Shown here piece by piece: positions 1 to 64,000 of a stretch of DNA of 64,000 nt. This stretch comes from Microlunatus antarcticus (GTDB taxonomy: Bacteria; Actinomycetota; Actinomycetes; Propionibacteriales; Propionibacteriaceae). A model generated the notes under the pieces. That model was not told the origin of the DNA. It saw nothing but the letters and a program-made list of their open reading frames with translations, and ran no database searches. The DNA lies in NCBI RefSeq assembly GCF_014193425.1, contig NZ_JACHZG010000001.1, positions 1,736,001-1,800,000 on the forward strand, read 5' to 3'. Position 1 is the stretch's first letter. Every line of letters begins with the position of its first letter. The position numbers and the translations under genes were made by a program.

Positions 1-1400
1 CCTCGCACCCGGCCGCGACCACCCTGGGCGAGCTGCGCGCCTCCGGCCACGTGAGCCGCGGCGTCGCCGACGAGCTCCGGGAGAACCTGCTCCTCCGGCT
101 CCGCGCGGGGGAGGACGCGTTCCCGGGCATCGTCGGCTTCGAGGACACGGTGCTGCCCGAGCTGGAGTCCGCCCTGCTCGCCGGCCACGACATCGTCCTG
201 CTGGGCGAGCGCGGCCAGGGCAAGACCCGCATCATGCGCACGCTCGTCACGCTGCTCGACGAGTGGACCCCCGAGGTCGCGGGCTGCGAGATCCACGACG
301 ACCCGTACGCCCCCGTCTGCGTCCGCTGCCAGGGGCTGCTGGCCGCGCAGGGCGACGACCTGGCCGTCGCCTGGCGCCACCGCGACGACCGCTACACCGA
401 GAAGCTCGCGACCCCGGACACCTCCGTCGGTGACCTGATCGGCGACGTGGACCCGGTGAAGGTCGCGCAGGGCCGGACGCTCGGCGACCCGGAGACGGTC
501 CACTACGGGCTGGTCCCGCGGGCCAACCGCGGGCTGTTCGGGCTGAACGAGCTGCCCGACCTCGCCGAACGCATCCAGGTCGCGCTCTTCAACGTGCTCG
601 AGGAGCGCGACATCCAGGTCCGCGGCTACTCGCTGCGGCTGCCGCTGGACGTGTTCCTGGTGGCGACGGCCAACCCCGAGGACTACACCAACCGCGGCCG
701 GATCATCACGCCGCTGAAGGACCGCTTCGGCGCCGAGATCCGCACGCACTACCTCTCCGAGGTCTCCGACGAGGTCACGCTGCTCCGTCAGGAGGCCGGC
801 CTCGTGGCCGAGGTCGGCGACCACCTGCTCGAGGTGCTCGCCCGGTTCGTCCACCTGCTGCGCGAGTCCAGCTCGGTCGACCAGCGGTCCGGGGTGTCGG
901 CCCGCTTCGCCATCGCCGCGGCCGAGGGCGTCGCCGCCTCCGCGCTGCGCCGCGCCGCCCGTACGGGTGACTCGAACGACGCCGGCGCGGTCGCCCGGGT
1001 CTGCGACCTCGGTCCGGTCCTGCCGACGCTGCTGGGCAAGATCGAGTTCGAGATGGGGGAGGAGGGCCGCGAGCGCGCCGTCCTAGACCACCTGCTCCGC
1101 CTCGCCGTCGCGGCCACGTTCCGGGAGCGGCTCTCGGGGCTGGACCTGTCCGGCTTCACGTCCGTCTTCGCCGAGGGCGCGGTCGTCGAGACCGGTGACC
1201 TCGTGCCCGCCGCCGACGTGCTGTCCCAGCTCGGGACCGTTCCCGGGCTGGCGAAGGTCCTCGACCGCCTCGGCTACGGCGACGCCGCCTCCCGCGGCCA
1301 GGTCGCCGCGGCCGTCGAGTTCGTCCTCGAGGGACTCCACCTGACGCGTCGCATCGAGAAGGAGACCGTCGACGGCCGTACGGTGTACGGCGCCGCCTGA
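1..1400 (+). CDS. MoxR/ChlI-type AAA+ ATPase, 5' truncated
   Basis: ATPase of the magnesium-chelatase ChlI/MoxR group, which acts as a chaperone-like motor with a VWA-domain partner. Counting from the in-frame GTG at 51, the Walker A loop GERGQGKT is at residues 52-59, the Walker B-like [10 protein letters not shown] at 161-170, sensor-1 ATANPED near 206 and the arginine-finger segment PLKDRFG near 221. The frame stays open to the window edge and reads [11 protein letters not shown] just before the GTG, which fits the family's N-terminus, so the true start is probably outside the window. Its likely partner is the VWA protein at 4459-6474. In M. tuberculosis (Rv0958/Rv0959, from memory) the two are adjacent; here recQ and a DUF559 gene lie between them. 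Confidence 0.85.
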
Positions 1401-1483
1401 GCGTCCGCGCTCGCCCACCACGTCCCCGGGAACGAGTCGTCACCCTGTCCTCCACCACCAGCACGGTCAGCACCCCGCTGGAG

Positions 1484-3271
1484 GTGCTGCAGACCGTGTT
1501 CGGCTACGACGCCTTCCGCGGCCAGCAGGCGGAGATCATCGAGACGGTCGTCGGCGGCGGGGACGCTCTCGTGCTGATGCCGACCGGGGCGGGCAAGTCG
1601 CTCTGCTACCAGGTCCCGGCCCTGGTTCGCGAGGGCACGGGCGTCGTCGTGTCGCCGCTGATCGCCCTCATGCAGGACCAGGTCGACGCGCTCGCGGCCC
1701 TCGGGGTCCGCGCCGCGTTCCTGAACTCCTCGCAGCGCCTCGACCAGCGCCGCGAGGTCGAGGCCGCCTACCTCGCCGGTGAGCTCGACCTGCTCTACCT
1801 GGCCCCCGAACGGCTCAACGTCCCCGACACGGTCCGGCTCCTCGAACGCGGTCGGATCGCCCTCTTCGCCATCGACGAGGCGCACTGCGTCTCCTCGTGG
1901 GGCCACGACTTCCGACCCGACTACCTCGCCCTGGCCATGCTGCACGACCACTGGCCCGACGTCCCCCGCATCGCGCTCACCGCGACGGCCACCGCCGCCA
2001 CGGCGGCCGAGATCGTCACCCGGCTCCGCCTCGACGACGCGGCCCAGTTCGTCGCCAGCTTCGACCGGCCCAACATCGAGTACCGGATCGTCGCGAAGGA
2101 CACCCCGCGGGCGCAGCTGCTGACCCTGCTGCGGGCCGAGCACGCGGGCGACGCCGGCATCGTCTACTGCCTCTCGCGCAAGTCGGTCGAGCAGACCGCC
2201 GCGTTCCTGGAGAAGGAGGGCATCCCGGCCCTGCCGTACCACGCGGGCCTGGACGCCGACGTGCGGGCGACGAACCAGGCCCGCTTCCTGCGGGAGCCGG
2301 GGCTGGTGATGGTCGCGACCATCGCCTTCGGGATGGGGATCGACAAGCCCGACGTGCGCTTCGTGGCGCACCTCGACCTGCCTAAGTCGGTCGAGGGCTA
2401 CTACCAGGAGACCGGCCGGGCCGGGCGCGACGGGGCCCCCGCCACCGCGTGGCTCGCGTACGGGCTCGCCGACGTCGTCTCCCAGCGCAAGTTCATCGAC
2501 TCCTCCGACGGCGACGCCGCCCACCGCCGCCGTCTCTCCGCGCACCTCGACGCGATGCTCGCGCTGTGCGAGACCGTCGAGTGCCGGCGCGTCCAGCTCC
2601 TGGCCTACTTCGGGCAGCAGGCCGAGCCGTGCGGCAACTGCGACACCTGCACCAGCCCGCCGCAGACGTGGGACGGCACGGTGCCCGCCCAGAAGCTGCT
2701 GTCGGCGGTGTGGCGGCTCGCGGACCGGCGGCAGCGCTACGGCGCCGGGCACGTCATCGACATCCTGCTCGGGCAGACGACCGACCGGGTCACGCAGCTG
2801 GGGCACACCGACCTGACGGTGTTCGGGATCGGGACCGAGCTGGGGGCGGACGAGTGGCGCGGGGTGGTGCGTCAGCTGCTGGCCCAGCAGCTGCTCGCAG
2901 TCGCCGACGGCTACGGCACGCTGATGCTCACCGAGTCCTCGGCCGCCGTGCTGAAGGGCGAGCGCACCGTCGCGCTGCGCCGGGAGGCACCCAAGGCCGC
3001 CCGCAGCTCGTCGAGGAAGAAGTCGTCGGCCGCGGAGACGGTCGCCCTCGACGCCCCCGGCGAGGCGGTGTTCGAACGCCTGCGCGCCTGGCGCTCCGTG
3101 ACCGCCAAGGAGGCCGGCATGCCCCCGTACGTGATCTTCCACGACGCGACGCTGCGTCAGATCGCCTCGACCGCACCGACCTCGCTCGGCGCACTCGGGT
3201 CCGTCTCCGGGGTCGGCGCGAACAAGCTCGAGAAGTGGGGCACGGCGATCCTCGAGGTCGTCGCCGGCTGA
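1484..3271 (+). CDS. recQ: ATP-dependent DNA helicase RecQ
   Basis: 3'-5' superfamily 2 DNA helicase for recombination repair. About 595 residues: Walker A MPTGAGKS at 32-39, DEAH box at 131-134 followed by [13 protein letters not shown], the helicase motif VI region [10 protein letters not shown], a zinc-binding cysteine cluster (CETVEC...CGNCDTC) near 363-390, a winged-helix RQC region and a C-terminal HRDC domain from about residue 510 ending NKLEKWG. The domain set of a full RecQ is present. The GTG start leaves only LQTV before the conserved [10 protein letters not shown], so translation could begin somewhat upstream, although no good ATG or GTG is visible in frame. It reads in the same direction as the flanking ATPase. 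Confidence 0.93.
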
Positions 3272-3287
3272 GCGCCTCACGTCTGCA

Positions 3288-3344
3288 CGAGAGGTAGGTC
3301 GCGCCGTCCGAAACGGCGTTCTCGGCAGCGCGACCTACCTCTCG
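3288..3344. repeat. 17-bp inverted repeat downstream of the AbiEi/DUF559 gene
   Basis: The arm CGAGAGGTAGGTCGCGC (3288-3304) is perfectly repeated in inverse orientation at 3328-3344, with a small inner hairpin (CGCCGT/ACGGCG) in the loop. The stop codon of the DUF559 gene lies in the right arm, and recQ ends 16 bp upstream, so the structure could serve as a bidirectional terminator. The same arm sequence recurs on the other side of the DUF559 gene at 4358-4414, which a simple terminator would not explain. Confidence 0.85.
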
Positions 3345-4345
3345 CGGCGCACGATCCAGCGGTCCCGCCGTCGATCACGGCTCAGTCCGTCTTGACGGGC
3401 CGCCTGGATGCGGGCGGCCGTCCGCCGCCGGTAGGTCCCGAGGTCCTGGGCGTCGGCCCGGACGACGATGATGTTGCGCCGCTCCATGACCTCCTCGCGG
3501 ACGTTGTCCGAGCGGTGCTGGTCGACGTCCCGGTGGCCCATCGGACGCTCGCCCGACCAGCTCGCGCCGTCGTACTCCAGAGCGAGCCCGGCCTCCTCGT
3601 CGAACAGGTCGGGCATCGCCACGAACCGGCCGTCGAGGTCGAGGAGCGACGGGTTCAGCAGCGGGTCTGGGCTTCCGACGTCCTGCACGTAGAGCAGCCG
3701 GAGGCGGGTCTCGCCCGGGCTGAGGGAACCCGGTCGGGCGAGGGCGATGGCTCGACGCGCTTGAACTGCGCCGCGCCGGTCCTTCGGGGATGCCGCCGCG
3801 AGCGACTCGGGGCTGAGCCCGGCGCGCAGCATCAGGTCGAGGAGCACCACGGCCTCGGTCAGCGAGGGTGCCCAGCAGGCGAGGTCGACGGCCGTACGCA
3901 GCGGCGACGTCAGCCGCAGGCCGCCGATCGTCCACACCTCCCCGGGAGCCAGAGCTGCACGGCGGTAGGCGATCCCCGGCACCTGCTGCCGGTGCAGACC
4001 CGGGGGTAGCAGGACGTCGACCGGGAGGTCCCGCCGCCGCCGGTCGCGACCGTCTAGGTCGGCTCCGCCCACGTAAGCAGCCGCCCAACCGCCGATCGCT
4101 CCGTCGTCGGGCATCGCGGCCGCTGCCGAGACGATGCGCTGCGCGACGCTCTCGGGCGCATCGCCGGGGACGTAGAGCCCGCGGCTCGTCCGTTGCCACC
4201 GGGGCGTCGCCAGCTCGTGCTTGGCGACGCCGTACCCGTCGAGCACCACCGTCTCGAGCGGCCGCACCGTCGAGCCCACCTCGTCGAAGAACCTGCCCAC
4301 ACGCGATCCTGACCCCGCTTGGAGCCGTCGGAGCCGGTCATCCAC
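3335..4345 (-). CDS. AbiEi-like N-domain + DUF559 (Vsr-like) nuclease-family protein
   Basis: Member of the large actinobacterial family with an N-terminal winged-helix region like AbiEi antitoxins (SRGLYVPGD, residues about 35-60) and a C-terminal DUF559/Vsr-type PD-(D/E)xK fold. The nuclease core is visible as PDLFDEEAGLALEYDGASW followed by RSDNVREEVMERRNIIVVR. 336 residues, GTG start at 4345. No toxin gene of AbiEii type is beside it, so a toxin-antitoxin role is not supported; biological function is unknown. The gene sits against the direction of recQ and the VWA gene and is bracketed by two copies of the same palindrome (3288-3344 and 4358-4414), which suggests a small self-contained cassette. 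Confidence 0.75.
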   Translation of the reverse strand: MDDRLRRLQAGSGSRVGRFFDEVGSTVRPLETVVLDGYGVAKHELATPRWQRTSRGLYVPGDAPESVAQRIVSAAAAMPDDGAIGGWAAAYVGGADLDGRDRRRRDLPVDVLLPPGLHRQQVPGIAYRRAALAPGEVWTIGGLRLTSPLRTAVDLACWAPSLTEAVVLLDLMLRAGLSPESLAAASPKDRRGAVQARRAIALARPGSLSPGETRLRLLYVQDVGSPDPLLNPSLLDLDGRFVAMPDLFDEEAGLALEYDGASWSGERPMGHRDVDQHRSDNVREEVMERRNIIVVRADAQDLGTYRRRTAARIQAARQDGLSRDRRRDRWIVRRER

Positions 4346-4357
4346 AGCCCAGTCCGA

Positions 4358-4414
4358 CGAGGGGTAGGTCGCGCTGCGATCTGGTCGCTTTCCAGCGGTG
4401 CGACCTACCTCTCG
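4358..4414. repeat. 15-bp inverted repeat upstream of the AbiEi/DUF559 gene
   Basis: CGAGGGGTAGGTCGC (4358-4372) is opposed by GCGACCTACCTCTCG (4400-4414), one G-T wobble in otherwise perfect arms, with CTGG/CCAG in the loop. The core GGTAGGTCGC is the same as in the palindrome at 3288-3344. It lies between the start of the DUF559 gene and the promoter of the VWA gene. Confidence 0.85.
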
Positions 4415-4446
4415 TTGGAGGAACCGAGGCCCCTGGAACGGCGGAC

Positions 4447-4452
4447 TAGGTT
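4447..4452 (+). promoter_or_regulatory. -10 element of a leaderless promoter for the VWA gene
   Basis: TAGGTT ends 6 nt before the ATG at 4459, the spacing expected when transcription starts at the first base of the start codon. No Shine-Dalgarno sequence is visible. This gives the VWA gene its own promoter beyond the DUF559 cassette. Confidence 0.55.
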
Positions 4453-4458
4453 CGGGCC

Positions 4459-6474
4459 ATGAGCGCTGAGCGGTACGAGCCGCGCGACCCGCACGGGCGG
4501 TTCCGGTACGGGCCGTGGCGGGGTGGGCCCGACCCGCTGGCGGCGCCGTACGACGTCCGCGCGGCGATCGACAAGATCGGGGCGGACGTCCTCTCGGCCG
4601 GGAACGTGCGCGACTCGCTGCGCGAGCTGCTGCGCGAGGGCCTCGACGGGCGGGGCGGCCTGGACCGGCTGGCGGACAAGATCCGCCGCCTCCGGAACGC
4701 GGCCCGCAAGCGTGGCGACCTGGGCGGGACGCTGGACCAGGTCCGCGCGGCGCTCGACCAGGCGCTCGCGGCCGAGCGGGAGGCGCTGGCCGAGGACGAG
4801 GGCGACGACGCCCGCTTCGCCGAGATGGAGCTCGACACCCTGCCCGACGACGTGGCCGGCGCTGTCCGCGGCCTCGACAGCTACGACTGGCAGTCGCCCG
4901 AGGCGAAGCAGACGTACGAGCAGATCAAGCAGATGCTCCAGCGCGAGGTGCTGGACGCCCAGTTCGCAGGGATGAAGCAGGCCCTCGAGAGCCCGGACCC
5001 GGAGGCCATGGCCCGGGTCAAGGACATGCTGGCCGACCTCAACCAGCTGCTGGCCCAGCACGCCCGCAGCGAGGACACGACCGACGCGTTCCGTGACTTC
5101 ATGGACAAGCACGGCGAGTTCTTCCCCGAGGAGCCCGAGAACGTCGAGGAGCTCATCGACGCGCTCGCCCGGCGCCAGGCCGCCGCCCAGCGGATGATGA
5201 ACTCGCTCAGCCCCGAGCAGCGCGAGCAGCTCGGCCAGCTGATGTCCGACGCCCTGGCCGACGCCGACCTCGCGTCGGAGATGGCGCAGCTCGGCGACAA
5301 CCTGCGCTCGCTGCGCCCCGGTCTCGACCGCGGCTCGGACGCCGGGATGCGCCCGGGCGGGGAGAGCCTCGGCTACTCCGACGCCGTCGAGGCGGTCGCC
5401 GAGATCGCCGACCTCGAGGCGCTCGAGGCGCAGCTGTCGCAGTCCGGCTACGGCTCGACGCTGGACGACGTGGACGTCGACCTGCTGGAGCAGCGGCTCG
5501 GCCACGAGGCGGTGCGCGACTTCCAGGCCCTGCGCGACCTGGAGCGCGAGCTCGAGGAGCAGGGCTACCTGAGCCGCGGCGACGACGGGATGCGCCTGAC
5601 GCCGCGCGCCGTCCGCCGGCTCGGCCAGACCGCGCTCAAGCGGGTGTTCGACCAGCTCGCCGCGAGCGGGAACGGCGACCACGCCGACCACCGCACCGGC
5701 GCCGCGGACGAGCCGACCGGGCTGACCCGGCCCTGGGTGTTCGGCGACGAGCTGCCCATCGACGCCAGCCGTACGGTGTCGAACGCGCTGCGCCGACGGG
5801 CGCTCAACCCTTCGACAGGCTCAGGAAACGGACGCGGCTCGGGCGGCGGGATGCTGCTCGACGTCGAGGACTTCGAGGTCACCGAGACCGAGCGGCGGAC
5901 GACCGCCGCGGTGGCGCTCTGCGTCGACCTCTCGTACTCGATGGTCCAGGACGGGCGCTGGGGGCCGATGAAGCAGACGGCCCTCGCGCTCAGCCACCTG
6001 ATCGAGACCAAGTTCCGCCAGGACGCGCTGCAGGTCATCGGCTTCAACCGCTACGCGCGCACGCTGTCGGCCGTCCAGCTCGCCGAGGCGGAGCCGGACT
6101 ACGTCCAGGGCACCAACCTGCAGCACGCGCTGCTGCTGGCCACCCGCCACCTGCGCCGCCACCCCGACGCGGAGCCGGTCGTGCTGATCGTGACCGACGG
6201 CGAGCCGACCGCGCACCTCACCGGCGACGGCGGGGCGCGGTTCCAGTGGCCGAGCACGCCCGAGACGATCCGGGCCACCGTCGCGCAGGTCGACGAGCTC
6301 GCCCGCTACGGCGCGACGCTCAACACCTTCATGCTCGGCGACGACCCCGGCCTGGCCCGGTTCGTCGACGCGATCGCGCGGCGGGCCGGCGGGCGGGTGT
6401 TCACCCCCGACATCGGTCGGCTGGGGGAGTACGTGGTGAGCGACTACCTCCAGGCCCGGCGCGGCCGCCGCTGA
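4459..6474 (+). CDS. VWA domain-containing protein (partner of MoxR/ChlI ATPase)
   Basis: 671-residue cytoplasmic protein with a long, acidic, mostly helical N-terminal region and a C-terminal von Willebrand A domain (about 485-665). The MIDAS metal site is complete: DLSYS (DxSxS) near residue 490, the threonine in QGTNLQHA and TDGEPT. Such proteins work with a MoxR/ChlI ATPase, here the gene at 1-1400, probably in metal insertion or protein remodelling; the substrate is unknown. A short Gly/Ser-rich linker near residue 450 (PSTGSGNGRGSGGG) is partly encoded by a copy of the CCTTCGACAGGCTCAGG repeat, apparently inserted in frame. Confidence 0.87.
   Translation: MSAERYEPRDPHGRFRYGPWRGGPDPLAAPYDVRAAIDKIGADVLSAGNVRDSLRELLREGLDGRGGLDRLADKIRRLRNAARKRGDLGGTLDQVRAALDQALAAEREALAEDEGDDARFAEMELDTLPDDVAGAVRGLDSYDWQSPEAKQTYEQIKQMLQREVLDAQFAGMKQALESPDPEAMARVKDMLADLNQLLAQHARSEDTTDAFRDFMDKHGEFFPEEPENVEELIDALARRQAAAQRMMNSLSPEQREQLGQLMSDALADADLASEMAQLGDNLRSLRPGLDRGSDAGMRPGGESLGYSDAVEAVAEIADLEALEAQLSQSGYGSTLDDVDVDLLEQRLGHEAVRDFQALRDLERELEEQGYLSRGDDGMRLTPRAVRRLGQTALKRVFDQLAASGNGDHADHRTGAADEPTGLTRPWVFGDELPIDASRTVSNALRRRALNPSTGSGNGRGSGGGMLLDVEDFEVTETERRTTAAVALCVDLSYSMVQDGRWGPMKQTALALSHLIETKFRQDALQVIGFNRYARTLSAVQLAEAEPDYVQGTNLQHALLLATRHLRRHPDAEPVVLIVTDGEPTAHLTGDGGARFQWPSTPETIRATVAQVDELARYGATLNTFMLGDDPGLARFVDAIARRAGGRVFTPDIGRLGEYVVSDYLQARRGRR
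5808..5825 (+). repeat. Interspersed repeat inside the VWA gene
   Basis: CCCTTCGACAGGCTCAGG, a short dispersed motif also found in both orientations at 31444-31583. Here it lies within a coding region and reads in frame as part of the linker NPSTGSG. Confidence 0.7.
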
Positions 6475-6481
6475 GCGGGGC

Positions 6482-7096
6482 TCAGCCCTTCAGCAGCGCC
6501 TCGGCGAGCTCGATGGTGGCGTCCTTGTGCTGGTCGGCGTCGCGCGGCGACGCCACCAGGACCTGGAAGAACACGTCGTCCTTCTTGGCCAGGACGTCGA
6601 TCACGTTGAGCTTGTCCTTCTTGCCCGTGACGTAGCGCGCGTCGTCGGCGCCCGCCACCTTGATGGTGGTGACCTTGCCGTTGAACTGCGTCTTCAGCTG
6701 GCCCTCGACCTGGCTCAGCGGACCGGGCAGCGGCCCCTCCTGGGCGGTGAAGACGGCCGCGTCGCTGGTGGTGCCGTCCTCGGGCAGCCAGGAGCAGAGC
6801 TTGGACGTCGCGACGGTCGACGTCGTGCCCTTCTTCACCTTCACCCCGGTCGTCTTCGAGACGTCGCTGGCGCTCAGCACCTTGCAGGGGTCCTTGACCT
6901 CGGCCGCGGCCGAGGTCGCGCTGGGGAAGGCCTCCGGCGTGCTCGCGGCCGACGACGGGGCCGCGGCGCTGCTCGCCGGCGCACTGGCCGCGGGGGCCGA
7001 GGAGGCGGGCGCGGCGGAGGAGTCGCCGGAGGCGCCGCAGCCGCTCAGGGCCAGGGCGGCGAGGGCGAGGGCGGGAAGCAGGGTCCTGCGCAGCAT
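6482..7096 (-). CDS. DUF3558-type secreted lipoprotein
   Basis: 204 residues. An N-terminal lipoprotein signal (MLRRTLLPALALAALALSGC) places Cys20 as the lipidation site. A Ser/Ala/Pro-rich tether (about 22-65) follows, then a globular domain with DPCKVLSASDVSKTTG and a second cysteine in LCSWLPE, the usual DUF3558 layout with a likely disulfide. Exported and anchored to the outer face of the membrane; function unknown. It is convergent with the VWA gene (7 bp between stops) and reads toward it. Confidence 0.8.
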   Translation of the reverse strand: MLRRTLLPALALAALALSGCGASGDSSAAPASSAPAASAPASSAAAPSSAASTPEAFPSATSAAAEVKDPCKVLSASDVSKTTGVKVKKGTTSTVATSKLCSWLPEDGTTSDAAVFTAQEGPLPGPLSQVEGQLKTQFNGKVTTIKVAGADDARYVTGKKDKLNVIDVLAKKDDVFFQVLVASPRDADQHKDATIELAEALLKG

Positions 7097-7170
7097 GGGA
7101 CAACCAACCTGTCTGGGGAGGGGACGCGGAGAACGTTAGCCGCGCGGCGGTCCAGCGTCAGACGTTCCGC

Positions 7171-8070
7171 TCAGCCGTGCGCGCCGAGCGGTTCCTGGGT
7201 GCGCTCGAGCAGGTCGAGCAGGTACATCCCGTAGCCGGACTTGGCCAGGGCGTTCGCGCGGTCGGCGAGCTCGGCGTCGCTCAGGAACCCCTGCCGCCAG
7301 GCCGCCTCCTCGGGCGAGCCGACCTTGAGGCCCTGCCGCGACTCCAGGGTGCGCACGAAGTTGCCGGCGTCGTTCAGCGAGTCGAACGTGCCGGTGTCGA
7401 GCCACGCGGTGCCGCGGGGCAGGATCCCCACGCTCAGCCGGCCCGCGTCGAGGTAGGTGCGGTTGACGTCGGTGATCTCGTACTCGCCGCGCGGCGACGG
7501 CTTCAGCCCGCGGGCGATCTCGACCACGTCGTTGTCGTAGAAGTAGAGCCCGGGGACCGCGTAGTGCGACCGCGGCTTGACCGGCTTCTCCTCCAGCGAG
7601 ACCGCGCGCCCGTCCGCGTCGAACTCGACCACCCCGTACGCCGACGGCTCGGCCACCCAGTAGGCGAACACCGCGCCGCCGTCGACGTCGACGAACCGCT
7701 GCAGCTGGGTGCCCAGCCCGGCGCCGTAGAAGATGTTGTCGCCGAGCACGAGCGCGACCTTCTCCTCGCCGATGAAGTCGGCGCCGATCACGAAGGCCTG
7801 CGCCAGCCCGTCGGGCGTGACCTGGGTGGCGTACGAGATCGAGATCCCGAAGAGCGAGCCGTCACCCAGGAGTCGCTCGAAGCCCGGCCGGTCGTGCGGC
7901 GTCGTGATGACCAGCACGTCGCGGATCCCGGCGAAGATCAACGTCGAGAGCGGGTAGTAGATCATCGGCTTGTCGTAGACGGGGACGAGCTGCTTGCTGA
8001 TGCCCAGGGTCACGGGGTGCAGCCGGGTGCCCGACCCCCCGGCCAGGATGATGCCGCGCATGCCGAGCAT
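7171..8070 (-). CDS. rmlA: Glucose-1-phosphate thymidylyltransferase
   Basis: First enzyme of dTDP-L-rhamnose synthesis: glucose-1-phosphate + dTTP to dTDP-glucose. The nucleotide-binding signature [16 protein letters not shown] is near the N-terminus, followed by the family segments [27 protein letters not shown] and [13 protein letters not shown]. About 299 residues, normal family length. Two close ATGs exist (8070 and 8061); a GGAGG at the right distance favours 8070. Divergent from rmlB, with the rest of the pathway on the other strand. Confidence 0.95.
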
Positions 8071-8143
8071 GGTGGCACGCCTCCACGGTCTCCGCGCCAG
8101 GAGCAAACTTCTGACGCGTCACGCCCGTGTCACCCGGTCTCCC

Positions 8144-10544
<2,401 letters not shown>

Positions 10545-10560
<16 letters not shown>

Positions 10561-11780
10561 GACGCGCTCTCCAGCAGCTCCGGGGCGACCGGTGCCCGCG
10601 TCCGGATGAGCAGGGCGCCGACGACCAGCAGGACGCCGAAGGTCGCGACCAGGAAGAAGCCGCCCATCGAGGCCATGTTGTCGACCGACATGCCGCCCAG
10701 CGCGGCCCCGGTGGCGACGCCGGCCGACATGCCGGTGCCGGTCCATCCCAGGGCCTCGGTGAGCCGTACGGGCGGCACGGACGTCTGGACGACACTGACC
10801 GAGGCGATCAGGGTGGGGGCGATGGCGAAGCCGCTGACCGTCAGCAGCACGGCGAGCAGCCAGGCCGGGCCGACGAAGGGCATCGGGAGCAGCGTGACGG
10901 CCAGCACGGCGGCGCCGATCCGGTAGCGGACGAGCGGAGCGCGACGCCAGGCGACCAGGCCGGCGAGGAAGCCGGCCACGAGGGAGCCGGCGGCCCAGCA
11001 CATGAGGAGCAGGCCGGAGGCGCCGAGGACGTCGCGCTCGCGGGCGAACGCGACCACGACGACCTCCATGCTGCCGAAGACGCCGCCGCAGGCCCAGGAC
11101 GCGAGCACCACCATGACGAGCAGGCGGACCGGCAGCCGGGTCGTGTGGTCGGCCGCGTGCAGCCGGGGCCGCCGCGGCGGCTCCGTCGACCGCTGGACGG
11201 CCAGGAGGAGCGACCCCAGCACCCCGACGACCGCGCAGACCACGAGGCCGGCAGCGGGGTCGACCGTGGTCGCCAGGAACGTCACCAGCACGGGCCCCAC
11301 GACGAAGGTGAGCTCGTCGATGACGGCCTCGATGGCGAAGGCGGTGTCGAGCAGCGGCGAGTCGCGCAGCCGGTGGGTCCAGCGGGCCCGCACCGAGCTC
11401 CCGGTCGGGGTGAAGCACAACCCGGCGACCAGTGCGCCGGCGAGCGTCAGGGCCAGCGGCCAGCGACGGTCCACCGAGACCACCACCAGCGAGACGCCGG
11501 CGGCGTAGCCCAGCGCGGTCCCCACGAGGACCCGCGCCTGACCGGCGCGGTCCATGACGCGCCCCCACAGGGGTGCGGCGACGGCGCCGGCGACCGTGAC
11601 GGCGGCGGCCACGATGCCGGCCCGGCCGAACGAGCCGCTGGTCAGCGAGACGAGCAGCACGATGCCGATGCCCGTCATCGACTGGGGCAGGCGGGCCACG
11701 AACCCGGTGAGGCTGAACGCCCGCGCCGCGGGGTCGCCGAGGACCGTCGCGTACGCCGCGAACCGTGACTCCCGATGCAC
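10545..11780 (-). CDS. MFS transporter
   Basis: Integral membrane protein of about 411 residues with twelve hydrophobic segments, opening FSLTGFVARLPQSMTGIGIVLLV, which resembles sugar/drug efflux MFS proteins. The A-loop motif between TM2 and TM3 appears as PLWGRVMDRAGQARV. Start GTG 11780 is preceded on the minus strand by an AAGGGGG ribosome-binding site about 7 nt away. Substrate cannot be inferred. It is convergent with the rml fusion gene and divergent from ferrochelatase (80 bp gap). Confidence 0.85.
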
Positions 11781-11860
11781 CCGCCGACCCCCTTCCACCT
11801 CGTCCGGCCCGCCACGATAGGACGCCGTCCCGACAACCAGCCGCGTGGCAGGATCGGCGC

Positions 11861-12988
11861 GTGCCCGACCCTGCCGCATCCCCGGCCACCGCCCCGTACG
11901 ACGCGCTGCTGCTGGTCTCGTTCGGTGGTCCCGAGCAGCCCGCCGACGTCATGCCCTTCCTCGAGAACGTGACCCGCGGCCGCGGGATCCCGCGCGAGCG
12001 CCTCGCCGACGTGGCCCACCACTACGACGACTTCGGCGGCCGCAGCCCGATCAACGACCAGTGCCGCGAGCTGCTCGCCGCGCTGCGGGCCGAGCTCGAC
12101 GCCCGCGAGATCGACCTGCCGCTCTACTGGGGCAACCGCAACTGGGACCCGTTCCTGGGTCCCGAGGTCGAGCGCCTGGCCGCCGGCGGGCACCGCCGCG
12201 TGGTCGCCGTGCTGACCAGCGCGTACCCGTCGTACTCGTCGTGCCGGCAGTACCGGGAGAACCTCTTCGACGCGTTCGACCCGCACGCCGCCGCCGGCGT
12301 CACGGTCGACAAGATCCGGCACTACTCCGACCACCCGGGCTTCGTCGCCGCCTCGGTCGACGCGACCGACGCCGCGCTCAACGAGCTCGGCGACCTGGCC
12401 GACGACGCCCGCCTCGTCTTCATGACCCACTCCATCCCGACCGCGATGGCGACCACCTCCGGGCCAACCCCGCGCAGCGCCGACGGCGGCTACGTCGACT
12501 GGCACCTCGCCGTGGCGGCGGCGGTCACCCGCGGCGTCGAGCAGCGACGGGGCCGCTCGTACGCCTTCGACCTCGCCTTCTGCTCCCGCTCCGGCCCGCC
12601 CAGCCAGCCGTGGCTGGAGCCCGACGTCAACGACCACCTGGCCGAGCTGAAGCAGGCCGGCGTCGGCGCGGTCGTGCTCGTCCCCATCGGCTTCGTGTCC
12701 GACCACATGGAGGTCATCTACGACCTCGACACCGAGGCGGTGGAGACCGCGCGCGAGCTCGGGCTGCCGCTCGCCCGGGCCGCGACGGCCGGCACGCACC
12801 CCGCCTTCGTGGGCGCGCTGGTCGACCTGGTGCTCGAGCGCGCGGCCGCGGCCCGCGGCGAGGAGCCGGAGCGGCCGGTCGTCGAGGGCGGGGCGGTGGG
12901 CTGGTACGACTGCCAGCCGGACTGCTGCACCAACCTGCGCGACCCCACGCGCAGGGCGCTCTGCCAGCAGGTTCCGCAGCCCGCCTGA
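11861..12988 (+). CDS. hemH: Ferrochelatase (coproporphyrin III type)
   Basis: Inserts Fe2+ into the porphyrin; in HemQ-containing actinobacteria the substrate is coproporphyrin III. 375 residues with family segments LLVSFGGPE, YWGNRNWDPF, TSAYPSYSSCRQYREN, MTHSIPT (active-site His) and VLVPIGFVSDHMEVIYDLD. The cysteine in YSSCRQY and the C-terminal DCQPDCC cluster match the positions of [2Fe-2S] ligands known in actinobacterial and Caulobacter ferrochelatases. GTG 11861 is chosen because it directly precedes the family N-terminus; an upstream ORF extension runs into the MFS promoter region. hemE, hemY and hemQ are about 28 kb downstream. Confidence 0.93.
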   Translation: MPDPAASPATAPYDALLLVSFGGPEQPADVMPFLENVTRGRGIPRERLADVAHHYDDFGGRSPINDQCRELLAALRAELDAREIDLPLYWGNRNWDPFLGPEVERLAAGGHRRVVAVLTSAYPSYSSCRQYRENLFDAFDPHAAAGVTVDKIRHYSDHPGFVAASVDATDAALNELGDLADDARLVFMTHSIPTAMATTSGPTPRSADGGYVDWHLAVAAAVTRGVEQRRGRSYAFDLAFCSRSGPPSQPWLEPDVNDHLAELKQAGVGAVVLVPIGFVSDHMEVIYDLDTEAVETARELGLPLARAATAGTHPAFVGALVDLVLERAAAARGEEPERPVVEGGAVGWYDCQPDCCTNLRDPTRRALCQQVPQPA

Positions 12989-13090
12989 GCGCATCCCCCT
13001 CCTCCGGGAATTTTCTGCCCCGGTATCCGTTGGAGGGTCCGCGGCAGCAACGGCCGGGCCAGCGTCGTGAAGACAGCCCGCCGGGTGCGC

Positions 13091-13109
13091 CGCATGTGGT
13101 ACACATGCG
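13091..13109. promoter_or_regulatory. Palindrome upstream of the DUF4193 gene
   Basis: CGCATGTG and CACATGCG separated by GTA, 69 bp before the ATG at 13178. The position and perfect symmetry suggest an operator or a transcription-associated hairpin. No matching regulator was recognised. Confidence 0.5.
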
Positions 13110-13177
13110 CTGCCCATCCGCCGCAGCGCTGCAGCAGCTGGGCACGTGATGCCTGTGAAAGGTGACAAGAGGACCTG

Positions 13178-13480
13178 ATGGCGACCGACTACGACGCCCC
13201 GCGCAAGACCGAGGAAGAGCTCAACGAAGACAGCATCGAGGAGCTGAAGACCCGCCGGAACGACAAGAACTCCGGCAAGGTCGACGAGGACGAGACAGAG
13301 GCGGCCGAGGCCTTCGAGCTGCCCGGTGCCGACCTGTCCCACGAGGAGCTGACGGTGCGGGTCCTCCCGCGCCAGTCCGACGAGTTCACGTGTGCCGGGT
13401 GCTTCCTGGTCCGGCACCGCAGCCAGATCGCCGAGGAGCGCAAGAACGGCGACGCCTACTGCTTCGACTGCGCCGGATAG
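13178..13480 (+). CDS. DUF4193 domain protein (small zinc-ribbon-like)
   Basis: 100-residue acidic protein conserved across Actinobacteria (M. tuberculosis Rv2699c from memory). A charged N-terminal half (KTEEELNEDSIEEL...DEDETEAAEAFEL) is followed by a probable zinc knuckle, CAGC near residue 72 and CFDC near the end. Function unknown. A GAGGACC sequence a few bases before the ATG serves as ribosome-binding site. A strong terminator follows at 13541. It opens the conserved DUF4193-DUF3093-dut-DUF3710 gene block. Confidence 0.85.
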   Translation: MATDYDAPRKTEEELNEDSIEELKTRRNDKNSGKVDEDETEAAEAFELPGADLSHEELTVRVLPRQSDEFTCAGCFLVRHRSQIAEERKNGDAYCFDCAG

Positions 13481-13540
13481 TTCTTCCTGCTCGCGCCCGG
13501 TCGCGCCCCCTGGGCAACGCCGGGCTGCCCCGCACGTCAC

Positions 13541-13580
13541 GTCACCGTCCTCCCTCGCGGAGGGCGGTGACGCGTGTTTT
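13541..13580 (+). terminator. Rho-independent terminator after the DUF4193 gene
   Basis: GTCACCGTCCTCC pairs with GGAGGGCGGTGAC across the loop CTCGC, followed by GCGTGTTTTC. Confidence 0.7.
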
Positions 13581-13600
13581 CGGGCCGGTACGGTGAAGCG

Positions 13601-14074
13601 GTGCGTTTCCGCGAGCGGGTCCGGGTCCCGCCGAGCTGGTGGGTGCTGGCCGTGCTGTTCGCGGCGACGCTCGCCGTCGCCTTCGGCTTCTACCTCGGCC
13701 GCGGGTTCGCCCTGGCCGTCGGCCTGCCCGCGTTCGTGTTCGTCGGGCTGGGCTTCCTGGCCGCCTCGTACGTCATCGAGGTCGACGAGACCGAGCTCCG
13801 CGTCGGCCGGGCCGTGATCGGGCGCGACTGGGTCGGCGCGGTCGTCCCGCTGGACGTCGCCGCCACCCGTACCCGGACCGAGACCGGCGCCGACGCCCGC
13901 GCCCACCTCGTGCTGCGCCCCTGGGTGTCGACCACGGTGGAGATCGCCCTCGACGACCCGGCCGACCCCGTCCCGTACTGGCTCGTGGCCACCCGTCGGC
14001 CCGGTGCGCTCGCCGCGGCGCTGGGCTGGGTGCCCGATCCCGACGCGAAGCCGCAGGGCTCGCGCCGTGGCTGA
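13601..14074 (+). CDS. DUF3093 membrane protein
   Basis: 157 residues from GTG 13601. Two hydrophobic segments near the N-terminus ([19 protein letters not shown] and [23 protein letters not shown]) precede a cytoplasmic domain with [12 protein letters not shown] and [10 protein letters not shown], the DUF3093 pattern (M. tuberculosis Rv2698 from memory). A possible start at 13574 lies in the terminator of the preceding gene and is rejected. The 3' end overlaps the start of dut by 8 bp, so co-translation is likely. Function unknown. Confidence 0.85.
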
Positions 14075-14522
14075 CGACATCGGGGTCGAGGTCGAGGTCG
14101 CGCTGGTGCGGCTCGACCCGGACCTGCCCGTCCCCGCGTACGCGCACCCCGACGACGCCGGGGCCGACCTGCACAGCGCCGAGGACCTCGTGCTCGGCCC
14201 GGGGGAGCGGCGTCTGGTCCGGACGGGCGTCGCGCTCGCGCTGCCCGAAGGCCACGCGGGCTTCGTCCACCCCCGCTCGGGCCTCGCCCACCGGCACGGC
14301 CTGACGGTCGTCAACGCGCCCGGCACGGTCGACGCCGGCTACCGCGGCGAGGTCTGCGTCAACCTGCTCAACACCGACGCCCGGGTGCCGGTCTCCATCG
14401 CGCGCGGCGACCGCATCGCCCAGCTCGTGGTCCAGCGGGTCTCGCACGCGCGGTTCGTGGTGACGGACGTGCTGCCCGGATCCGCCCGGGGCACCGGCGG
14501 CCACGGCTCCACCGGGGGCTGA
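14067..14522 (+). CDS. dut: Deoxyuridine 5'-triphosphate nucleotidohydrolase
   Basis: Trimeric dUTPase: dUTP to dUMP + PPi, keeping uracil out of DNA. All five motifs are visible: [36 protein letters not shown] (with catalytic Asp and Tyr), [11 protein letters not shown], and the C-terminal glycine-rich [10 protein letters not shown] arm that closes over the active site. 151 residues, normal length. GTG 14067 overlaps the upstream DUF3093 gene. Confidence 0.96.
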
Positions 14523-14639
14523 GCCGACCGGGCTCGCGCGGGCGGCGGGACGCGGGCGGATCCAGGCTAAGGTCGTCGGCGACAACGAGGCGGTCCGCCG
14601 GACCACCCAGCCGTACGCCGTGGGACGAGGAGTGGTCGC

Positions 14640-15461
14640 GTGATCTTCGGGCGCAAGAAGAAGGCCCGGTCGGGCGAGGACGAGACCGAGGTGGAGTCCG
14701 TCGAGGCGGAGACCACCGAGGACGAGGTCGAGCGCGAGGACGCGGTCGACGGCGACGCCCCCGAGCCCAGCGACGACGACGCGACGGAGACGTCGGTCGC
14801 GGACGGCCTCGACACGGAGGCGCTGGACGCGACCGAGTGGCGGACCGACGGCCCCTTCGAGGTCGCCGAGCTGGCCGGCACGGACGACGACCTCAGCGAC
14901 GACCAGCCGCGCATCGACCTCGGCAGCATCATCGTGACCCCGGTGCCCGGCTCGGAGCTGCGGCTGCAGGTCAACGAGACCCAGGACATCGTCTCGGCGA
15001 TGCTCGTGCTGCCGGTGACGGCGCCCGCGACGAACGGCGCGCAGCCCGAGGTCGTCGGCAGCTCCGCGCTGGAGCTGAGCGCGTACGCCGCTCCCCGCAG
15101 CGGAGGCCTGTGGGCCGAGCTGCGCGACGAGATCTCCGAGGCCGCGGCCGAGGTGGGCGGGTCGGCCGAGCTGGCCGCCGGACCGTTCGGCGTCGAGCTG
15201 CGCCGGCTGCTCCCCGTGACCACGCCCGACGGCGAGCAGGGCTACCAGCCCTCGCGCATGTGGGTGGCCGAGGGGCCGCGCTGGCTCCTGCGCGGCATCG
15301 TCTACGGCCAGGCCGCCATCGAGAGCGACGAGGACGACCCGGCCGTGGCTGCCGTGCTGGCCGCGTTCCGCGAGGTCGTCGTCCGCCGGGGCGACGAGGC
15401 CATGGCGCCCGGCGACCTGCTGCCGATGTCCATGCCCGCGGACCTGCAGCCCGCCGAGTGA
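14640..15461 (+). CDS. DUF3710 family protein
   Basis: 273 residues. It opens with a basic MIFGRKKKAR, then a strongly acidic low-complexity stretch (about 12-85, rich in Asp/Glu/Thr), then a globular domain with RIDLGSIIVTPVPG, LELSAYAAPRSGGLW, MWVAEGPRWLLRGIVYG and FREVVVRRGDEAM, all typical of DUF3710 (M. tuberculosis Rv2696c from memory). Function unknown. GTG start. Same strand as dut and the OB-fold gene downstream. Confidence 0.88.
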   Translation: MIFGRKKKARSGEDETEVESVEAETTEDEVEREDAVDGDAPEPSDDDATETSVADGLDTEALDATEWRTDGPFEVAELAGTDDDLSDDQPRIDLGSIIVTPVPGSELRLQVNETQDIVSAMLVLPVTAPATNGAQPEVVGSSALELSAYAAPRSGGLWAELRDEISEAAAEVGGSAELAAGPFGVELRRLLPVTTPDGEQGYQPSRMWVAEGPRWLLRGIVYGQAAIESDEDDPAVAAVLAAFREVVVRRGDEAMAPGDLLPMSMPADLQPAE

Positions 15462-15548
15462 TGCCCGCCCGACTTCGGCTGCCGGCACCACGGGTTGGCG
15501 GACGGTGGGATGCTGGAGCGATCGACGACCCCGTGCGGAGGATGCTTC

Positions 15549-15929
15549 ATGGGTAAGGAGAACGTGCTGCAGCGGGCGCTGCGACGTCTGGCGACGTCCA
15601 ACGCCGAGCTCGAGTCCGAGGACCTGCAGCGCAACGTCCGTCAGGAGGGCGCCGTCCCCATCGGCACCTGCCAGGACCGCGAGCAGGTGTGCCTCACCGG
15701 GACGGTCTCCGCGATCACGCTGAGCCCCCGCGCCGGTCACCCGGCGCTCGAGGTCGAGCTGCGCGACGGCTCGGGCGGCGTGACCCTGGTCTGGCTCGGC
15801 CGGCGGCAGATCCCGGGCATCGACGCGGGCCGCACGCTCAAGATCCAGGGTCGGATCAGCTGCCACGAGGGTCGCCGGCTGGTCTACAACCCGCGGTACG
15901 AGCTGCTCCCGACGCCGACCGCTTCGTGA
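15549..15929 (+). CDS. OB-fold nucleic acid binding domain protein
   Basis: 126-residue protein with an OB-fold: GTVSAITLSPRAGHPALEVELRDGSGGVTLVWLG and RTLKIQGRISCHEG are the strands seen in tRNA-anticodon-type OB domains. Probably binds nucleic acid; no partner known. A GAGGA ribosome-binding site precedes the ATG at 15549, which is preferred over an in-frame ATG at 15495. Its TGA overlaps the next gene's GTG (GTGA). M. tuberculosis Rv2694c is the likely syntenic counterpart (from memory). Confidence 0.85.
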   Translation: MGKENVLQRALRRLATSNAELESEDLQRNVRQEGAVPIGTCQDREQVCLTGTVSAITLSPRAGHPALEVELRDGSGGVTLVWLGRRQIPGIDAGRTLKIQGRISCHEGRRLVYNPRYELLPTPTAS

Positions 15930-16678
15930 CCGAGGCCCCTCGGGCCGCGGCGGCCGACGCCGCCGACGTGACGCCCGCCGCGGCGGAGCGACCGCAGTTC
16001 CGCTACGTCGAGGAGCTGGTCCGGCACGAGCTCAGCCGGACCCTCGGGGGCGTGCGGGGGATGGTCGAGGCGGCGCTGCCGTTCGTCGGCTTCACCGTCG
16101 CCTGGGTCAGCTCGCGGAACCTCTACCTGTCGCTCGGCGTCGCCCTCGGCACCGCGCTGGTGCTGGCCGTCGTCCGGCTCGTGCAGCGGTCCTCGCTGAA
16201 GTTCGTCGCCCAGGCCGTCGTGCCGACCGCGATCGCCGCGATCATCGCCACCCGGACCGGTCGGGCCGAGGACGTGTTCCTGCCCGGCATCCTCTACAAC
16301 GGCGCGCTGGCCGTCGTCTCGCTGCTCACCGTCGCGATCCGCCGGCCGCTCATCGGCTTCGTCGTGGGGGCCGCGCTCGAGGACCCGACCGGGTGGATCA
16401 AGGACCGCGCGCTCGTGCGGATGAGCTCGCGCCTCACGCTGGTGCTCGCCGTGCCGTACGTGCTCCGCTTCGTCGTCCAGCTCCCGCTCTTCCTCTCCGG
16501 GAAGGTCGTCTGGCTGGCCGTGGCCAAGGTCGCGCTGGGCTGGCCGCTCCTGCTCGCGGCCCTGTTCGTCATCGGTCTGCTGCTCTCCCGGGGCCGCACG
16601 CCCATCGAGGGCGCGGGCTCGCCGGCCGTCCCGTCGGTCGAGGAGGGCCCCGGGCTGTCCCGGGGATCGACCGCCTAG
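15926..16678 (+). CDS. DUF3159 integral membrane protein
   Basis: 250 residues with an alanine-rich N-terminus, the conserved ELVRHELSRTLGGVRGMVEAALP segment broken by a first membrane entry, and five to six hydrophobic helices. DUF3159 proteins are actinobacterial and of unknown function. Start GTG at 15926 overlaps the stop of the OB-fold gene. In the mycobacterial gene order as I recall it, the trkA pair comes next, whereas here two secreted propeller genes and a repeat array lie between. Confidence 0.87.
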   Translation: MTEAPRAAAADAADVTPAAAERPQFRYVEELVRHELSRTLGGVRGMVEAALPFVGFTVAWVSSRNLYLSLGVALGTALVLAVVRLVQRSSLKFVAQAVVPTAIAAIIATRTGRAEDVFLPGILYNGALAVVSLLTVAIRRPLIGFVVGAALEDPTGWIKDRALVRMSSRLTLVLAVPYVLRFVVQLPLFLSGKVVWLAVAKVALGWPLLLAALFVIGLLLSRGRTPIEGAGSPAVPSVEEGPGLSRGSTA

Positions 16679-16837
16679 GCGCTCGTCCGGAAGAGTTCCG
16701 CTTCTGCGTGACAGATGTGACAGAAGTGGCGAAGGTCACGGTCTGGTCCGCGCGATCTTCTCAGATCTGGCTCAGCCGTGAGGCAGCATGAATGCGCGCC
16801 GCTGGCCACCAGGCCCGGCCGTGAACGGAGCTTTGCC

Positions 16838-19711
16838 TTGATTCCTTTCCCCCGCCCCCTCCGCACCGTCGCCGCGCTGGCGATCGCCGGACTGGTCTCT
16901 GCCAGCCTGGTCCCGGCGAGCACGGCCGGTGCCGACGTCACGACCGTGTCGGTCAACAACTTCAGGACGGGCTGGGACCAGAACGAGTCCGGCCTGGCCC
17001 CGTCCGACGCCTCGGCTCCCGACTTCGGCCAGCTCTTCGCGACCAAGCTCGACGGGCAGATCTACGCCCAGCCGATCCTGGCCAAGGGCGTCCTGCTCGC
17101 GGTCACGGAGCAGGACAAGGCGTACGGCCTCGACCCGGTCACAGGGGCCATCAAATGGACCCGTGACGTCGGGCCCGAGTGGGCAGCCTCGAACATCGGC
17201 TGCGGCGACCTGGTCCCGGACATCGGCATCACCGCCACCCCGGTGGTCGACCAGGACACGGGCACGGCGTACTTCACCGCGAAGGTCGACGACGGCAAGA
17301 ACGGCGACAACCCGCACTGGTACATGCACGCGATCGACGTCACCAGCGGCAAGGAGCGGGCGGGCTTCCCGACCACGATCAAGGGCTCCGCGGACAACGA
17401 CGACGACATCGACTTCAACCCCAAGACCGCCATGCAGCGGCCCGGGCTGCTGCTCCTGGACGGGGTGGTGTACGCGGGCTTCGCGAGCCACTGCGACCAC
17501 GGGCCGTACGTCGGCTACGTCATCGGCGTGAACGCCACGACCGGCAAGCAGACGGCGATGTTCGCGACCGAGACCGGGAGCTCGAAGGCGGGCGCCGGCA
17601 TCTGGCAGTCGGGCGGCGGCCTCGTCTCCGACGGCAAGGGCCAGATCATCTTCGCCACCGGCAACGGCGTCTCGCCGTCGCCGCGTGCCGGGAACAAGCC
17701 GCCGGGTCAGCTGGCGGAGTCGGTCGTGCGCGTGGAGGTGCAGGCGAACGGCACGCTCAAGGCCACCGACTTCTTCTCGCCGGTGAACAACAGCAACCTC
17801 GACACCGACGACACCGACCTGGGCTCGGGCGGGCCGATGGCCATCCCGGACGGCTACGGCACCAAGGACCACCCCCACCTGCTCGTCGAGGTCGGCAAGG
17901 ACGGGCGCGTGTTCCTGCTCGACCGCGACGACCTGGGCGGCAGCGGCCAGAAGGCCGGCAAGAAGGACGACGTGCTGCAGACCGGCGGCCCGTACAAGGG
18001 CGTCTGGGGCTACCCGGCGTTCTGGGGGGGCGACGGCGGCTACGTCTACATGACGACCAACCGCGGCCCGCTCTCGGCCTTCAAGATCGGCGTCTCGGGC
18101 TCGGGCAAGCCGGCCCTCAGCCGGACCGGGACGACCTCCTCGAACTTCGGCTACACCTCCGGGTCGCCGATGGTCACCTCGAACGGCAAGAACTCGGGCT
18201 CGGCGCTGGTCTGGGTCGTCTACAGCAAGGGCCCGGCCGGCGACGGCGGTCAGCTGCGGGCCTACGACGCCGTGCCGAACAAGGGCAAGATGACGTTGCG
18301 CTACTCGGCGCCGATCGGGACGGCCACCAAGTTCTCCGTGCCCGCCACCAACAACGGCCGCGTGTACGTCGCGAACCGGTCCGGGTCGGTCTACGGGTTC
18401 GGGCGGCCGACCACCATCGCCCTGGCCAGCACGCCGACCGACTTCGGCATGGTCGCGGTCAAGAAGACCGTGACCAAGCAGGTCACCGTCACGGCCAAGC
18501 GCACGGTCAAGCTCACCAAGATCAGGACCGACGCCCCGTTCACCGCGGCCAAGGTCAAGCTGCCCGTGACCCTGAAGGCCGGCGCCACGCTCACCGTGCC
18601 CGTGACGTACAAGCCCACGAGCCCCGTGTCGGAGTCGGGCGCCATCTCGTTCGTGACCACGACGGGAACGTTCGCCTTCGACCTGCACGGTGCCGGAACC
18701 GAGGACGGGCTGCTGTCCGACCCCTCGACGCTGGACTTCGGCGAGGTGCCGGTCGGCGGCAAGGTGACGCTCGACGCCAGCATCACCAACAGCGGGTCCA
18801 CCACCACGACGATCAACGCCGCGACCGGGCCGAAGGGCCCGTTCAGCACGGACTCGCTGCCCGACGCGGGCACCAAGCTGGGCGCGGGCAACTCCGTGTC
18901 GGTGCCGATCTCCTTCGAGCCGACGGCGGCGGGCAAGTTCAGCACCACGCTGGTGGTCAAGTCCTCGACCGGCGACGTCACCGTCCCGATCACGGGCACC
19001 TCGATCAAGGGCAACGCGCAGCTGACCATCACGCCCGGCACGCTGCAGTTCGGCTCGGTGCAGGTGGGGAAGTCGGTGACGAAGAACTTCGACATCACCA
19101 ACACCGGCAACCTGCTGCTGACGCTCACCAAGGCGGCACCGCCGACGGCGCCGTTCCTGGTGCCGGACCCGGTGTCCGAGGGGCAGCAGATCGAGCCGGG
19201 TGACGTCATCCACCAGTCGGTCACGTTCACCCCGACCAAGACCGGTGCGTTCGACGGCACCTACTCGATCACGGGGAACGACGGCCAGGGGGCGCACCTG
19301 ATCTCGGTCCACGGCACCGCGGTCACGAAGCCCGTCACCCACGCCATCACCGGCCTGGGCAAGTGCGTCGACGTCCGCAAGGGCAAGACGAAGAACGGGA
19401 CGGCGGTCCAGCTGTACACCTGCAACCAGACCGACTCGCAGACCTGGGTGCAGGACGGCAGCACGCTGAAGTCCCTCGGCAAGTGCCTGGACGTCAAGGG
19501 CGGTTCGACCAAGAACAAGGCCAAGGTCCAGCTGTGGGGCTGCAACGGCAGCGCCGCGCAGGACTGGAAGGTCGGCGACGACAGCTCGTTGGTCAACACC
19601 AAGTCGGGCCGCTGCCTCGACGTGCCGGACGGCAAGGCGAAGAACAAGGTCCAGCTCTGGATCTACAACTGCAACGGCTCCGACGCCCAGCGCTGGTCGC
19701 TGGACGGCTGA
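16838..19711 (+). CDS. Secreted PQQ-like beta-propeller / SPD-2-like / ricin-lectin protein, copy 1
   Basis: Exported modular protein of about 957 residues. Signal peptide at 1-33 ending STAGA, then a PQQ-like beta-propeller (about 35-525: YAQPILAKG, AYGLDPVTGAIKW, IITFATGNGVSP-like segment, GYPAFWGGDGGYVYM), three Ig-like SPD-2/choice-of-anchor-D repeats starting near 531, 631 and 735 (each with LDFG/LQFG..VG), and a C-terminal ricin-type trefoil lectin (about 838-957) with QTW, QDW and QRW motifs. Probably a wall- or glycan-bound extracellular protein; no enzyme activity can be assigned. TTG 16838 is chosen because ACGGAG lies 7 nt upstream and a signal peptide follows directly. Tandem paralogue of the next gene. 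Confidence 0.82.
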   Translation: MIPFPRPLRTVAALAIAGLVSASLVPASTAGADVTTVSVNNFRTGWDQNESGLAPSDASAPDFGQLFATKLDGQIYAQPILAKGVLLAVTEQDKAYGLDPVTGAIKWTRDVGPEWAASNIGCGDLVPDIGITATPVVDQDTGTAYFTAKVDDGKNGDNPHWYMHAIDVTSGKERAGFPTTIKGSADNDDDIDFNPKTAMQRPGLLLLDGVVYAGFASHCDHGPYVGYVIGVNATTGKQTAMFATETGSSKAGAGIWQSGGGLVSDGKGQIIFATGNGVSPSPRAGNKPPGQLAESVVRVEVQANGTLKATDFFSPVNNSNLDTDDTDLGSGGPMAIPDGYGTKDHPHLLVEVGKDGRVFLLDRDDLGGSGQKAGKKDDVLQTGGPYKGVWGYPAFWGGDGGYVYMTTNRGPLSAFKIGVSGSGKPALSRTGTTSSNFGYTSGSPMVTSNGKNSGSALVWVVYSKGPAGDGGQLRAYDAVPNKGKMTLRYSAPIGTATKFSVPATNNGRVYVANRSGSVYGFGRPTTIALASTPTDFGMVAVKKTVTKQVTVTAKRTVKLTKIRTDAPFTAAKVKLPVTLKAGATLTVPVTYKPTSPVSESGAISFVTTTGTFAFDLHGAGTEDGLLSDPSTLDFGEVPVGGKVTLDASITNSGSTTTTINAATGPKGPFSTDSLPDAGTKLGAGNSVSVPISFEPTAAGKFSTTLVVKSSTGDVTVPITGTSIKGNAQLTITPGTLQFGSVQVGKSVTKNFDITNTGNLLLTLTKAAPPTAPFLVPDPVSEGQQIEPGDVIHQSVTFTPTKTGAFDGTYSITGNDGQGAHLISVHGTAVTKPVTHAITGLGKCVDVRKGKTKNGTAVQLYTCNQTDSQTWVQDGSTLKSLGKCLDVKGGSTKNKAKVQLWGCNGSAAQDWKVGDDSSLVNTKSGRCLDVPDGKAKNKVQLWIYNCNGSDAQRWSLDG

Positions 19712-19735
19712 GTCGCCTGCACCGCTCGACCTGAC

Positions 19736-19775
19736 GGCGGCGCACCGGGGTCTCCCCGGTGCGCCGCCGCTTTTC
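19736..19775 (+). terminator. Rho-independent terminator between the two propeller genes
   Basis: Perfect 15-bp stem (GGCGGCGCACCGGGG with its complement at 19754-19768), loop TCT, followed by GCTTTTCTT. It separates the transcription units of the two paralogues. Confidence 0.92.
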
Positions 19776-19867
19776 TTGAACTGGCAACGAGGTAGGAGTT
19801 TCTCAGGCACCATGGTCCCGCAGCGTCCGGTAGGGGGTACCGGAGCTCGGGGGATCGGGGAACACTC

Positions 19868-22750
19868 ATGCCTGCCAAGGCTCACTACTCACGCGCGCTC
19901 GTCGGGAGCCTGCTGATCGGGCTGGTGTCGGCGTTCGTCGCCGTCGCCTCGCCGGCGCAGGCCGACCTCACCACGGTCTCCGTGGACACGCTGCGCACCG
20001 GCTGGGACGCCAACCAGCCCAAGCTCACGCCGTCGGACGTGACGGCCCAGGACTTCGGCCAGCTGTTCGCGACCCAGCTCGACGGACAGGTCTACGGTCA
20101 GCCCGTCGTGGCGAAGAACACGCTGCTCGCCGTCACCGAGAACGACAAGGCGTACGGGCTCGACCCCGTGTCGGGTGCCGTGCGCTGGACCCGCAACATC
20201 GGCACGCCCTGGTCCGTCGCCCCGATCGGGTGCGGCGACCTCGTCCCGAACATCGGCATCACGTCGACCCCGGTGGTCGACCCCGCGACGGGGACGGCCT
20301 ACTTCACCGCCAAGGTGGACGACACGGCCAACCCCGACCACCCGCGCTGGGAGCTGCACGGCATCGACATCACGACCGGCGTCGAGCGCTCGGGCTTCCC
20401 GACGATCATCACCGGCTCGCCGGACAACGACCCGGGCACCACCTTCTCCCCGCGCACGCAGCTCCAGCGCACCGGCCTGCTGCTCATGGACGGCGTCGTC
20501 TACCTGGGCTTCGGCAGCCACTGCGACGTCCACCCGTTCACGGGCTACGTCATGGGCTTCGACGCCACGAGCGGCAAGAAGACCGCGATGTGGGCGGCCC
20601 AGACCGGGGGCACGAACGGCGCCGGGATCTGGCACGCGGGCGGCGGCCTCGTCTCCGACGGGCCGGGGCGCATCATCCTGGCCACCGGCAACGGTGTCTC
20701 GCCGGCCAAGGGCCCGGGCTCCGCCGTCCCGAACAACCTCTCGGAGTCGGTCGTCCGGCTGCAGGTGCAGGCGGACAAGACGCTCAAGGGCGTCGACTTC
20801 TTCTCCCCGGTCAACAACACGTTCCTCGACACCGACGACACCGACCTCGGCTCCGGCGGCCCGATGGCCGTCCCGGACGGCTACGGCACGGCCTCGTACC
20901 CGCACCTGCTCGTGCAGGGGGGCAAGGACGGGCGGGTCTTCCTGCTCGACCGGGACAACCTGGGCGGCATGGGCCAGGGTCCGAACGGGACCGACGCGGT
21001 GCTGCAGACCAGCGGCCCGTACAAGGGCACCTGGGGCCACCCCGCGTTCTGGGGCGGCAACGGCGGCTACGTCTACCTCGTCCCCAGCGAGGGTCCGCTC
21101 TCGGCGTTCAAGCTCGGTGCCTCGGGCGACGGCAAGCCGCTGCTGACCCGCACCGGGACGTCGGCGACCACCTTCGGCTTCAGCTCGGGCTCGCCCGTCG
21201 TCACCTCCACGGGCACGACCGCCGGCTCGGCGCTGGTCTGGGTCGTCTACAGCAAGGGCTCCAACGGCGCCAACGCGCAGCTGCAGGCGTACGACGCCGT
21301 TCCCGCCAAGGGGACGATGACGCTGCGCTACTCCGTGCCGATCGGGACGGCGTCGAAGTTCACCGTGCCGGCGACCGACAGCGGCCGCGTGTACGTGGGC
21401 ACCCGCACCGGCACGGTGTTCGGCTTCGGCCGGCCCACCACCACCGCCGTCGCCGGGACGCCGACCGACTTCGGCCTGGTCCCCGTCGGCACGCCCGTCA
21501 CCAAGCAGGTCACGGTCACGGCCACCAAGGCGGTGACCGTGACCGGCGTCAGCACGGCCACCCCGTTCGCCACCGGTGCGGTCACCCTGCCCGTGACGCT
21601 CGCGGCGGGGGCGACGCTCAAGGTGCCCGTGACGTTCCGGGCGACCTCCTCGGGCGCGGTCGCGGGAGCGCTGACCTTCGTCACGTCGTCGGGCACCTTC
21701 GCCTTCGGTCTCACGGGCTACGGCACCCAGGACGGACTGCGGTCCGACCCCGGGAGCCTCGACTTCGGCGACGTCCCGGTCCGCGGCAGCGTGACGGCCA
21801 GCGTCAGCGTCTCCAACAGCGGCGCGACGGCGACCACGATCACCGGCGCCACGGCGCCGACCGGCACGTTCAGCTCCACGAGCCTCCCCGTCACCGGCAC
21901 GACGCTCCAGCCGGGCGCCTCGGTGTCCGTCCCGGTCACGTACGCCCCGGGTGCGGCCGGTCCGACGACGTCGGAGGTCGTGGTGTCGTCCTCGACCGGG
22001 AACGTCCGCATCCCCGTCGTCGGGAACGGCGTCACCGGCTCGCCGAAGCTGACCCTGTCACCGCAGCAGGTCGACTTCGGCGACGTGGAGGTCGGGAAGT
22101 CGGTGAGCGAGTCGTTCGACCTGAGCAACACGGGCAACCTGCTGCTGACGCTGAGCAAGGCGGCACCGCCGACGGCCCCGTTCCTGGTGCCGAGCCCGGT
22201 GTCCGAGGGCCAGCCGATCGAGCCCGGCGACACCATCCCGCAGTCGGTCACGTTCGCCCCGACGAAGGCCGGCGCCTTCACCGGCAGCTACGTCATCACG
22301 GGCAACGACGGCCAGGGTGCGCAGACGGTCGACTTCACCGGCTACGGGGTGGTCACGCCCAAGGTCGGCACGATCAACGGGCTCGGCAACAAGTGCCTCG
22401 ACATCCGGTCGGCCTCGCAGGCCGAGGGCACGGTCGTGCAGCTCTACACCTGCAACGGCTCGCGGGCCCAGAACTGGACCTTCCCCGGCGACGGCACCAT
22501 CCGGGGCATCAACCGGTGCCTCGACATCGCCGGCAGCGCGACGACGAAGAACGCCAAGGTCCAGATCGGGCTGTGCAACGGCCGGGCGAGCCAGGCCTGG
22601 ACGTACCGCGGCGGCTCCGCCTCCGCCCTTGTGAACACGGCCTCGGGCATGTGCCTCGACATGCCGGGCGGCAAGCCGGTCGACCGGATCCAGCTGCAGA
22701 TCTACCCCTGCAACTGGAGCGCCGCCCAGAAGTGGTCGGTCCCGAGCTGA
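19868..22750 (+). CDS. Secreted PQQ-like beta-propeller / SPD-2-like / ricin-lectin protein, copy 2
   Basis: 960 residues, same order of domains as the preceding gene and highly similar throughout: signal peptide ending PAQA (about residue 35), TTVSVDTLRTGWD, propeller to about 525 (AYGLDPVSGAVRW, GHPAFWGGNGGYVYL), SPD-2-like repeats near 532, 630 and 734, and a ricin-type lectin from about 839 (KCLDIRS, QNW, QAW, QKW). A tandem duplication is the simplest origin. ATG 19868 has GGGGAA about 7 nt upstream. It is convergent with trkA, and the intergenic space holds the 322-bp repeat array. Role unknown; extracellular carbohydrate or wall binding is inferred from the lectin. Confidence 0.82.
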   Translation: MPAKAHYSRALVGSLLIGLVSAFVAVASPAQADLTTVSVDTLRTGWDANQPKLTPSDVTAQDFGQLFATQLDGQVYGQPVVAKNTLLAVTENDKAYGLDPVSGAVRWTRNIGTPWSVAPIGCGDLVPNIGITSTPVVDPATGTAYFTAKVDDTANPDHPRWELHGIDITTGVERSGFPTIITGSPDNDPGTTFSPRTQLQRTGLLLMDGVVYLGFGSHCDVHPFTGYVMGFDATSGKKTAMWAAQTGGTNGAGIWHAGGGLVSDGPGRIILATGNGVSPAKGPGSAVPNNLSESVVRLQVQADKTLKGVDFFSPVNNTFLDTDDTDLGSGGPMAVPDGYGTASYPHLLVQGGKDGRVFLLDRDNLGGMGQGPNGTDAVLQTSGPYKGTWGHPAFWGGNGGYVYLVPSEGPLSAFKLGASGDGKPLLTRTGTSATTFGFSSGSPVVTSTGTTAGSALVWVVYSKGSNGANAQLQAYDAVPAKGTMTLRYSVPIGTASKFTVPATDSGRVYVGTRTGTVFGFGRPTTTAVAGTPTDFGLVPVGTPVTKQVTVTATKAVTVTGVSTATPFATGAVTLPVTLAAGATLKVPVTFRATSSGAVAGALTFVTSSGTFAFGLTGYGTQDGLRSDPGSLDFGDVPVRGSVTASVSVSNSGATATTITGATAPTGTFSSTSLPVTGTTLQPGASVSVPVTYAPGAAGPTTSEVVVSSSTGNVRIPVVGNGVTGSPKLTLSPQQVDFGDVEVGKSVSESFDLSNTGNLLLTLSKAAPPTAPFLVPSPVSEGQPIEPGDTIPQSVTFAPTKAGAFTGSYVITGNDGQGAQTVDFTGYGVVTPKVGTINGLGNKCLDIRSASQAEGTVVQLYTCNGSRAQNWTFPGDGTIRGINRCLDIAGSATTKNAKVQIGLCNGRASQAWTYRGGSASALVNTASGMCLDMPGGKPVDRIQLQIYPCNWSAAQKWSVPS

Positions 22751-22780
22751 TCGGGAGGCTGGCCTCCTCAGGTCACTGAA

Positions 22781-23058
22781 AAAGACGCAGCAACGGGGGC
22801 GGAGTGCCCGACGAGTGCGCGCTCCCGCACGTACGGGCGTCAGCTCGAGGTGCGTCAGCGCACACTCGCGAAGTCCTGCGACTTGTGGCGCCGGAGGTCA
22901 CGCCCATCAGCTCGGCGCGTGACTTCTGGCGCCAGCGGTCACACAACCTCTCGAGCGGTACGCCTTCCCGGTCCGCAGTCGCCGAAACCCGGGATGGGGT
23001 ACCGCTCGCGGTCAGAGAGCGGACTCGTGGATCGCCCGCTCCTCGTTGCTGCCCCTTT
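22781..23058. repeat. Structured 322-bp tandem repeat, unit 1
   Basis: First copy of a repeated unit whose ends form an inverted repeat (AAAGACGCAGCAACG at the left, the near complement ending GCTGCCCCTTT at the right). Three further stem-loops lie inside, as described for unit 2. This copy has the most changes, mainly in its left terminal arm and the first hairpin. A 43-bp linker joins it to unit 2. Confidence 0.8.
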
Positions 23059-23101
23059 GCTTGTCGAGAGCCCGGCCACCGTTGGGCTGGGGCTCCAGGC
23101 G

Positions 23102-23380
23102 AAAGACGCAGCAACGCGGAGCGGGGCGACCGGCGAGTGTGCGCTCCCGCACGTACGGGCGGTCGGTCGAGGTGCGTCAGCGCACACTCGCGAAGTCCTA
23201 CGACTTGTGGCGCCGGAGGTCACGCCCATCAGCTCGGCGCGTGACTTCTGGCGCCAGCGGTGACACAACCTCTCGAGCGGTACGCCTTCCCGGTCGCGAG
23301 TCACCGAAACCCGGGATGGGGTACCGCTCGCGGTCAGAGAGCGGACTCGTGGATCGCCCGCTCCTCGTTGCTGCGCCTTT
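23102..23380. repeat. Structured 322-bp tandem repeat, unit 2
   Basis: Best-paired copy. Terminal arms 23102-23129 and 23354-23380 are near-perfect inverse complements (AAAGACGCAGCAACG against CGTTGCTGCGCCTTT and onward). Inside are three stems: a 13-bp perfect one at 23133-23145/23179-23191 (GCGAGTGTGCGCT), an 18-bp one with two mismatches at 23208-23225/23239-23256 (TGGCGCCGGAGGTCACGC) and a 19-bp one with mismatches at 23275-23293/23311-23329 (GAGCGGTACGCC...). The linker after it contains GAGCCC/GGGCTC. Confidence 0.85.
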
Positions 23381-23423
23381 GCTTGTCGAGAGCCCGGCCA
23401 CCGTTGGGCTGGGGCTCCAGGCA

Positions 23424-23702
23424 AAAGACGCAGCAACGCGGAGCGGGGCGACCGGCGAGTGTGCGCTCCCGCACGTAGGGGCGGTCGGTCGAGGTGCGTC
23501 AGCGCACACTCGCGAAGTCCTACGACTTGTGGCGCCGGAGGTCACGCCCATCAGCTCGGCGCGTGACTTCTGGCGCCAGCGGTGACACAACCTCTCGAGC
23601 GGTACGCCTTCCCGGTCCGGAGTCGCCGAAACCCGGGATGGGGTACCGCTCGCGGTCAGAGAGCGGACTCGTGGATCGCCCGCTCTTCGTTGCTGCGCCT
23701 TT
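23424..23702. repeat. Structured 322-bp tandem repeat, unit 3
   Basis: Third copy, beginning 322 bp after unit 2 and nearly identical to it, including all three internal stems and both terminal arms. Similarity stops at TTGCTTGTCG (about 23710), 25 bp before the stop codon of the trkA gene that reads toward it. Confidence 0.85.
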
Positions 23703-23734
23703 GCTTGTCGCCCGCGACTTTGTCGCCGCGAGGA

Positions 23735-24451
23735 CTACAGACCCTGGGTCATCCGGGCCGGGGCGGCGAGGGAGGCGTCGACGACCCCGCCCTCGCGGGG
23801 GGACAGGACGTCGGCCAGCTCGCGCTCGTCGACCTGAGCGGTGACGAACAGCAGCTCGTCGCCGGCCTCGAGGGAACCGTCCGGGTCGGGCGCCTGCGTA
23901 CGACCGTCGCGGATGATGGCGACGAGCACGGCGTCGCCGGGCCAGGTCTGGTCGCCGATGCGCGTGCCGGCCACGGGGCTCGAGGTGGGCAGGGTCATCT
24001 CGACCAGGCTCGACTCGCCCTCGTGGAAGGTCATGAGGCGGACGAGGTCGCCGACCGTGACCGCCTCCTCGACCAGCGCGGACATCAGCCGGGGCGTGGA
24101 GACGGAGACGTCGACGCCCCAGACCTCGTTGAACAGCCACTCGTTCTTCGGGTGGTTCACCCGGCCGACCGTCCGCGGCACGCCGAACTCGGTCTTGCAG
24201 AGCAGCGAGATGACGAGGTTGGCCTTGTCGTCACCCGTCGCGGCGATGGCCACGTCGCAGGTGTCGATGCCGGCCTCCTCCAGCGAGGAGAGCTCGCAGG
24301 CGTCGGCCAGCAGCCACTCGGCCTGGGGGAGCGTGTCGGACTTGATCGCCCGCGGGTCGCGGTCGATCAGCAGGATCTCGTGACCCTTCTCGACCAGCTC
24401 GGCGGCGATGGAGCGGCCGACGTTCCCGGCTCCGGCGATGACGACGCGCAT
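23735..24451 (-). CDS. TrkA-type potassium uptake regulatory protein (CeoC-like)
   Basis: RCK/KTN regulatory subunit: an N-terminal Rossmann domain (MRVVIAGAGNVGRSIAAEL, ILLIDRDP, ADACELSSLEEAGI) binds NAD(H) or nucleotide, and a C-terminal RCK_C-like domain ends in DELLFVTAQVDE. 238 residues. ATG 24451 is chosen because GGAAG lies 8 nt upstream; a GTG at 24457 that overlaps the upstream stop is possible. It follows a second TrkA-type gene in the same operon, the CeoB/CeoC arrangement of mycobacteria, and both lie divergent from a KimA-like permease. Confidence 0.9.
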   Translation of the reverse strand: MRVVIAGAGNVGRSIAAELVEKGHEILLIDRDPRAIKSDTLPQAEWLLADACELSSLEEAGIDTCDVAIAATGDDKANLVISLLCKTEFGVPRTVGRVNHPKNEWLFNEVWGVDVSVSTPRLMSALVEEAVTVGDLVRLMTFHEGESSLVEMTLPTSSPVAGTRIGDQTWPGDAVLVAIIRDGRTQAPDPDGSLEAGDELLFVTAQVDERELADVLSPREGGVVDASLAAPARMTQGL

Positions 24452-24453
24452 GC

Positions 24454-25116
24454 TCACACTTCCTGGGGGGCGGCGGCGAGGACGTCCTCGACGCGGGCGA
24501 GGCTCGCGTCCTCGACGGCGGCGTAGACCAGGTCGCCGTCCTGGAAGATCGTGGTGTCCTTGGGGACCAGCGCCGACCCCATCCGGAAGAGGAAGGGGAC
24601 GCGGGCGCCCGTGGCGTCCTCGATGTCGCGGACGGTGCGGCCGACCCAGGAACGGTCGACGTGCACCTCGATGATGCGGACCGAGCCCGACGGGTCGCGC
24701 CACAGGGGCTCCGAGCCGGCGGGCAGCAGACGGCGGAGGACCTGGTCCGCCGTCCAGCGGACGGTGGCGACCGTGGGGATGCCGAGCCGCTCGTAGACCT
24801 CGGCGCGTCCCGGGTCGTAGATGCGGGCCACCACGTTGTCGACGGCGAACGTCTCACGGACGACGCGCGCGGCCAGGATGTTGGAGTTGTCGCCGGAGGA
24901 CACGGCGGCGAAGCCGTCCGCGCTCTCGATCCCGGCCTCGACCAGGACCTCGCGGTCGAAGCCGACGCCCTTGACCGTACGGCCGCCGAAGTCGGGCCCG
25001 AGTCGTCGGAACGCGTCCACGTCGACGTCGATCACCGCGACCGTGTGGCCCCGCTTCTCCAGCGAGCGCGCCAGGGTCGAGCCCACGCGGCCACAGCCCA
25101 TGATCACGATGTGCAC
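24454..25116 (-). CDS. TrkA-type potassium uptake regulatory protein (CeoB-like)
   Basis: 221 residues. N-terminal Rossmann fold VHIVIMGCGRVGSTLAR and AVIDVDVDAF, GVGFDREVLVEAGI, then an RCK_C-type C-terminal domain (VGRTVRDIED, LVPKDTTIFQDGDLVYAAV). GTG 25116 is the first base expected for a leaderless transcript, with TACACT 7 nt upstream on the minus strand. It would regulate potassium uptake with the neighbouring TrkA-type protein and the divergent permease; that link is inferred from position. Confidence 0.9.
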   Translation of the reverse strand: MHIVIMGCGRVGSTLARSLEKRGHTVAVIDVDVDAFRRLGPDFGGRTVKGVGFDREVLVEAGIESADGFAAVSSGDNSNILAARVVRETFAVDNVVARIYDPGRAEVYERLGIPTVATVRWTADQVLRRLLPAGSEPLWRDPSGSVRIIEVHVDRSWVGRTVRDIEDATGARVPFLFRMGSALVPKDTTIFQDGDLVYAAVEDASLARVEDVLAAAPQEV

Positions 25117-25123
25117 GCTGGCG

Positions 25124-25129
25124 AGTGTA
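25124..25129 (-). promoter_or_regulatory. -10 element, leaderless promoter of the trkA pair
   Basis: TACACT read on the minus strand, 7 nt before the GTG at 25116. Confidence 0.55.
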
Positions 25130-25158
25130 GGGGAGCCGTGCTTCTCGGGTTTCCTGGC

Positions 25159-25164
25159 TAGAGT
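25159..25164 (+). promoter_or_regulatory. -10 element, leaderless promoter of the KimA-like permease
   Basis: TAGAGT with 8 nt to the GTG at 25173 and no ribosome-binding site. Only about 30 bp separates it from the divergent -10 element, so the promoters must share their upstream region. Confidence 0.5.
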
Positions 25165-25172
25165 CATCGCTC

Positions 25173-27182
25173 GTGGTCCGACTCTCGGAGCTCAGCAAGC
25201 GCTTGCTCATCGGCCGCAAGCTCTCGAGCACTCAGCTCGGCGAGACGCTGCTCCCCAAGCGCATCGCGCTCCCGGTCTTCGCCTCGGACGCGCTCAGCTC
25301 GGTCGCGTACGCCCCCGACGAGATCCTCATCACGCTGTCGCTGGCCGGGCTCGCCGCGTACGCCTTCTCGTGGAAGATCGCGATCCTCGTCGCGGTCGTG
25401 ATGCTCGTCGTGGTCGCCTCCTACCGCCAGAACGTGCACGCCTACCCCTCCGGCGGAGGCGACTACGAGGTCGCCACCGTCAACCTCGGGCCGAACGCCG
25501 GCCTGACCGTCGGCAGCGCCCTGCTCGTCGACTACGTCCTCACGGTCGCGGTGTCGATCTCCTCCGGCGTCCAGAACGCCAAGTCGGTCCCGCTGCTGCA
25601 CTTCCTCGACGGGCACGAGGCGCTGGCGGCCAGCATCGCGGTGGTCGTCCTGGCCGCGCTCAACCTGCGAGGGGTGAGGGAGTCGGGCGGGCTCTTCGCC
25701 GTCCCCACGTACTGCTTCATGGCCGGCATGCTCGTGATGATCGGCTGGGGCCTCATCCGGATCCTGGTCCTCGGCGAGCCGCTGCGGGCCGAGAGCGCGC
25801 AGTACACGATCGAGGCGGAGCCGCGCTACGCCCAGTTCTCCGGCTTCCTCATGGTCGCGCTGCTGGCCCGGACCTTCTCGTCCGGCTGCGCGGCGCTGAC
25901 CGGCGTCGAGGCCATCTCGAACGGCGTGCCCGCGTTCCAGAAGCCGAAGAGCAAGAACGCGGCGACCACGCTCCTGCTGCTCGGCACCGTCGCGGTGACG
26001 ATGGTCATCGGCGTGATCGTGCTGGCCAACCTCACCGGCCTGCGGCTCATCGACGAGGGCCGCTCGCACTACCTGCTGAACGGCCAGCGCGTCGACGTCA
26101 TCGAGAAGACCGGCATCGCGCAGTTGGCCGACGTGGTCTTCAACGACTTCCGCCCCGGCTTCTACTTCGTCATCGCGGCGACGTTCATCATCCTGTTCCT
26201 GGCCGCGAACACCGCCTTCAACGGCTTCCCGGTGCTCGGCTCCATCCTGGCCAAGGACGGCTACCTGCCGCGCCAGCTGCACACGCGCGGCGACCGGCTG
26301 GCGTACAGCAACGGCATCGTCGTCCTCTCGGCCCTGGCGATCGTGCTGATCGTGGCCTTCAAGGCTGACGTCACCGCCCTGATCCAGCTGTACGTGGTCG
26401 GGGTGTTCGTCTCCTTCACCGTGAGCCAGACCGGGATGCTGCGCCACTGGACCCGGCACCTGAAGACGGAGCGGGACCCGGCCGCCCGCGCGCGCATGAA
26501 GCGGTCCCGCGTGATCAACGGCGTGGGCCTGACGATGACCGGCACGGTCCTGGTGATCGTGCTGCTGAGCAAGTTCACCCAGGGGGCCTACATCGCCATC
26601 ATCGCGATGGCCGTGATCTTCCTGCTGATGAAGGGCATCCGCCGCCACTACGAACACGTGGCCGAGGAGACAGCGCTCGTGCCGGGCGAGGACCGGATGC
26701 TCCCGGCGCGGGTCCGGGGCGTCGTCCTGGTCAGCAAGCTGCACAAGCCGACCATGCGGGCGATCGCGTTCGCCAAGGCGTCGCGGCCGAGCTCGCTGGA
26801 GGCGGTCACGGTCTCGGTCGACGAGGAGGAGACGCAGCGCCTCGTGGAGCAGTGGGACGAGGCCGGGATCACCGTGCCGCTCAAGGTGATCGCGTCGCCG
26901 TACCGGGAGGTGACGACGCCGATCCTGCGCTACGTGAAGAGCCTGCGCACCGAGAACCCGCGCGACATCGTCACCGTCTACATCCCCGAGTACGTCGTGG
27001 GGCACTGGTGGGAGCAGATCCTGCACAACCAGAGCGCGTTCCGGCTGAAGACCCGGCTGCTCTTCACCCCGGGTGTGATGGTCACGTCGGTGCCGTTCCT
27101 GCTGCGGTCCTCCGACCTCGCCCGCAAGCGGATCCACCGCGAGACCGAGGCGGAGGCGCAGCGGCGCAGCTACCTCCAGTGA
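25173..27182 (+). CDS. APC family permease, KimA-like (probable potassium transporter)
   Basis: 669 residues: about twelve membrane helices in the first 480 residues and a cytoplasmic C-terminal domain of roughly 170 residues. The N-terminal LLIGRKLSSTQLGE, ALPVFASDALSSVAYAPDEILI and NVHAYPSGGGDYEVA resemble Bacillus KimA (YdaO), a proton-potassium symporter. Two TrkA-type regulators transcribed divergently support potassium transport, but amino-acid transport by other APC members cannot be excluded from sequence alone. The TGA overlaps the GTG of the next gene. Confidence 0.85.
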   Translation: MVRLSELSKRLLIGRKLSSTQLGETLLPKRIALPVFASDALSSVAYAPDEILITLSLAGLAAYAFSWKIAILVAVVMLVVVASYRQNVHAYPSGGGDYEVATVNLGPNAGLTVGSALLVDYVLTVAVSISSGVQNAKSVPLLHFLDGHEALAASIAVVVLAALNLRGVRESGGLFAVPTYCFMAGMLVMIGWGLIRILVLGEPLRAESAQYTIEAEPRYAQFSGFLMVALLARTFSSGCAALTGVEAISNGVPAFQKPKSKNAATTLLLLGTVAVTMVIGVIVLANLTGLRLIDEGRSHYLLNGQRVDVIEKTGIAQLADVVFNDFRPGFYFVIAATFIILFLAANTAFNGFPVLGSILAKDGYLPRQLHTRGDRLAYSNGIVVLSALAIVLIVAFKADVTALIQLYVVGVFVSFTVSQTGMLRHWTRHLKTERDPAARARMKRSRVINGVGLTMTGTVLVIVLLSKFTQGAYIAIIAMAVIFLLMKGIRRHYEHVAEETALVPGEDRMLPARVRGVVLVSKLHKPTMRAIAFAKASRPSSLEAVTVSVDEEETQRLVEQWDEAGITVPLKVIASPYREVTTPILRYVKSLRTENPRDIVTVYIPEYVVGHWWEQILHNQSAFRLKTRLLFTPGVMVTSVPFLLRSSDLARKRIHRETEAEAQRRSYLQ

Positions 27183-28438
27183 GCTCCGTGCGAGCAGCCG
27201 GGCAGGTCGTGGGTCCGGTCGAGGTCGGCCCGGTCGCGCACGGCGGCCACTGCGTCGCCCGGCTCGACGTCGGCGACGGCGGTCCCGGGCGGGTGGTCTT
27301 CGTCCGGCACGCGCTACCCGGCGAACGGGTCCTGCTGACGCTGACCGACACGAGCCACGCCCGCTTCTGGCGCGCCGACGCCACCGAGGTGCTAGACGCC
27401 TCGCCCGAGCGCGTCGCCCCGCCCTGCCGGGTCGCCGGGCCGGGGCTGTGCGGCGGGTGCGACTGGCAGCACGCGAGCCGGGTCGAGCAGCGCCGGCTCA
27501 AGACCGCCGTGGTCGCCGAGCAGCTGCAGCGCCTCGCCGGCCTGACCTGGACGGGCGAGGTCGAGGCCGTGCCGGTGCCGGGCTCGACCACCGACGACGG
27601 GCTCGGCTGGCGCACCCGGATGCGCTACCACGCGGACGACGACGGACGGGCCGCGCTGCGGGTGCACCGTTCCAACGACCTCGTCGCGATCCCCGAGGGC
27701 GGCTGCCCGATCGCCTCGCCGCGGACGCCGACGGTCACCGGACAGAGCTGGAGGCCCGGCGCCGAGGTCGTCGCGGGCGGGACGCCGACCGGTTCCGCGC
27801 TGGTCGTCGACCGGCGGGTCGTCGCGACGACCGGCGACGCCGACCCGGACGGGGGGCTCACCGAGACCGTGCACGAGCGGGCGTACGCGGTCCCGCCCGG
27901 CGGCTTCTGGCAGGTGCACCCGGCCGCGGCATCGGTCCTCGTCGACGCCGTGCTCGCCGGGCTCGCCCCCGCAGCGGGGGAGCGCGCGTTCGACCTCTAC
28001 TGCGGGGTCGGACTCTTTGCCGGCGCGCTGGCGGACGCCGGCTGCCAGGTCTGGGGGCTCGAGTCGGGCCGGGCCGCGGTGGCCGCCGCCCGCCGGAACC
28101 TCGCCGACCTCGGTCCCCGCGCCCGCTTCACCGCCGACGACGTCGAGCGCGCGCTGCCGCGGCTGCCGGAGGACGTCGACCTCGTCGTGCTGGACCCGCC
28201 GCGGTCCGGGGCGGGTGCGAAGGTCGTGCGGGAGATCGTCCGGCGTCGGCCGCGCGCGATCGCGTACGTCGCCTGCGACCCGGCCGCCCTGGCCCGCGAC
28301 CTCGCCGGCGCGGCGCAGCACGGCTACGCCCCCACGAGCATCCGCGGCTTCGACCTGTTCCCGATGACCCAGCACGTCGAGTGCGTGGTGGTCCTGGAGC
28401 CCGACGCCGAGAACGGGGAAGTTCCGGCCGCTCAGTAG
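27179..28438 (+). CDS. TRAM-domain class I SAM-dependent RNA methyltransferase (RlmD/TrmA-like)
   Basis: Probable 5-methyluridine methyltransferase of rRNA or tRNA. 419 residues: N-terminal TRAM domain (VGPVAHGGHCVARL, VRHALPGERVLLTL), an iron-sulfur-type cysteine group (PPCRVAGPGLCGGCDW), SAM-binding FDLYCGVGLFAGALA, and the catalytic motifs VVLDPPRSG and YVACDPAALARDL (nucleophilic Cys). GTG 27179 overlaps the permease stop (GTGA). Which RNA base it modifies cannot be told from the sequence. Confidence 0.9.
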   Translation: MSSVRAAGQVVGPVEVGPVAHGGHCVARLDVGDGGPGRVVFVRHALPGERVLLTLTDTSHARFWRADATEVLDASPERVAPPCRVAGPGLCGGCDWQHASRVEQRRLKTAVVAEQLQRLAGLTWTGEVEAVPVPGSTTDDGLGWRTRMRYHADDDGRAALRVHRSNDLVAIPEGGCPIASPRTPTVTGQSWRPGAEVVAGGTPTGSALVVDRRVVATTGDADPDGGLTETVHERAYAVPPGGFWQVHPAAASVLVDAVLAGLAPAAGERAFDLYCGVGLFAGALADAGCQVWGLESGRAAVAAARRNLADLGPRARFTADDVERALPRLPEDVDLVVLDPPRSGAGAKVVREIVRRRPRAIAYVACDPAALARDLAGAAQHGYAPTSIRGFDLFPMTQHVECVVVLEPDAENGEVPAAQ

Positions 28439-28549
28439 CGGTCGGATCTTTCCCGTTGTCCGCCGGGCACCCGGTCAGGCAACCCTTACCGGCCCTCCGG
28501 AACGTCGTTGAGGGACGCTTGACCTCCGCGGGCGTCACGCCACGCGTGA

Positions 28550-28567
28550 TATCTTGACGTCAAGATA
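28550..28567. promoter_or_regulatory. Perfect 18-bp palindrome upstream of acnA
   Basis: TATCTTGACGTCAAGATA, fully symmetric, ends 23 bp before the acnA start. It overlaps the likely promoter (GATACT at 28564), so binding of a repressor here would block transcription. A regulator is not evident nearby. Confidence 0.65.
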
Positions 28568-28590
28568 CTTTTGGTTGGCAAGGAGGCCTG

Positions 28591-31431
<2,841 letters not shown>

Positions 31432-31443
31432 GCGTCGCAGCAA

Positions 31444-31583
31444 GAGCCTGTCGAAGGGAAACGCTCCCTGAGCTTGTCGAAGGGCCCGGAACGGGTTGGC
31501 CTCTGACGAGAGAGCCAACCTCTCTGAGGCCCTTCGACGGCCTCAGGGGGCGTGCTGTTTGTGGGCCTCAGACCGGCTCAGGG
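31444..31583. repeat. Cluster of CTTCGACAGGCTCAGG-type repeats
   Basis: The intergenic space after acnA holds several copies of the dispersed motif: GCCTGTCGAAGGG (31446), CCCTGAGCTTGTCGAAGGGC (31466), CCCTTCGACGGCCTCAGGG (31530) and CTCAGACCGGCTCAGGG (31567), in opposite orientations that can pair. Between them GTTGGC/GCCAAC (about 31496-31520) forms a further hairpin. The cluster lies between two convergent genes and may end transcription of both. Confidence 0.7.
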
Positions 31584-32015
31584 AGCGTCCTGCGCCGCCA
31601 GCGCCTCGCGGAGCAAGGCCGCGTACGCGTCCCGATCGCCCTCGGCGTAGCGCTGGCGCGGCCAGAAGAAGCCGCGCAGCCCGTCGCCCTTGGTCCGCGG
31701 GACGACGTGGACGTGCAGGTGGGGCACCGACTGGCTGACCACGTTGTTCACCGCGACGAAGGTGCCCTGAGCGCCGAGAGCGGTCGAGATCGCCCGGGCC
31801 ACGCGCTGGGCGGCGGTGAGCAGCGGGACCATCTGGTCCTCCGCGAGCTCGAGGAGGGTGTCGACGTGCCGGACGGGGGAGACCAGCACGTGCCCCTTGA
31901 ACACCGGGTGGATGTCGAGGAACGCGACCACCTCGTCGGTGCGCAGCACCACCGCCGCGTCGATCGTCCCGCGGACGACCTGGCACACCACGTCGTCGTG
32001 CTCGTCCTCGCTCAC
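31578..32015 (-). CDS. HIT family protein
   Basis: Histidine-triad nucleotide hydrolase/transferase of 145 residues. The signature HLHVHVVP is near residue 99, preceded by GHVLVSPVRHVDTL and FVAVNNVVSQSVPH. Acts on nucleotide-phosphoramidates or dinucleoside polyphosphates in known relatives. GTG 32015 is 6 nt from TACTGT on the minus strand (leaderless). Convergent with acnA and divergent from the 32081 gene. Confidence 0.9.
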   Translation of the reverse strand: MSEDEHDDVVCQVVRGTIDAAVVLRTDEVVAFLDIHPVFKGHVLVSPVRHVDTLLELAEDQMVPLLTAAQRVARAISTALGAQGTFVAVNNVVSQSVPHLHVHVVPRTKGDGLRGFFWPRQRYAEGDRDAYAALLREALAAQDAP

Positions 32016-32021
32016 ACCGGG

Positions 32022-32027
32022 ACAGTA
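32022..32027 (-). promoter_or_regulatory. -10 element, leaderless promoter of the HIT gene
   Basis: TACTGT on the minus strand with 6 nt to the GTG at 32015. Confidence 0.5.
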
Positions 32028-32068
32028 CCGACCAGGTGGGCCTCTTGCCGGGTCGAACAGGTGTTCGA

Positions 32069-32074
32069 TAAGGT
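32069..32074 (+). promoter_or_regulatory. -10 element, leaderless promoter of the 32081 gene
   Basis: TAAGGT with 6 nt to the ATG at 32081. Confidence 0.5.
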
Positions 32075-32080
32075 CGGGTC

Positions 32081-32452
32081 ATGCCCGACTCCGTCGCCCC
32101 ACCCGGCTGGCCCGACCACGTCCGTCCGCCCGGCGCCCCGGACTGGGACCGTACGGCCGTCGCGTACCTCTTCGACTGCTGCCCGGCCGACTTCCGCGGC
32201 TATGCGGTGCTGCGCCACCACCCGCTCGTGCTGGCCCAGTTCGCCGAGCAGTTCGTCGAGGGCCAGTGCCGCGCGGTGCAGGAGGGGCTCGCCACCGTGC
32301 GCACCACGCTGCGGGGCCAGGTGCGGCCCGACGTGGTCGACACCGCGGCGGAGATCTGGCTCGAGCAGGGGGCGGCGCTGATGCGGACCCGACGTGCGGT
32401 CGGCCTGATCGGCGAGGCCCTGCGCGGACGTACGTTCCTGGCGCGGCTGTGA
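32081..32452 (+). CDS. Conserved hypothetical protein
   Basis: 123 residues, no recognised domain. It reads as a mostly helical soluble protein: WDRTAVAYLFDCCPADFRGYAVLRHHPLVL is split by aromatic residues, and the C-terminal half is a long helix pair (VVDTAAEIWLEQGAALMRTRR). Similar proteins occur in actinobacteria, as far as I recall without a known role. The ATG is set by a leaderless promoter. A possible 34-codon ORF is coupled to its stop. Confidence 0.7.
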   Translation: MPDSVAPPGWPDHVRPPGAPDWDRTAVAYLFDCCPADFRGYAVLRHHPLVLAQFAEQFVEGQCRAVQEGLATVRTTLRGQVRPDVVDTAAEIWLEQGAALMRTRRAVGLIGEALRGRTFLARL

Positions 32453-32553
32453 CGGGCCAGCGCTGGCGGCGGGCCCACGCGCGGTCGATCCGGGCCGTGG
32501 CCCACGTCGTCTCGGTCCTGGCGGGCACGACAGGACGTACGACCGCGGGTTGA
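32449..32553 (+). CDS. Possible 34-residue basic small protein
   Basis: GTG 32449 overlaps the stop of the preceding gene as GTGA, the coupling used repeatedly in this window, and the frame runs 34 codons ([13 protein letters not shown] then a hydrophobic [10 protein letters not shown]). The arginine-rich start and short hydrophobic part could form a membrane-associated peptide. The dxs -10 element lies just after it. Random ORFs of this length are common in GC-rich DNA, so confidence is low. Confidence 0.25.
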
Positions 32554-32575
32554 TGTCCGTCGACCGGGCGCCCCC

Positions 32576-32581
32576 TATCCT
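32576..32581 (+). promoter_or_regulatory. -10 element, leaderless promoter of dxs
   Basis: TATCCT with 6 nt to the ATG at 32588. Confidence 0.5.
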
Positions 32582-32587
32582 GGGGGC

Positions 32588-34516
32588 ATGGTGCCCGCCC
32601 CCGACGGCCTGCTGCGACAGGTCCAGAGCCCCGGGGACCTCAAGGCCCTCGCCCCCGAGCAGCTGCCTCAGCTCGCGGCCGAGATCCGCACGTTCCTCAT
32701 CGAGAACGTCAGCCGGACCGGCGGCCACCTCGGTCCCAACCTCGGTGTCGTCGAGCTCACGATCGCGCTCCACCGCGCGTTCGACTCGCCGACCGACCCG
32801 ATCGTCTTCGACACCGGCCACCAGAGCTACGTCCACAAGATCCTCACGGGTCGGCAGGACGCGTTCCCCAGCCTGCGGCAGAAGGGTGGGCTCACGGGCT
32901 ACCCGAGCCCGGCCGAGTCCGAGCACGACTGGGTCGAGAACTCGCACGCCTCGACCGCCCTCTCGTACGCCGACGGCCTGGCCAAGGCGATCCGGCTCCA
33001 GCACCGCCCCGGGACGGTCCTCGCCTTCGTCGGCGACGGGTCGCTGACCGGCGGGATGGCCTGGGAGGCGCTCAACAACATCGCCGAGACCACCGACCTG
33101 CCGCTGGTGGTCCTGGTCAACGACAACGGGCGCTCGTACACCCCGACGGTCGGCGGGCTCGCCCGCCACCTGACGAGCCTGCGGACGCACCGGCGCTACG
33201 AGCAGGTGCTCGACCTGGTCAAGCGCGGCGTCAGCAAGGCGCCCGTCGTCGGCAGCACGGCGTACGACGTCCTGCACGGGGTCAAGAGCGGGCTCAAGGA
33301 CGTGCTGGCCCCGCAGGGGTTGTTCGCCGACCTGGGCCTCAAGTACGTCGGTCCGATCGACGGTCACGACACCGAGGCGGTCGAGCAGGCCCTCGTGCAC
33401 GCCAAGCAGTTCGGCGGTCCGGTGCTCGTGCACTGCCTGACCCGCAAGGGCAACGGCTTCGAGGCGGCCGAGGCGCACGAGGAGGACCGCTTCCACGCGG
33501 TCGGCAAGATCGACGCCGTCACGGGCCGCCCGCTCGGCGCACCCGGCCCCCTCACCTGGACCGAGGTCTTCTCCGACGAGCTCGTCCGCATCGGGGCCCG
33601 AGACGAGCGGATCGTCGCCATCACGGCGGCCATGACCTACCCGACCGGCCTGCACAAGTTCGCGGCTGCATTCCCCGACCGCGTCTTCGACGTCGGCATC
33701 GCCGAGCAGCACGCGGTGACCTCCGCGGCCGGGCTCGCGATGGGCGGGCTGCACCCCGTCGTCGCCCTCTACGCGACGTTCCTCAACCGAGCCTTCGACC
33801 AGCTGCTGCTGGACGTGGCCCTGCACCGCTGCGGCGTGACGTTCGTGCTCGACCGCGCCGGCGTCACCGGGCCGGACGGGCCGAGCCACCACGGCATGTG
33901 GGACATGTCGCTGCTCCAGCTGGTGCCCGGGCTCCGGCTCGCCGCGCCGCGGGACGCGACCCGGCTGCGCGAGGCGCTCGACGTGGCCTCGCAGGTCGAC
34001 GACGCCCCGACCGTCATCCGGTACTCCAAGGAAGCCGTCCCCGCCGACATCCCGGCGGTCGACGTGGTCGACGGCGTCGACGTCCTGCTCCGGGCGGAGA
34101 CCGAGCCGCCGCAGGTCCTGCTCGTCGCGTTCGGGCAGATGGTCGGCACGGCCCTCGAGGTCGGTCGGCGCCTGTCCGACCACGGCGTCGGAGTGACGGT
34201 CGTCGACCCGGTCTGGGCCCTGCCGGTCAACCCCGCGCTGCTCCGGCTCGCGACCGCGCACCAGCTGGTGGTCACGGTGGAGGACAACGGGATCGTCGGC
34301 GGCTGCGGCGCCCGCCTCGCCCAGGAGCTCCGCCTGGCCGGCATCCTCACGCCGCTGCGCGAGTTCGGCATCGCGCAGGAGTTCCTCGAGCACGGCACGC
34401 GCTCCGAGCTCCTGACCCAGCTGGGCCTCGCCCCGCAGGACATCGCCCGTACGGTCGTCGAGACGATCGTGGCCCAGGAGTCGACCCTCAGCCCGGAGCA
34501 GGCTCCCCGCCGCTGA
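32588..34516 (+). CDS. dxs: 1-deoxy-D-xylulose-5-phosphate synthase
   Basis: First enzyme of the MEP isoprenoid pathway: pyruvate + glyceraldehyde-3-phosphate to DXP, thiamine-diphosphate dependent. 642 residues. [19 protein letters not shown] and [16 protein letters not shown] near the start, TPP/Mg motif [16 protein letters not shown], catalytic-Glu segment [18 protein letters not shown], and the transketolase C-terminal domain ([20 protein letters not shown]). Same place in gene order as mycobacterial dxs1, upstream of rnd and hemE. Confidence 0.97.
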
Positions 34517-34544
34517 CCGGGTCTCTACGTCCCACGAGCCCCAG

Positions 34545-34568
34545 GTTTTTCACGTTCACGTGAAAAAC
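34545..34568. promoter_or_regulatory. Palindrome 1 upstream of the F420/NADPH reductase-like gene
   Basis: Arms GTTTTTCACGT and ACGTGAAAAAC, perfect over 11 bp with centre TC. It is AT-rich compared with its surroundings. It could also help terminate dxs, but the second related palindrome 62 bp downstream favours an operator. Confidence 0.65.
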
Positions 34569-34606
34569 TGCTGCTGACCGCGGCAGATATGCCGTGGTGA
34601 GCGAGG

Positions 34607-34630
34607 GTCTTTCACGTGAACGTGGGAAAC
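34607..34630. promoter_or_regulatory. Palindrome 2 upstream of the F420/NADPH reductase-like gene
   Basis: GTCTTTCACGT and ACGTGGGAAAC around GA; 8 of 11 positions pair, and the TTCACGT core matches palindrome 1. The centres are 62 bp apart, close to six helical turns, so two dimers would bind the same face. Confidence 0.6.
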
Positions 34631-34701
34631 CGACCGGAGGCGTGATCCACCCCACCGCGAACGGTTGAAATAGCGGGGCTAAGCAGCCGGTTGCAGTTGA
34701 C

Positions 34702-35382
34702 ATGACAACGATCTCCTTCATCGGCAGCGGAAACATCGGCAGCACCGTCGCGCAGCTCGCGGTCGACGCCGGCTACGACGTCGTGGTGTCCAACTCCCGC
34801 GGCCCCGAGACCCTGACCGACCTCGCCGCGAAGCTCGGCCCCAAGGCCCGCGCGGTCACGGCCGACGAGGCCGCCGCAGCCGGCGACCTCGTGGTGCTGA
34901 CCATCCCGCTCGGCAAGGTCGACCAGGTCGACCCCGCGCCCCTCGCGGGCAAGGTCGTCATCGACACCTGCAACTACTACCCGGAGCGTGACGGCGACAT
35001 CGCCGCCCTCGACGACAAGCAGACGACCACCAGCGGCCTCGTGCAGCAGCACCTGCCGCAGTCGCACGTCGTCAAGGCGTTCAACAACATCTTCTTCCAG
35101 CACCTCGGCTCGATGCAGCGTCCGGCCGGTGCGGCCGACCGCAGCACGCTGCTGATCGCCGGCGACGACGCAGGGGCCAAGAAGACCGCGACCGACTTCA
35201 TCGAGTCGATCGGCTACGACGTCTACGACGCGGGCAGCCTCGCCGACAGCTGGCGCTTCCAGCGCGACCAGGCCGGGTACGTCGGCGTCTACACCCCGGA
35301 CGGCGACTTCGCGAACCCCACGCCGCCCACGGTCGAGCGCATCGAGTCGCTGCTCGCCCAGGGCGACCGCTCCATCCGCTGA
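34702..35382 (+). CDS. NADPH-dependent F420 reductase-like / NAD(P)-binding protein
   Basis: 226 residues with a Rossmann fold at the start (ISFIGSGNIGSTVAQLA) and the F420_oxidored family segments VVVSNSRGPETL, VLTIPLGKVDQV, VIDTCNYYPERDG and VVKAFNNIFFQHL. The nearest characterised group is NADP:F420 oxidoreductase, but many such proteins act on other substrates, so the function is a family-level call. Two related palindromes lie upstream, indicating specific regulation. Convergent with fadB, with a terminator hairpin between them. Confidence 0.82.
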   Translation: MTTISFIGSGNIGSTVAQLAVDAGYDVVVSNSRGPETLTDLAAKLGPKARAVTADEAAAAGDLVVLTIPLGKVDQVDPAPLAGKVVIDTCNYYPERDGDIAALDDKQTTTSGLVQQHLPQSHVVKAFNNIFFQHLGSMQRPAGAADRSTLLIAGDDAGAKKTATDFIESIGYDVYDAGSLADSWRFQRDQAGYVGVYTPDGDFANPTPPTVERIESLLAQGDRSIR

Positions 35383-35388
35383 ACCGCC

Positions 35389-35428
35389 GCGGGCGTCCCG
35401 GTCTGAGCTCTCAGGCCGGGACGCTCGC
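35389..35428. terminator. Hairpin between convergent reductase and fadB
   Basis: GCGGGCGTCCCGG pairs with CCGGGACGCTCGC around a loop containing GAGCTC. One mismatch, no T-tract. It overlaps the fadB stop at 35411, so it may serve both directions. Confidence 0.55.
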
Positions 35429-37549
35429 GACACCCGGGGGCAGGAACCGACGCCCGAGGACGCGCTCGGCGTAGCCCGAACGGTCGAGGTACGGCGTGAT
35501 GCCCCCGAGGTGGAACGGCCAGCCCGCCCCGAGGATCAGGCACAGGTCGACGTCCATGGGCGCGGCGACCACACCCTCGGCCAGCATCGCGCCGATCTCC
35601 TCGGTCACCGCGGTCAGCACCCGGTCCCGCACCTGCTCGGCGGTGCTGGGAACGTCGCCCACCGTCAGCAGCGCGGTGGTCTCCGCGGAGACGTACGGGC
35701 TCCCGTCGGCGTCCCAGTCGTAGAGGCCGGGACGCCTGGCCGCGACCAGCGCCTGCAGGTTCGGCGACACGACGAAGCGTTCGCCCAGGTCGGCGTGGAG
35801 CGTCTCGGCCACGTGCAGCGCGACGCCGGGCCCGACGAGCTGCAGCAGCGTGAAGGTCGACATCGGCAGCCCGAGCGGCTGGAGCGCCAGGTCGGCGACC
35901 TCCACCGGCGTGCCCTCGTCGACCGCCCCCATCACCTCGCCCATGAGGCGCAGGAGCACCCGGTTGACCACGAAGCCCGGGGCGTCGGCGACGAGCACGG
36001 CGTTCTTCTTGAGCGCCTTCGCCAGCCCCAGGGCCGTCGCGACCGTGGCGTCGTCGGTCGTCGGCGCCCGGACGACCTCGACGAGCGGCAGGACCGCGAC
36101 GGGGTTGAAGAAGTGGAACCCGACCACCCGCTCCGGGTGCTCCAGCCCCGCGGCCATGGCGGCGACCGAGAGGGACGACGTGTTCGTCGCGAGCACGGTC
36201 TCGGGCCCGACGTGACGCTCGAGCTCGGCGAAGACCTGCCGCTTGACCTCGAGCTCCTCGAACACGGCCTCGATGACGACGGCGCAGTCGGCGTACGCGG
36301 CGAGGTCGGTGCTCCCGCTGATGAGCCCGTGCAGCCGGTTGGCCTCGTCCGGGCCGATCCTGCGCTTGGCCAGCAGCGTGTCGATCTCGCCGTGGATCCC
36401 GGCGACGGCGCGGTCCACCCGGGCGTGGTCGAGGTCGGAGATCACCACGGGCACCCGGAGCCGGCGCAGGAACAGCACCGCGAGCTGAGCGGCCATCAGG
36501 CCCGCGCCGACGACGCCGACCTTGGTCACGGGCCTGGCGAGCTGCTGGTCGGGCGCCCCGGCGGGCCGGCGGGCCCGCTTCTGCACGAGGTCGAAGGCGT
36601 AGAGGCCGGACCGCAGCTCCGGGCCCATGATCAGGTCGGCGAGCGCCTCGTCCTCGGCCGCGAACACGGCGTAGCGGTCGGCGGTCTTCGCGCTGGCCAC
36701 CAGGTCGAGCGCCCGGTACGGGGCCGGCGCGGCCCCGTGCACCTTGGCGTCGGCGATCGCCCGGCCCCGGGCCACGGCAGCGTCCCAGGCCTCGCCACGG
36801 TCGGGCTCGGGCCGCTCGACGACCACGTCGCCGACCACGACGCGGGCCGCCCACTCCAGCGAGCGCTCGAGGAAGTCCGCCCCGTCCAGCAGCACGTCCG
36901 CGACCCCGAGGTCGGCGTACTGGGGGCCGGTGAGCATCCGGTTCTGACTGAGCGGGTTCTCGATGATCACCTTGACCGCCCGGTCCGCGCCGATCAGGTT
37001 CGGCAGCAGGTAGCAGCCGCCCCAGGCCGGCACGATGCCGAGGAAGCACTCGGGCAGGGCGAGGCCCGCGGCGGCGCTCGAGACGGTGCGGTGGTGCGCG
37101 TGCAGCGCCAGCTCGAAGCCGCCGCCGAGCGCGAGCCCGTTGACGAAGACGAAGGTCGGCACGGCGGCGGTGTGCAGGCGGTCGAACACGGCGTGCCCGA
37201 TCCGCGCGATCGCCAGGGCCTGGGCCCGGTCCGTCATCCCGGGGATCGCGCTGAGGTCCGCGCCGGCGGCGAGCACGAACGGCTTGCCGGTGACGGCCAC
37301 CGCGGCCACGTCGTCACGGCCCAGCGCGGCGTCGAGGGCGGCGTCGAGCGCGGCCAGGCCGCGCGCCCCGAAGGAGTTCGGCCGGCGGTGGTCGAGCCCG
37401 TTGTCGAGGGTGATCAGCACGGCCGTGCCGGCGCCGTGGGGGAGCGCCACGTCGCGGCTGAGAGCGTGCGTGACGACCTCGTCCGGCGTCGCGGCCGCGG
37501 TCTGCTCGAGGAGCGCGGCGAGCTCCTCGCGACCCAGCACCGCGCTCAC
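35411..37549 (-). CDS. fadB: Fatty-acid oxidation multifunctional protein (enoyl-CoA hydratase / 3-hydroxyacyl-CoA dehydrogenase)
   Basis: About 712 residues. N-terminal crotonase domain: GKPFVLAAGADLSAIPGM and FVNGLALGGGFELALHAHH form the oxyanion hole and active site. From about 335 a 3-hydroxyacyl-CoA dehydrogenase: KVGVVGAGLMAAQLAVLF (NAD-binding), ATNTSSLSV, HPERVVGFHFFNPV (catalytic His) and DAPGFVVNRVL. The start GTG 37549 overlaps the fadA stop (GTGA); a long upstream extension of the frame runs antisense to nothing but through fadA and is not real. Converts enoyl-CoA to 3-ketoacyl-CoA, substrate for FadA. Confidence 0.95.
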   Translation of the reverse strand: MSAVLGREELAALLEQTAAATPDEVVTHALSRDVALPHGAGTAVLITLDNGLDHRRPNSFGARGLAALDAALDAALGRDDVAAVAVTGKPFVLAAGADLSAIPGMTDRAQALAIARIGHAVFDRLHTAAVPTFVFVNGLALGGGFELALHAHHRTVSSAAAGLALPECFLGIVPAWGGCYLLPNLIGADRAVKVIIENPLSQNRMLTGPQYADLGVADVLLDGADFLERSLEWAARVVVGDVVVERPEPDRGEAWDAAVARGRAIADAKVHGAAPAPYRALDLVASAKTADRYAVFAAEDEALADLIMGPELRSGLYAFDLVQKRARRPAGAPDQQLARPVTKVGVVGAGLMAAQLAVLFLRRLRVPVVISDLDHARVDRAVAGIHGEIDTLLAKRRIGPDEANRLHGLISGSTDLAAYADCAVVIEAVFEELEVKRQVFAELERHVGPETVLATNTSSLSVAAMAAGLEHPERVVGFHFFNPVAVLPLVEVVRAPTTDDATVATALGLAKALKKNAVLVADAPGFVVNRVLLRLMGEVMGAVDEGTPVEVADLALQPLGLPMSTFTLLQLVGPGVALHVAETLHADLGERFVVSPNLQALVAARRPGLYDWDADGSPYVSAETTALLTVGDVPSTAEQVRDRVLTAVTEEIGAMLAEGVVAAPMDVDLCLILGAGWPFHLGGITPYLDRSGYAERVLGRRFLPPGVASVPA

Positions 37550-38748
37550 GCGGCGACCCCACCGGTGTAGGCCGGGTTCTCCCAGACGACCGTGCCGCCC
37601 ATCCCGAGCCCGATGCACATCGTCGTGATGCCGTAGCGCACCTCGGGGTGGTCGCGGAACGCGCGGGCCAGGTGGATCATCAGCCGCACCCCCGAGCTGG
37701 CGAGCGGGTGGCCGAGCGCGATGGCCCCGCCGTACGGGTTGACGCGCGGGTCCTCGGCGTCGACGCCGAAGTGGTCGAGGAAGGCGAGCACCTGCACGGC
37801 GAACGCCTCGTTGATCTCGATCGCGCCGATGTCGGCGATGGCCAGCCCGGCCTTGGCGAGGGCCTTCTCGGTGCTCGGCACCGGCCCGACGCCCATCACC
37901 TCGGGGTCGACGCCCGCGAAGGCGTACGACACGAGCCGCATCGCCGCGGGCAGCCCGAGCTCGCCGGCCACGTCCTCGGCCGCGACCAGGCAGGCGGTGG
38001 CGCCGTCGTTGAGGCCGGCGGCGTTCCCGGCGGTGACCCGGCCGTGCGGGCGGAACGGGGTCCGCAGCGTGGCCAGGGCCTCCCTCGTCGTCCCGGGCCG
38101 GGGTGGTTCGTCGGCCGAGGCGAGGCCCCAGCCCAGCTCGGCGCTGCGCAGCGCGACGCCGACGAGGGACTCCTGGATGATGCCGTCCTCGTACGCCCGC
38201 CCGACGCGCTGCTGGCTCAGCGCGGCGTACGCGTCGGAGCGCTCGCGCGTGATCGCCGGGTAACGGTCGTGGATGTTCTCGGCCGTCGCACCCATCACCA
38301 GGGCGGAGGGGTCGACGAGGCGCTCGGCGACGAACCGCGGGTTCACGTCGGCGTCGAAGCCCATCGGGTGGTGCGTCATGTGCTCGACGCCGCCGGCGAT
38401 CGCGACGTCGTAGGCGCCGAACGCGATGCCCGACGCGACGTTGGTCACGGCCGTCATGGCACCGGCGCACATCCGGTCGATCGCGTAGCCGGGGACGCTG
38501 CGGGGCAGCCCGGCCAGCAGCGCGGTGGTCCGGCCCAGCGTCAGCCCCTGGTCGCCCGTCTGCGTGGTCGCGGCGATGGCGACCTCGTCGACGCGGTCGA
38601 GCGGCAGCTCCGGGTGACGGCGCACCAGCTCCCGGATGCAGCTGACGACGAGGTCGTCGGCGCGGGTCTCGGCGTACATCGAGCCCGCCTTGCCGAAGGG
38701 GGTACGGACGCCGTCGACGAAGACGACGTCACGGGAGACGCGCGGCAT
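37546..38748 (-). CDS. fadA: Acetyl-CoA C-acyltransferase (thiolase)
   Basis: Last step of beta-oxidation, cleaving 3-ketoacyl-CoA to acetyl-CoA and shortened acyl-CoA. 400 residues: nucleophilic Cys in IDRMCAGAMTAV, ERSDAYAALSQQR, NAAGLNDGA, NEAFAVQVLA, catalytic His in GHPLASSGVR and the second Cys in MCIGLGMGG. First gene of a two-gene operon with fadB, the stop and start overlapping by 4 bp. Leaderless: TAATCT lies 6 nt upstream of the ATG and overlaps the stop codon of the rnd gene behind it. Confidence 0.95.
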   Translation of the reverse strand: MPRVSRDVVFVDGVRTPFGKAGSMYAETRADDLVVSCIRELVRRHPELPLDRVDEVAIAATTQTGDQGLTLGRTTALLAGLPRSVPGYAIDRMCAGAMTAVTNVASGIAFGAYDVAIAGGVEHMTHHPMGFDADVNPRFVAERLVDPSALVMGATAENIHDRYPAITRERSDAYAALSQQRVGRAYEDGIIQESLVGVALRSAELGWGLASADEPPRPGTTREALATLRTPFRPHGRVTAGNAAGLNDGATACLVAAEDVAGELGLPAAMRLVSYAFAGVDPEVMGVGPVPSTEKALAKAGLAIADIGAIEINEAFAVQVLAFLDHFGVDAEDPRVNPYGGAIALGHPLASSGVRLMIHLARAFRDHPEVRYGITTMCIGLGMGGTVVWENPAYTGGVAA

Positions 38749-38754
38749 GCCCGC

Positions 38755-38760
38755 AGATTA
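38755..38760 (-). promoter_or_regulatory. -10 element, leaderless promoter of fadAB
   Basis: TAATCT on the minus strand, 6 nt before the fadA ATG. Its bases include the TAA stop codon of rnd (38758-38760). Confidence 0.6.
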
Positions 38761-40116
38761 CTCGGCGGTAACTTCCGGCGACTCAGCCAGCGGCTCCGCC
38801 AGCGCGGCCGTCAGGATGTCGACGGTGTGCTCGCGCTGCCAGGGGCGGGCACCGCAGGCGACGAGGACGGCGTCGACCGATGCGGGGGTCAGCTCGGCGG
38901 GCGGCGTCCAGGTCAGCCGGCGGACGTGCTCGGGGGTGAGCAGGTTCTCGACGGGCAGCCCCAGCTCGTCGGCGCGGGCGGTGAGGGCCTCCCGGACCCG
39001 GGCGAGCCGGGTGGCGGCCTCCGGGTTCTTCGCCGCCCAGACGCGGGTCTGCGGGGGTCCGTCGGCCGCGAGGTGCAGGGTCGGCAGCTCCTTGTCGGTG
39101 AGCTGCTCGACCGCGCCGATGGCGGCCAGCCACTCGGCCTCGAAGCGCTTGGCCTGGCGCCGGGAGAAGGCGGGGATGCGGCGGAGCGCGTCGCGCCCCG
39201 GGGTGGCGGACTCGGCGACCTCGCTGATGGCCGCGTCGGGCAGGATCCGCCCCGGCGCGCGGTCGAGGCGCCGGGCGATGCCGTCGCGGGCGTTCCAGAG
39301 GGACTCGACCAGGCCGAGACCCCGACGGGTCCGGACGCGGTGGATGCCGGACGTACGCCGCCACGGGTCGGTGCGCCGACGGGCCGGGACGCCCGCGCCG
39401 GCGACCAGCGCGGCGAACTCCTGCTCGGCCCACGCGCGCTTGCCCTGGGCGTCGAGCTCGGCGGCCAGCGCGTCGCGCAGCTCGACCAGCAGCTCGACGT
39501 CCAGCGCGGCGTAGCGCAGCCAGTCGGCCGGCAGCGGGCGGGTGGACCAGTCGGCCGCCGAGTGCTCCTTGAGCAGGCGGACGCCGAAGGTCTGCTCGAC
39601 CATCGTGCCGAGCGCCACGCGGGGGTAGCCCAGCAGGCGGGCGGCGAGCTCGGTGTCGAAGATGGCCGTCGGCAGCAGGCCGACCTCGAACAGGCACGGC
39701 AGGTCCTGGCTGGCCGCGTGCACGACCCACTCGGCGTCGACGATCGCGCGGCGCAGCTCCGACAGGTCGGCGGCGACGAAGGTGTCGTCCTCGTCGGTGT
39801 GGCCGAAGGCGATCGGGTCGATCAGGTGCGTCCCGGAACCGGCCCGGCGGAGCTGCAGCAGGTACGCCCGCTGGCTGTAGCGGAAGCCGTGGGCGCGTTC
39901 CGCGTCGACGGCGACCGGTCCGGTGCCCCCGGCCAGGGCCTCGATCGTGCGCAGCAGCGCCTCGGGCGTCGCCACGACGTCGGGCACGCCGTCGGCGGGC
40001 TCGGTCAGCAGCGGGACCTCAGCGACGGTCTCGTCCACGGCGGCGGTCTCGTGGGCGGCGTCAGGCAGCGCGTCGGTCGGGGCGGTGGGGGCTGCGGGCT
40101 GGTGTGGGGCGGTCAA
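38758..40116 (-). CDS. rnd: Ribonuclease D family protein with HRDC domain
   Basis: 452 residues. DEDDy 3'-5' exonuclease: VAVDAERAHGFRY (first Asp/Glu pair), WVVHAASQDLPCL, FDTELAARLLGY and the final motif YAALDVELL (Tyr and Asp). An HRDC domain (about 220-300: RILPDAAISEVAES) and a second helical C-terminal domain follow. Processes RNA 3' ends. Start TTG 40116 overlaps the DUF3000 stop; no other usable start lies downstream of that stop before the Pro/Ala-rich N-terminal tail. Syntenic with M. tuberculosis Rv2681 (from memory). Confidence 0.9.
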   Translation of the reverse strand: MTAPHQPAAPTAPTDALPDAAHETAAVDETVAEVPLLTEPADGVPDVVATPEALLRTIEALAGGTGPVAVDAERAHGFRYSQRAYLLQLRRAGSGTHLIDPIAFGHTDEDDTFVAADLSELRRAIVDAEWVVHAASQDLPCLFEVGLLPTAIFDTELAARLLGYPRVALGTMVEQTFGVRLLKEHSAADWSTRPLPADWLRYAALDVELLVELRDALAAELDAQGKRAWAEQEFAALVAGAGVPARRRTDPWRRTSGIHRVRTRRGLGLVESLWNARDGIARRLDRAPGRILPDAAISEVAESATPGRDALRRIPAFSRRQAKRFEAEWLAAIGAVEQLTDKELPTLHLAADGPPQTRVWAAKNPEAATRLARVREALTARADELGLPVENLLTPEHVRRLTWTPPAELTPASVDAVLVACGARPWQREHTVDILTAALAEPLAESPEVTAE

Positions 40117-40724
40117 CGTCTCCGGGGGCTTCGGCTCGGGGTACCCCGGCGGGACGGCATCATCACCACGCCCGCGGGCAGCGGGGGAAGGCCCGCCGTC
40201 GTACAGAGTAATTCCGCCCACGCGGCGAGGTGGGCGGCGAGGCCGTCGCCGTCCTCGAGCACCGGGGTCCAGGACGCCCGCACCTCGACCTCGGCGCGCG
40301 GGTCGTGGTCGGCCATGCCGCCGAACGACTCGCTGGCCACCGACGTCACGGTGCCGCTGGGCGCGGTGTACTCGGCGCCGTGCGCCTCGAGCGCGTCGAG
40401 CAGCCAGGACCAGCCGACCCGGGCCAGCAGGGGGTCGGTGACCATCTCGGGGTCGACGTCGGCGCGGGCGAAGGTGACGCAGCGGAACGTCCCCTGCCAC
40501 GCGTCGTTGCCGGCCGGGTCGTGCAGCAGGACGAGGCGACCGTTCCCGATCTCGTCGTCGCCGACCAGCACGTCGGCGGTGAGCGCCTTGGACCACGGCG
40601 CGATGCGCGTCGGCGCCGGGATGTCCTCGATCGCGAGCTCGGGCCGCCAGACCGCGGCCGTGATCGCCTCGACCGCCCGCCGGAACTCGTCCGGCGCGAC
40701 GACGGCCTCCGTGTGCGCGACCAC
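40113..40724 (-). CDS. DUF3000 domain protein
   Basis: 203 residues: [38 protein letters not shown] is the family start, interrupted here at residue boundaries for length; later [25 protein letters not shown] and [16 protein letters not shown]. Function unknown, actinobacterial. GTG 40724 is chosen over 40748 because TACGCT is 6 nt upstream on the minus strand. Translationally coupled to rnd by a 4-bp overlap. Divergent from hemE. Confidence 0.82.
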
Positions 40725-40730
40725 CCGTGG

Positions 40731-40736
40731 AGCGTA
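40731..40736 (-). promoter_or_regulatory. -10 element, leaderless promoter of DUF3000-rnd
   Basis: TACGCT on the minus strand, 6 nt before GTG 40724. Confidence 0.5.
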
Positions 40737-40804
40737 CGGGCGCGCCACCTCGTATGGGGGCTGGCGCGCCAGGGGCCGTACGAGAAGCGTGGAAGGATCG
40801 TGGG

Positions 40805-41917
40805 GTGCCCGACGCGATGACGACCACGCCTGCCACGACGGCGGTCGACGCCCGGACGGACACCGCGGCGGACCCCTCGTCCTCCCTGCTGGTCCGGGCG
40901 TGCCGCCGCTCGCAGGGCGAGGGCCTGCCGGTGTGGTTCATGCGGCAGGCGGGGCGCTCGCTGCCCGAGTACAAGCGGGTCCGCCAGGGCATCGCGATGC
41001 TCGACAGCTGCGCGCGGCCCGACCTCGTCGCCGAGATCACCCTGCAGCCGGTCCGGCGCTACGGCGTCGACGCGGCGATCTTCTACTCCGACATCATGGT
41101 GCCGCTGAAGGCGGCGGGCGTGGACCTCGACATCGTCCCCGGCCGCGGCCCGGTCGTCGCGGAACCCGTCCGCGACCGGGCCGGCCTCGACCGGCTGGTG
41201 CCCCGTGAGCCCGGTGACCTCTCCTTCGTCACCGAGGCCGTCGGCCTGCTCGTCGCCGAGCTCGGAGCGACCCCGCTGATCGGTTTCGCCGGCGCCCCGT
41301 TCACCCTGGCCAGCTATCTCGTCGAGGGCGGGCCGAGCAAGGACTACGCGCGGACCAAGGCGCTGATGGTCGGCGACCCGGAGCTGTGGGACGACCTGTG
41401 CGAGCGGCTCGCCACCCTCTCCGCGCACTTCCTGCGGACGCAGGTCGACGCCGGCGCGTCGGCCGTCCAGCTCTTCGACTCGTGGGCGGGCAGCCTCAGC
41501 GCCGCCGACTACACCGCCTCGGCGGCCCCGCACTCCACCCGCGTGCTCGCCGCCGTCGCCGACGTCCCACGCATCCACTTCGGGGTCGGCACGGGTGAGC
41601 TGCTCGGGCTGATGGGGGAGGCCGGCGCCGACGTGGTCGGGGTCGACTGGCGCATCCCGCTGGGCTCGGCCAGCGAGCGTCTCGGCCCGGCGTACGCGGT
41701 CCAGGGCAACCTCGACCCCGCCGTGCTCGGCGCCCCGTGGCCCCTCGTCGCCAACCGCGTGCGCGAGGCGATCCGGTCCGGTGCCTCCGCGCCCGGCCAC
41801 ATCTTCAACCTCGGCCACGGCGTGCCGCCCGAGACCGACCCCGACGTCCTCGCCCGCGTCGTCGACCTCGTCCACGCCGAGGGGCCGGGGATCCGCGCGG
41901 ACGCGCTGACCCCGTGA
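40805..41917 (+). CDS. hemE: Uroporphyrinogen decarboxylase
   Basis: Uroporphyrinogen III to coproporphyrinogen III. 370 residues with the signature [15 protein letters not shown] near residue 38 (active-site Arg), [13 protein letters not shown] (catalytic Asp), [25 protein letters not shown] and [19 protein letters not shown] 40805 has GGAAGGA 7 nt upstream; an ATG at 40817 is a possible alternative. First gene of the hemE-hemY-hemQ operon. Confidence 0.96.
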
Positions 41918-41930
41918 CGGAGGGGTCCCG

Positions 41931-43316
41931 GTGACCGGCGCCGTCGTCGTCGGCGGTGGCATCAGCGGGCTGTCCGCCGCCCTCCGGCTGAGCGAGGCGG
42001 GTCTGGACGTGACCGTCCTCGAGGCCGGGCCGCGGTGGGGCGGCAAGCTCGCGCCCGTCCGGCTCGGCGAGCTCATGCTCGACGGCGGCGTGGAGTCGCT
42101 GCTGGCCCGCCGTCCCGAGGCCGTCGGGCTGGTCGAGGCCGTCGGGCTCGGTCAGCGACGGACCACCCCGACGTCGGCGTCGCCCCGGATCCTCGTGGAG
42201 GGCGGTCCGCGGCGACTTCCGCCGTCGCTGCAAGGCGTCCCGACCGACCCCGCGGCCCTGGCGCCGCTGCTCACCCCCGAGGCGGCCGCGTACGCGGCGG
42301 GGGAGACCGGGCGTGAGGCCCCACCGCTGGCTCACGACGTCACCATCGGGTCGTACGTCGACGAGCGCTTCGGACCCCAGGTGACCGACCGGCTGCTCGA
42401 GCCGCTGCTCGGCGGCGTGTACGCGGGACGTTCGCGGACGCTGTCCTTCGAGGCGGTCGCGCCGGCGTTGTTCGCGGCGGCCCGGACGGGAGGTTCCCTG
42501 GCCGGGCACGCCCGCGCCGCCCTGCGCCCGGGCGCCGGGCCGGTGTTCGCCGGGGTGGTCGGCGGGGTCAGCACGATCGTGGACGCGCTGGTCACCCGGC
42601 TGGTCGACCTCGGGGTGGAGCTGCGCACGGCCACGACCGTCACCGGCCTGCGGCGAGCCGGCGGTCAGCTCGTCCTGACGACCTCCGCCGGTGACGTCCG
42701 CGCCGACACCGTGGTCCTCGCGGCCCCGGCGGCGGCGGCGAGCCGGCTGCTGGCCGGGGCGGCCCCGGGGGCACCCGTGCTCGCGGAGCTCGCGGCGGTC
42801 CCGTACGCGTCGGTCGCCGTCGTCTCGATGCTCGTCCGCGGTCTCGTCCCGACCGACTCGGGCCTGCTCGTCCCGCCCGGCGAGCTGCCCAGCGTCAAGG
42901 CACTGACCTACTCCTCGGCGAAGTGGGCCTGGGTCGGTGACCGGACGCGGGAGGCGTACGGGGACGACGTCGCGGCCCTGCGGGCGAGCGTGGGGAGGGC
43001 GGGCGACGTCGGGGTGCTGCAGGTGGACGACGCGACGCTGGTGCGGCGGACGTTCGCCGAGACCGCGACGCTGTCCGGGTGGGAGCGGGCCACCCTGCTC
43101 GACGCGACCGTGACCCGCTGGGGTGGTGGGCTGCCGCAGTACGGGCTCGGCCACGTCCCGCTCGTCGACCGCCTCCGGCTCGAGGTCGCGGGCGTGCCCG
43201 GGGTGGCCGTCGCGGGCGCCTACCTCGACGGGGTCGGCGTGCCCGCGTGCCTGGCGAGCGCCGAAGCGGCGGTGGCCAAGGTGCTGGCAGACCTGACGGA
43301 CCGGCCGGCGTCCTGA
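41931..43316 (+). CDS. hemY: Coproporphyrinogen III / protoporphyrinogen oxidase
   Basis: FAD-dependent oxidase. 461 residues. FAD-binding [17 protein letters not shown] at residues 7-23 and [37 protein letters not shown], and the C-terminal FAD motif [27 protein letters not shown] cut across the cofactor. In organisms with HemQ the substrate is coproporphyrinogen III (also named cgoX). GGAGGGG precedes the GTG start. 13 bp after hemE. Confidence 0.93.
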
Positions 43317-43377
43317 CGGGTGGCAGGATTGGTCTCCGCCGTCCGGCGGGGAGCACGGCAGAAGAAGCAGGAGCAGC

Positions 43378-44076
43378 ATGAAGGCGCGGGAGATCAACGA
43401 CACCATCCGCTACACGATGTGGTCGGTGTTCCGGGCGACCCGACCGCTCGACGACGCGGCCGAGGAGGTCGCCGACGGCGCGCTGCGGTCCATCGAGCGC
43501 GGCACGCGCGACGCGGAGCACCACCACAACACCGACTTCGAGATCCGCGGCTGGTACGACGTCTCCGGCCTGCGGGCCGACGCCGACCTCATGGTCTGGT
43601 GGCATGCCGAGAGCTCGGACACCCTCCAGGACGCCTACCACGCGCTGCGCCGCTCCGACCTCGGCCGCGGCCTCGAGCCCGTGTGGTCCCAGGTCGCGCT
43701 GCACCGGCCCGCCGAGTTCAACAAGGGCCACGTGCCGGCGTTCATGTCGGGGGAGGACCCCAAGGGCTACCTCTGCGTCTACCCCTTCGTACGGTCGCTG
43801 GAGTGGTACCTGCTGCCGGAGGAGGACCGCCGCCGGATGCTCACCGAGCACGGCATGCTGGCCCGCCCGTACCCGGACGTCCGGGCGAACACGGTCAGCT
43901 CGTTCGCGCTCGGCGACTACGAGTGGATGCTGGCCTTCGAGGCCGACGAGCTGCACCGCATCGTCGACCTGATGCGCGCGCTCCGCTCCGCCGAGGCCCG
44001 TCGCCACACGCGCGAGGAGGTGCCGTTCTACACCGGACGGCGCCAGGAGCTGTCGCAGATCCTCGCCCGCTGGTAG
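43378..44076 (+). CDS. hemQ: Coproheme decarboxylase HemQ
   Basis: Last step of the coproporphyrin pathway: coproheme to heme b, using H2O2. Chlorite-dismutase-like fold, 232 residues: [45 protein letters not shown]-like [19 protein letters not shown] (catalytic Tyr) and [24 protein letters not shown] broken by the heme His region. Preceded by GGAG 5 nt before the ATG. End of the hem operon; a strong hairpin follows. Confidence 0.95.
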
Positions 44077-44083
44077 TTCCGAC

Positions 44084-44135
44084 GACAACGGGGTGGATCC
44101 GACCGCGTAGACGCGGTCAGATCCACCCCGTTGTC
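44084..44135. terminator. Bidirectional terminator between hemQ and msrB
   Basis: GACAACGGGGTGGATC pairs with GATCCACCCCGTTGTC, and GACCGCG/CGCGGTC continues the stem to a tiny loop TAGA. A very long, nearly perfect stem placed between convergent genes. Confidence 0.85.
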
Positions 44136-44151
44136 AGAAGAGGGTGAAGGC

Positions 44152-44607
44152 TCAGGCCTTCGCCGGCTCCAGCGTGAGGCTGATCGAGTTGATGCAGTAG
44201 CGCTGGCCGGTCGGGGTGCCGTAGCCGTCGGGGAAGACGTGCCCAAGGTGGGAGTCGCAGGTCGCGCAGCGCACCTCGACGCGCTTCATGAACATGCTGC
44301 TGTCCTCGATGTAGCGCACGCGCTCCTCGGCCAGGGGCGCGAAGAAGGACGGCCAGCCGCAGTGGCTGTCGAACTTGGTGTCGCTGCGGAACAGCTCGGT
44401 GCCGCACGCACGGCAGGCGTAGACGCCCTCGGTCTTGGTGTCGGTGTACTCGCCGGTGAAGGCCCGCTCGGTGCCCGCCTCGCGCAGCACGCGGTACTCG
44501 GCCCGGCTGAGCTGCGCGCGCCACTCGTCCTCGGACTTGACCACCTTGCCGACCTGGGCGGCGGGATTGGTCGACGTGCTGGTCTGGGTGTTGTCGAGAT
44601 CGCTCAC
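44152..44607 (-). CDS. msrB: Peptide-methionine (R)-S-oxide reductase
   Basis: Reduces methionine-R-sulfoxide in proteins. 151 residues: zinc-site CRACG and CATCD, FDSHCGWPSF, EDSSMFMKRVEVRC, HLGHVFPDG and the catalytic Cys in RYCINSISL. AAGGAGA precedes the GTG start. A low-complexity N-terminal tail (NTQTSTSTNPAAQ) is not part of the catalytic domain. Next to hemQ as in mycobacteria (Rv2674, from memory). Confidence 0.96.
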   Translation of the reverse strand: MSDLDNTQTSTSTNPAAQVGKVVKSEDEWRAQLSRAEYRVLREAGTERAFTGEYTDTKTEGVYACRACGTELFRSDTKFDSHCGWPSFFAPLAEERVRYIEDSSMFMKRVEVRCATCDSHLGHVFPDGYGTPTGQRYCINSISLTLEPAKA

Positions 44608-44693
44608 GATGTCTCCTTCTGGTTGTCCGAGGTGTCCAACGGTCTTCTCGTGGCCGCTGTTCCCCGGACGCCGGCACCGTCGGTGCCGCCTCC

Positions 44694-44699
44694 TATGCT
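44694..44699 (+). promoter_or_regulatory. -10 element, leaderless promoter of the LigD-type polymerase
   Basis: TATGCT with 6 nt to the ATG at 44706. A CGGCACC/GGTGCCG inverted repeat directly upstream (about 44672-44688) may be an operator. Confidence 0.5.
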
Positions 44700-44705
44700 G
44701 CGCCC

Positions 44706-45812
44706 ATGGCTGCCACGCCCGCTGTCGAGCTCCAGGTCGGCGAGCGCGTCGTGCGCGTCACCAGCCCGGACAAGCTGTATTTCCCCGAGGTAGGGCTGAC
44801 CAAGCTCGACGTCGTCGAGTACGTGCTGGGCGTGGGCGATGGCATCTTCGCCGCGCTGCGCGACCGGCCGGTGACCATGGAACGGTGGCCGGGCGGCTAC
44901 CGCCCCGAGATCGAGCTGAGCACGCGTGGCGGGCCGCCGCCCAAGGGCGGGTACGACGCGTTCTACCAGAAGCGCGCGCCGAGCCGGGGCATGCCGGACT
45001 GGGTCGAGACCTGCACGGTCACGTTCCCGTCGGGGCGGACGGCCGACGAGGTCTGCGCGACCGAGCTCGCGACGATCGCCTGGATGGCCAACCTCGGCAC
45101 CCTGCGCTACCACCCGTGGCCGGTGACCCGGGCCGCGCCCGACCTCGTCGACCAGCTGCGGATCGACCTCGACCCCCAGCCCGGCACGGACTTCGCCGAC
45201 GCCGCGCGGGCGGCCCTGGTGCTGCGGGAGGTGCTGTCCGACGCCGGGCTGCACGGCTTCGCCAAGACCAGCGGGGGGCGCGGGGTGCACGTCTTCGTCC
45301 CGGTCGAGCCCTCGTACGGCTTCGTCGAGGCCCGGCACGCGGTGATCGCCCTCGGGCGCGAGCTGGCCCGGCGGATGCCCGACGAGGTCACGATCAGCTG
45401 GTGGAAGGAGGAGCGCGGCGAGCGGGTGTTCATCGACTTCAACCAGATGGCCCGCGACCGCACCATCGCCTCGGCCTACTCCATCCGGCCGACCACGGAC
45501 GCCCGCGTCTCCGCGCCGCTGACGTGGGACGAGCTCACCGACGCCGCACCGGAGGACTTCACCGTCCGGTCGATGCCGGCCCGGTTCGCGGCCCTCGGGG
45601 ACGTCTGGGCCCCGTTCTACGCCCAGCCGCCGGGCACCCTCGACGCCGCCCTCGAGCTGTACGACCGCGACGTCGCCGAGCTCGGCACGGGCAAGGCCGG
45701 CGGCGCCGAGATGCCGTACCCGCCCGACTACCCGAAGATGCCCGGCGAGCCCGCGCGGGTCCAGCCGAGCCGGATGACCGCCGCGACCCGGGAGAACGAG
45801 GGTCTGGCGTAG
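44706..45812 (+). CDS. LigD-type polymerase/primase domain protein (stand-alone)
   Basis: 368 residues corresponding to the polymerase (AEP primase-like) domain of LigD used in non-homologous end joining. VTSPDKLYFPE at the start, catalytic metal site IDLDPQPG, TSGGRGVHVFVP, and the third acidic residue in FIDFNQMARDRTIASAYS; APLTWDEL follows. No ligase or phosphoesterase domain is fused and no Ku or ligase gene is nearby, so it must act with proteins encoded elsewhere, as mycobacterial PolD proteins do. Confidence 0.9.
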   Translation: MAATPAVELQVGERVVRVTSPDKLYFPEVGLTKLDVVEYVLGVGDGIFAALRDRPVTMERWPGGYRPEIELSTRGGPPPKGGYDAFYQKRAPSRGMPDWVETCTVTFPSGRTADEVCATELATIAWMANLGTLRYHPWPVTRAAPDLVDQLRIDLDPQPGTDFADAARAALVLREVLSDAGLHGFAKTSGGRGVHVFVPVEPSYGFVEARHAVIALGRELARRMPDEVTISWWKEERGERVFIDFNQMARDRTIASAYSIRPTTDARVSAPLTWDELTDAAPEDFTVRSMPARFAALGDVWAPFYAQPPGTLDAALELYDRDVAELGTGKAGGAEMPYPPDYPKMPGEPARVQPSRMTAATRENEGLA

Positions 45813-45867
45813 GGCATCCGCGGCAGGTCTGCCGCAAGACGTGTCCGACGGGGACGAGCATGGCGGG

Positions 45868-46161
45868 ATGAGCACCGCCGTGACCTTCACCTTCGTGGGG
45901 CCCGCCGCCTTCGCCCGTCTGCTGGCCCTGCGGCTGACGGAGGAAGGACTGGCGCCCCGCTACGAGCCGCCGGCGGAGCTGAGGGACGACGCGGGTTCCC
46001 TCGCCATGGTCCAGGTCGCCTTCACGGTGGGCACGAACGCGTCCGCCGTCGGCGGGGTCGTCGAGGTCGTGCGGAACCTGGCGACGCGCTACCACGGCCG
46101 GTTCGAGATCGACGACGTGCAGGTGCAGCTCGGGGGTCCCTCCGGACGCCGGGTCCCCTGA
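45868..46161 (+). CDS. Hypothetical protein
   Basis: 97 residues, unrecognised. The pattern FTFVGPAAFARLLALRLTEEGL looks like an alpha-beta fold in which a strand is followed by an amphipathic helix, and a second helix/strand pair follows (VVEVVRNLATRYHGRFEIDDVQVQL). No signal peptide or membrane segment. An in-frame GTG at 45841 would add nine residues. Sits alone between the LigD-type gene and an RbsD/FucU gene. Confidence 0.6.
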   Translation: MSTAVTFTFVGPAAFARLLALRLTEEGLAPRYEPPAELRDDAGSLAMVQVAFTVGTNASAVGGVVEVVRNLATRYHGRFEIDDVQVQLGGPSGRRVP

Positions 46162-46264
46162 CGCTCCGGCGGGCCATCCTCACTACGCTGCCGCGCAGGC
46201 GACCCGGGAGACCGAGGGCCTCAGGCCCTGACCCGGGCCGCACCGAGAGAGAAGGACGTCACCC

Positions 46265-46711
46265 ATGCTCAAGGGCATCCCCGCCGCGCTCACCCCCGAC
46301 CTGCTCTGGGCGCTCTCGGCGATGGGTCACGGCGACACGCTCGCCGTGGTCGACGCGAACTACCCCGCGTACGCGCTGCACAGCCGGGTCCTCCCGCTGG
46401 CCGGCGTGGACATCACCGACGCGGTGGCGGCGATCGGGGCCGTCGTCCCCGTGGACACCGCGGTCGAGCCCGCCGTCTTCGCGATGGCGCCCGACGGCGA
46501 GCCCGGGGCCGCGATCGAGTCCCACGCCGCGGTGGCGGCGGTGCTGTCGGGCACCGAAGGTCGGGCGGTGACGATCGGCCCGGTCGAGCGGTCCGACTTC
46601 TACGAGCTCGCGAAGAAGGCCTTCGCCGTCGTGCTGACGGGGGAGACCCGCAGCTACGCGTGCTTCGTCATCACCAAGGGCGTCGTGCAGACGCCCGCGG
46701 TTCCGCGCTGA
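46265..46711 (+). CDS. RbsD/FucU family sugar-ring mutarotase
   Basis: 148 residues. MLKGIPAALTPDLLWALSAMGHGDTLAVVDANYPAYAL is the typical opening (His in MGHGD and Asp in VDANYP are active-site positions), and the C-terminal SDFYELAKKAFAVVLTGETRSYACFVITKGV carries the conserved Tyr; both segments are cut here only for length by the family. Interconverts anomers of fucose or ribose in known members. AGAGAGAAGGA precedes the ATG. No sugar kinase or transporter beside it. Confidence 0.87.
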   Translation: MLKGIPAALTPDLLWALSAMGHGDTLAVVDANYPAYALHSRVLPLAGVDITDAVAAIGAVVPVDTAVEPAVFAMAPDGEPGAAIESHAAVAAVLSGTEGRAVTIGPVERSDFYELAKKAFAVVLTGETRSYACFVITKGVVQTPAVPR

Positions 46712-46738
46712 CCCCGTCGCTCGTCGTCGGGACGGGGT
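46711..46738 (+). terminator. Hairpin after the RbsD/FucU gene
   Basis: ACCCCGTC (overlapping the stop codon) pairs with GACGGGGT. No T-tract follows. Confidence 0.5.
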
Positions 46739-47185
46739 GACGCCAGAGGGACGTGACTTCCTGAAGGGCATGGTCCGATCAGGAAGCAGTTGGATCTAAA
46801 CGCAGTCCCTCAGCGTCGACAACGTGGTCAAGAAGACGTGCACGGGGACCCGCTCGAAAGCAAGAGAAGCAACCTAAGAGTTGTACGGAGCGGCTTGCTG
46901 AAGCTCGCTGAGACATTCTGGGAATGGACCCTTTGACAACGTGATCGGACACCTCTACCCCCACCTTTCGGTAAGCGTTCTTCAGACATGAAGAGGTCCC
47001 TCTTCCTGAGTCCGACCTTCATGTCTGAATTGACTGATTTCGGCCTGAACGCCCGGTTCGAGGCTGCCTACAGTTCGGGGGCCGGCACTGGACGGCCCCC
47101 GGTCGACGGGGGACGGCAGAGCCCTCGGGGGCACGAATCCGGTTGAGAGCCCGCCCCACGCGGCTCGTCATCGAGAGGCCCCCTC
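46739..47185 (+). other. Low-GC intergenic region and leader of the beta-helix gene
   Basis: This stretch has distinctly lower GC than its surroundings and no convincing gene. It holds an inverted repeat (CTTCCTGA 46757 / TCAGGAAG 46779), a TTGACA at 46933 that could be a -35 box, the 12-bp inverted repeat listed separately, and a GGGGGCC/GGCCCCC hairpin at 47077-47100 close to the start codon. The layout suggests a regulated promoter plus a structured 5' leader, or a remnant of transferred DNA. Confidence 0.45.
46982..47028. promoter_or_regulatory. 12-bp inverted repeat upstream of the beta-helix gene
   Basis: TCAGACATGAAG and CTTCATGTCTGA, perfect arms with a 23-bp spacer, 158 bp before the start codon. 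Operator pair or RNA stem. Confidence 0.6.
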
Positions 47186-50100
47186 ATGCGCTCAGCTCTG
47201 TTTGTGCTGCCCACTTCCTCCTGCGCCGCACGGATCGCGTGCACCGGTGCCGTCGCCGTCTTCGCGATGGTCGCCGGGTCGCTGGTCGCCACCCCGGCCG
47301 AGGCCGCCACCGTCGTCGGCCAGGGCACGTACGAGAACGACGACCCGGCCGTCACGCTCAACGGGTCGTGGAGCAGGGTCGCCTCCAACCAGGACTCGGG
47401 AGGCTCCACGAGCAGCCTGAGCGGCGCCGGCTACGCCGAGCTCTCCTTCAAGACCTCGGGCATCCGCTGGGTCACCCGCAAGAACAGCTACTCCGGGATG
47501 GCGGACGTCTACCTGGACGGGGTCAAGAAGGCGACCGTCGACCTCTACTCCTCGACGACGAAGACCCAGCAGGTGGCGTACGAGGTGACCGGCCTGCCCG
47601 AGTCGGCCCACACCATCCGGGTCGTCCGCACCGGGACCAAGAACGCCGGCTCGAGCAGCACGAACATCCAGCTGGACGCCTTCGTGGCCCCGGACGTCCA
47701 CAAGCCGGCGGCACCGTCCGGTCTCCGGGCCGTCGTCTCCGGCACGGACGTGAACCTGTCCTGGACCGCCAACCCCGAGACCGACGTGAAGGGCTACCGG
47801 GTCTACCGGCGCGAGGGCTCGAGCACCACCCGCACCCAGATCGGCAGCACGACGACCGACGTCCGGACGCTGAAGGACCCGTCCCGGAGCCCCGGCGTCA
47901 CCTACACCTACGACCTGGTCGCGGTGGACACCTCGGACCTCGTCTCGCCCTACTCCAGCGCGGCCTCGGTGACGATGCCGATCTCGGCCAAGGGCGCGGG
48001 CACGTACGAGGACGACGACGCGGCCCTCACGCTGAGCGGCGCTTGGTCGACCGTGAAGTCCGGCATGGACTCGGGCGGCTCGTACGCCAGCCTGAACGGC
48101 GCGGGCTACGCGGAGATCTCCTTCAAGACGAGCGGCATCCGCTGGATCTCGCGGCTCAACAGCTACTCCGGCATTGCGGACGTCTACCTCGACGGGGTCA
48201 AGAAGGCCTCGGTCGACCTCTACTCCTCGACCACCCGCTACCAGCAGGTCGCCTACGAGGCCAAGGGCCTGACCGAGACCGACCACACCCTGCGGGTCGT
48301 GCGCACCGGCACCAAGAACGCGAGCTCCAGCAGCACCTCGATCACGCTCGACGCCTTCGTCGCCCCCGACATCTACCCGCCGGCGGCCCCGGTCGGGCTG
48401 ACCGCGACCCCGAAGACCGGCAGCGTCCAGCTCGGCTGGACCGCGAGCCCGGAGAGCGACGTCATCGGCTACCGGGTCTACCGGGGCGCGGCGACCGGTG
48501 CGCCGACCGCCGTGACGACGAAGCCCGTCACCGACACGGGCTGGACCGACGACGGCCTGCTGCCCGGCGCGACCTACCGCTACCAGGTCACCGCGCTCGA
48601 CCAGGGCGGCAACGAGTCGCCCGTCTCGGCCGTCGTCACCGCGACGGTGCCCATGAAGGCCCTGCCGGCCGGCACCTACGAGGACGACGACACCGACGCC
48701 CTGACGCTGAAGGGCCCGTGGTCCCGCACGACGTCCACCGGCGCGAACACCGACAGCGGGGGCTCCTTCTCCAGCCTCGGCGACACCGGCTACGTCGAGA
48801 TGTCCTTCGCCACCAGCGGCGTCCGCTGGCTGGCCCGCACGAACAGCTCCTCGGGCCAGGCCGACGTCTACCTCGACGGCGTCAAGCGGACCACGGTCGA
48901 CCTGTACTCCTCGAGCACGAAGTTCGCCCAGAACGTCTTCGAGGTCGACGGGCTCCCCGAGACCGGCCACACCATCCGGATCGTCCGCACCGGCAACAAG
49001 AACGCCGCGTCGGTCGGTCGCAACATCACCCTCGACGCGCTGGTGGCCCCCGACGTCTACGCCCCGGCCGCCCCGAGCGCCCTCAAGGCGACCGGCACCC
49101 GGACCGGCGCCAAGCTGACCTGGACCCCGAGCGCCGCGGACGACGTCGCCTCGAACCGCATCTTCCGCCGCGCCGCCGGGTCGACCACCGACGTCCTCGT
49201 CGGCGAGGTCCCGGCCGGCACCACCTCGTTCGCCGACGTCGGCCTGGCCGACGGCGCCAGCTACACCTGGACCGTGGTCGCCCGCGACACCAGCGGCAAC
49301 GACTCGACGCCGTCGCTCGGCGCGGCCTTCACCAACGCCGGCGACGTGTACGCGGCCTTCCCGCAGCGCTACGCCACCTGCCCGACCGCCACGGTGACCG
49401 TCTCCACCCGGGCTCAGCTCCTCAACGCAGTCTCCTCGGCGACCGCGGGCACCGTCATCCGGCTCACCCCGGGGAGCTACGGCGCGAACATCGACGTCTA
49501 CACCGCCAAGGGGACGCCCGACAAGCCGATCTGGATCTGCGGGCCGCGGACCGCGGTCATCGACAACGCCGACATCACCAGGGGCTACGGCTTCCGCGTC
49601 AACGGCGCCAGCAACCTCGTCATCGCCGGCATGACCGTCCGCAACGTCCAGAAGGGCGTCGCCGTCCTCAACAGCAAGGCCGTCACGGTCGCCGACCTCC
49701 GCGTCGAGAACATCGGCGACGAGGCCATCCACCTCAAGAACCAGACCACCGACTCCACCGTCATCGGCAACTCGATCGCCACCACCGGGCTCAACTCGCC
49801 GAACTACGGCGAGGGCGTCTACATCGGGACCGCCCAGGGCAACTGGTGCCTCTACAACGGGTGCGAGCCCGACACCAGCGACCGCAACCTCGTGGCCTTC
49901 AACGACATCCGCGCCACCACGGCGGAGCCCATGGAGGCGAAGGCGGGGACGAGCGACGGCACGATGTGGAAGAACACCCTCGACGGCGCCGCGATCACCT
50001 CCTCCGACACCGACTCCCTGGTGCAGGTCATGGGCAACGGCTGGGTCATCGCCGGCAACACCGGGGCCCACACGCCCAACGACGCGATCCAGGTGTGGAA

Positions 50101-50272
50101 CACCGACACGGACTACGGCCTGAACAACATCGTCTACGGCAACGCGGTCCCCGACGCTCTCCCGGGCTACGGCGTCCGGATGCCCTACAACGACGGGGGC
50201 AACGTCGTCGGCTGCGACAACGCCGCCTCCCGAGCCGCCCTGGGCATGAGCAACAAGACCTGCCAGAACTAG
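47186..50272 (+). CDS. Secreted multi-domain right-handed beta-helix protein
   Basis: 1028 residues. Signal peptide to about residue 40 (ATPAEA). Three tandem pairs of a carbohydrate-binding-like module (starting near 46, 271 and 494, each with GTYE[ND]DD, DSGGS, YLDGVKK and HT[IL]R[VI]VRTG) and a fibronectin type III domain (GYRVYR, TYTYDLVAVD). From about 725 a parallel beta-helix of the pectate-lyase type (VIRLTPGSYGANI, GYGFRVNGASNLVI, AIHLKNQTT, DAIQVWNTDTDYG). Probably a polysaccharide lyase or glycan-binding surface protein; catalytic residues cannot be assigned by eye. A strong terminator follows. Confidence 0.83.
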   Translation: MRSALFVLPTSSCAARIACTGAVAVFAMVAGSLVATPAEAATVVGQGTYENDDPAVTLNGSWSRVASNQDSGGSTSSLSGAGYAELSFKTSGIRWVTRKNSYSGMADVYLDGVKKATVDLYSSTTKTQQVAYEVTGLPESAHTIRVVRTGTKNAGSSSTNIQLDAFVAPDVHKPAAPSGLRAVVSGTDVNLSWTANPETDVKGYRVYRREGSSTTRTQIGSTTTDVRTLKDPSRSPGVTYTYDLVAVDTSDLVSPYSSAASVTMPISAKGAGTYEDDDAALTLSGAWSTVKSGMDSGGSYASLNGAGYAEISFKTSGIRWISRLNSYSGIADVYLDGVKKASVDLYSSTTRYQQVAYEAKGLTETDHTLRVVRTGTKNASSSSTSITLDAFVAPDIYPPAAPVGLTATPKTGSVQLGWTASPESDVIGYRVYRGAATGAPTAVTTKPVTDTGWTDDGLLPGATYRYQVTALDQGGNESPVSAVVTATVPMKALPAGTYEDDDTDALTLKGPWSRTTSTGANTDSGGSFSSLGDTGYVEMSFATSGVRWLARTNSSSGQADVYLDGVKRTTVDLYSSSTKFAQNVFEVDGLPETGHTIRIVRTGNKNAASVGRNITLDALVAPDVYAPAAPSALKATGTRTGAKLTWTPSAADDVASNRIFRRAAGSTTDVLVGEVPAGTTSFADVGLADGASYTWTVVARDTSGNDSTPSLGAAFTNAGDVYAAFPQRYATCPTATVTVSTRAQLLNAVSSATAGTVIRLTPGSYGANIDVYTAKGTPDKPIWICGPRTAVIDNADITRGYGFRVNGASNLVIAGMTVRNVQKGVAVLNSKAVTVADLRVENIGDEAIHLKNQTTDSTVIGNSIATTGLNSPNYGEGVYIGTAQGNWCLYNGCEPDTSDRNLVAFNDIRATTAEPMEAKAGTSDGTMWKNTLDGAAITSSDTDSLVQVMGNGWVIAGNTGAHTPNDAIQVWNTDTDYGLNNIVYGNAVPDALPGYGVRMPYNDGGNVVGCDNAASRAALGMSNKTCQN

Positions 50273-50322
50273 GGCGCGTGCCACCGGCGGGAGGGGTCCT
50301 TGGCCGGTGAACCAGCACGGAG

Positions 50323-50362
50323 AGCCGGCACCGACGCAGCGTGGCGTCGGTGCCGGCTTCTT
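50323..50362 (+). terminator. Rho-independent terminator after the beta-helix gene
   Basis: AGCCGGCACCGACGC pairs perfectly with GCGTCGGTGCCGGCT around AGCGTG, followed by TCTT. Confidence 0.88.
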
Positions 50363-50454
50363 GCTGTCCGCGGACGGTGTCCCGTGACCACGGTGAGGGC
50401 GTCGGAGCCCGACCTGCTCGGTCCCGCCGTCGGCGCGGCTGAGACGATCGTGCG

Positions 50455-51642
50455 ATGACCACGCCCACCACGTCCCTCGCGCCGCTGCGGGTCGCCATGA
50501 TCGGCAGCGCCTTCATGGGAGCCGCCCACTCGCACGCCTGGCGCAGCGCCCACCGCTTCTTCGACCTCCCCCGGCTGCCCGTGATGCAGGTCGTGGTGGG
50601 CCGCAACGAGGCGCGTACGCAGCAGGCCGCCGACCAGCTCGGCTGGGCCGAGGCCAGCACCGACTGGCGCGCGGTCGTCGAGCGCGAGGACGTGGACCTC
50701 GTCGACATCTGCACGCCGGGCGACACCCACCACGACATCGCCCTGGCCGCGCTGGCCGCGGGCAAGCACGTGCTCTGCGAGAAGCCGCTGGCCAACTCGG
50801 TCGCCGAGGCCGAGGAGATGACGGCCGCGGCGGACGCGGCCGTCGCCCGGGGCGTGTACGCGATGTGCGGCTTCACCTACCGCCGCGTCCCGGCGCTGTC
50901 GCTGGCCCGTGAGCTGGTCGCCGAGGGGCGCCTCGGCACCATCCGGCAGGTCCGGGCGCAGTACCTGCAGGACTGGCTGGCCGACGCCGACGTCCCGCTC
51001 ACCTGGCGGATGGACAAGTCGCTGGCGGGGTCCGGCGCGCTCGGCGACACCGGCGCGCACGTGATCGACGCGACGCAGTGGATCACCGGCCAGTCGATCA
51101 CCGGCGTGTCCGGGCTGCTCGAGACCTTCGTGACCAGCCGCCCGGTCGCCGGCCAGGCGTCGGGGCTCGGGGGCGTCGGCGACGCGACGGGGGAGCGCGG
51201 TCCGGTCACCGTCGACGACGCCGCCCTGTTCACCGCCCGCTTCGACGGCGGTGCGATCGGGTCCTTCGAGGCCACCCGGTTCGCGCTGGGCCGCAAGAAC
51301 GCGATCCGCATCGAGATCAACGGGACCGACGGCTCGCTCGCCTTCGACTTCGAGGACATGAACGTCCTGAACTTCTACGACGGGACCCAGCCGTCCCGGC
51401 TGCAGGGCTTCACACGGATCTACGTCACCGAGCCCGACCACCCGTACGTCGGCGCCTGGTGGCCGCCGGGCCACGGGCTCGGCTACGAGCACGGCTTCAC
51501 CCACCAGGTCGTCGACCTCGTGCGCGCGATCGGGGCCGGCGAGCAGCCGCAGCCCGGCTTCGCCGACGCCCTCGCGGTGCAGCGCGTGCTCGACGCCGTC
51601 GAGCGCAGCGCGGCCGACCGTTCCACCTGGACAGGAGTCTGA
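50455..51642 (+). CDS. Gfo/Idh/MocA family oxidoreductase
   Basis: NAD(P)-dependent sugar or cyclitol dehydrogenase. 395 residues: Rossmann start LRVAMIGSAFMGAAHSHAW, VDICTPGDTHHDIALAALAAGKHV, catalytic EKPLAN motif, GFTYRRVPAL, GSGALGDTGAHVIDATQW, and the C-terminal beta-sheet domain with EINGTDGSLAFDFEDMN. Its TGA overlaps the ATG of the ThuA-like gene (TGATG), so the two are an operon, a pairing common in sugar catabolism. Substrate unknown. Confidence 0.92.
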   Translation: MTTPTTSLAPLRVAMIGSAFMGAAHSHAWRSAHRFFDLPRLPVMQVVVGRNEARTQQAADQLGWAEASTDWRAVVEREDVDLVDICTPGDTHHDIALAALAAGKHVLCEKPLANSVAEAEEMTAAADAAVARGVYAMCGFTYRRVPALSLARELVAEGRLGTIRQVRAQYLQDWLADADVPLTWRMDKSLAGSGALGDTGAHVIDATQWITGQSITGVSGLLETFVTSRPVAGQASGLGGVGDATGERGPVTVDDAALFTARFDGGAIGSFEATRFALGRKNAIRIEINGTDGSLAFDFEDMNVLNFYDGTQPSRLQGFTRIYVTEPDHPYVGAWWPPGHGLGYEHGFTHQVVDLVRAIGAGEQPQPGFADALAVQRVLDAVERSAADRSTWTGV

Positions 51643-52397
51643 TGACCGACCTCCCCACGACCTCGGGCGCAGCCACCGATCGACCGAAGCGGCGTGCCCT
51701 CGTCGTCCGCGGCGGGTGGGACGGGCACGTCCCGATCGAGGCCACGGACCGCTTCCTCCCGTTCCTCGAGGAGCAGGGCTTCGACGTGCGCGTCGAGGAC
51801 AGCCCCGAGGTCTACACCGACGCCGCGGCGATGGCTGCGACCGACCTGGTCCTGCAGTGCTACACGATGGGCACGGCCAGCAACGAGGCCGTGGCCGGGC
51901 TCCGGGCCGCGATCGAGGCGGGCACGGGGTTCGCCGGCTGGCACGGCGGCATCGCCGACTCGTTCCGCAACACCAGCGACTACCTCCACCTGGTGGGCGG
52001 CTCGTTCGCCTGCCACCCGGCCCGCGACCCCGAGCACAAGATGGGCGACCAGACCGACAACTACGTGTCGTACGTCGTGAACGTGCTGCCCGAGCACGCC
52101 GACCACCCGGTCATGGCTGGGCTCGAGGACTTCGAGCTCTACACCGAGCAGTACTGGGTGATCTCGGACGACTACATCGACGTGCTGGCGACGACGACCC
52201 AGGCCGCCCGGCCCGGCGACCCGTGGCACCGTCCCGTCGTCTCGCCCGCCGTCTGGACCCGCAGCTGGGGCGAGGGCCGCGTGTTCGTCGCCACGCCGGG
52301 GCACAGCCTCGACGTCCTCGACCACCCGAGCGTGCGCACCCTGGTCGAGCGTGGGCTGCTCTGGGCGTCCCGGGGGTCGGACGCCCCGTACGCCTGA
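51642..52397 (+). CDS. ThuA-like trehalose-utilisation family protein
   Basis: 251 residues, class I glutamine-amidotransferase-like fold. RRALVVRGGWDGHVP, FDVRVEDSPEVYTD, GTGFAGWHGGIADSFRNTSDY, GGSFACHPARDPEHK, and EQYWVISDDYIDVLATT match ThuA proteins, which occur with Gfo/Idh dehydrogenases in disaccharide use. ACAGGAG lies a few bases upstream of the ATG. Likely acts on an oxidised sugar made by its coupled neighbour; this is inference. Confidence 0.88.
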   Translation: MTDLPTTSGAATDRPKRRALVVRGGWDGHVPIEATDRFLPFLEEQGFDVRVEDSPEVYTDAAAMAATDLVLQCYTMGTASNEAVAGLRAAIEAGTGFAGWHGGIADSFRNTSDYLHLVGGSFACHPARDPEHKMGDQTDNYVSYVVNVLPEHADHPVMAGLEDFELYTEQYWVISDDYIDVLATTTQAARPGDPWHRPVVSPAVWTRSWGEGRVFVATPGHSLDVLDHPSVRTLVERGLLWASRGSDAPYA

Positions 52398-52415
52398 GGT
52401 GGGCGCGACCGCCGG

Positions 52416-52982
52416 ATGGATTTGAGCGAGTTGAGCGCGGCCGACGACCTGCTGAGCCGCCTGCGGGCCTGGGCGGCTCCCACCGAGCAGCAGGGGCGCC
52501 TGCGCGAGGCGTACGAGCGCTTCCTCGACGGCGAGGGGGCGGCTGCCCTGCGTCGTGAGCGAGGGGCGGACCACGTCACCGCCAGCTGCTTCGTCTTCTC
52601 CGCCGACCTGGAGCGGACGGTCCTCTGCTACCACCGCAAGGGTCGCTTCTGGGTGCAGACGGGGGGACACGTGGAGCCCGACGACGCCTCGGTACCGGCG
52701 GCCGCGCTGCGCGAGGCCCGGGAGGAGGCGGGTCTGACGGGGCTGACGCTCGTGCCCGGTGTCCTGGACCTCGACCGCCACGCCCTGTCGGGCGCCTTCG
52801 GGGCGTGCCGGACCCACTGGGACGTCGGGTTCGCGGCCCTGACCGCGGGCAGCGACCTCCCGCGGGTGAGCGACGAGAGCGAGCAGGTGGGCTGGTTCCC
52901 GGTCGACGACCTGCCCGCGCCGCTCGCCTCCCGGGTCTCCGACCGGCTCCGGCACCTGCGCGACGCCGTACGGCAGGGCTGA
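52416..52982 (+). CDS. NUDIX hydrolase
   Basis: 188 residues with an N-terminal helical extension (residues 1-50) and a NUDIX domain. The box reads GGHVEPDDASVPAAAL then REAREEAGL: the catalytic REAREE core is intact, while the first Glu of the classical motif is replaced by Asp and one residue is added before the core, as in other actinobacterial members. Substrate unknown. ATG start 18 bp after the ThuA gene. Convergent with the beta-lactamase-like gene, whose stop is 3 bp away. Confidence 0.9.
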   Translation: MDLSELSAADDLLSRLRAWAAPTEQQGRLREAYERFLDGEGAAALRRERGADHVTASCFVFSADLERTVLCYHRKGRFWVQTGGHVEPDDASVPAAALREAREEAGLTGLTLVPGVLDLDRHALSGAFGACRTHWDVGFAALTAGSDLPRVSDESEQVGWFPVDDLPAPLASRVSDRLRHLRDAVRQG

Positions 52983-52984
52983 CG

Positions 52985-53959
52985 TCAGAGGCTGCGGAGG
53001 CTCGCGAGCGCCACGTCGACGCTGGGGGCCTCGTCGTTGGCGAGGACGACGACGTCGAGGTCCTGGTCGGGCAGGTAGGCCAGCAGGGACTGGTAGCCGG
53101 GGTTGTCGCCCGGGTGGATCCGCGCGGGGTGACCCCTCACGCGACCGAGGAACGTGCCGTAGCCGTACGCCTCGGTGACGACCGCACCCTCCGGCCCGGC
53201 CGAGCCGGTGACGGCGTACGGCGTCCACAGCTGCTCGGCGGTGTCGGAGCCGAGGAGGAGCCCCCTCCGGAGGGCCTGGTTCAGCGCGACGAGGTCGTCG
53301 ACGGTCGTCCAGAGGTCGCCCGTCCCGGGGAGGCGCGTGAACCCCTCGTCCAGCGGCACGAGCTCCCCGCCACGGTGGCCGAGGGCGACGTCGTCGGTCG
53401 GCGGGACCTGGCCCGACGTGGTGGCGCGGAGCCCGGCGGGGGCGAGGACGAGCTCGGCGGCGACGGCGCCGTAGTCGGTGCCGGCGGCCGCCTCGACCAC
53501 GAGGGCGGCGACCAGGAAGCCGGGTCCGCTGTAGCGCCAGTCGCGCCCGGGCGAGGACACCGGGGGAGACGCGGCGATCAGGGCGAGTAGCTCGTCGCGG
53601 GCGGGAGGGCTGGTCAGGAACGTGCCGGGCAGGCCCTCGACGTCACCCCAGTGACCCAGCCCGGACGTCTGACCGAGGAGCTGGCGCAGCGTGACGGCCT
53701 CCCAGGGCGGCGGCACGTCGCCGAGCCAGCGACGGATCGGCGCGTCCAGGGTCAGCGTGCCCAGCTCCACGAGGCGCAGGGCGACGACGGAGACGACGAG
53801 CTTGCTGATCGAGCCGGCCTGGAAGCGCAGCCGGGGCGAGCACGGCGGCCCGCCGGCCTGCGCGGCGAAGCCGGCCGACGTCTCCTCGAGCACGGTGCCC
53901 GACCGCACCACCTTGGCCGTCCCCGACCAGCGCGGGCTCACGGGCGCGTCGGTCGTCAT
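52985..53959 (-). CDS. Serine hydrolase, beta-lactamase / penicillin-binding family (class C-like)
   Basis: 324 residues. SxxK motif as SISK in FQAGSISKLVVSVVAL, the YxN-equivalent as YSG in DWRYSGPGF, GLGHWGD, and HPGDNPGY near the end in place of KTG. No signal peptide, so it is probably a cytoplasmic esterase or peptidase rather than a true beta-lactamase. The ATG at 53959 has TACGGT 6 nt upstream (leaderless); longer upstream reading to 54034 would run into the next promoter and is rejected. Confidence 0.87.
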   Translation of the reverse strand: MTTDAPVSPRWSGTAKVVRSGTVLEETSAGFAAQAGGPPCSPRLRFQAGSISKLVVSVVALRLVELGTLTLDAPIRRWLGDVPPPWEAVTLRQLLGQTSGLGHWGDVEGLPGTFLTSPPARDELLALIAASPPVSSPGRDWRYSGPGFLVAALVVEAAAGTDYGAVAAELVLAPAGLRATTSGQVPPTDDVALGHRGGELVPLDEGFTRLPGTGDLWTTVDDLVALNQALRRGLLLGSDTAEQLWTPYAVTGSAGPEGAVVTEAYGYGTFLGRVRGHPARIHPGDNPGYQSLLAYLPDQDLDVVVLANDEAPSVDVALASLRSL

Positions 53960-53965
53960 GGTCCG

Positions 53966-53971
53966 ACCGTA
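53966..53971 (-). promoter_or_regulatory. -10 element, leaderless promoter of the beta-lactamase-like gene
   Basis: TACGGT on the minus strand, 6 nt from the ATG at 53959. Confidence 0.5.
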
Positions 53972-54084
53972 CGGTGACGGCTCGCGCCGAGGCCCGCACA
54001 GGAGACGCACAGGCCGGACCGGGCGGACGGACATCCCCGTTCCCTACGGTGAACGCACCCAGACGCCGACCCGGGGGAGCAGAC

Positions 54085-55014
54085 GTGCAGGACGACCGAT
54101 CGCCGCAGACCTACGAGGGTCGGCCGTACGACCGGCCCGAGGAGGAGCTCACCGACCAGGGGCTGCGGTTCGACGTGGTGACGGTGCTGAGCCGGCGGAA
54201 CCTGCTGCGCGCCCTCGGGCTCGGCGCGACGGCCGTGACCCTGGCGGCCTGCGGGGCGGACGCCACCACCTCGAGCACCCCGACGGGCTCGTCGGCGTCG
54301 ACCTCGTCCGGCGAGATCCCCGACGAGACGGCCGGCCCCTACCCCGGCGACGGCTCGAACGGGCCCGACGTGCTCGAGCAGAGCGGGATCGTGCGGAGCG
54401 ACATCCGGTCGAGCTTCGGGGAGGCGAACGGGACGGCCGAGGGCGTGCCGCTGACGATCGCCCTGACGGTCCGCGACCTCGCGAACGCCGGGGCCGCCTT
54501 CGCCGGCGCCGCGGTCTACGTGTGGCACTGCGACCGCGACGGTGGCTACTCGCTCTACTCCGACCAGATCACGGGCGAGAACTACCTGCGCGGGGTCCAG
54601 GTCGCCGGCGCCGACGGGACGGTGACGTTCACCAGCATCTTCCCGGCCTGCTACACGGGCCGTTGGCCTCACATCCACTTCGAGGTCTACCCCGACCAGG
54701 CCAGCATCGTCGACAGCACGAAGGCGATCTCCACCTCCCAGGTCGCGCTGCCGAAGGAGGCCTGCGACGCCGTGTACGCCACCGACGGCTACGCGACGTC
54801 GGTGTCGACCCTGGCCCAGGTCAGCCTGGCCGACGACAACGTCTTCGGCGACGACGACGGGGCGAGCCAGCTCGGCACCGTGACGGGCGACGTGGAGGCC
54901 GGCTACCGCGTCGCGCTCGACGTCGGGGTCGACACCCGGACCGCTCCCGCCGCCGGGCAGGCGCCCGGCGGGCGGGGCGGCGGCCGGCCTCCGGGGGCAC
55001 CACCGTCCCGGTAG
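54085..55014 (+). CDS. Tat-exported intradiol ring-cleavage dioxygenase-like lipoprotein
   Basis: 309 residues. A 35-residue cytoplasmic lead precedes a twin-arginine signal with lipobox (SRRNLLRALGLGATAV then TLAACGA), so the mature protein should be membrane-anchored outside the cell. The catalytic domain keeps the iron ligand set of intradiol dioxygenases: Tyr in GENYLRG, Tyr in ACYTGR and both His of WPHIHFEVYP. Acidic/Ser tether and a Gly/Pro-rich tail flank it. GTG 54085 has GGGGGAG upstream. Substrate of these extracellular relatives is unknown. Confidence 0.87.
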   Translation: MQDDRSPQTYEGRPYDRPEEELTDQGLRFDVVTVLSRRNLLRALGLGATAVTLAACGADATTSSTPTGSSASTSSGEIPDETAGPYPGDGSNGPDVLEQSGIVRSDIRSSFGEANGTAEGVPLTIALTVRDLANAGAAFAGAAVYVWHCDRDGGYSLYSDQITGENYLRGVQVAGADGTVTFTSIFPACYTGRWPHIHFEVYPDQASIVDSTKAISTSQVALPKEACDAVYATDGYATSVSTLAQVSLADDNVFGDDDGASQLGTVTGDVEAGYRVALDVGVDTRTAPAAGQAPGGRGGGRPPGAPPSR

Positions 55015-55035
55015 CGCAGCGTCTGGAGAAGAGCG

Positions 55036-55425
55036 TCAGCCCTCGAGCAGCTCACGCAGCCGTTCGAGGTCGGCCCGCACCAGGCCGGCGTCGCGCTCGA
55101 GCTCCTCGTCGGTCATGGCCAGCTGCCGCACGCTGAACACCACCTCGGTGCCGTCGGGGTGGGGGACGGCGCGCAGGGGGTTGTAGGTGGTCGTCCCGTC
55201 GGGCGTGGTCACCGCGTGGTCGAGGACCCCGTACGCGTTGCGCTCGGCGAAGACGACCCGCACCTCGCCCATGGGCCCGGCCACGACCAGGGCGTCGCCC
55301 TCCCGGGTCACCTCGCTCGAGGCCAGGCCCGCGGCCCAGCGGGCCAGGTTGTCCGGCTCGGCGGCGAAGGCGTACACCTCGTCCGGCGGTCGGTGGACGA
55401 CGACGCTGACGTGACGGCTCTCCAT
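55036..55425 (-). CDS. SRPBCC family protein
   Basis: 129 residues with a START/Bet v1-like fold: VSVVVHRPPDEVYAFAAEPDNLARWAAGL and VFSVRQLAMTDEELERDAGLV are the hallmark start and C-terminal helix (each broken only by loop). A hydrophobic-ligand or co-chaperone role is typical; nothing specific can be said. The ATG at 55425 follows TAGCAT by 7 nt on the minus strand. Ten bp separates this start from the stop of the MFS gene behind it, which reads the same way. Confidence 0.85.
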   Translation of the reverse strand: MESRHVSVVVHRPPDEVYAFAAEPDNLARWAAGLASSEVTREGDALVVAGPMGEVRVVFAERNAYGVLDHAVTTPDGTTTYNPLRAVPHPDGTEVVFSVRQLAMTDEELERDAGLVRADLERLRELLEG

Positions 55426-55435
55426 CCACCCGATG

Positions 55436-56689
55436 CTAGGGAACGGCGACGACAGCTCCGGACGACCCCGGCAGCAGGCTCGGGGTCTTCCGCAGGACCA
55501 GCGCCAGCACGCCGACGACGACGACCAGCCCGGCGGCGAGCAGCACCACGCGCGGCCAGCCGGCGCTGCTCCAGGCGTGGCCGCCGAGGGCGCCGAAGAC
55601 CGACGACCCGACGTAGTAGGTGCTGAGGTAGAGGGAGGCCGCCTGCCCGGTCGCGAGCCCGGCCGCGTGCGCGCGGGCGGGGACCCACCCGCTCGCCACG
55701 CCGTGGATGGTGAAGAAGCCGGTGATGACCAGCGCGAGCCCGACGACGAGCAGGGGCAGCGACGCCGGCAGGGTCAGGAGCACGCCGAGCAGGGCGACGG
55801 CGCACCCGAGCGGCAGCACGGCCCGCCGCCCGTAGCGGTCGGCCAGGCGCCCGGACACCGCCGAGCTGACCGAGCCGAGCGGGTAGACGCAGAAGAGCAG
55901 GCTGGCGGCGGCCAGGCCGAGGTGGAACGGGTCGAGCGCGAGCCGGAACCCGACGGTGTTGAACACGACGGTCAGCACCCCGATCGAGCAGCCGCCGATC
56001 AGGAACAGCGCCAGCAGACCGCGGTCGGTCACGGCGAGCCGGGTGGTCTGCCAGACGGAGCGCCAGCCGGCCGCCCGGGGGACGAACTGCTCGGACCTCG
56101 GCAGCAGGACGCGGACCACGACCGCGCACACGAGCCCCAGGGCGGCGGCCGCCGCGAGGGCCCAGCGCCAGCCGGCCGCCTCGGCCACCGCGCCGGTCAG
56201 CAACCGCCCGGTCATGCCCCCGAGCGCCGTACCGCCGACGTAGAGGCCGACCGCCCTGGCGTGGCTCGCGGGGTGCAGCTCCTCGCGCAGGTACGCCGTC
56301 GCCACCGCCGGGAGGCCGGCGAGCGCGACGCCCTCGAGGGTCCGCAGCGCGAGCAGGGCGGGCCAGCTCGGTGCCAGGGCGCAGGCGACGCCGACGAGCG
56401 CGGAGAGGGCGAGCGAGGCGTGGATGAGCGGCGTACGCCCGTAGCGGTCGGACAGCGGCCCGGCCACGAGCAGCGCGACGGCGAGCCCGAGCGTGGTGGC
56501 CGACAACGACCAGGCGCTCGCACCCGCGCCTACCCCGAACTGCTCGGCCAGCGCCGGGAGCACGGCCTGCGTGCTGTAGAGGAGGGTGAAGGTCGCGACG
56601 CCGGCCGCGAACAGCGCCACCACGATGCGTCGGTAGCCGGACGTGCCCGGCCGGTGGCCCACGAGCTCGGCCGCGATCTGCGTGCTCAC
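55436..56689 (-). CDS. MFS transporter (AraJ/drug-efflux type)
   Basis: 417 residues, twelve membrane helices. TLLYSTQAVLPALAEQFGVG in TM1, motif A GPLSDRYGRTPLIH and its half-repeat SGRLADRYGRRAVL between TM2-3 and TM8-9. Resembles inner-membrane efflux proteins such as YnfM or AraJ. GTG 56689. Divergent from a LysR regulator 96 bp away, which is the usual arrangement for a regulated exporter. Confidence 0.88.
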   Translation of the reverse strand: MSTQIAAELVGHRPGTSGYRRIVVALFAAGVATFTLLYSTQAVLPALAEQFGVGAGASAWSLSATTLGLAVALLVAGPLSDRYGRTPLIHASLALSALVGVACALAPSWPALLALRTLEGVALAGLPAVATAYLREELHPASHARAVGLYVGGTALGGMTGRLLTGAVAEAAGWRWALAAAAALGLVCAVVVRVLLPRSEQFVPRAAGWRSVWQTTRLAVTDRGLLALFLIGGCSIGVLTVVFNTVGFRLALDPFHLGLAAASLLFCVYPLGSVSSAVSGRLADRYGRRAVLPLGCAVALLGVLLTLPASLPLLVVGLALVITGFFTIHGVASGWVPARAHAAGLATGQAASLYLSTYYVGSSVFGALGGHAWSSAGWPRVVLLAAGLVVVVGVLALVLRKTPSLLPGSSGAVVAVP

Positions 56690-56785
56690 GTGGCACCAAT
56701 CTGCCCGGAGCGGGGTGATGCGTCCAATGCACGAACGGGCGGAGCTTCATACGCGAACCGCATGACGTCGCGTTACGGTCAGGCC

Positions 56786-57670
56786 GTGCAGATCCGCGAC
56801 CTCGGCTGGCTCGTCACCGTCGCCGACCACCAGCACGTCTCCTCGGCCGCGGACGCGCTCGGGACCTCGCAACCCACCCTGTCGCGGGCCTTGGCCCGGT
56901 GCGAGGCCGAGCTCGGCGCGCGGCTCTTCGAGCGCGTGCCCGACGGCGTCCGGCTCACCCCGGCGGGCGCGCTCGTGGTCGACGCGGCCCGCGACCTGAC
57001 CTCACGCTGGACCCAGCTGACGGGCTCGCTGGCCCGGGTGCTGGACAGCGGGACGGGGCTCGTGCGGCTCGCGTTCCTCGACTCCATGGCGACCTCCCTG
57101 GTGCCGTCGCTGCTGCGCGCGTTCCACGCGCACGCACCCCAGGTCCGCGTCCAGCTGCGGCAGGAGCCGGGCCACGAGATCGCCCGCGACTTCGGGCTCG
57201 GCGCCGTCGACCTGGCGGTCACCTCGGCCGCGCCCGAGGGCCCGTACGGCTGGCACGTCCTGCAGCAGGAACGGCTCGTGCTCGTCGTGCCCGGCACGCA
57301 CGCGTGGCGCGGTCGGACGGAGGTGGCGCTGGCCGAGCTGGGGTCGGAGGAGCTGATCACCACCCCGGCGGGGTTCGGGCACCGCCAGCTCGTCGACGGC
57401 CTGCTGCGCCAGGCGGGCGTGGCGCCGTCGATCTCGTTCGAGAGCCAGGACCTCGCCACGATCGAGGGGCTGGTCGCGGCCGGCCTCGGCGTCGCCGTCG
57501 TGCCGGAGGCGTTCGCGGGGCACTCGGGCACGGTCGGCCTGCGGCTCACCGCCGCCGGCGCACGGCGGACCATCGGGCTGACCTGGCGCACCGACCGCGA
57601 GCTGACGCCGCCGGCGCAACGGTTCCTCGACTTCGTCGTCAGCGGACGAGCGGGCCCGGCTCCCGGCTGA
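56786..57670 (+). CDS. LysR family transcriptional regulator
   Basis: 294 residues: N-terminal winged helix (IRDLGWLVTVADHQHVSSAADALGTSQPTLSRALARCEAELGARLFER, with the recognition helix at SQPTLSRAL) and a substrate-binding domain (VRLAFLDSMATSLVPSLLRAF, LGVAVVPE). GTG 56786 is preferred since QIRDLGWL matches family N-termini; an ATG 24 bp upstream is possible. It probably controls the divergent MFS gene. The 3' end overlaps the convergent TetR gene by 32 bp. Confidence 0.92.
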   Translation: MQIRDLGWLVTVADHQHVSSAADALGTSQPTLSRALARCEAELGARLFERVPDGVRLTPAGALVVDAARDLTSRWTQLTGSLARVLDSGTGLVRLAFLDSMATSLVPSLLRAFHAHAPQVRVQLRQEPGHEIARDFGLGAVDLAVTSAAPEGPYGWHVLQQERLVLVVPGTHAWRGRTEVALAELGSEELITTPAGFGHRQLVDGLLRQAGVAPSISFESQDLATIEGLVAAGLGVAVVPEAFAGHSGTVGLRLTAAGARRTIGLTWRTDRELTPPAQRFLDFVVSGRAGPAPG

Positions 57671-58217
57671 GGGCCAGCAGGGTGTCGCGCATCCGGGCGA
57701 CCTCGGCCGGGTCGAGCCGGCCCTCGAAGAGCGTGGCGAGCGCGACGCCGTCCGCGGCGCGGGTCAGCACCGCCGTGCGCTCCGGGTCGAGACCGTCCTC
57801 GGCGAAGGCGTCGCGCCAGCGCTGCGAGTGCTGCTGAGCGTCGGCCACGACCTCCGGGAACGTGTTGAGCGCGGCCATCACGGTGGCCTCCTCGCGGAAC
57901 GCGGCCCCGTCGGCGAGGTCGTGCAGCGTCGCCCGCACGTACGCGCGCACCAGTCGGCCCGGTTCGTGGTCGTCGGGGTCCAGGTGGGCGTCCACGAGGA
58001 CCGCCCAGCGTTCGGCGACATGCTCCGACAGCGCCAGCATCAGCGCCTCCCGGTTGGGGAAGTGGTGCAGCAGCCCGCCCTTGGAGACGCCCGCCTCCGC
58101 GGCGACGACGTCGAGGCTGGCCCGCGGGCCGTGCTCCACCAGGGCGCGCGACGCGGCCTCGAGCAGGGCGAGCCGGGTCCGGGCGGGGTCGCGGACACGG
58201 CGGGGCTCGGACGGCAC
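57639..58217 (-). CDS. TetR family transcriptional regulator
   Basis: 192 residues. HTH at about 25-55 (SLDVVAAEAGVSKGGLLHHFPNREALM). The C-terminal ligand domain is of the TetR_C type. Divergent from a DHA2-type MFS exporter; a palindrome (58251-58264) overlaps the exporter promoter and lies 34 bp from this gene's start, so it probably represses both. GTG start. Confidence 0.92.
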   Translation of the reverse strand: MPSEPRRVRDPARTRLALLEAASRALVEHGPRASLDVVAAEAGVSKGGLLHHFPNREALMLALSEHVAERWAVLVDAHLDPDDHEPGRLVRAYVRATLHDLADGAAFREEATVMAALNTFPEVVADAQQHSQRWRDAFAEDGLDPERTAVLTRAADGVALATLFEGRLDPAEVARMRDTLLALSREPGPLVR

Positions 58218-58250
58218 GAGACGAGACTACCGGGACGTGGTGATTAACCG

Positions 58251-58264
58251 ACCGTCTGGACGGT
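58251..58264. promoter_or_regulatory. Probable TetR operator
   Basis: ACCGTC and GACGGT around TG, within a longer partly symmetric ACCGACCGTCTGGACGGTAG. It touches the -10 element TAGGCT (58264-58269) of the MFS gene. Confidence 0.65.
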
Positions 58265-58269
58265 AGGCT
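58264..58269 (+). promoter_or_regulatory. -10 element, leaderless promoter of the DHA2-type MFS gene
   Basis: TAGGCT with 6 nt to the ATG at 58276; overlapped by the probable TetR operator. Confidence 0.55.
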
Positions 58270-58275
58270 AGTTCC

Positions 58276-59805
58276 ATGAGCAGCAGCCTTCTCGACCGTC
58301 GTCCCTCGGGCCGCTCCGGCGCCGGTGCCGACGTGCCGTCCGCGCGGCGTCGCTGGGCGGCCCTCGCCGTCCTCGTCCTGGCCGTGGTGCTGCTGTCGGT
58401 CGACGCCACCGTGCTCGCCCTCGCCGTCCCGGCGCTGAGCGCGGCCCTGAGCCCGTCGGCGGAGCAGCTGCTGTGGATCGGGGACGTCTACTCGTTCGCG
58501 CTGGCCGGCCTGCTGGTGACCATGGGCGGCGTCGCCGACCGGATCGGACGACGCCGGCTGCTGGTCATCGGCGCCACGGCTTTCGGCGTCGCCTCGGTGC
58601 TCGCGGCGTTCGCCCCCTCCACGGGGTGGCTCATCGCGGCCCGTGCGCTGCTCGGCGTGGCCGGCGCGACGCTGATGCCCTCGACGCTCTCGATCATCCG
58701 GAACCTCTTCGACGGGCGCCAGCGCACCACCGCCATCTCGATCTGGTCGGCCGCGGCCGCCGGCGGTGCCGCCCTCGGGCCGCTCGTGGGCGGGGCGCTG
58801 CTCGAGCACTTCTGGTGGGGCTCGGTCTTCTTGATCAACGTCCCGATCATCGTGATCATCGTCGTCGGGGCCCTGCTCCTGGTTCCCGAGTCGCGCGACC
58901 CGCGACCGGGTGCGTTCGACCTGGTCAGCGCCGGGCTGTCGTTGGCCGGCGTCGTGCCGCTCGTGTACGCGGTCAAGCAGGTCGCGGGCCACGGCCCGTC
59001 GGTCCACGCCCTCGTGGCGGCCGTCGTCGGGGTGGTCGCGCTGGTGACCTTCGTCCGGCGGCAGCGTCGCCTCGCCGCCCCGCTGATCGACGTCTCGCTC
59101 TTCGCGCGGCCCGCGTTCTCCGGCTCGATCCTGTCCAACCTGGTCTCGGTCTTCGCCTTCAGCGGCCTGCTCTTCTTCTTCTCGCAGTACCTCCAGCTCG
59201 TCCGCGGCTACTCCCCGCTCCAGGCGGGGCTGCGCGAGCTCCCCATCACGGTGGCGTCGATCGCGGTCATCGCCGTCGCCGGGCGCAGCGCGCGCCGTCT
59301 CGGCTACGGCCGGGTGATCGGCGGCGGGCTGTTCCTGGCGTCGGCCGGCATGCTCGGCCTGGCCGCGGCGGAGAGCGCCCCGAGCTACGGGTGGGTGGCC
59401 GCCGCCCTCGTCCTGGTCGGCCTCGGCGTCGGGTTCTCGTTCACCCTGAGCACGGACGCCGTGCTGTCTTCCGTCCCGCGCGAGCGGGCCGGGTCGGCCT
59501 CGGCCGTCTCGGAGACCGCGTACGAGCTCGGCACCGCCCTCGGCATCGCCATCCTCGGCAGCCTGCTGAGCGTGCTCTACCGCCGGGGGCTCCCCGATGC
59601 GGCACCGGCGGTGCGCGAGTCCCTGGCCAGCGCGTCGGGGACGGGTGACGCTCTGCAGCTGGCCGACGCGGTCACGTCGTTCGTGCACGCCATGCAGGTG
59701 ACCTCGGTCGTGGCCGCCGCCTTGCTCGCCGTCGCCGGCGTGATCGCCTGGCGCGTGATCCCGTCGGGCCGACCGACCGCGGGATCGCCGGGCACCGCGC
59801 TCTGA
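58276..59805 (+). CDS. MFS drug exporter, DHA2 (14-TM, EmrB/QacA) type
   Basis: 509 residues with fourteen hydrophobic segments. LSVDATVLALAVPAL in TM1 (family D in the first helix), motif A GGVADRIGRRRLLVIG, motif C-like GAALGPLVGGALLEHFWW. Likely a proton-driven drug or metabolite exporter under control of the divergent TetR protein. The ATG at 58276 is the first base after a leaderless promoter. Confidence 0.92.
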   Translation: MSSSLLDRRPSGRSGAGADVPSARRRWAALAVLVLAVVLLSVDATVLALAVPALSAALSPSAEQLLWIGDVYSFALAGLLVTMGGVADRIGRRRLLVIGATAFGVASVLAAFAPSTGWLIAARALLGVAGATLMPSTLSIIRNLFDGRQRTTAISIWSAAAAGGAALGPLVGGALLEHFWWGSVFLINVPIIVIIVVGALLLVPESRDPRPGAFDLVSAGLSLAGVVPLVYAVKQVAGHGPSVHALVAAVVGVVALVTFVRRQRRLAAPLIDVSLFARPAFSGSILSNLVSVFAFSGLLFFFSQYLQLVRGYSPLQAGLRELPITVASIAVIAVAGRSARRLGYGRVIGGGLFLASAGMLGLAAAESAPSYGWVAAALVLVGLGVGFSFTLSTDAVLSSVPRERAGSASAVSETAYELGTALGIAILGSLLSVLYRRGLPDAAPAVRESLASASGTGDALQLADAVTSFVHAMQVTSVVAAALLAVAGVIAWRVIPSGRPTAGSPGTAL

Positions 59806-59817
59806 CATCGTGAGGCC

Positions 59818-60570
59818 GTGCACCAGATCCTGGCCGGGGCGTTCCTGGCCGGGGCGGGGGTCGTCGCGGGGGTGATCGGCACGGCCGGCGGCATCACGTC
59901 GCTCGTCGCCTACCCGGCGCTGCTCGCGGTGGGGATCCCGCCGCTCGCCGCCAACGTCACCAGCTCCGTCGCCCTGCTGGGCAGCGGGGCCAGCTCGGCG
60001 CTGCGAGCCGGTCCCGACGTCACGGGCCGCACGCGCACCCATCGGCGCTGGATCCCCTTGACCGTCCTGCTCTCGCTGGCGGGTGCGCTGCTCCTGGTCG
60101 TCACCCCGGCCGGCCTCTTCGACCGGCTGGTGCCGTTCCTGGTGCTGACCGGGGCGGTGCTGCTGCTCCTGCAGCCGCGGATCTCCGCCTGGCAGCGCAA
60201 GCGCGACCGCGGGCTCCACCCGGTGGTAGTCGGCGCCGCGGGTGCGGCCGTCGCGCTCTACAACGGCTACTTCGGCGCCGGGTCCGGCATCTTGATGATC
60301 ACGCTCCTGCTGCTGACGACGGAGTCGGTCGTGCACCGCGCGAACGGGCTCAAGAACGTGATCCTGCTGGCCGCCGACGTCCTGCCCGCCGTCGTCTTCG
60401 CCGCGGTCGGCACCGTGGTCTGGCGGGCCGCGCTCCCGCTCGCCGCGGGCGCCGTCGCCGGGGGACTGGTCGGTCCGTCCGTGGCCCGCCGGCTGCCGGA
60501 GGCGCTCCTGCGCGTGCTCATCGGGTGCTGCGGTGTGGCGCTCGCGGCGTACCTGTTCCTCCGGGCCTGA
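59818..60570 (+). CDS. TSUP family (TauE/SafE-like) membrane permease
   Basis: 250 residues, about eight membrane helices arranged as two half-repeats: AGVIGTAGGITSLVAYPALLAVGIPPLAANVTSS and YFGAGSGILMITLLLLTTESVVHRANGLKNV each contain the family's glycine-rich segment followed by the NxxK/NVT element. Members transport sulfite, sulfonates or related anions. GTG start 13 bp after the MFS gene, same strand, so possibly co-transcribed. Confidence 0.88.
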   Translation: MHQILAGAFLAGAGVVAGVIGTAGGITSLVAYPALLAVGIPPLAANVTSSVALLGSGASSALRAGPDVTGRTRTHRRWIPLTVLLSLAGALLLVVTPAGLFDRLVPFLVLTGAVLLLLQPRISAWQRKRDRGLHPVVVGAAGAAVALYNGYFGAGSGILMITLLLLTTESVVHRANGLKNVILLAADVLPAVVFAAVGTVVWRAALPLAAGAVAGGLVGPSVARRLPEALLRVLIGCCGVALAAYLFLRA

Positions 60571-60595
60571 GCGGGTCCCGGCCGAGTGTCCGTGC

Positions 60596-61342
60596 TCAGG
60601 TGCCGTCGACGGGCAGGCGGTAGACGGACACGTGCGAGCCGGAGGTCGCGGTGAAGGGGGAGCCGTCCCAGTCCGCCCAGCGGTGCTCGAGCGCGAAGCC
60701 GGCCAGCTGCGCCATCAGGTCGAGCTCGGCGGGCCAGACGTAGCGGTGCCGGCTGCGGAACAGCTCCGCCTCGGTGCCCTCGCCGAAGCGGAAGTGGTGC
60801 GACACCACGTGCTGGAGCAGGACGTCGTAGGTGTCGAGGCCGATGCGTCCGGGCTCGACGCTGAAGATCGCGGCCGTCCGGTCCGGCGGCAGCCGCTGCA
60901 GGTCCGGCACCCACAGCTCGACGACGAAGCGCCCTCCCGGAGCGAGGTGGGCGGCCGCGTTCCGGAAGCAGGCGACCTGCTCGGACTGCTCGAGCAGGTT
61001 GGAGATGGTGTTGAAGACGAGGTAGACCAGCGCGAACTCGCCCGGCACCCGCGCGTGCGCCATGTCGCCCACGACCACGGGGACGTGCTCCGCGTCGGCC
61101 TTGGTCCGCAACCGGGCGAGCATCGGCTCCGACAGCTCGATGCCGCTGACCCGGATCCCGCGAGCGGCCAGCGGGACCCCGACCCGGCCCGTGCCGATCG
61201 CCAGCTCCAGCGCAGCGCCGCCCTCGGCCAGCTCGACGAGCCGGTCCAGCGTCGGCCCGAGCACCGCGGCCGAGCCCATGGCCCCGAGCTCGGCGTCGTA
61301 CGCCTGCGCCGTCCGTTCGTCCCAGACGTCCGCGTGCTCCAC
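60596..61342 (-). CDS. Class I SAM-dependent methyltransferase
   Basis: 248 residues. ALELAIGTGRVGVPLA (motif I), GIELSEPMLARL (motif post I), VVGDMAHARVPGEFALVYLVFNTISNL (motifs II-III). The start VEHADVWDERTAQAYD is typical of this group; GTG 61342 is chosen over an upstream extension of 12 residues. A small-molecule substrate is likely but unknown. Convergent with the TSUP gene. Confidence 0.87.
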   Translation of the reverse strand: MEHADVWDERTAQAYDAELGAMGSAAVLGPTLDRLVELAEGGAALELAIGTGRVGVPLAARGIRVSGIELSEPMLARLRTKADAEHVPVVVGDMAHARVPGEFALVYLVFNTISNLLEQSEQVACFRNAAAHLAPGGRFVVELWVPDLQRLPPDRTAAIFSVEPGRIGLDTYDVLLQHVVSHHFRFGEGTEAELFRSRHRYVWPAELDLMAQLAGFALEHRWADWDGSPFTATSGSHVSVYRLPVDGT

Positions 61343-61400
61343 GCCCCGCACCCTGCCAGCGTCCGGCCCGCGTGGCACGGGGTTTTACGGGCGGGTCACC

Positions 61401-62189
61401 TCACTCGAGGCGGCCGACCGGCTTCTCGGGGAGGGTGCGGTAGCTCGTGAAGAGGGCGTCGTCGTCGGCGTGGAGGACGTACGCGAGCGCGAGGTCGACC
61501 GGCTCCTCGAGGCCGTCCCCGTGCGTGGTCCGCGAGCCTGGTCCGCCGACGACCTGCGGGGCGTGCGTGAGGAGCAGCTCGTCGACCAGCCCGAGGGCGA
61601 GCAGGTCGCGGTGCAGCGCCGGGCCGCCCTCGCAGAGCAGGCGGGGCTGGCCCCGGCCGGCGAGGTCGTCGAGCACGGCGCGCAGGTCGACCGCGTCGGC
61701 CCCCAGCTGGAGGACCTCGATCCCGGCTGCGCGGAGCGGGTCGAGCCGGGCGGCGGGGGCCGAGGTCGTGGTCGCGACGACCACCGGTCCGCCCGTCCCG
61801 TGGGCCGGCGTGGCGATCTGCGGGTCGAGGTCGGCGCTGGCCGTGACGACGACCAGGGTCGGGTAGGGCGCCAGCCCCTCGGCGGCGCGGACGTCGCGCT
61901 GCCAGTCGGCCAGGTCGACCGCCCGGTAGCCCTCGGACCGCGCCGTCCCGCCGGCGACGACGACGGCGTCGCAGAGCGCCCGGTGCAGGGCGAAGTGGTG
62001 CTGGTCGCTCTCCGGGCTGATGCTGCCCGACGCCGCGTCCGCCCCGGTGATCGAGCCGTCGACGGTGGCGACGAAGTTCGTCCGCAGCCAGGCGTCCGAG
62101 GGGGGCACGGGAAAGCGCAGCAGCTCGACCAGCTCGGCCGGGGTCAGCTCGCCGGCCGGGGTGCCGCGGCGGTCGAAGAGGAGGTGCAC
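61401..62189 (-). CDS. Pyrimidine reductase family protein (RibD C-terminal domain)
   Basis: 262 residues with a RibD_C/DHFR-like fold: WLRTNFVATVDGSITGADAASG, LHRALCDAVVVAGGTARSEGY, LLCEGGPALHRDLLALGLVDELLLTHAP. Such stand-alone proteins reduce riboflavin-pathway-like pyrimidines in some species; substrate not certain. GTG 62189 follows CAGGAT by 6 nt on the minus strand. Divergent from ppk2. Confidence 0.85.
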   Translation of the reverse strand: MHLLFDRRGTPAGELTPAELVELLRFPVPPSDAWLRTNFVATVDGSITGADAASGSISPESDQHHFALHRALCDAVVVAGGTARSEGYRAVDLADWQRDVRAAEGLAPYPTLVVVTASADLDPQIATPAHGTGGPVVVATTTSAPAARLDPLRAAGIEVLQLGADAVDLRAVLDDLAGRGQPRLLCEGGPALHRDLLALGLVDELLLTHAPQVVGGPGSRTTHGDGLEEPVDLALAYVLHADDDALFTSYRTLPEKPVGRLE

Positions 62190-62262
62190 GCCCGCATCCT
62201 GGCACGGTCCCCGGCGCCACCCCGGCCCCTGCGGTCCCGCGTCCACGCGGCATGATCACGAC

Positions 62263-63147
62263 GTGGCGAAGCACAACGACAGGTCCGACCCCGTGGCCGA
62301 GCAGCGACCGCTGGCGGAGCTCCTCCGCCTGCCGGCGGGCCCGGTCGACCTCTCGACGATCGCCACGGACTCCACCGTCGGCTTCCCGGGCCGGGGGAAG
62401 GACGACGTCGGCACCGTCGGTGCCGCCCTCGTGCCCGAGCTCGAGGACCTCCAGGAGCGGCTCTTCGCCAACGGTCGGGCGACGCCGGAGACGGCGCCGC
62501 GCGTGCTGCTCGTCCTGCAGGGGATGGACACCTCCGGCAAGGGCGGCGTGATCAAGCACGCGATCGGCATGGTCGACCCGCAGGGCGTCGACATCACCTC
62601 GTTCAAGTCACCGACGAAGACCGAGCTGGCGCACCCCTTCCTCTGGCGCATCGAGCGCGCGCTGCCGGCGCCGGGGATGGTCGGCATCTTCGACCGCTCG
62701 CACTACGAGGACGTGCTGATCGTCCGGGTGCACGACCTGGTGCCCGAGGCGGTGTGGAGCGCCCGCTACGCCGAGATCAACGCGTGGGAGGAGGCGCTCG
62801 TCGCCGGCGGCACGACCGTCGTCAAGTGCTTCCTGCACGTCTCCCACGACAAGCAGAAGGAACGTCTCCTCGAGCGGCTCGACGACCCCACGAAGTACTG
62901 GAAGTACAACCCCGGCGACGTCGAGGAGCGGCAGCACTGGCCCGCGTACACGGAGGCGTACGAGGCCGCGCTCGAGCAGTGCAGCACGCAGCACGCGCCC
63001 TGGTTCGTCGTGCCGGCCGACCGCAAGTGGTACCGGAACTGGGCCGTCGCCCAGCTGCTCGTCGAGCACCTGCGTGGGCTGGACCTCGCCTGGCCGGCGG
63101 CGGACTTCGACGTCTCGACCGAGCAGGCCCGGGTCGCCGCGTCCTGA
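62263..63147 (+). CDS. ppk2: Polyphosphate kinase 2 family protein
   Basis: 294 residues. Walker A QGMDTSGKGGVIKH, DITSFKSPTKTELAHPFLWR, Walker B-like GIFDRSHYEDVLIVRVH, lid-module KQKERLLERLDDPTKYWKY and APWFVVPADRKWYRNWAVAQLL, the full PPK2 pattern (P-loop nucleotide phosphotransferase using polyphosphate). The subclass (AMP or ADP phosphorylating) cannot be told by eye. GTG 62263 is 6 nt after CATGAT; a longer reading frame upstream crosses the divergent gene and is rejected. Confidence 0.94.
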   Translation: MAKHNDRSDPVAEQRPLAELLRLPAGPVDLSTIATDSTVGFPGRGKDDVGTVGAALVPELEDLQERLFANGRATPETAPRVLLVLQGMDTSGKGGVIKHAIGMVDPQGVDITSFKSPTKTELAHPFLWRIERALPAPGMVGIFDRSHYEDVLIVRVHDLVPEAVWSARYAEINAWEEALVAGGTTVVKCFLHVSHDKQKERLLERLDDPTKYWKYNPGDVEERQHWPAYTEAYEAALEQCSTQHAPWFVVPADRKWYRNWAVAQLLVEHLRGLDLAWPAADFDVSTEQARVAAS

Positions 63148-63230
63148 GCGGGCGTGTCGAGGGTTAGCCCCGGCTCGGCTGGGTAGGGAACTAGAGAGCA
63201 CCACACACGACACACAAGGAGCACTTCCGT

Positions 63231-63815
63231 ATGGCTGAGCGCGACACCTTCATCCGTTCCCTGCACGACCTCGGCATGGCCGCCTGGTTCGGCGGATCCC
63301 TCATGGGTGCCGTCGGCGTCAACGGTGCGGCCGGTGCGGCGAAGGACCCGTCCGAGCGGCTGCGGCTCTCGAGCATCGGCTGGGCCAAGTGGGCCCCCGT
63401 GCAGATCCTCGCCGTCGGCGTGCACGCCGTCGGTGGCATCGGCCTCATGGTCTCCAACCGCAAGCGCCTCGGCAAGCAGCCCGGCGCCGGGTCGGCCACC
63501 GCGGTCAAGCTCGTCCTGACCGGTGTCGCCGCGGGCGTCACCGGCTACTCGGGCTACCTCGGCACCAAGATCGCCAAGCACGCGGACGAGGGCGCCGCCG
63601 GCGCGACCGAGCCGAGCGCGTCGAGCAGCCGCGAGCTGGCCAGCGCGCAGCAGCAGCTCAAGGTCTGCCAGTGGGCCATCCCCGCGCTGACCAGCACCCT
63701 GATCGTGCTCGGCGCGGTCGAGGGCGAGCAGCAGCGTGGCGTGTCCGGGCTCCTCGACCTGGGGGCCGACGAGGCGCTCCACGGCGTGAAGCAGGCCATC
63801 CGCAAGGTCCTCTGA
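63231..63815 (+). CDS. Hypothetical membrane protein
   Basis: 194 residues, four hydrophobic segments (GMAAWFGGSLMGAVGVNGAA, VQILAVGVHAVGGIGLMV, AVKLVLTGVAAGVTGYSGYLG, IPALTSTLIVLGAV) with a Ser/Ala/Glu-rich loop at 120-140. No domain recognised; similar proteins are, as far as I recall, common in actinobacteria. ACAAGGAG lies 9 nt before the ATG. Three bp separate its stop from the next start. Confidence 0.72.
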   Translation: MAERDTFIRSLHDLGMAAWFGGSLMGAVGVNGAAGAAKDPSERLRLSSIGWAKWAPVQILAVGVHAVGGIGLMVSNRKRLGKQPGAGSATAVKLVLTGVAAGVTGYSGYLGTKIAKHADEGAAGATEPSASSSRELASAQQQLKVCQWAIPALTSTLIVLGAVEGEQQRGVSGLLDLGADEALHGVKQAIRKVL

Positions 63816-63817
63816 CC

Positions 63818-64000
63818 GTGGAGATCTTCGAGCGGATCACCTACGCCCGCGATCAGGCCCTCGAGGCCGAGCGCACGGAGCGTCGTCGGCTGGCCGACGC
63901 CGACACCGCCGAGCTGCAGCAGGCGGCCTCGGTCCGGCTGGCCACGCGCCAGGCGGTCCGCGAGGCTCTCGACGACGTCCTGGGCGAGGCCTCCGACCCG
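63818..64000 (+). CDS. Hypothetical protein, 3' truncated by window end
   Basis: 61 codons from GTG 63818 run open to the edge. The visible part (MEIFERITYARDQ, then Ala/Arg/Glu-rich) looks like a helical, perhaps coiled-coil, segment. Close spacing suggests co-transcription with the membrane protein upstream. Unrecognised. Confidence 0.5.
   Translation, partial: MEIFERITYARDQALEAERTERRRLADADTAELQQAASVRLATRQAVREALDDVLGEASDP

Follow-up and report, generated by a model that had tools for sequence, protein, structure and literature searches.

A tandem array of composite palindromic units in Microlunatus antarcticus and a hairpin-bracketed family of AbiEi-like, nuclease-like genes

In a 64,000-nucleotide stretch of the Microlunatus antarcticus genome (hereafter the window) we found a tandem array of three 322-bp units, each an outer stem enclosing three hairpins that belong to families dispersed through the same genome. 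Compensatory changes have accumulated within two of these families, B and D, and the arms of D are conserved at the orthologous sites that were detected. Hairpins of the same kinds bracket genes of a protein family with a predicted AbiEi-like front and nuclease-like end, an association that is firm in the sample analysed, and for the D-bracketed gene in the window the corresponding site was found with and without the gene. We consider it probable that hairpins and genes together form a REP/RAYT-like hairpin-and-nuclease system built on an unrelated enzyme, which would be mobile or homing and of which the array would be a composite by-product. Throughout, G003, G010, G011 and G016–G019 denote Microlunatus congeners, and L followed by a number denotes a genomic or plasmid stretch.

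Structure and distribution of the tandem array

A first-pass annotation of the window had described three tandem copies of a 322-bp element, and this was confirmed by TRF (22780–23710, period 322, 2.9 copies, 96 % matches), by the pairing of arms and by alignment of the units (Table 1). Units 2 and 3, reported there as nearly identical, share 98.2 % identity, whilst unit 1, described as drifted, is 93.5–93.9 % identical to the other two. The proposed 43-bp linker corresponds to the 43 nt measured between the right arm of one unit and the left arm of the next. Terminal inverted repeats are likewise present, although the outer arms of unit 2 are 24 nt long and 92 % complementary as opposed to the 27–28 nt originally given. 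Each unit consists, in order, of an outer arm A, the hairpins B, C and D, and a second outer arm A, and the predicted fold of unit 2 agrees with the suggested layout of a closing stem around three stem-loops. On the + strand this fold has a free energy of −183.2 kcal/mol (z −9.1), and the − strand reaches −173.9 kcal/mol (z −8.5), with 0 of 200 shuffles as good in either case. The array had been thought to hold no convincing protein, and by eye the ORFs lying over it are merely frames that stay open; similarly, no ncRNA family had been recognized, and all Rfam matches are far below gathering scores. Low-scoring miRNA matches of the unit in Rfam were dismissed. Immediately upstream of the array, at 16778–22750, are two adjacent long ORFs of 977 and 960 aa that appear paralogue-like by eye.

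Table 1. Positions, strands and supporting evidence for the array, its hairpins and the partner gene (numbering of the window)
Feature	Position	Strand	Basis or remark
D hairpin at 3′ end of partner gene	3288–3344		arm holds the TAG stop of the gene
Partner gene, AbiEi-like + nuclease-like (putative), 321 aa	3335–4300	−	family alignment; PADLOC AbiEi 5.6e-5
D hairpin on 5′ side of partner gene	4353–4419		D-family match
Gene upstream of array, convergent with the next	19868–22750	+	gene call
Array, three 322-bp units	22781–23702		TRF, arm pairing, unit alignment
Unit 1	22781–23058	+	tandem array, TRF + alignment
Hairpin B, unit 1 (59 nt)	22811–22869	+	B-family model (R2); family covariation
Hairpin C, unit 1 (core 61 nt)	22877–22944 (contig 1758877–1758944)	+	C-family model (R3)
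Hairpin D, unit 1 (55-nt core, 57 including closing C-G)	22953–23007	+	family covariation
Unit 2	23102–23380	+	tandem array; fold z −9.1
Left outer arm A, unit 2	23102–23125	+	pairs with 23357–23380
Hairpin B, unit 2	23133–23191	+	B-family model
Hairpin C, unit 2	23200–23266	+	C-family model
Hairpin D, unit 2	23275–23329	+	D-family match
Unit 3	23424–23702	+	tandem array; 98.2 % identical to unit 2
Hairpin B, unit 3	23455–23513	+	B-family model
Hairpin C, unit 3	23522–23588	+	C-family model
Hairpin D, unit 3	23597–23651	+	D-family match
TrkA-like gene (named by eye) downstream of array, convergent	23735–24457	−	gene call

The array sits between two convergent genes, and elsewhere in the M. antarcticus genome we identified four more unit-bearing loci, namely a full copy (∼80 % identical), a truncated one and two mosaics. 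All four were placed between convergent genes by eye, and the gene caller agrees for the three that have a D hairpin. Smaller pieces of the unit occur at further places, so that, together with the solo hairpins described below, the genome holds more than the three copies to which a purely local duplication, as the first-pass annotation had envisaged it, would be confined. The full unit was found in none of the 39 relatives searched, where short stretches were the longest matches. In G003, the convergent gene pair that holds the array is separated by ∼100 bp containing an unrelated hairpin, and in G017 by ∼20 bp (lengths read off the sequence). The exact outer-arm motif was found in M. antarcticus alone; with one mismatch allowed, 17 of 20 congeners matched, at counts near those of the control. 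A plasmid or phage origin of the unit was considered and rejected, with no match by blastn, and in the nuclease search over all loci none of the seven viral contigs bearing the outer-arm motif matched. As judged from these sequence comparisons, the array is lineage-specific, and the 322-bp unit is a composite of B, C and D hairpins between outer arms that has been tandemly duplicated.

Dispersed hairpin families and compensatory change

A common plan underlies hairpins B, C and D, with 57–61 nt in total, arms of 20–22 nt and a loop of 15–19 nt, and many copies of B and D start with CGAG and end with CTCG. All three also occur singly, outside units, in the M. antarcticus genome. With the best 150 candidates per genome scored and both strands of each palindrome counted, a covariance model of D applied to 20 Microlunatus genomes (E 0.01) detected at least 49 matches in M. 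antarcticus, at least 106 in G017 and at least 98 in G003, as well as two in G018, one in G010 and none in the remaining 15; a B model matched 29 times in M. antarcticus, eight in G018, five in G011 and once each in G017 and G003, with none in 15 genomes; and a C sequence model gave 16 matches in M. antarcticus, two in G017 and one weak match each in G003, G016 and G019. D copies are therefore numerous in three of the 20 genomes and nearly absent from the others.

In an alignment of 24 D sequences 92.7 % of cells pair, the double-change cells number 49 compared with 21.2 in shuffles, and the covariation score is 0.275 compared with 0.124; as the rows came mostly from an exact 8-mer arm search, covariation was tested freely at inner pairs only. 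For 22 B sequences, 86.6 % pair and 16 of 21 pairs have changed on both sides (9.0 in shuffles), in an alignment whose rows derive partly from a 15-pair model and in which the pairs in columns 2–6 lie outside the model helix. Such strong compensatory change in B and D indicates that the hairpins are kept within their families. Template-switching repair of palindromes can also yield double changes. The mismatches in B comprise 18 G.U and 16 A.C, and this near equality shows no strand preference and thus no pointer to an RNA made from one strand. The covariation that the first-pass annotation had put forward as a check is strong inside the single B and D families, over many sites, but absent for the fold as a whole: between unit 2 and the ∼80 % copy, two independent full copies and hence a sample of two, 0 of 107 predicted pairs are compensatory, and of the 30 pairs in the outer closing stem 18 are unchanged, four are changed on one side, three are broken and five are gapped.

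Several further hairpins were noted. A long palindrome whose arms carry CCCTGAGCTTGTCGAAGGGCC, likewise dispersed, lies at window 31461–31553 and at L285 8516–8609, with pieces in L323, and window 44084–44135 holds a hairpin with 24-bp arms, a 4-nt loop and one mismatch. Some D hairpins of G017 (L034, L032 and L046) have beside them, as seen by eye, an additional half motif made up of CGAGCGGTAC or CGAGCGGTAG and ∼10 nt more. Acidobacterial MAGs (L089, L090, L092, L095, L098, L105 and L112) contained strong hairpins in repeated copies, with arms resembling GAGCGGTAGCGA(C/G)CGGGT. We regard hairpins with GAGCGGTA in other phyla as probably fortuitous or convergent, since the search pattern itself selects palindromes.

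Genomic placement of the hairpins

We next consider position relative to genes, which were called by a simple codon-usage script. Among the 66 best-scoring D sites of the stretches taken, with orthologous sites in different genomes counted separately, 44 are convergent, 16 tandem and six divergent; no site falls entirely within a called gene. When these were reduced by hand to 60 regions, 40 were convergent compared with 60 of 387 background gaps (p 1e-15), and five were divergent. The 21 B hairpins outside units show a weaker tilt (eight convergent, 11 tandem and two divergent; p 0.013). At 10 gene ends, as counted by eye and including two from the gene family described below, the overlap between D and the called gene is exactly 9 nt, and a D arm reading GAG CGG TAG or GAG AGG TAG supplies the stop of the overlapping gene. 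A T-rich tract, defined as ≥ 5 T in 12 nt, flanked D on either side at 0 of the 66 sites. Each hairpin family is REP-like and found mostly near gene 3′ ends.

For 12 orthologous D pairs at eight sites in M. antarcticus, G003 and G017 (one of 13 pairs was dropped for unequal loop length), the arms are identical at 401 of 432 positions (93 %), compared with 102 of 228 in the loops and 208 of 456 in the adjacent flanks (about 45 %), figures that favour conserved arms because both hairpins had to be detected by the model. The arms of non-orthologous D sites are equally alike, at 93 %. Conservation of the D arms at orthologous sites would also fit a host function.

A gene family bracketed by its own hairpins

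Two D hairpins bracket a gene in the window (Table 1) whose product taken alone has no Pfam or NCBIfam match. Alignment of its family, which comprises 13 proteins, points to an AbiEi-like front followed by an end resembling DUF559/MTES_1575 nucleases (PD-(D/E)XK-type). Pfam AbiEi_4 scored above its cut-off in three of 12 proteins scanned (L284, L370 and L390; best 2e-9, L370), whilst the PADLOC AbiEi model matched five of seven at E ≤ 0.1 (best 2.8e-21, L370; window protein 5.6e-5). Matches to DUF559 or MTES_1575 were obtained for L271, L291, L406 and L408, the DUF559 score exceeding the cut-off of its model in just L271 and L291 and MTES_1575 staying below its own. Residues D231, G245, R268 and R281 are invariant in the 13 proteins, E242 and D265 are present in ≥ 90 %, and the best PDB match of the family profile is 3hrl, an endonuclease-like protein (E 0.0015).

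Same-family hairpins stand on both sides of the gene in 10 of the 13 members and on one side in three (L271, L176 and L406). A relative of the window protein in G003, encoded at another locus and 64 % identical, is also bracketed by D. The family gene of M. antarcticus L228 is bracketed by B, and its relative in G018 has a single B hairpin, positioned between the family gene and a gatB-like gene (named by eye). C-type hairpins bracket the family gene of G017 L309, and that of G018 L176 has a D-like hairpin within its 3′ part. In the portion of G017 examined no D-type nuclease gene was found, despite the many D hairpins there. Hairpin-bracketed genes are accordingly known for B, C and D, and a limited motif search gave none for the outer arms A. 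Phylogenetic analysis of the 13 proteins pairs the two D genes (96/95) and, separately, the two B genes (96/94); the D clade also takes in the G018 gene with the D-like hairpin and the C-type gene of G017. Solo copies of the hairpin family around L284 are present in the M. antarcticus sample as well, at window 34562–34603 (86 % over 42 nt) and in L404, L287, L390 and L371. Window 28409–28460 holds a weak copy of the L390 hairpin. Relatives of the L271 nuclease were absent from the phages and viral contigs searched, and the L309, L284 and L370 proteins had no plasmid match.

Outside the genus, tblastn recovered three plasmid relatives, all from Arthrobacter (L406, L407 and L408) and with ∼30 % protein identity. 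Same-family hairpins flank L407 and L408 on either side, whilst L406 has a single one, at its 3′ end; in all three the stop codon is inside the 3′ hairpin. Among 72,556 records, and with the caveat that one palindrome may count twice, the L407 hairpin was confined to the two StoSoilB13 replicons (six and four places) and that of L408 to the ERGS1:01 plasmid (seven places), in each case records from the strain of origin.

Control for the association of gene and hairpin

The sample for the protein search consisted of 60 20-kb stretches of the M. antarcticus genome, 17 of G003 and the window. Four family genes were recovered, every one in M. antarcticus (the window gene, L291, L284 and L370), and all four have hairpins on both sides that share a 9-mer. 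Amongst the 1091 other called genes of the M. antarcticus stretches and window, 134 have a hairpin near the 3′ end and 70 have one upstream, yet only 15 have hairpins on both sides and only one has a same-family pair (4/4 versus 1/1091, p 8e-11). That single exception, L390, proved to be a fifth family gene; counting it as such (5/5 versus 0/1090) is post hoc. The search profile included the window gene, L291 and L284, such that L370 was new, and the window gene was first found via its hairpins, L291 and L284 via protein. The hairpin threshold was chosen after family examples were known, and was identical for all controls.

Under a second ORF definition, which misses L390 and L291, five of 718 ORFs in the M. 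antarcticus sample were bracketed: L284, L370, the window gene, a spurious ORF over the array and L401. The last of these (15329–16282), MarR regulator-like by eye, lies between hairpins of another family with GGAAGTCCGT arms and is the one true exception. The same definition gave one of 183 in G003, an ORF that is not coding-like by eye. In Arthrobacter L410 the family gene is bracketed and none of 35 others are, and in L409 this holds for none of 36 others, with the family gene miscalled on the opposite strand and unscored. We conclude that the association of gene and hairpin is firm in this sample.

Sites with and without the gene

At window 1484–6474 the order is gene, D, nuclease gene, D, gene, and in both G003 and G017 the same two flanking genes have a single D between them. 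At the gatB-like gene, M. antarcticus has a nuclease gene between two B hairpins where G011 has one B hairpin; besides the family gene, M. antarcticus is also ∼490 bp longer than G011 at this site. Sites with and without the gene were compared between species only, and a target-site duplication is not established from these.

Interpretation and alternative explanations

For the hairpin-and-nuclease system that we favour, the following course of events can be envisaged. The AbiEi-like part would bind the hairpin arms, as AbiEi binds inverted repeats, and the nuclease part would nick or cut the hairpin. Repair might then copy gene and hairpin together into a hairpin site, or the hairpin alone elsewhere. 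Gene 3′ ends may tolerate insertion, and a hairpin placed there may also end or protect transcripts, whilst composites and arrays could subsequently grow via recombination or slippage. What we infer from these patterns is that hairpins are bound and cleaved and that the elements home or move, and the same applies to whatever effect they may have on their host. Taken further, the elements may constitute a new selfish class, a proposal that we advance tentatively and hold at somewhat short of even: an AbiEi-DUF559 nuclease gene bracketed by, and ending inside, its own hairpin would home into or copy hairpin sites, solo hairpins would be its non-autonomous offspring, several families would coexist and merge into composites, and the two partners, nuclease and hairpin, would evolve together in the manner of REP/RAYT, with an unrelated enzyme. 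To our knowledge, no role has been established for the DUF559 and AbiEi-like nuclease proteins of actinobacteria, and we know of no partner for the long-armed palindromic repeats of high-GC genomes. If each nuclease acts on its bracketing hairpin, one assay would explain both protein and repeat.

The hairpins could instead be selected host 3′-end structures, acting as bidirectional transcript ends or stabilizers or as DNA sites for a chromosome protein, with the link to the nuclease secondary. The convergent placement of D, arms that are kept while loops and flanks diverge, and maintenance of D at orthologous sites all speak for this; however, a plain terminator needs no family-wide arm sequence, D lacks a flanking T-rich tract, hairpin families differ between congeners and the near-exclusive bracketing of family genes would be left unexplained, making this explanation unlikely, if still a serious one. 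Rather less probable is that the hairpins are autoregulatory binding sites of the AbiEi-like part, or belong to a toxin-antitoxin or defence device, with solo copies forming a regulon or arising as by-products of duplication and not through movement. PMC7319586 describes AbiEi binding 23-bp inverted repeats at its own promoter, and the family proteins match AbiEi; nevertheless, the 3′ hairpin holds or touches the stop codon in three of the four genes of the M. antarcticus sample and in all three Arthrobacter genes, an odd place for an operator, and solo D sites avoid divergent gaps.

We also considered that these are ordinary palindromic repeats with a local duplication, the association reflecting hairpins that accumulate around non-essential genes. 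Confinement of the array to one lineage, the frequency of hairpins near genes and the bracketing of L401, which is not a family gene, would suit such an explanation, which the rarity of same-family bracketing elsewhere and the recurrence of the pattern in Arthrobacter at ∼30 % protein identity render very improbable. Least credible, to the point of being negligible, is the possibility, raised in the first-pass annotation, of a structured non-coding RNA that comprises the entire unit and is closed by its outer stem. Its predicted fold is very stable, but the comparison of two independent full copies yielded no compensatory pair, mosaic and truncated copies exist and no Rfam match comes near threshold. 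A palindrome can fold stably and show compensatory changes without giving rise to a functional RNA.

Comparison with known systems

Several known systems resemble the present one in part. As with intrinsic terminators, GC-rich hairpins stand at gene ends; unlike them, the D hairpins have no T tract and the arm sequence is family-specific. Integron attC sites (59-base elements) carry GTTRRRY and RYYYAAC boxes. A gene with a ∼59-nt hairpin at its 3′ end, and a site found with or without the gene, recall integron cassettes, but by eye no attC boxes were seen in D and the protein is not tyrosine recombinase-like. The first-pass annotation's alternative of a MITE-like palindromic element was near the mark insofar as the hairpins form dispersed families, each with relatives that flank or lie next to a gene by which they may be mobilized. 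Terminal inverted repeats and non-autonomous copies are found here as in MITEs and insertion sequences; the differences are that no transposase of a known kind lies inside and that the terminal repeats are complete hairpins.

On the side of the protein, DUF559 and REase_MTES_1575 endonucleases are kin to Vsr, and the C-terminal region of several family members matches this group, from which the bracketing by cognate hairpins sets them apart; we know of no report of DUF559-type nucleases bracketed in this way. Within the open literature, neither a description of these repeats nor a connection between DUF559 and repeats of a palindromic kind came to light; because preprints and subscription papers fall outside this scope, priority is not established. 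The AbiEi-like front recalls the AbiE type IV toxin-antitoxin system, of which an adjacent DUF1814 toxin gene is a mark and in which the AbiEi antitoxin binds two 23-bp inverted repeats at its own promoter (PMC7319586). These repeats are close in length to the arms described here, and binding of the arms is plausible because of this precedent. The present family differs from AbiEi in the fused nuclease-like end and in palindromes that also lie at the gene 3′ end and are dispersed.

There is also a likeness to REP/RAYT, which PMC3733652 depicts as dispersed palindromes lying mostly between convergent or co-directional genes, single, paired or clustered, and flanking a gene. The hairpins here are similarly dispersed, extragenic, near gene 3′ ends and flank a gene, but their 20–22-nt arms exceed the REP stems given there (6–13 bp for GTAG and 8–9 bp for CGTC; PMC3733652), by eye there is no unpaired GTAG or CGTC tag, the GTAG in D lying within the paired arm, and the enzyme is AbiEi/DUF559-like where REP has the RAYT transposase, of the Y1 tyrosine type. 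CGTC REPs are described in the same paper as lacking a dedicated transposase (PMC3733652). Mobilization by RAYT itself was rejected, PF01797 being detected in 0 of 20 Microlunatus genomes with five of 14 controls positive. As the pattern is that of REP/RAYT but PF01797 is missing and arm length and tags differ, we propose a nuclease-and-hairpin system; if each nuclease acts on its hairpin, palindromic repeats with a dedicated enzyme would have arisen at least twice, with unrelated enzymes.
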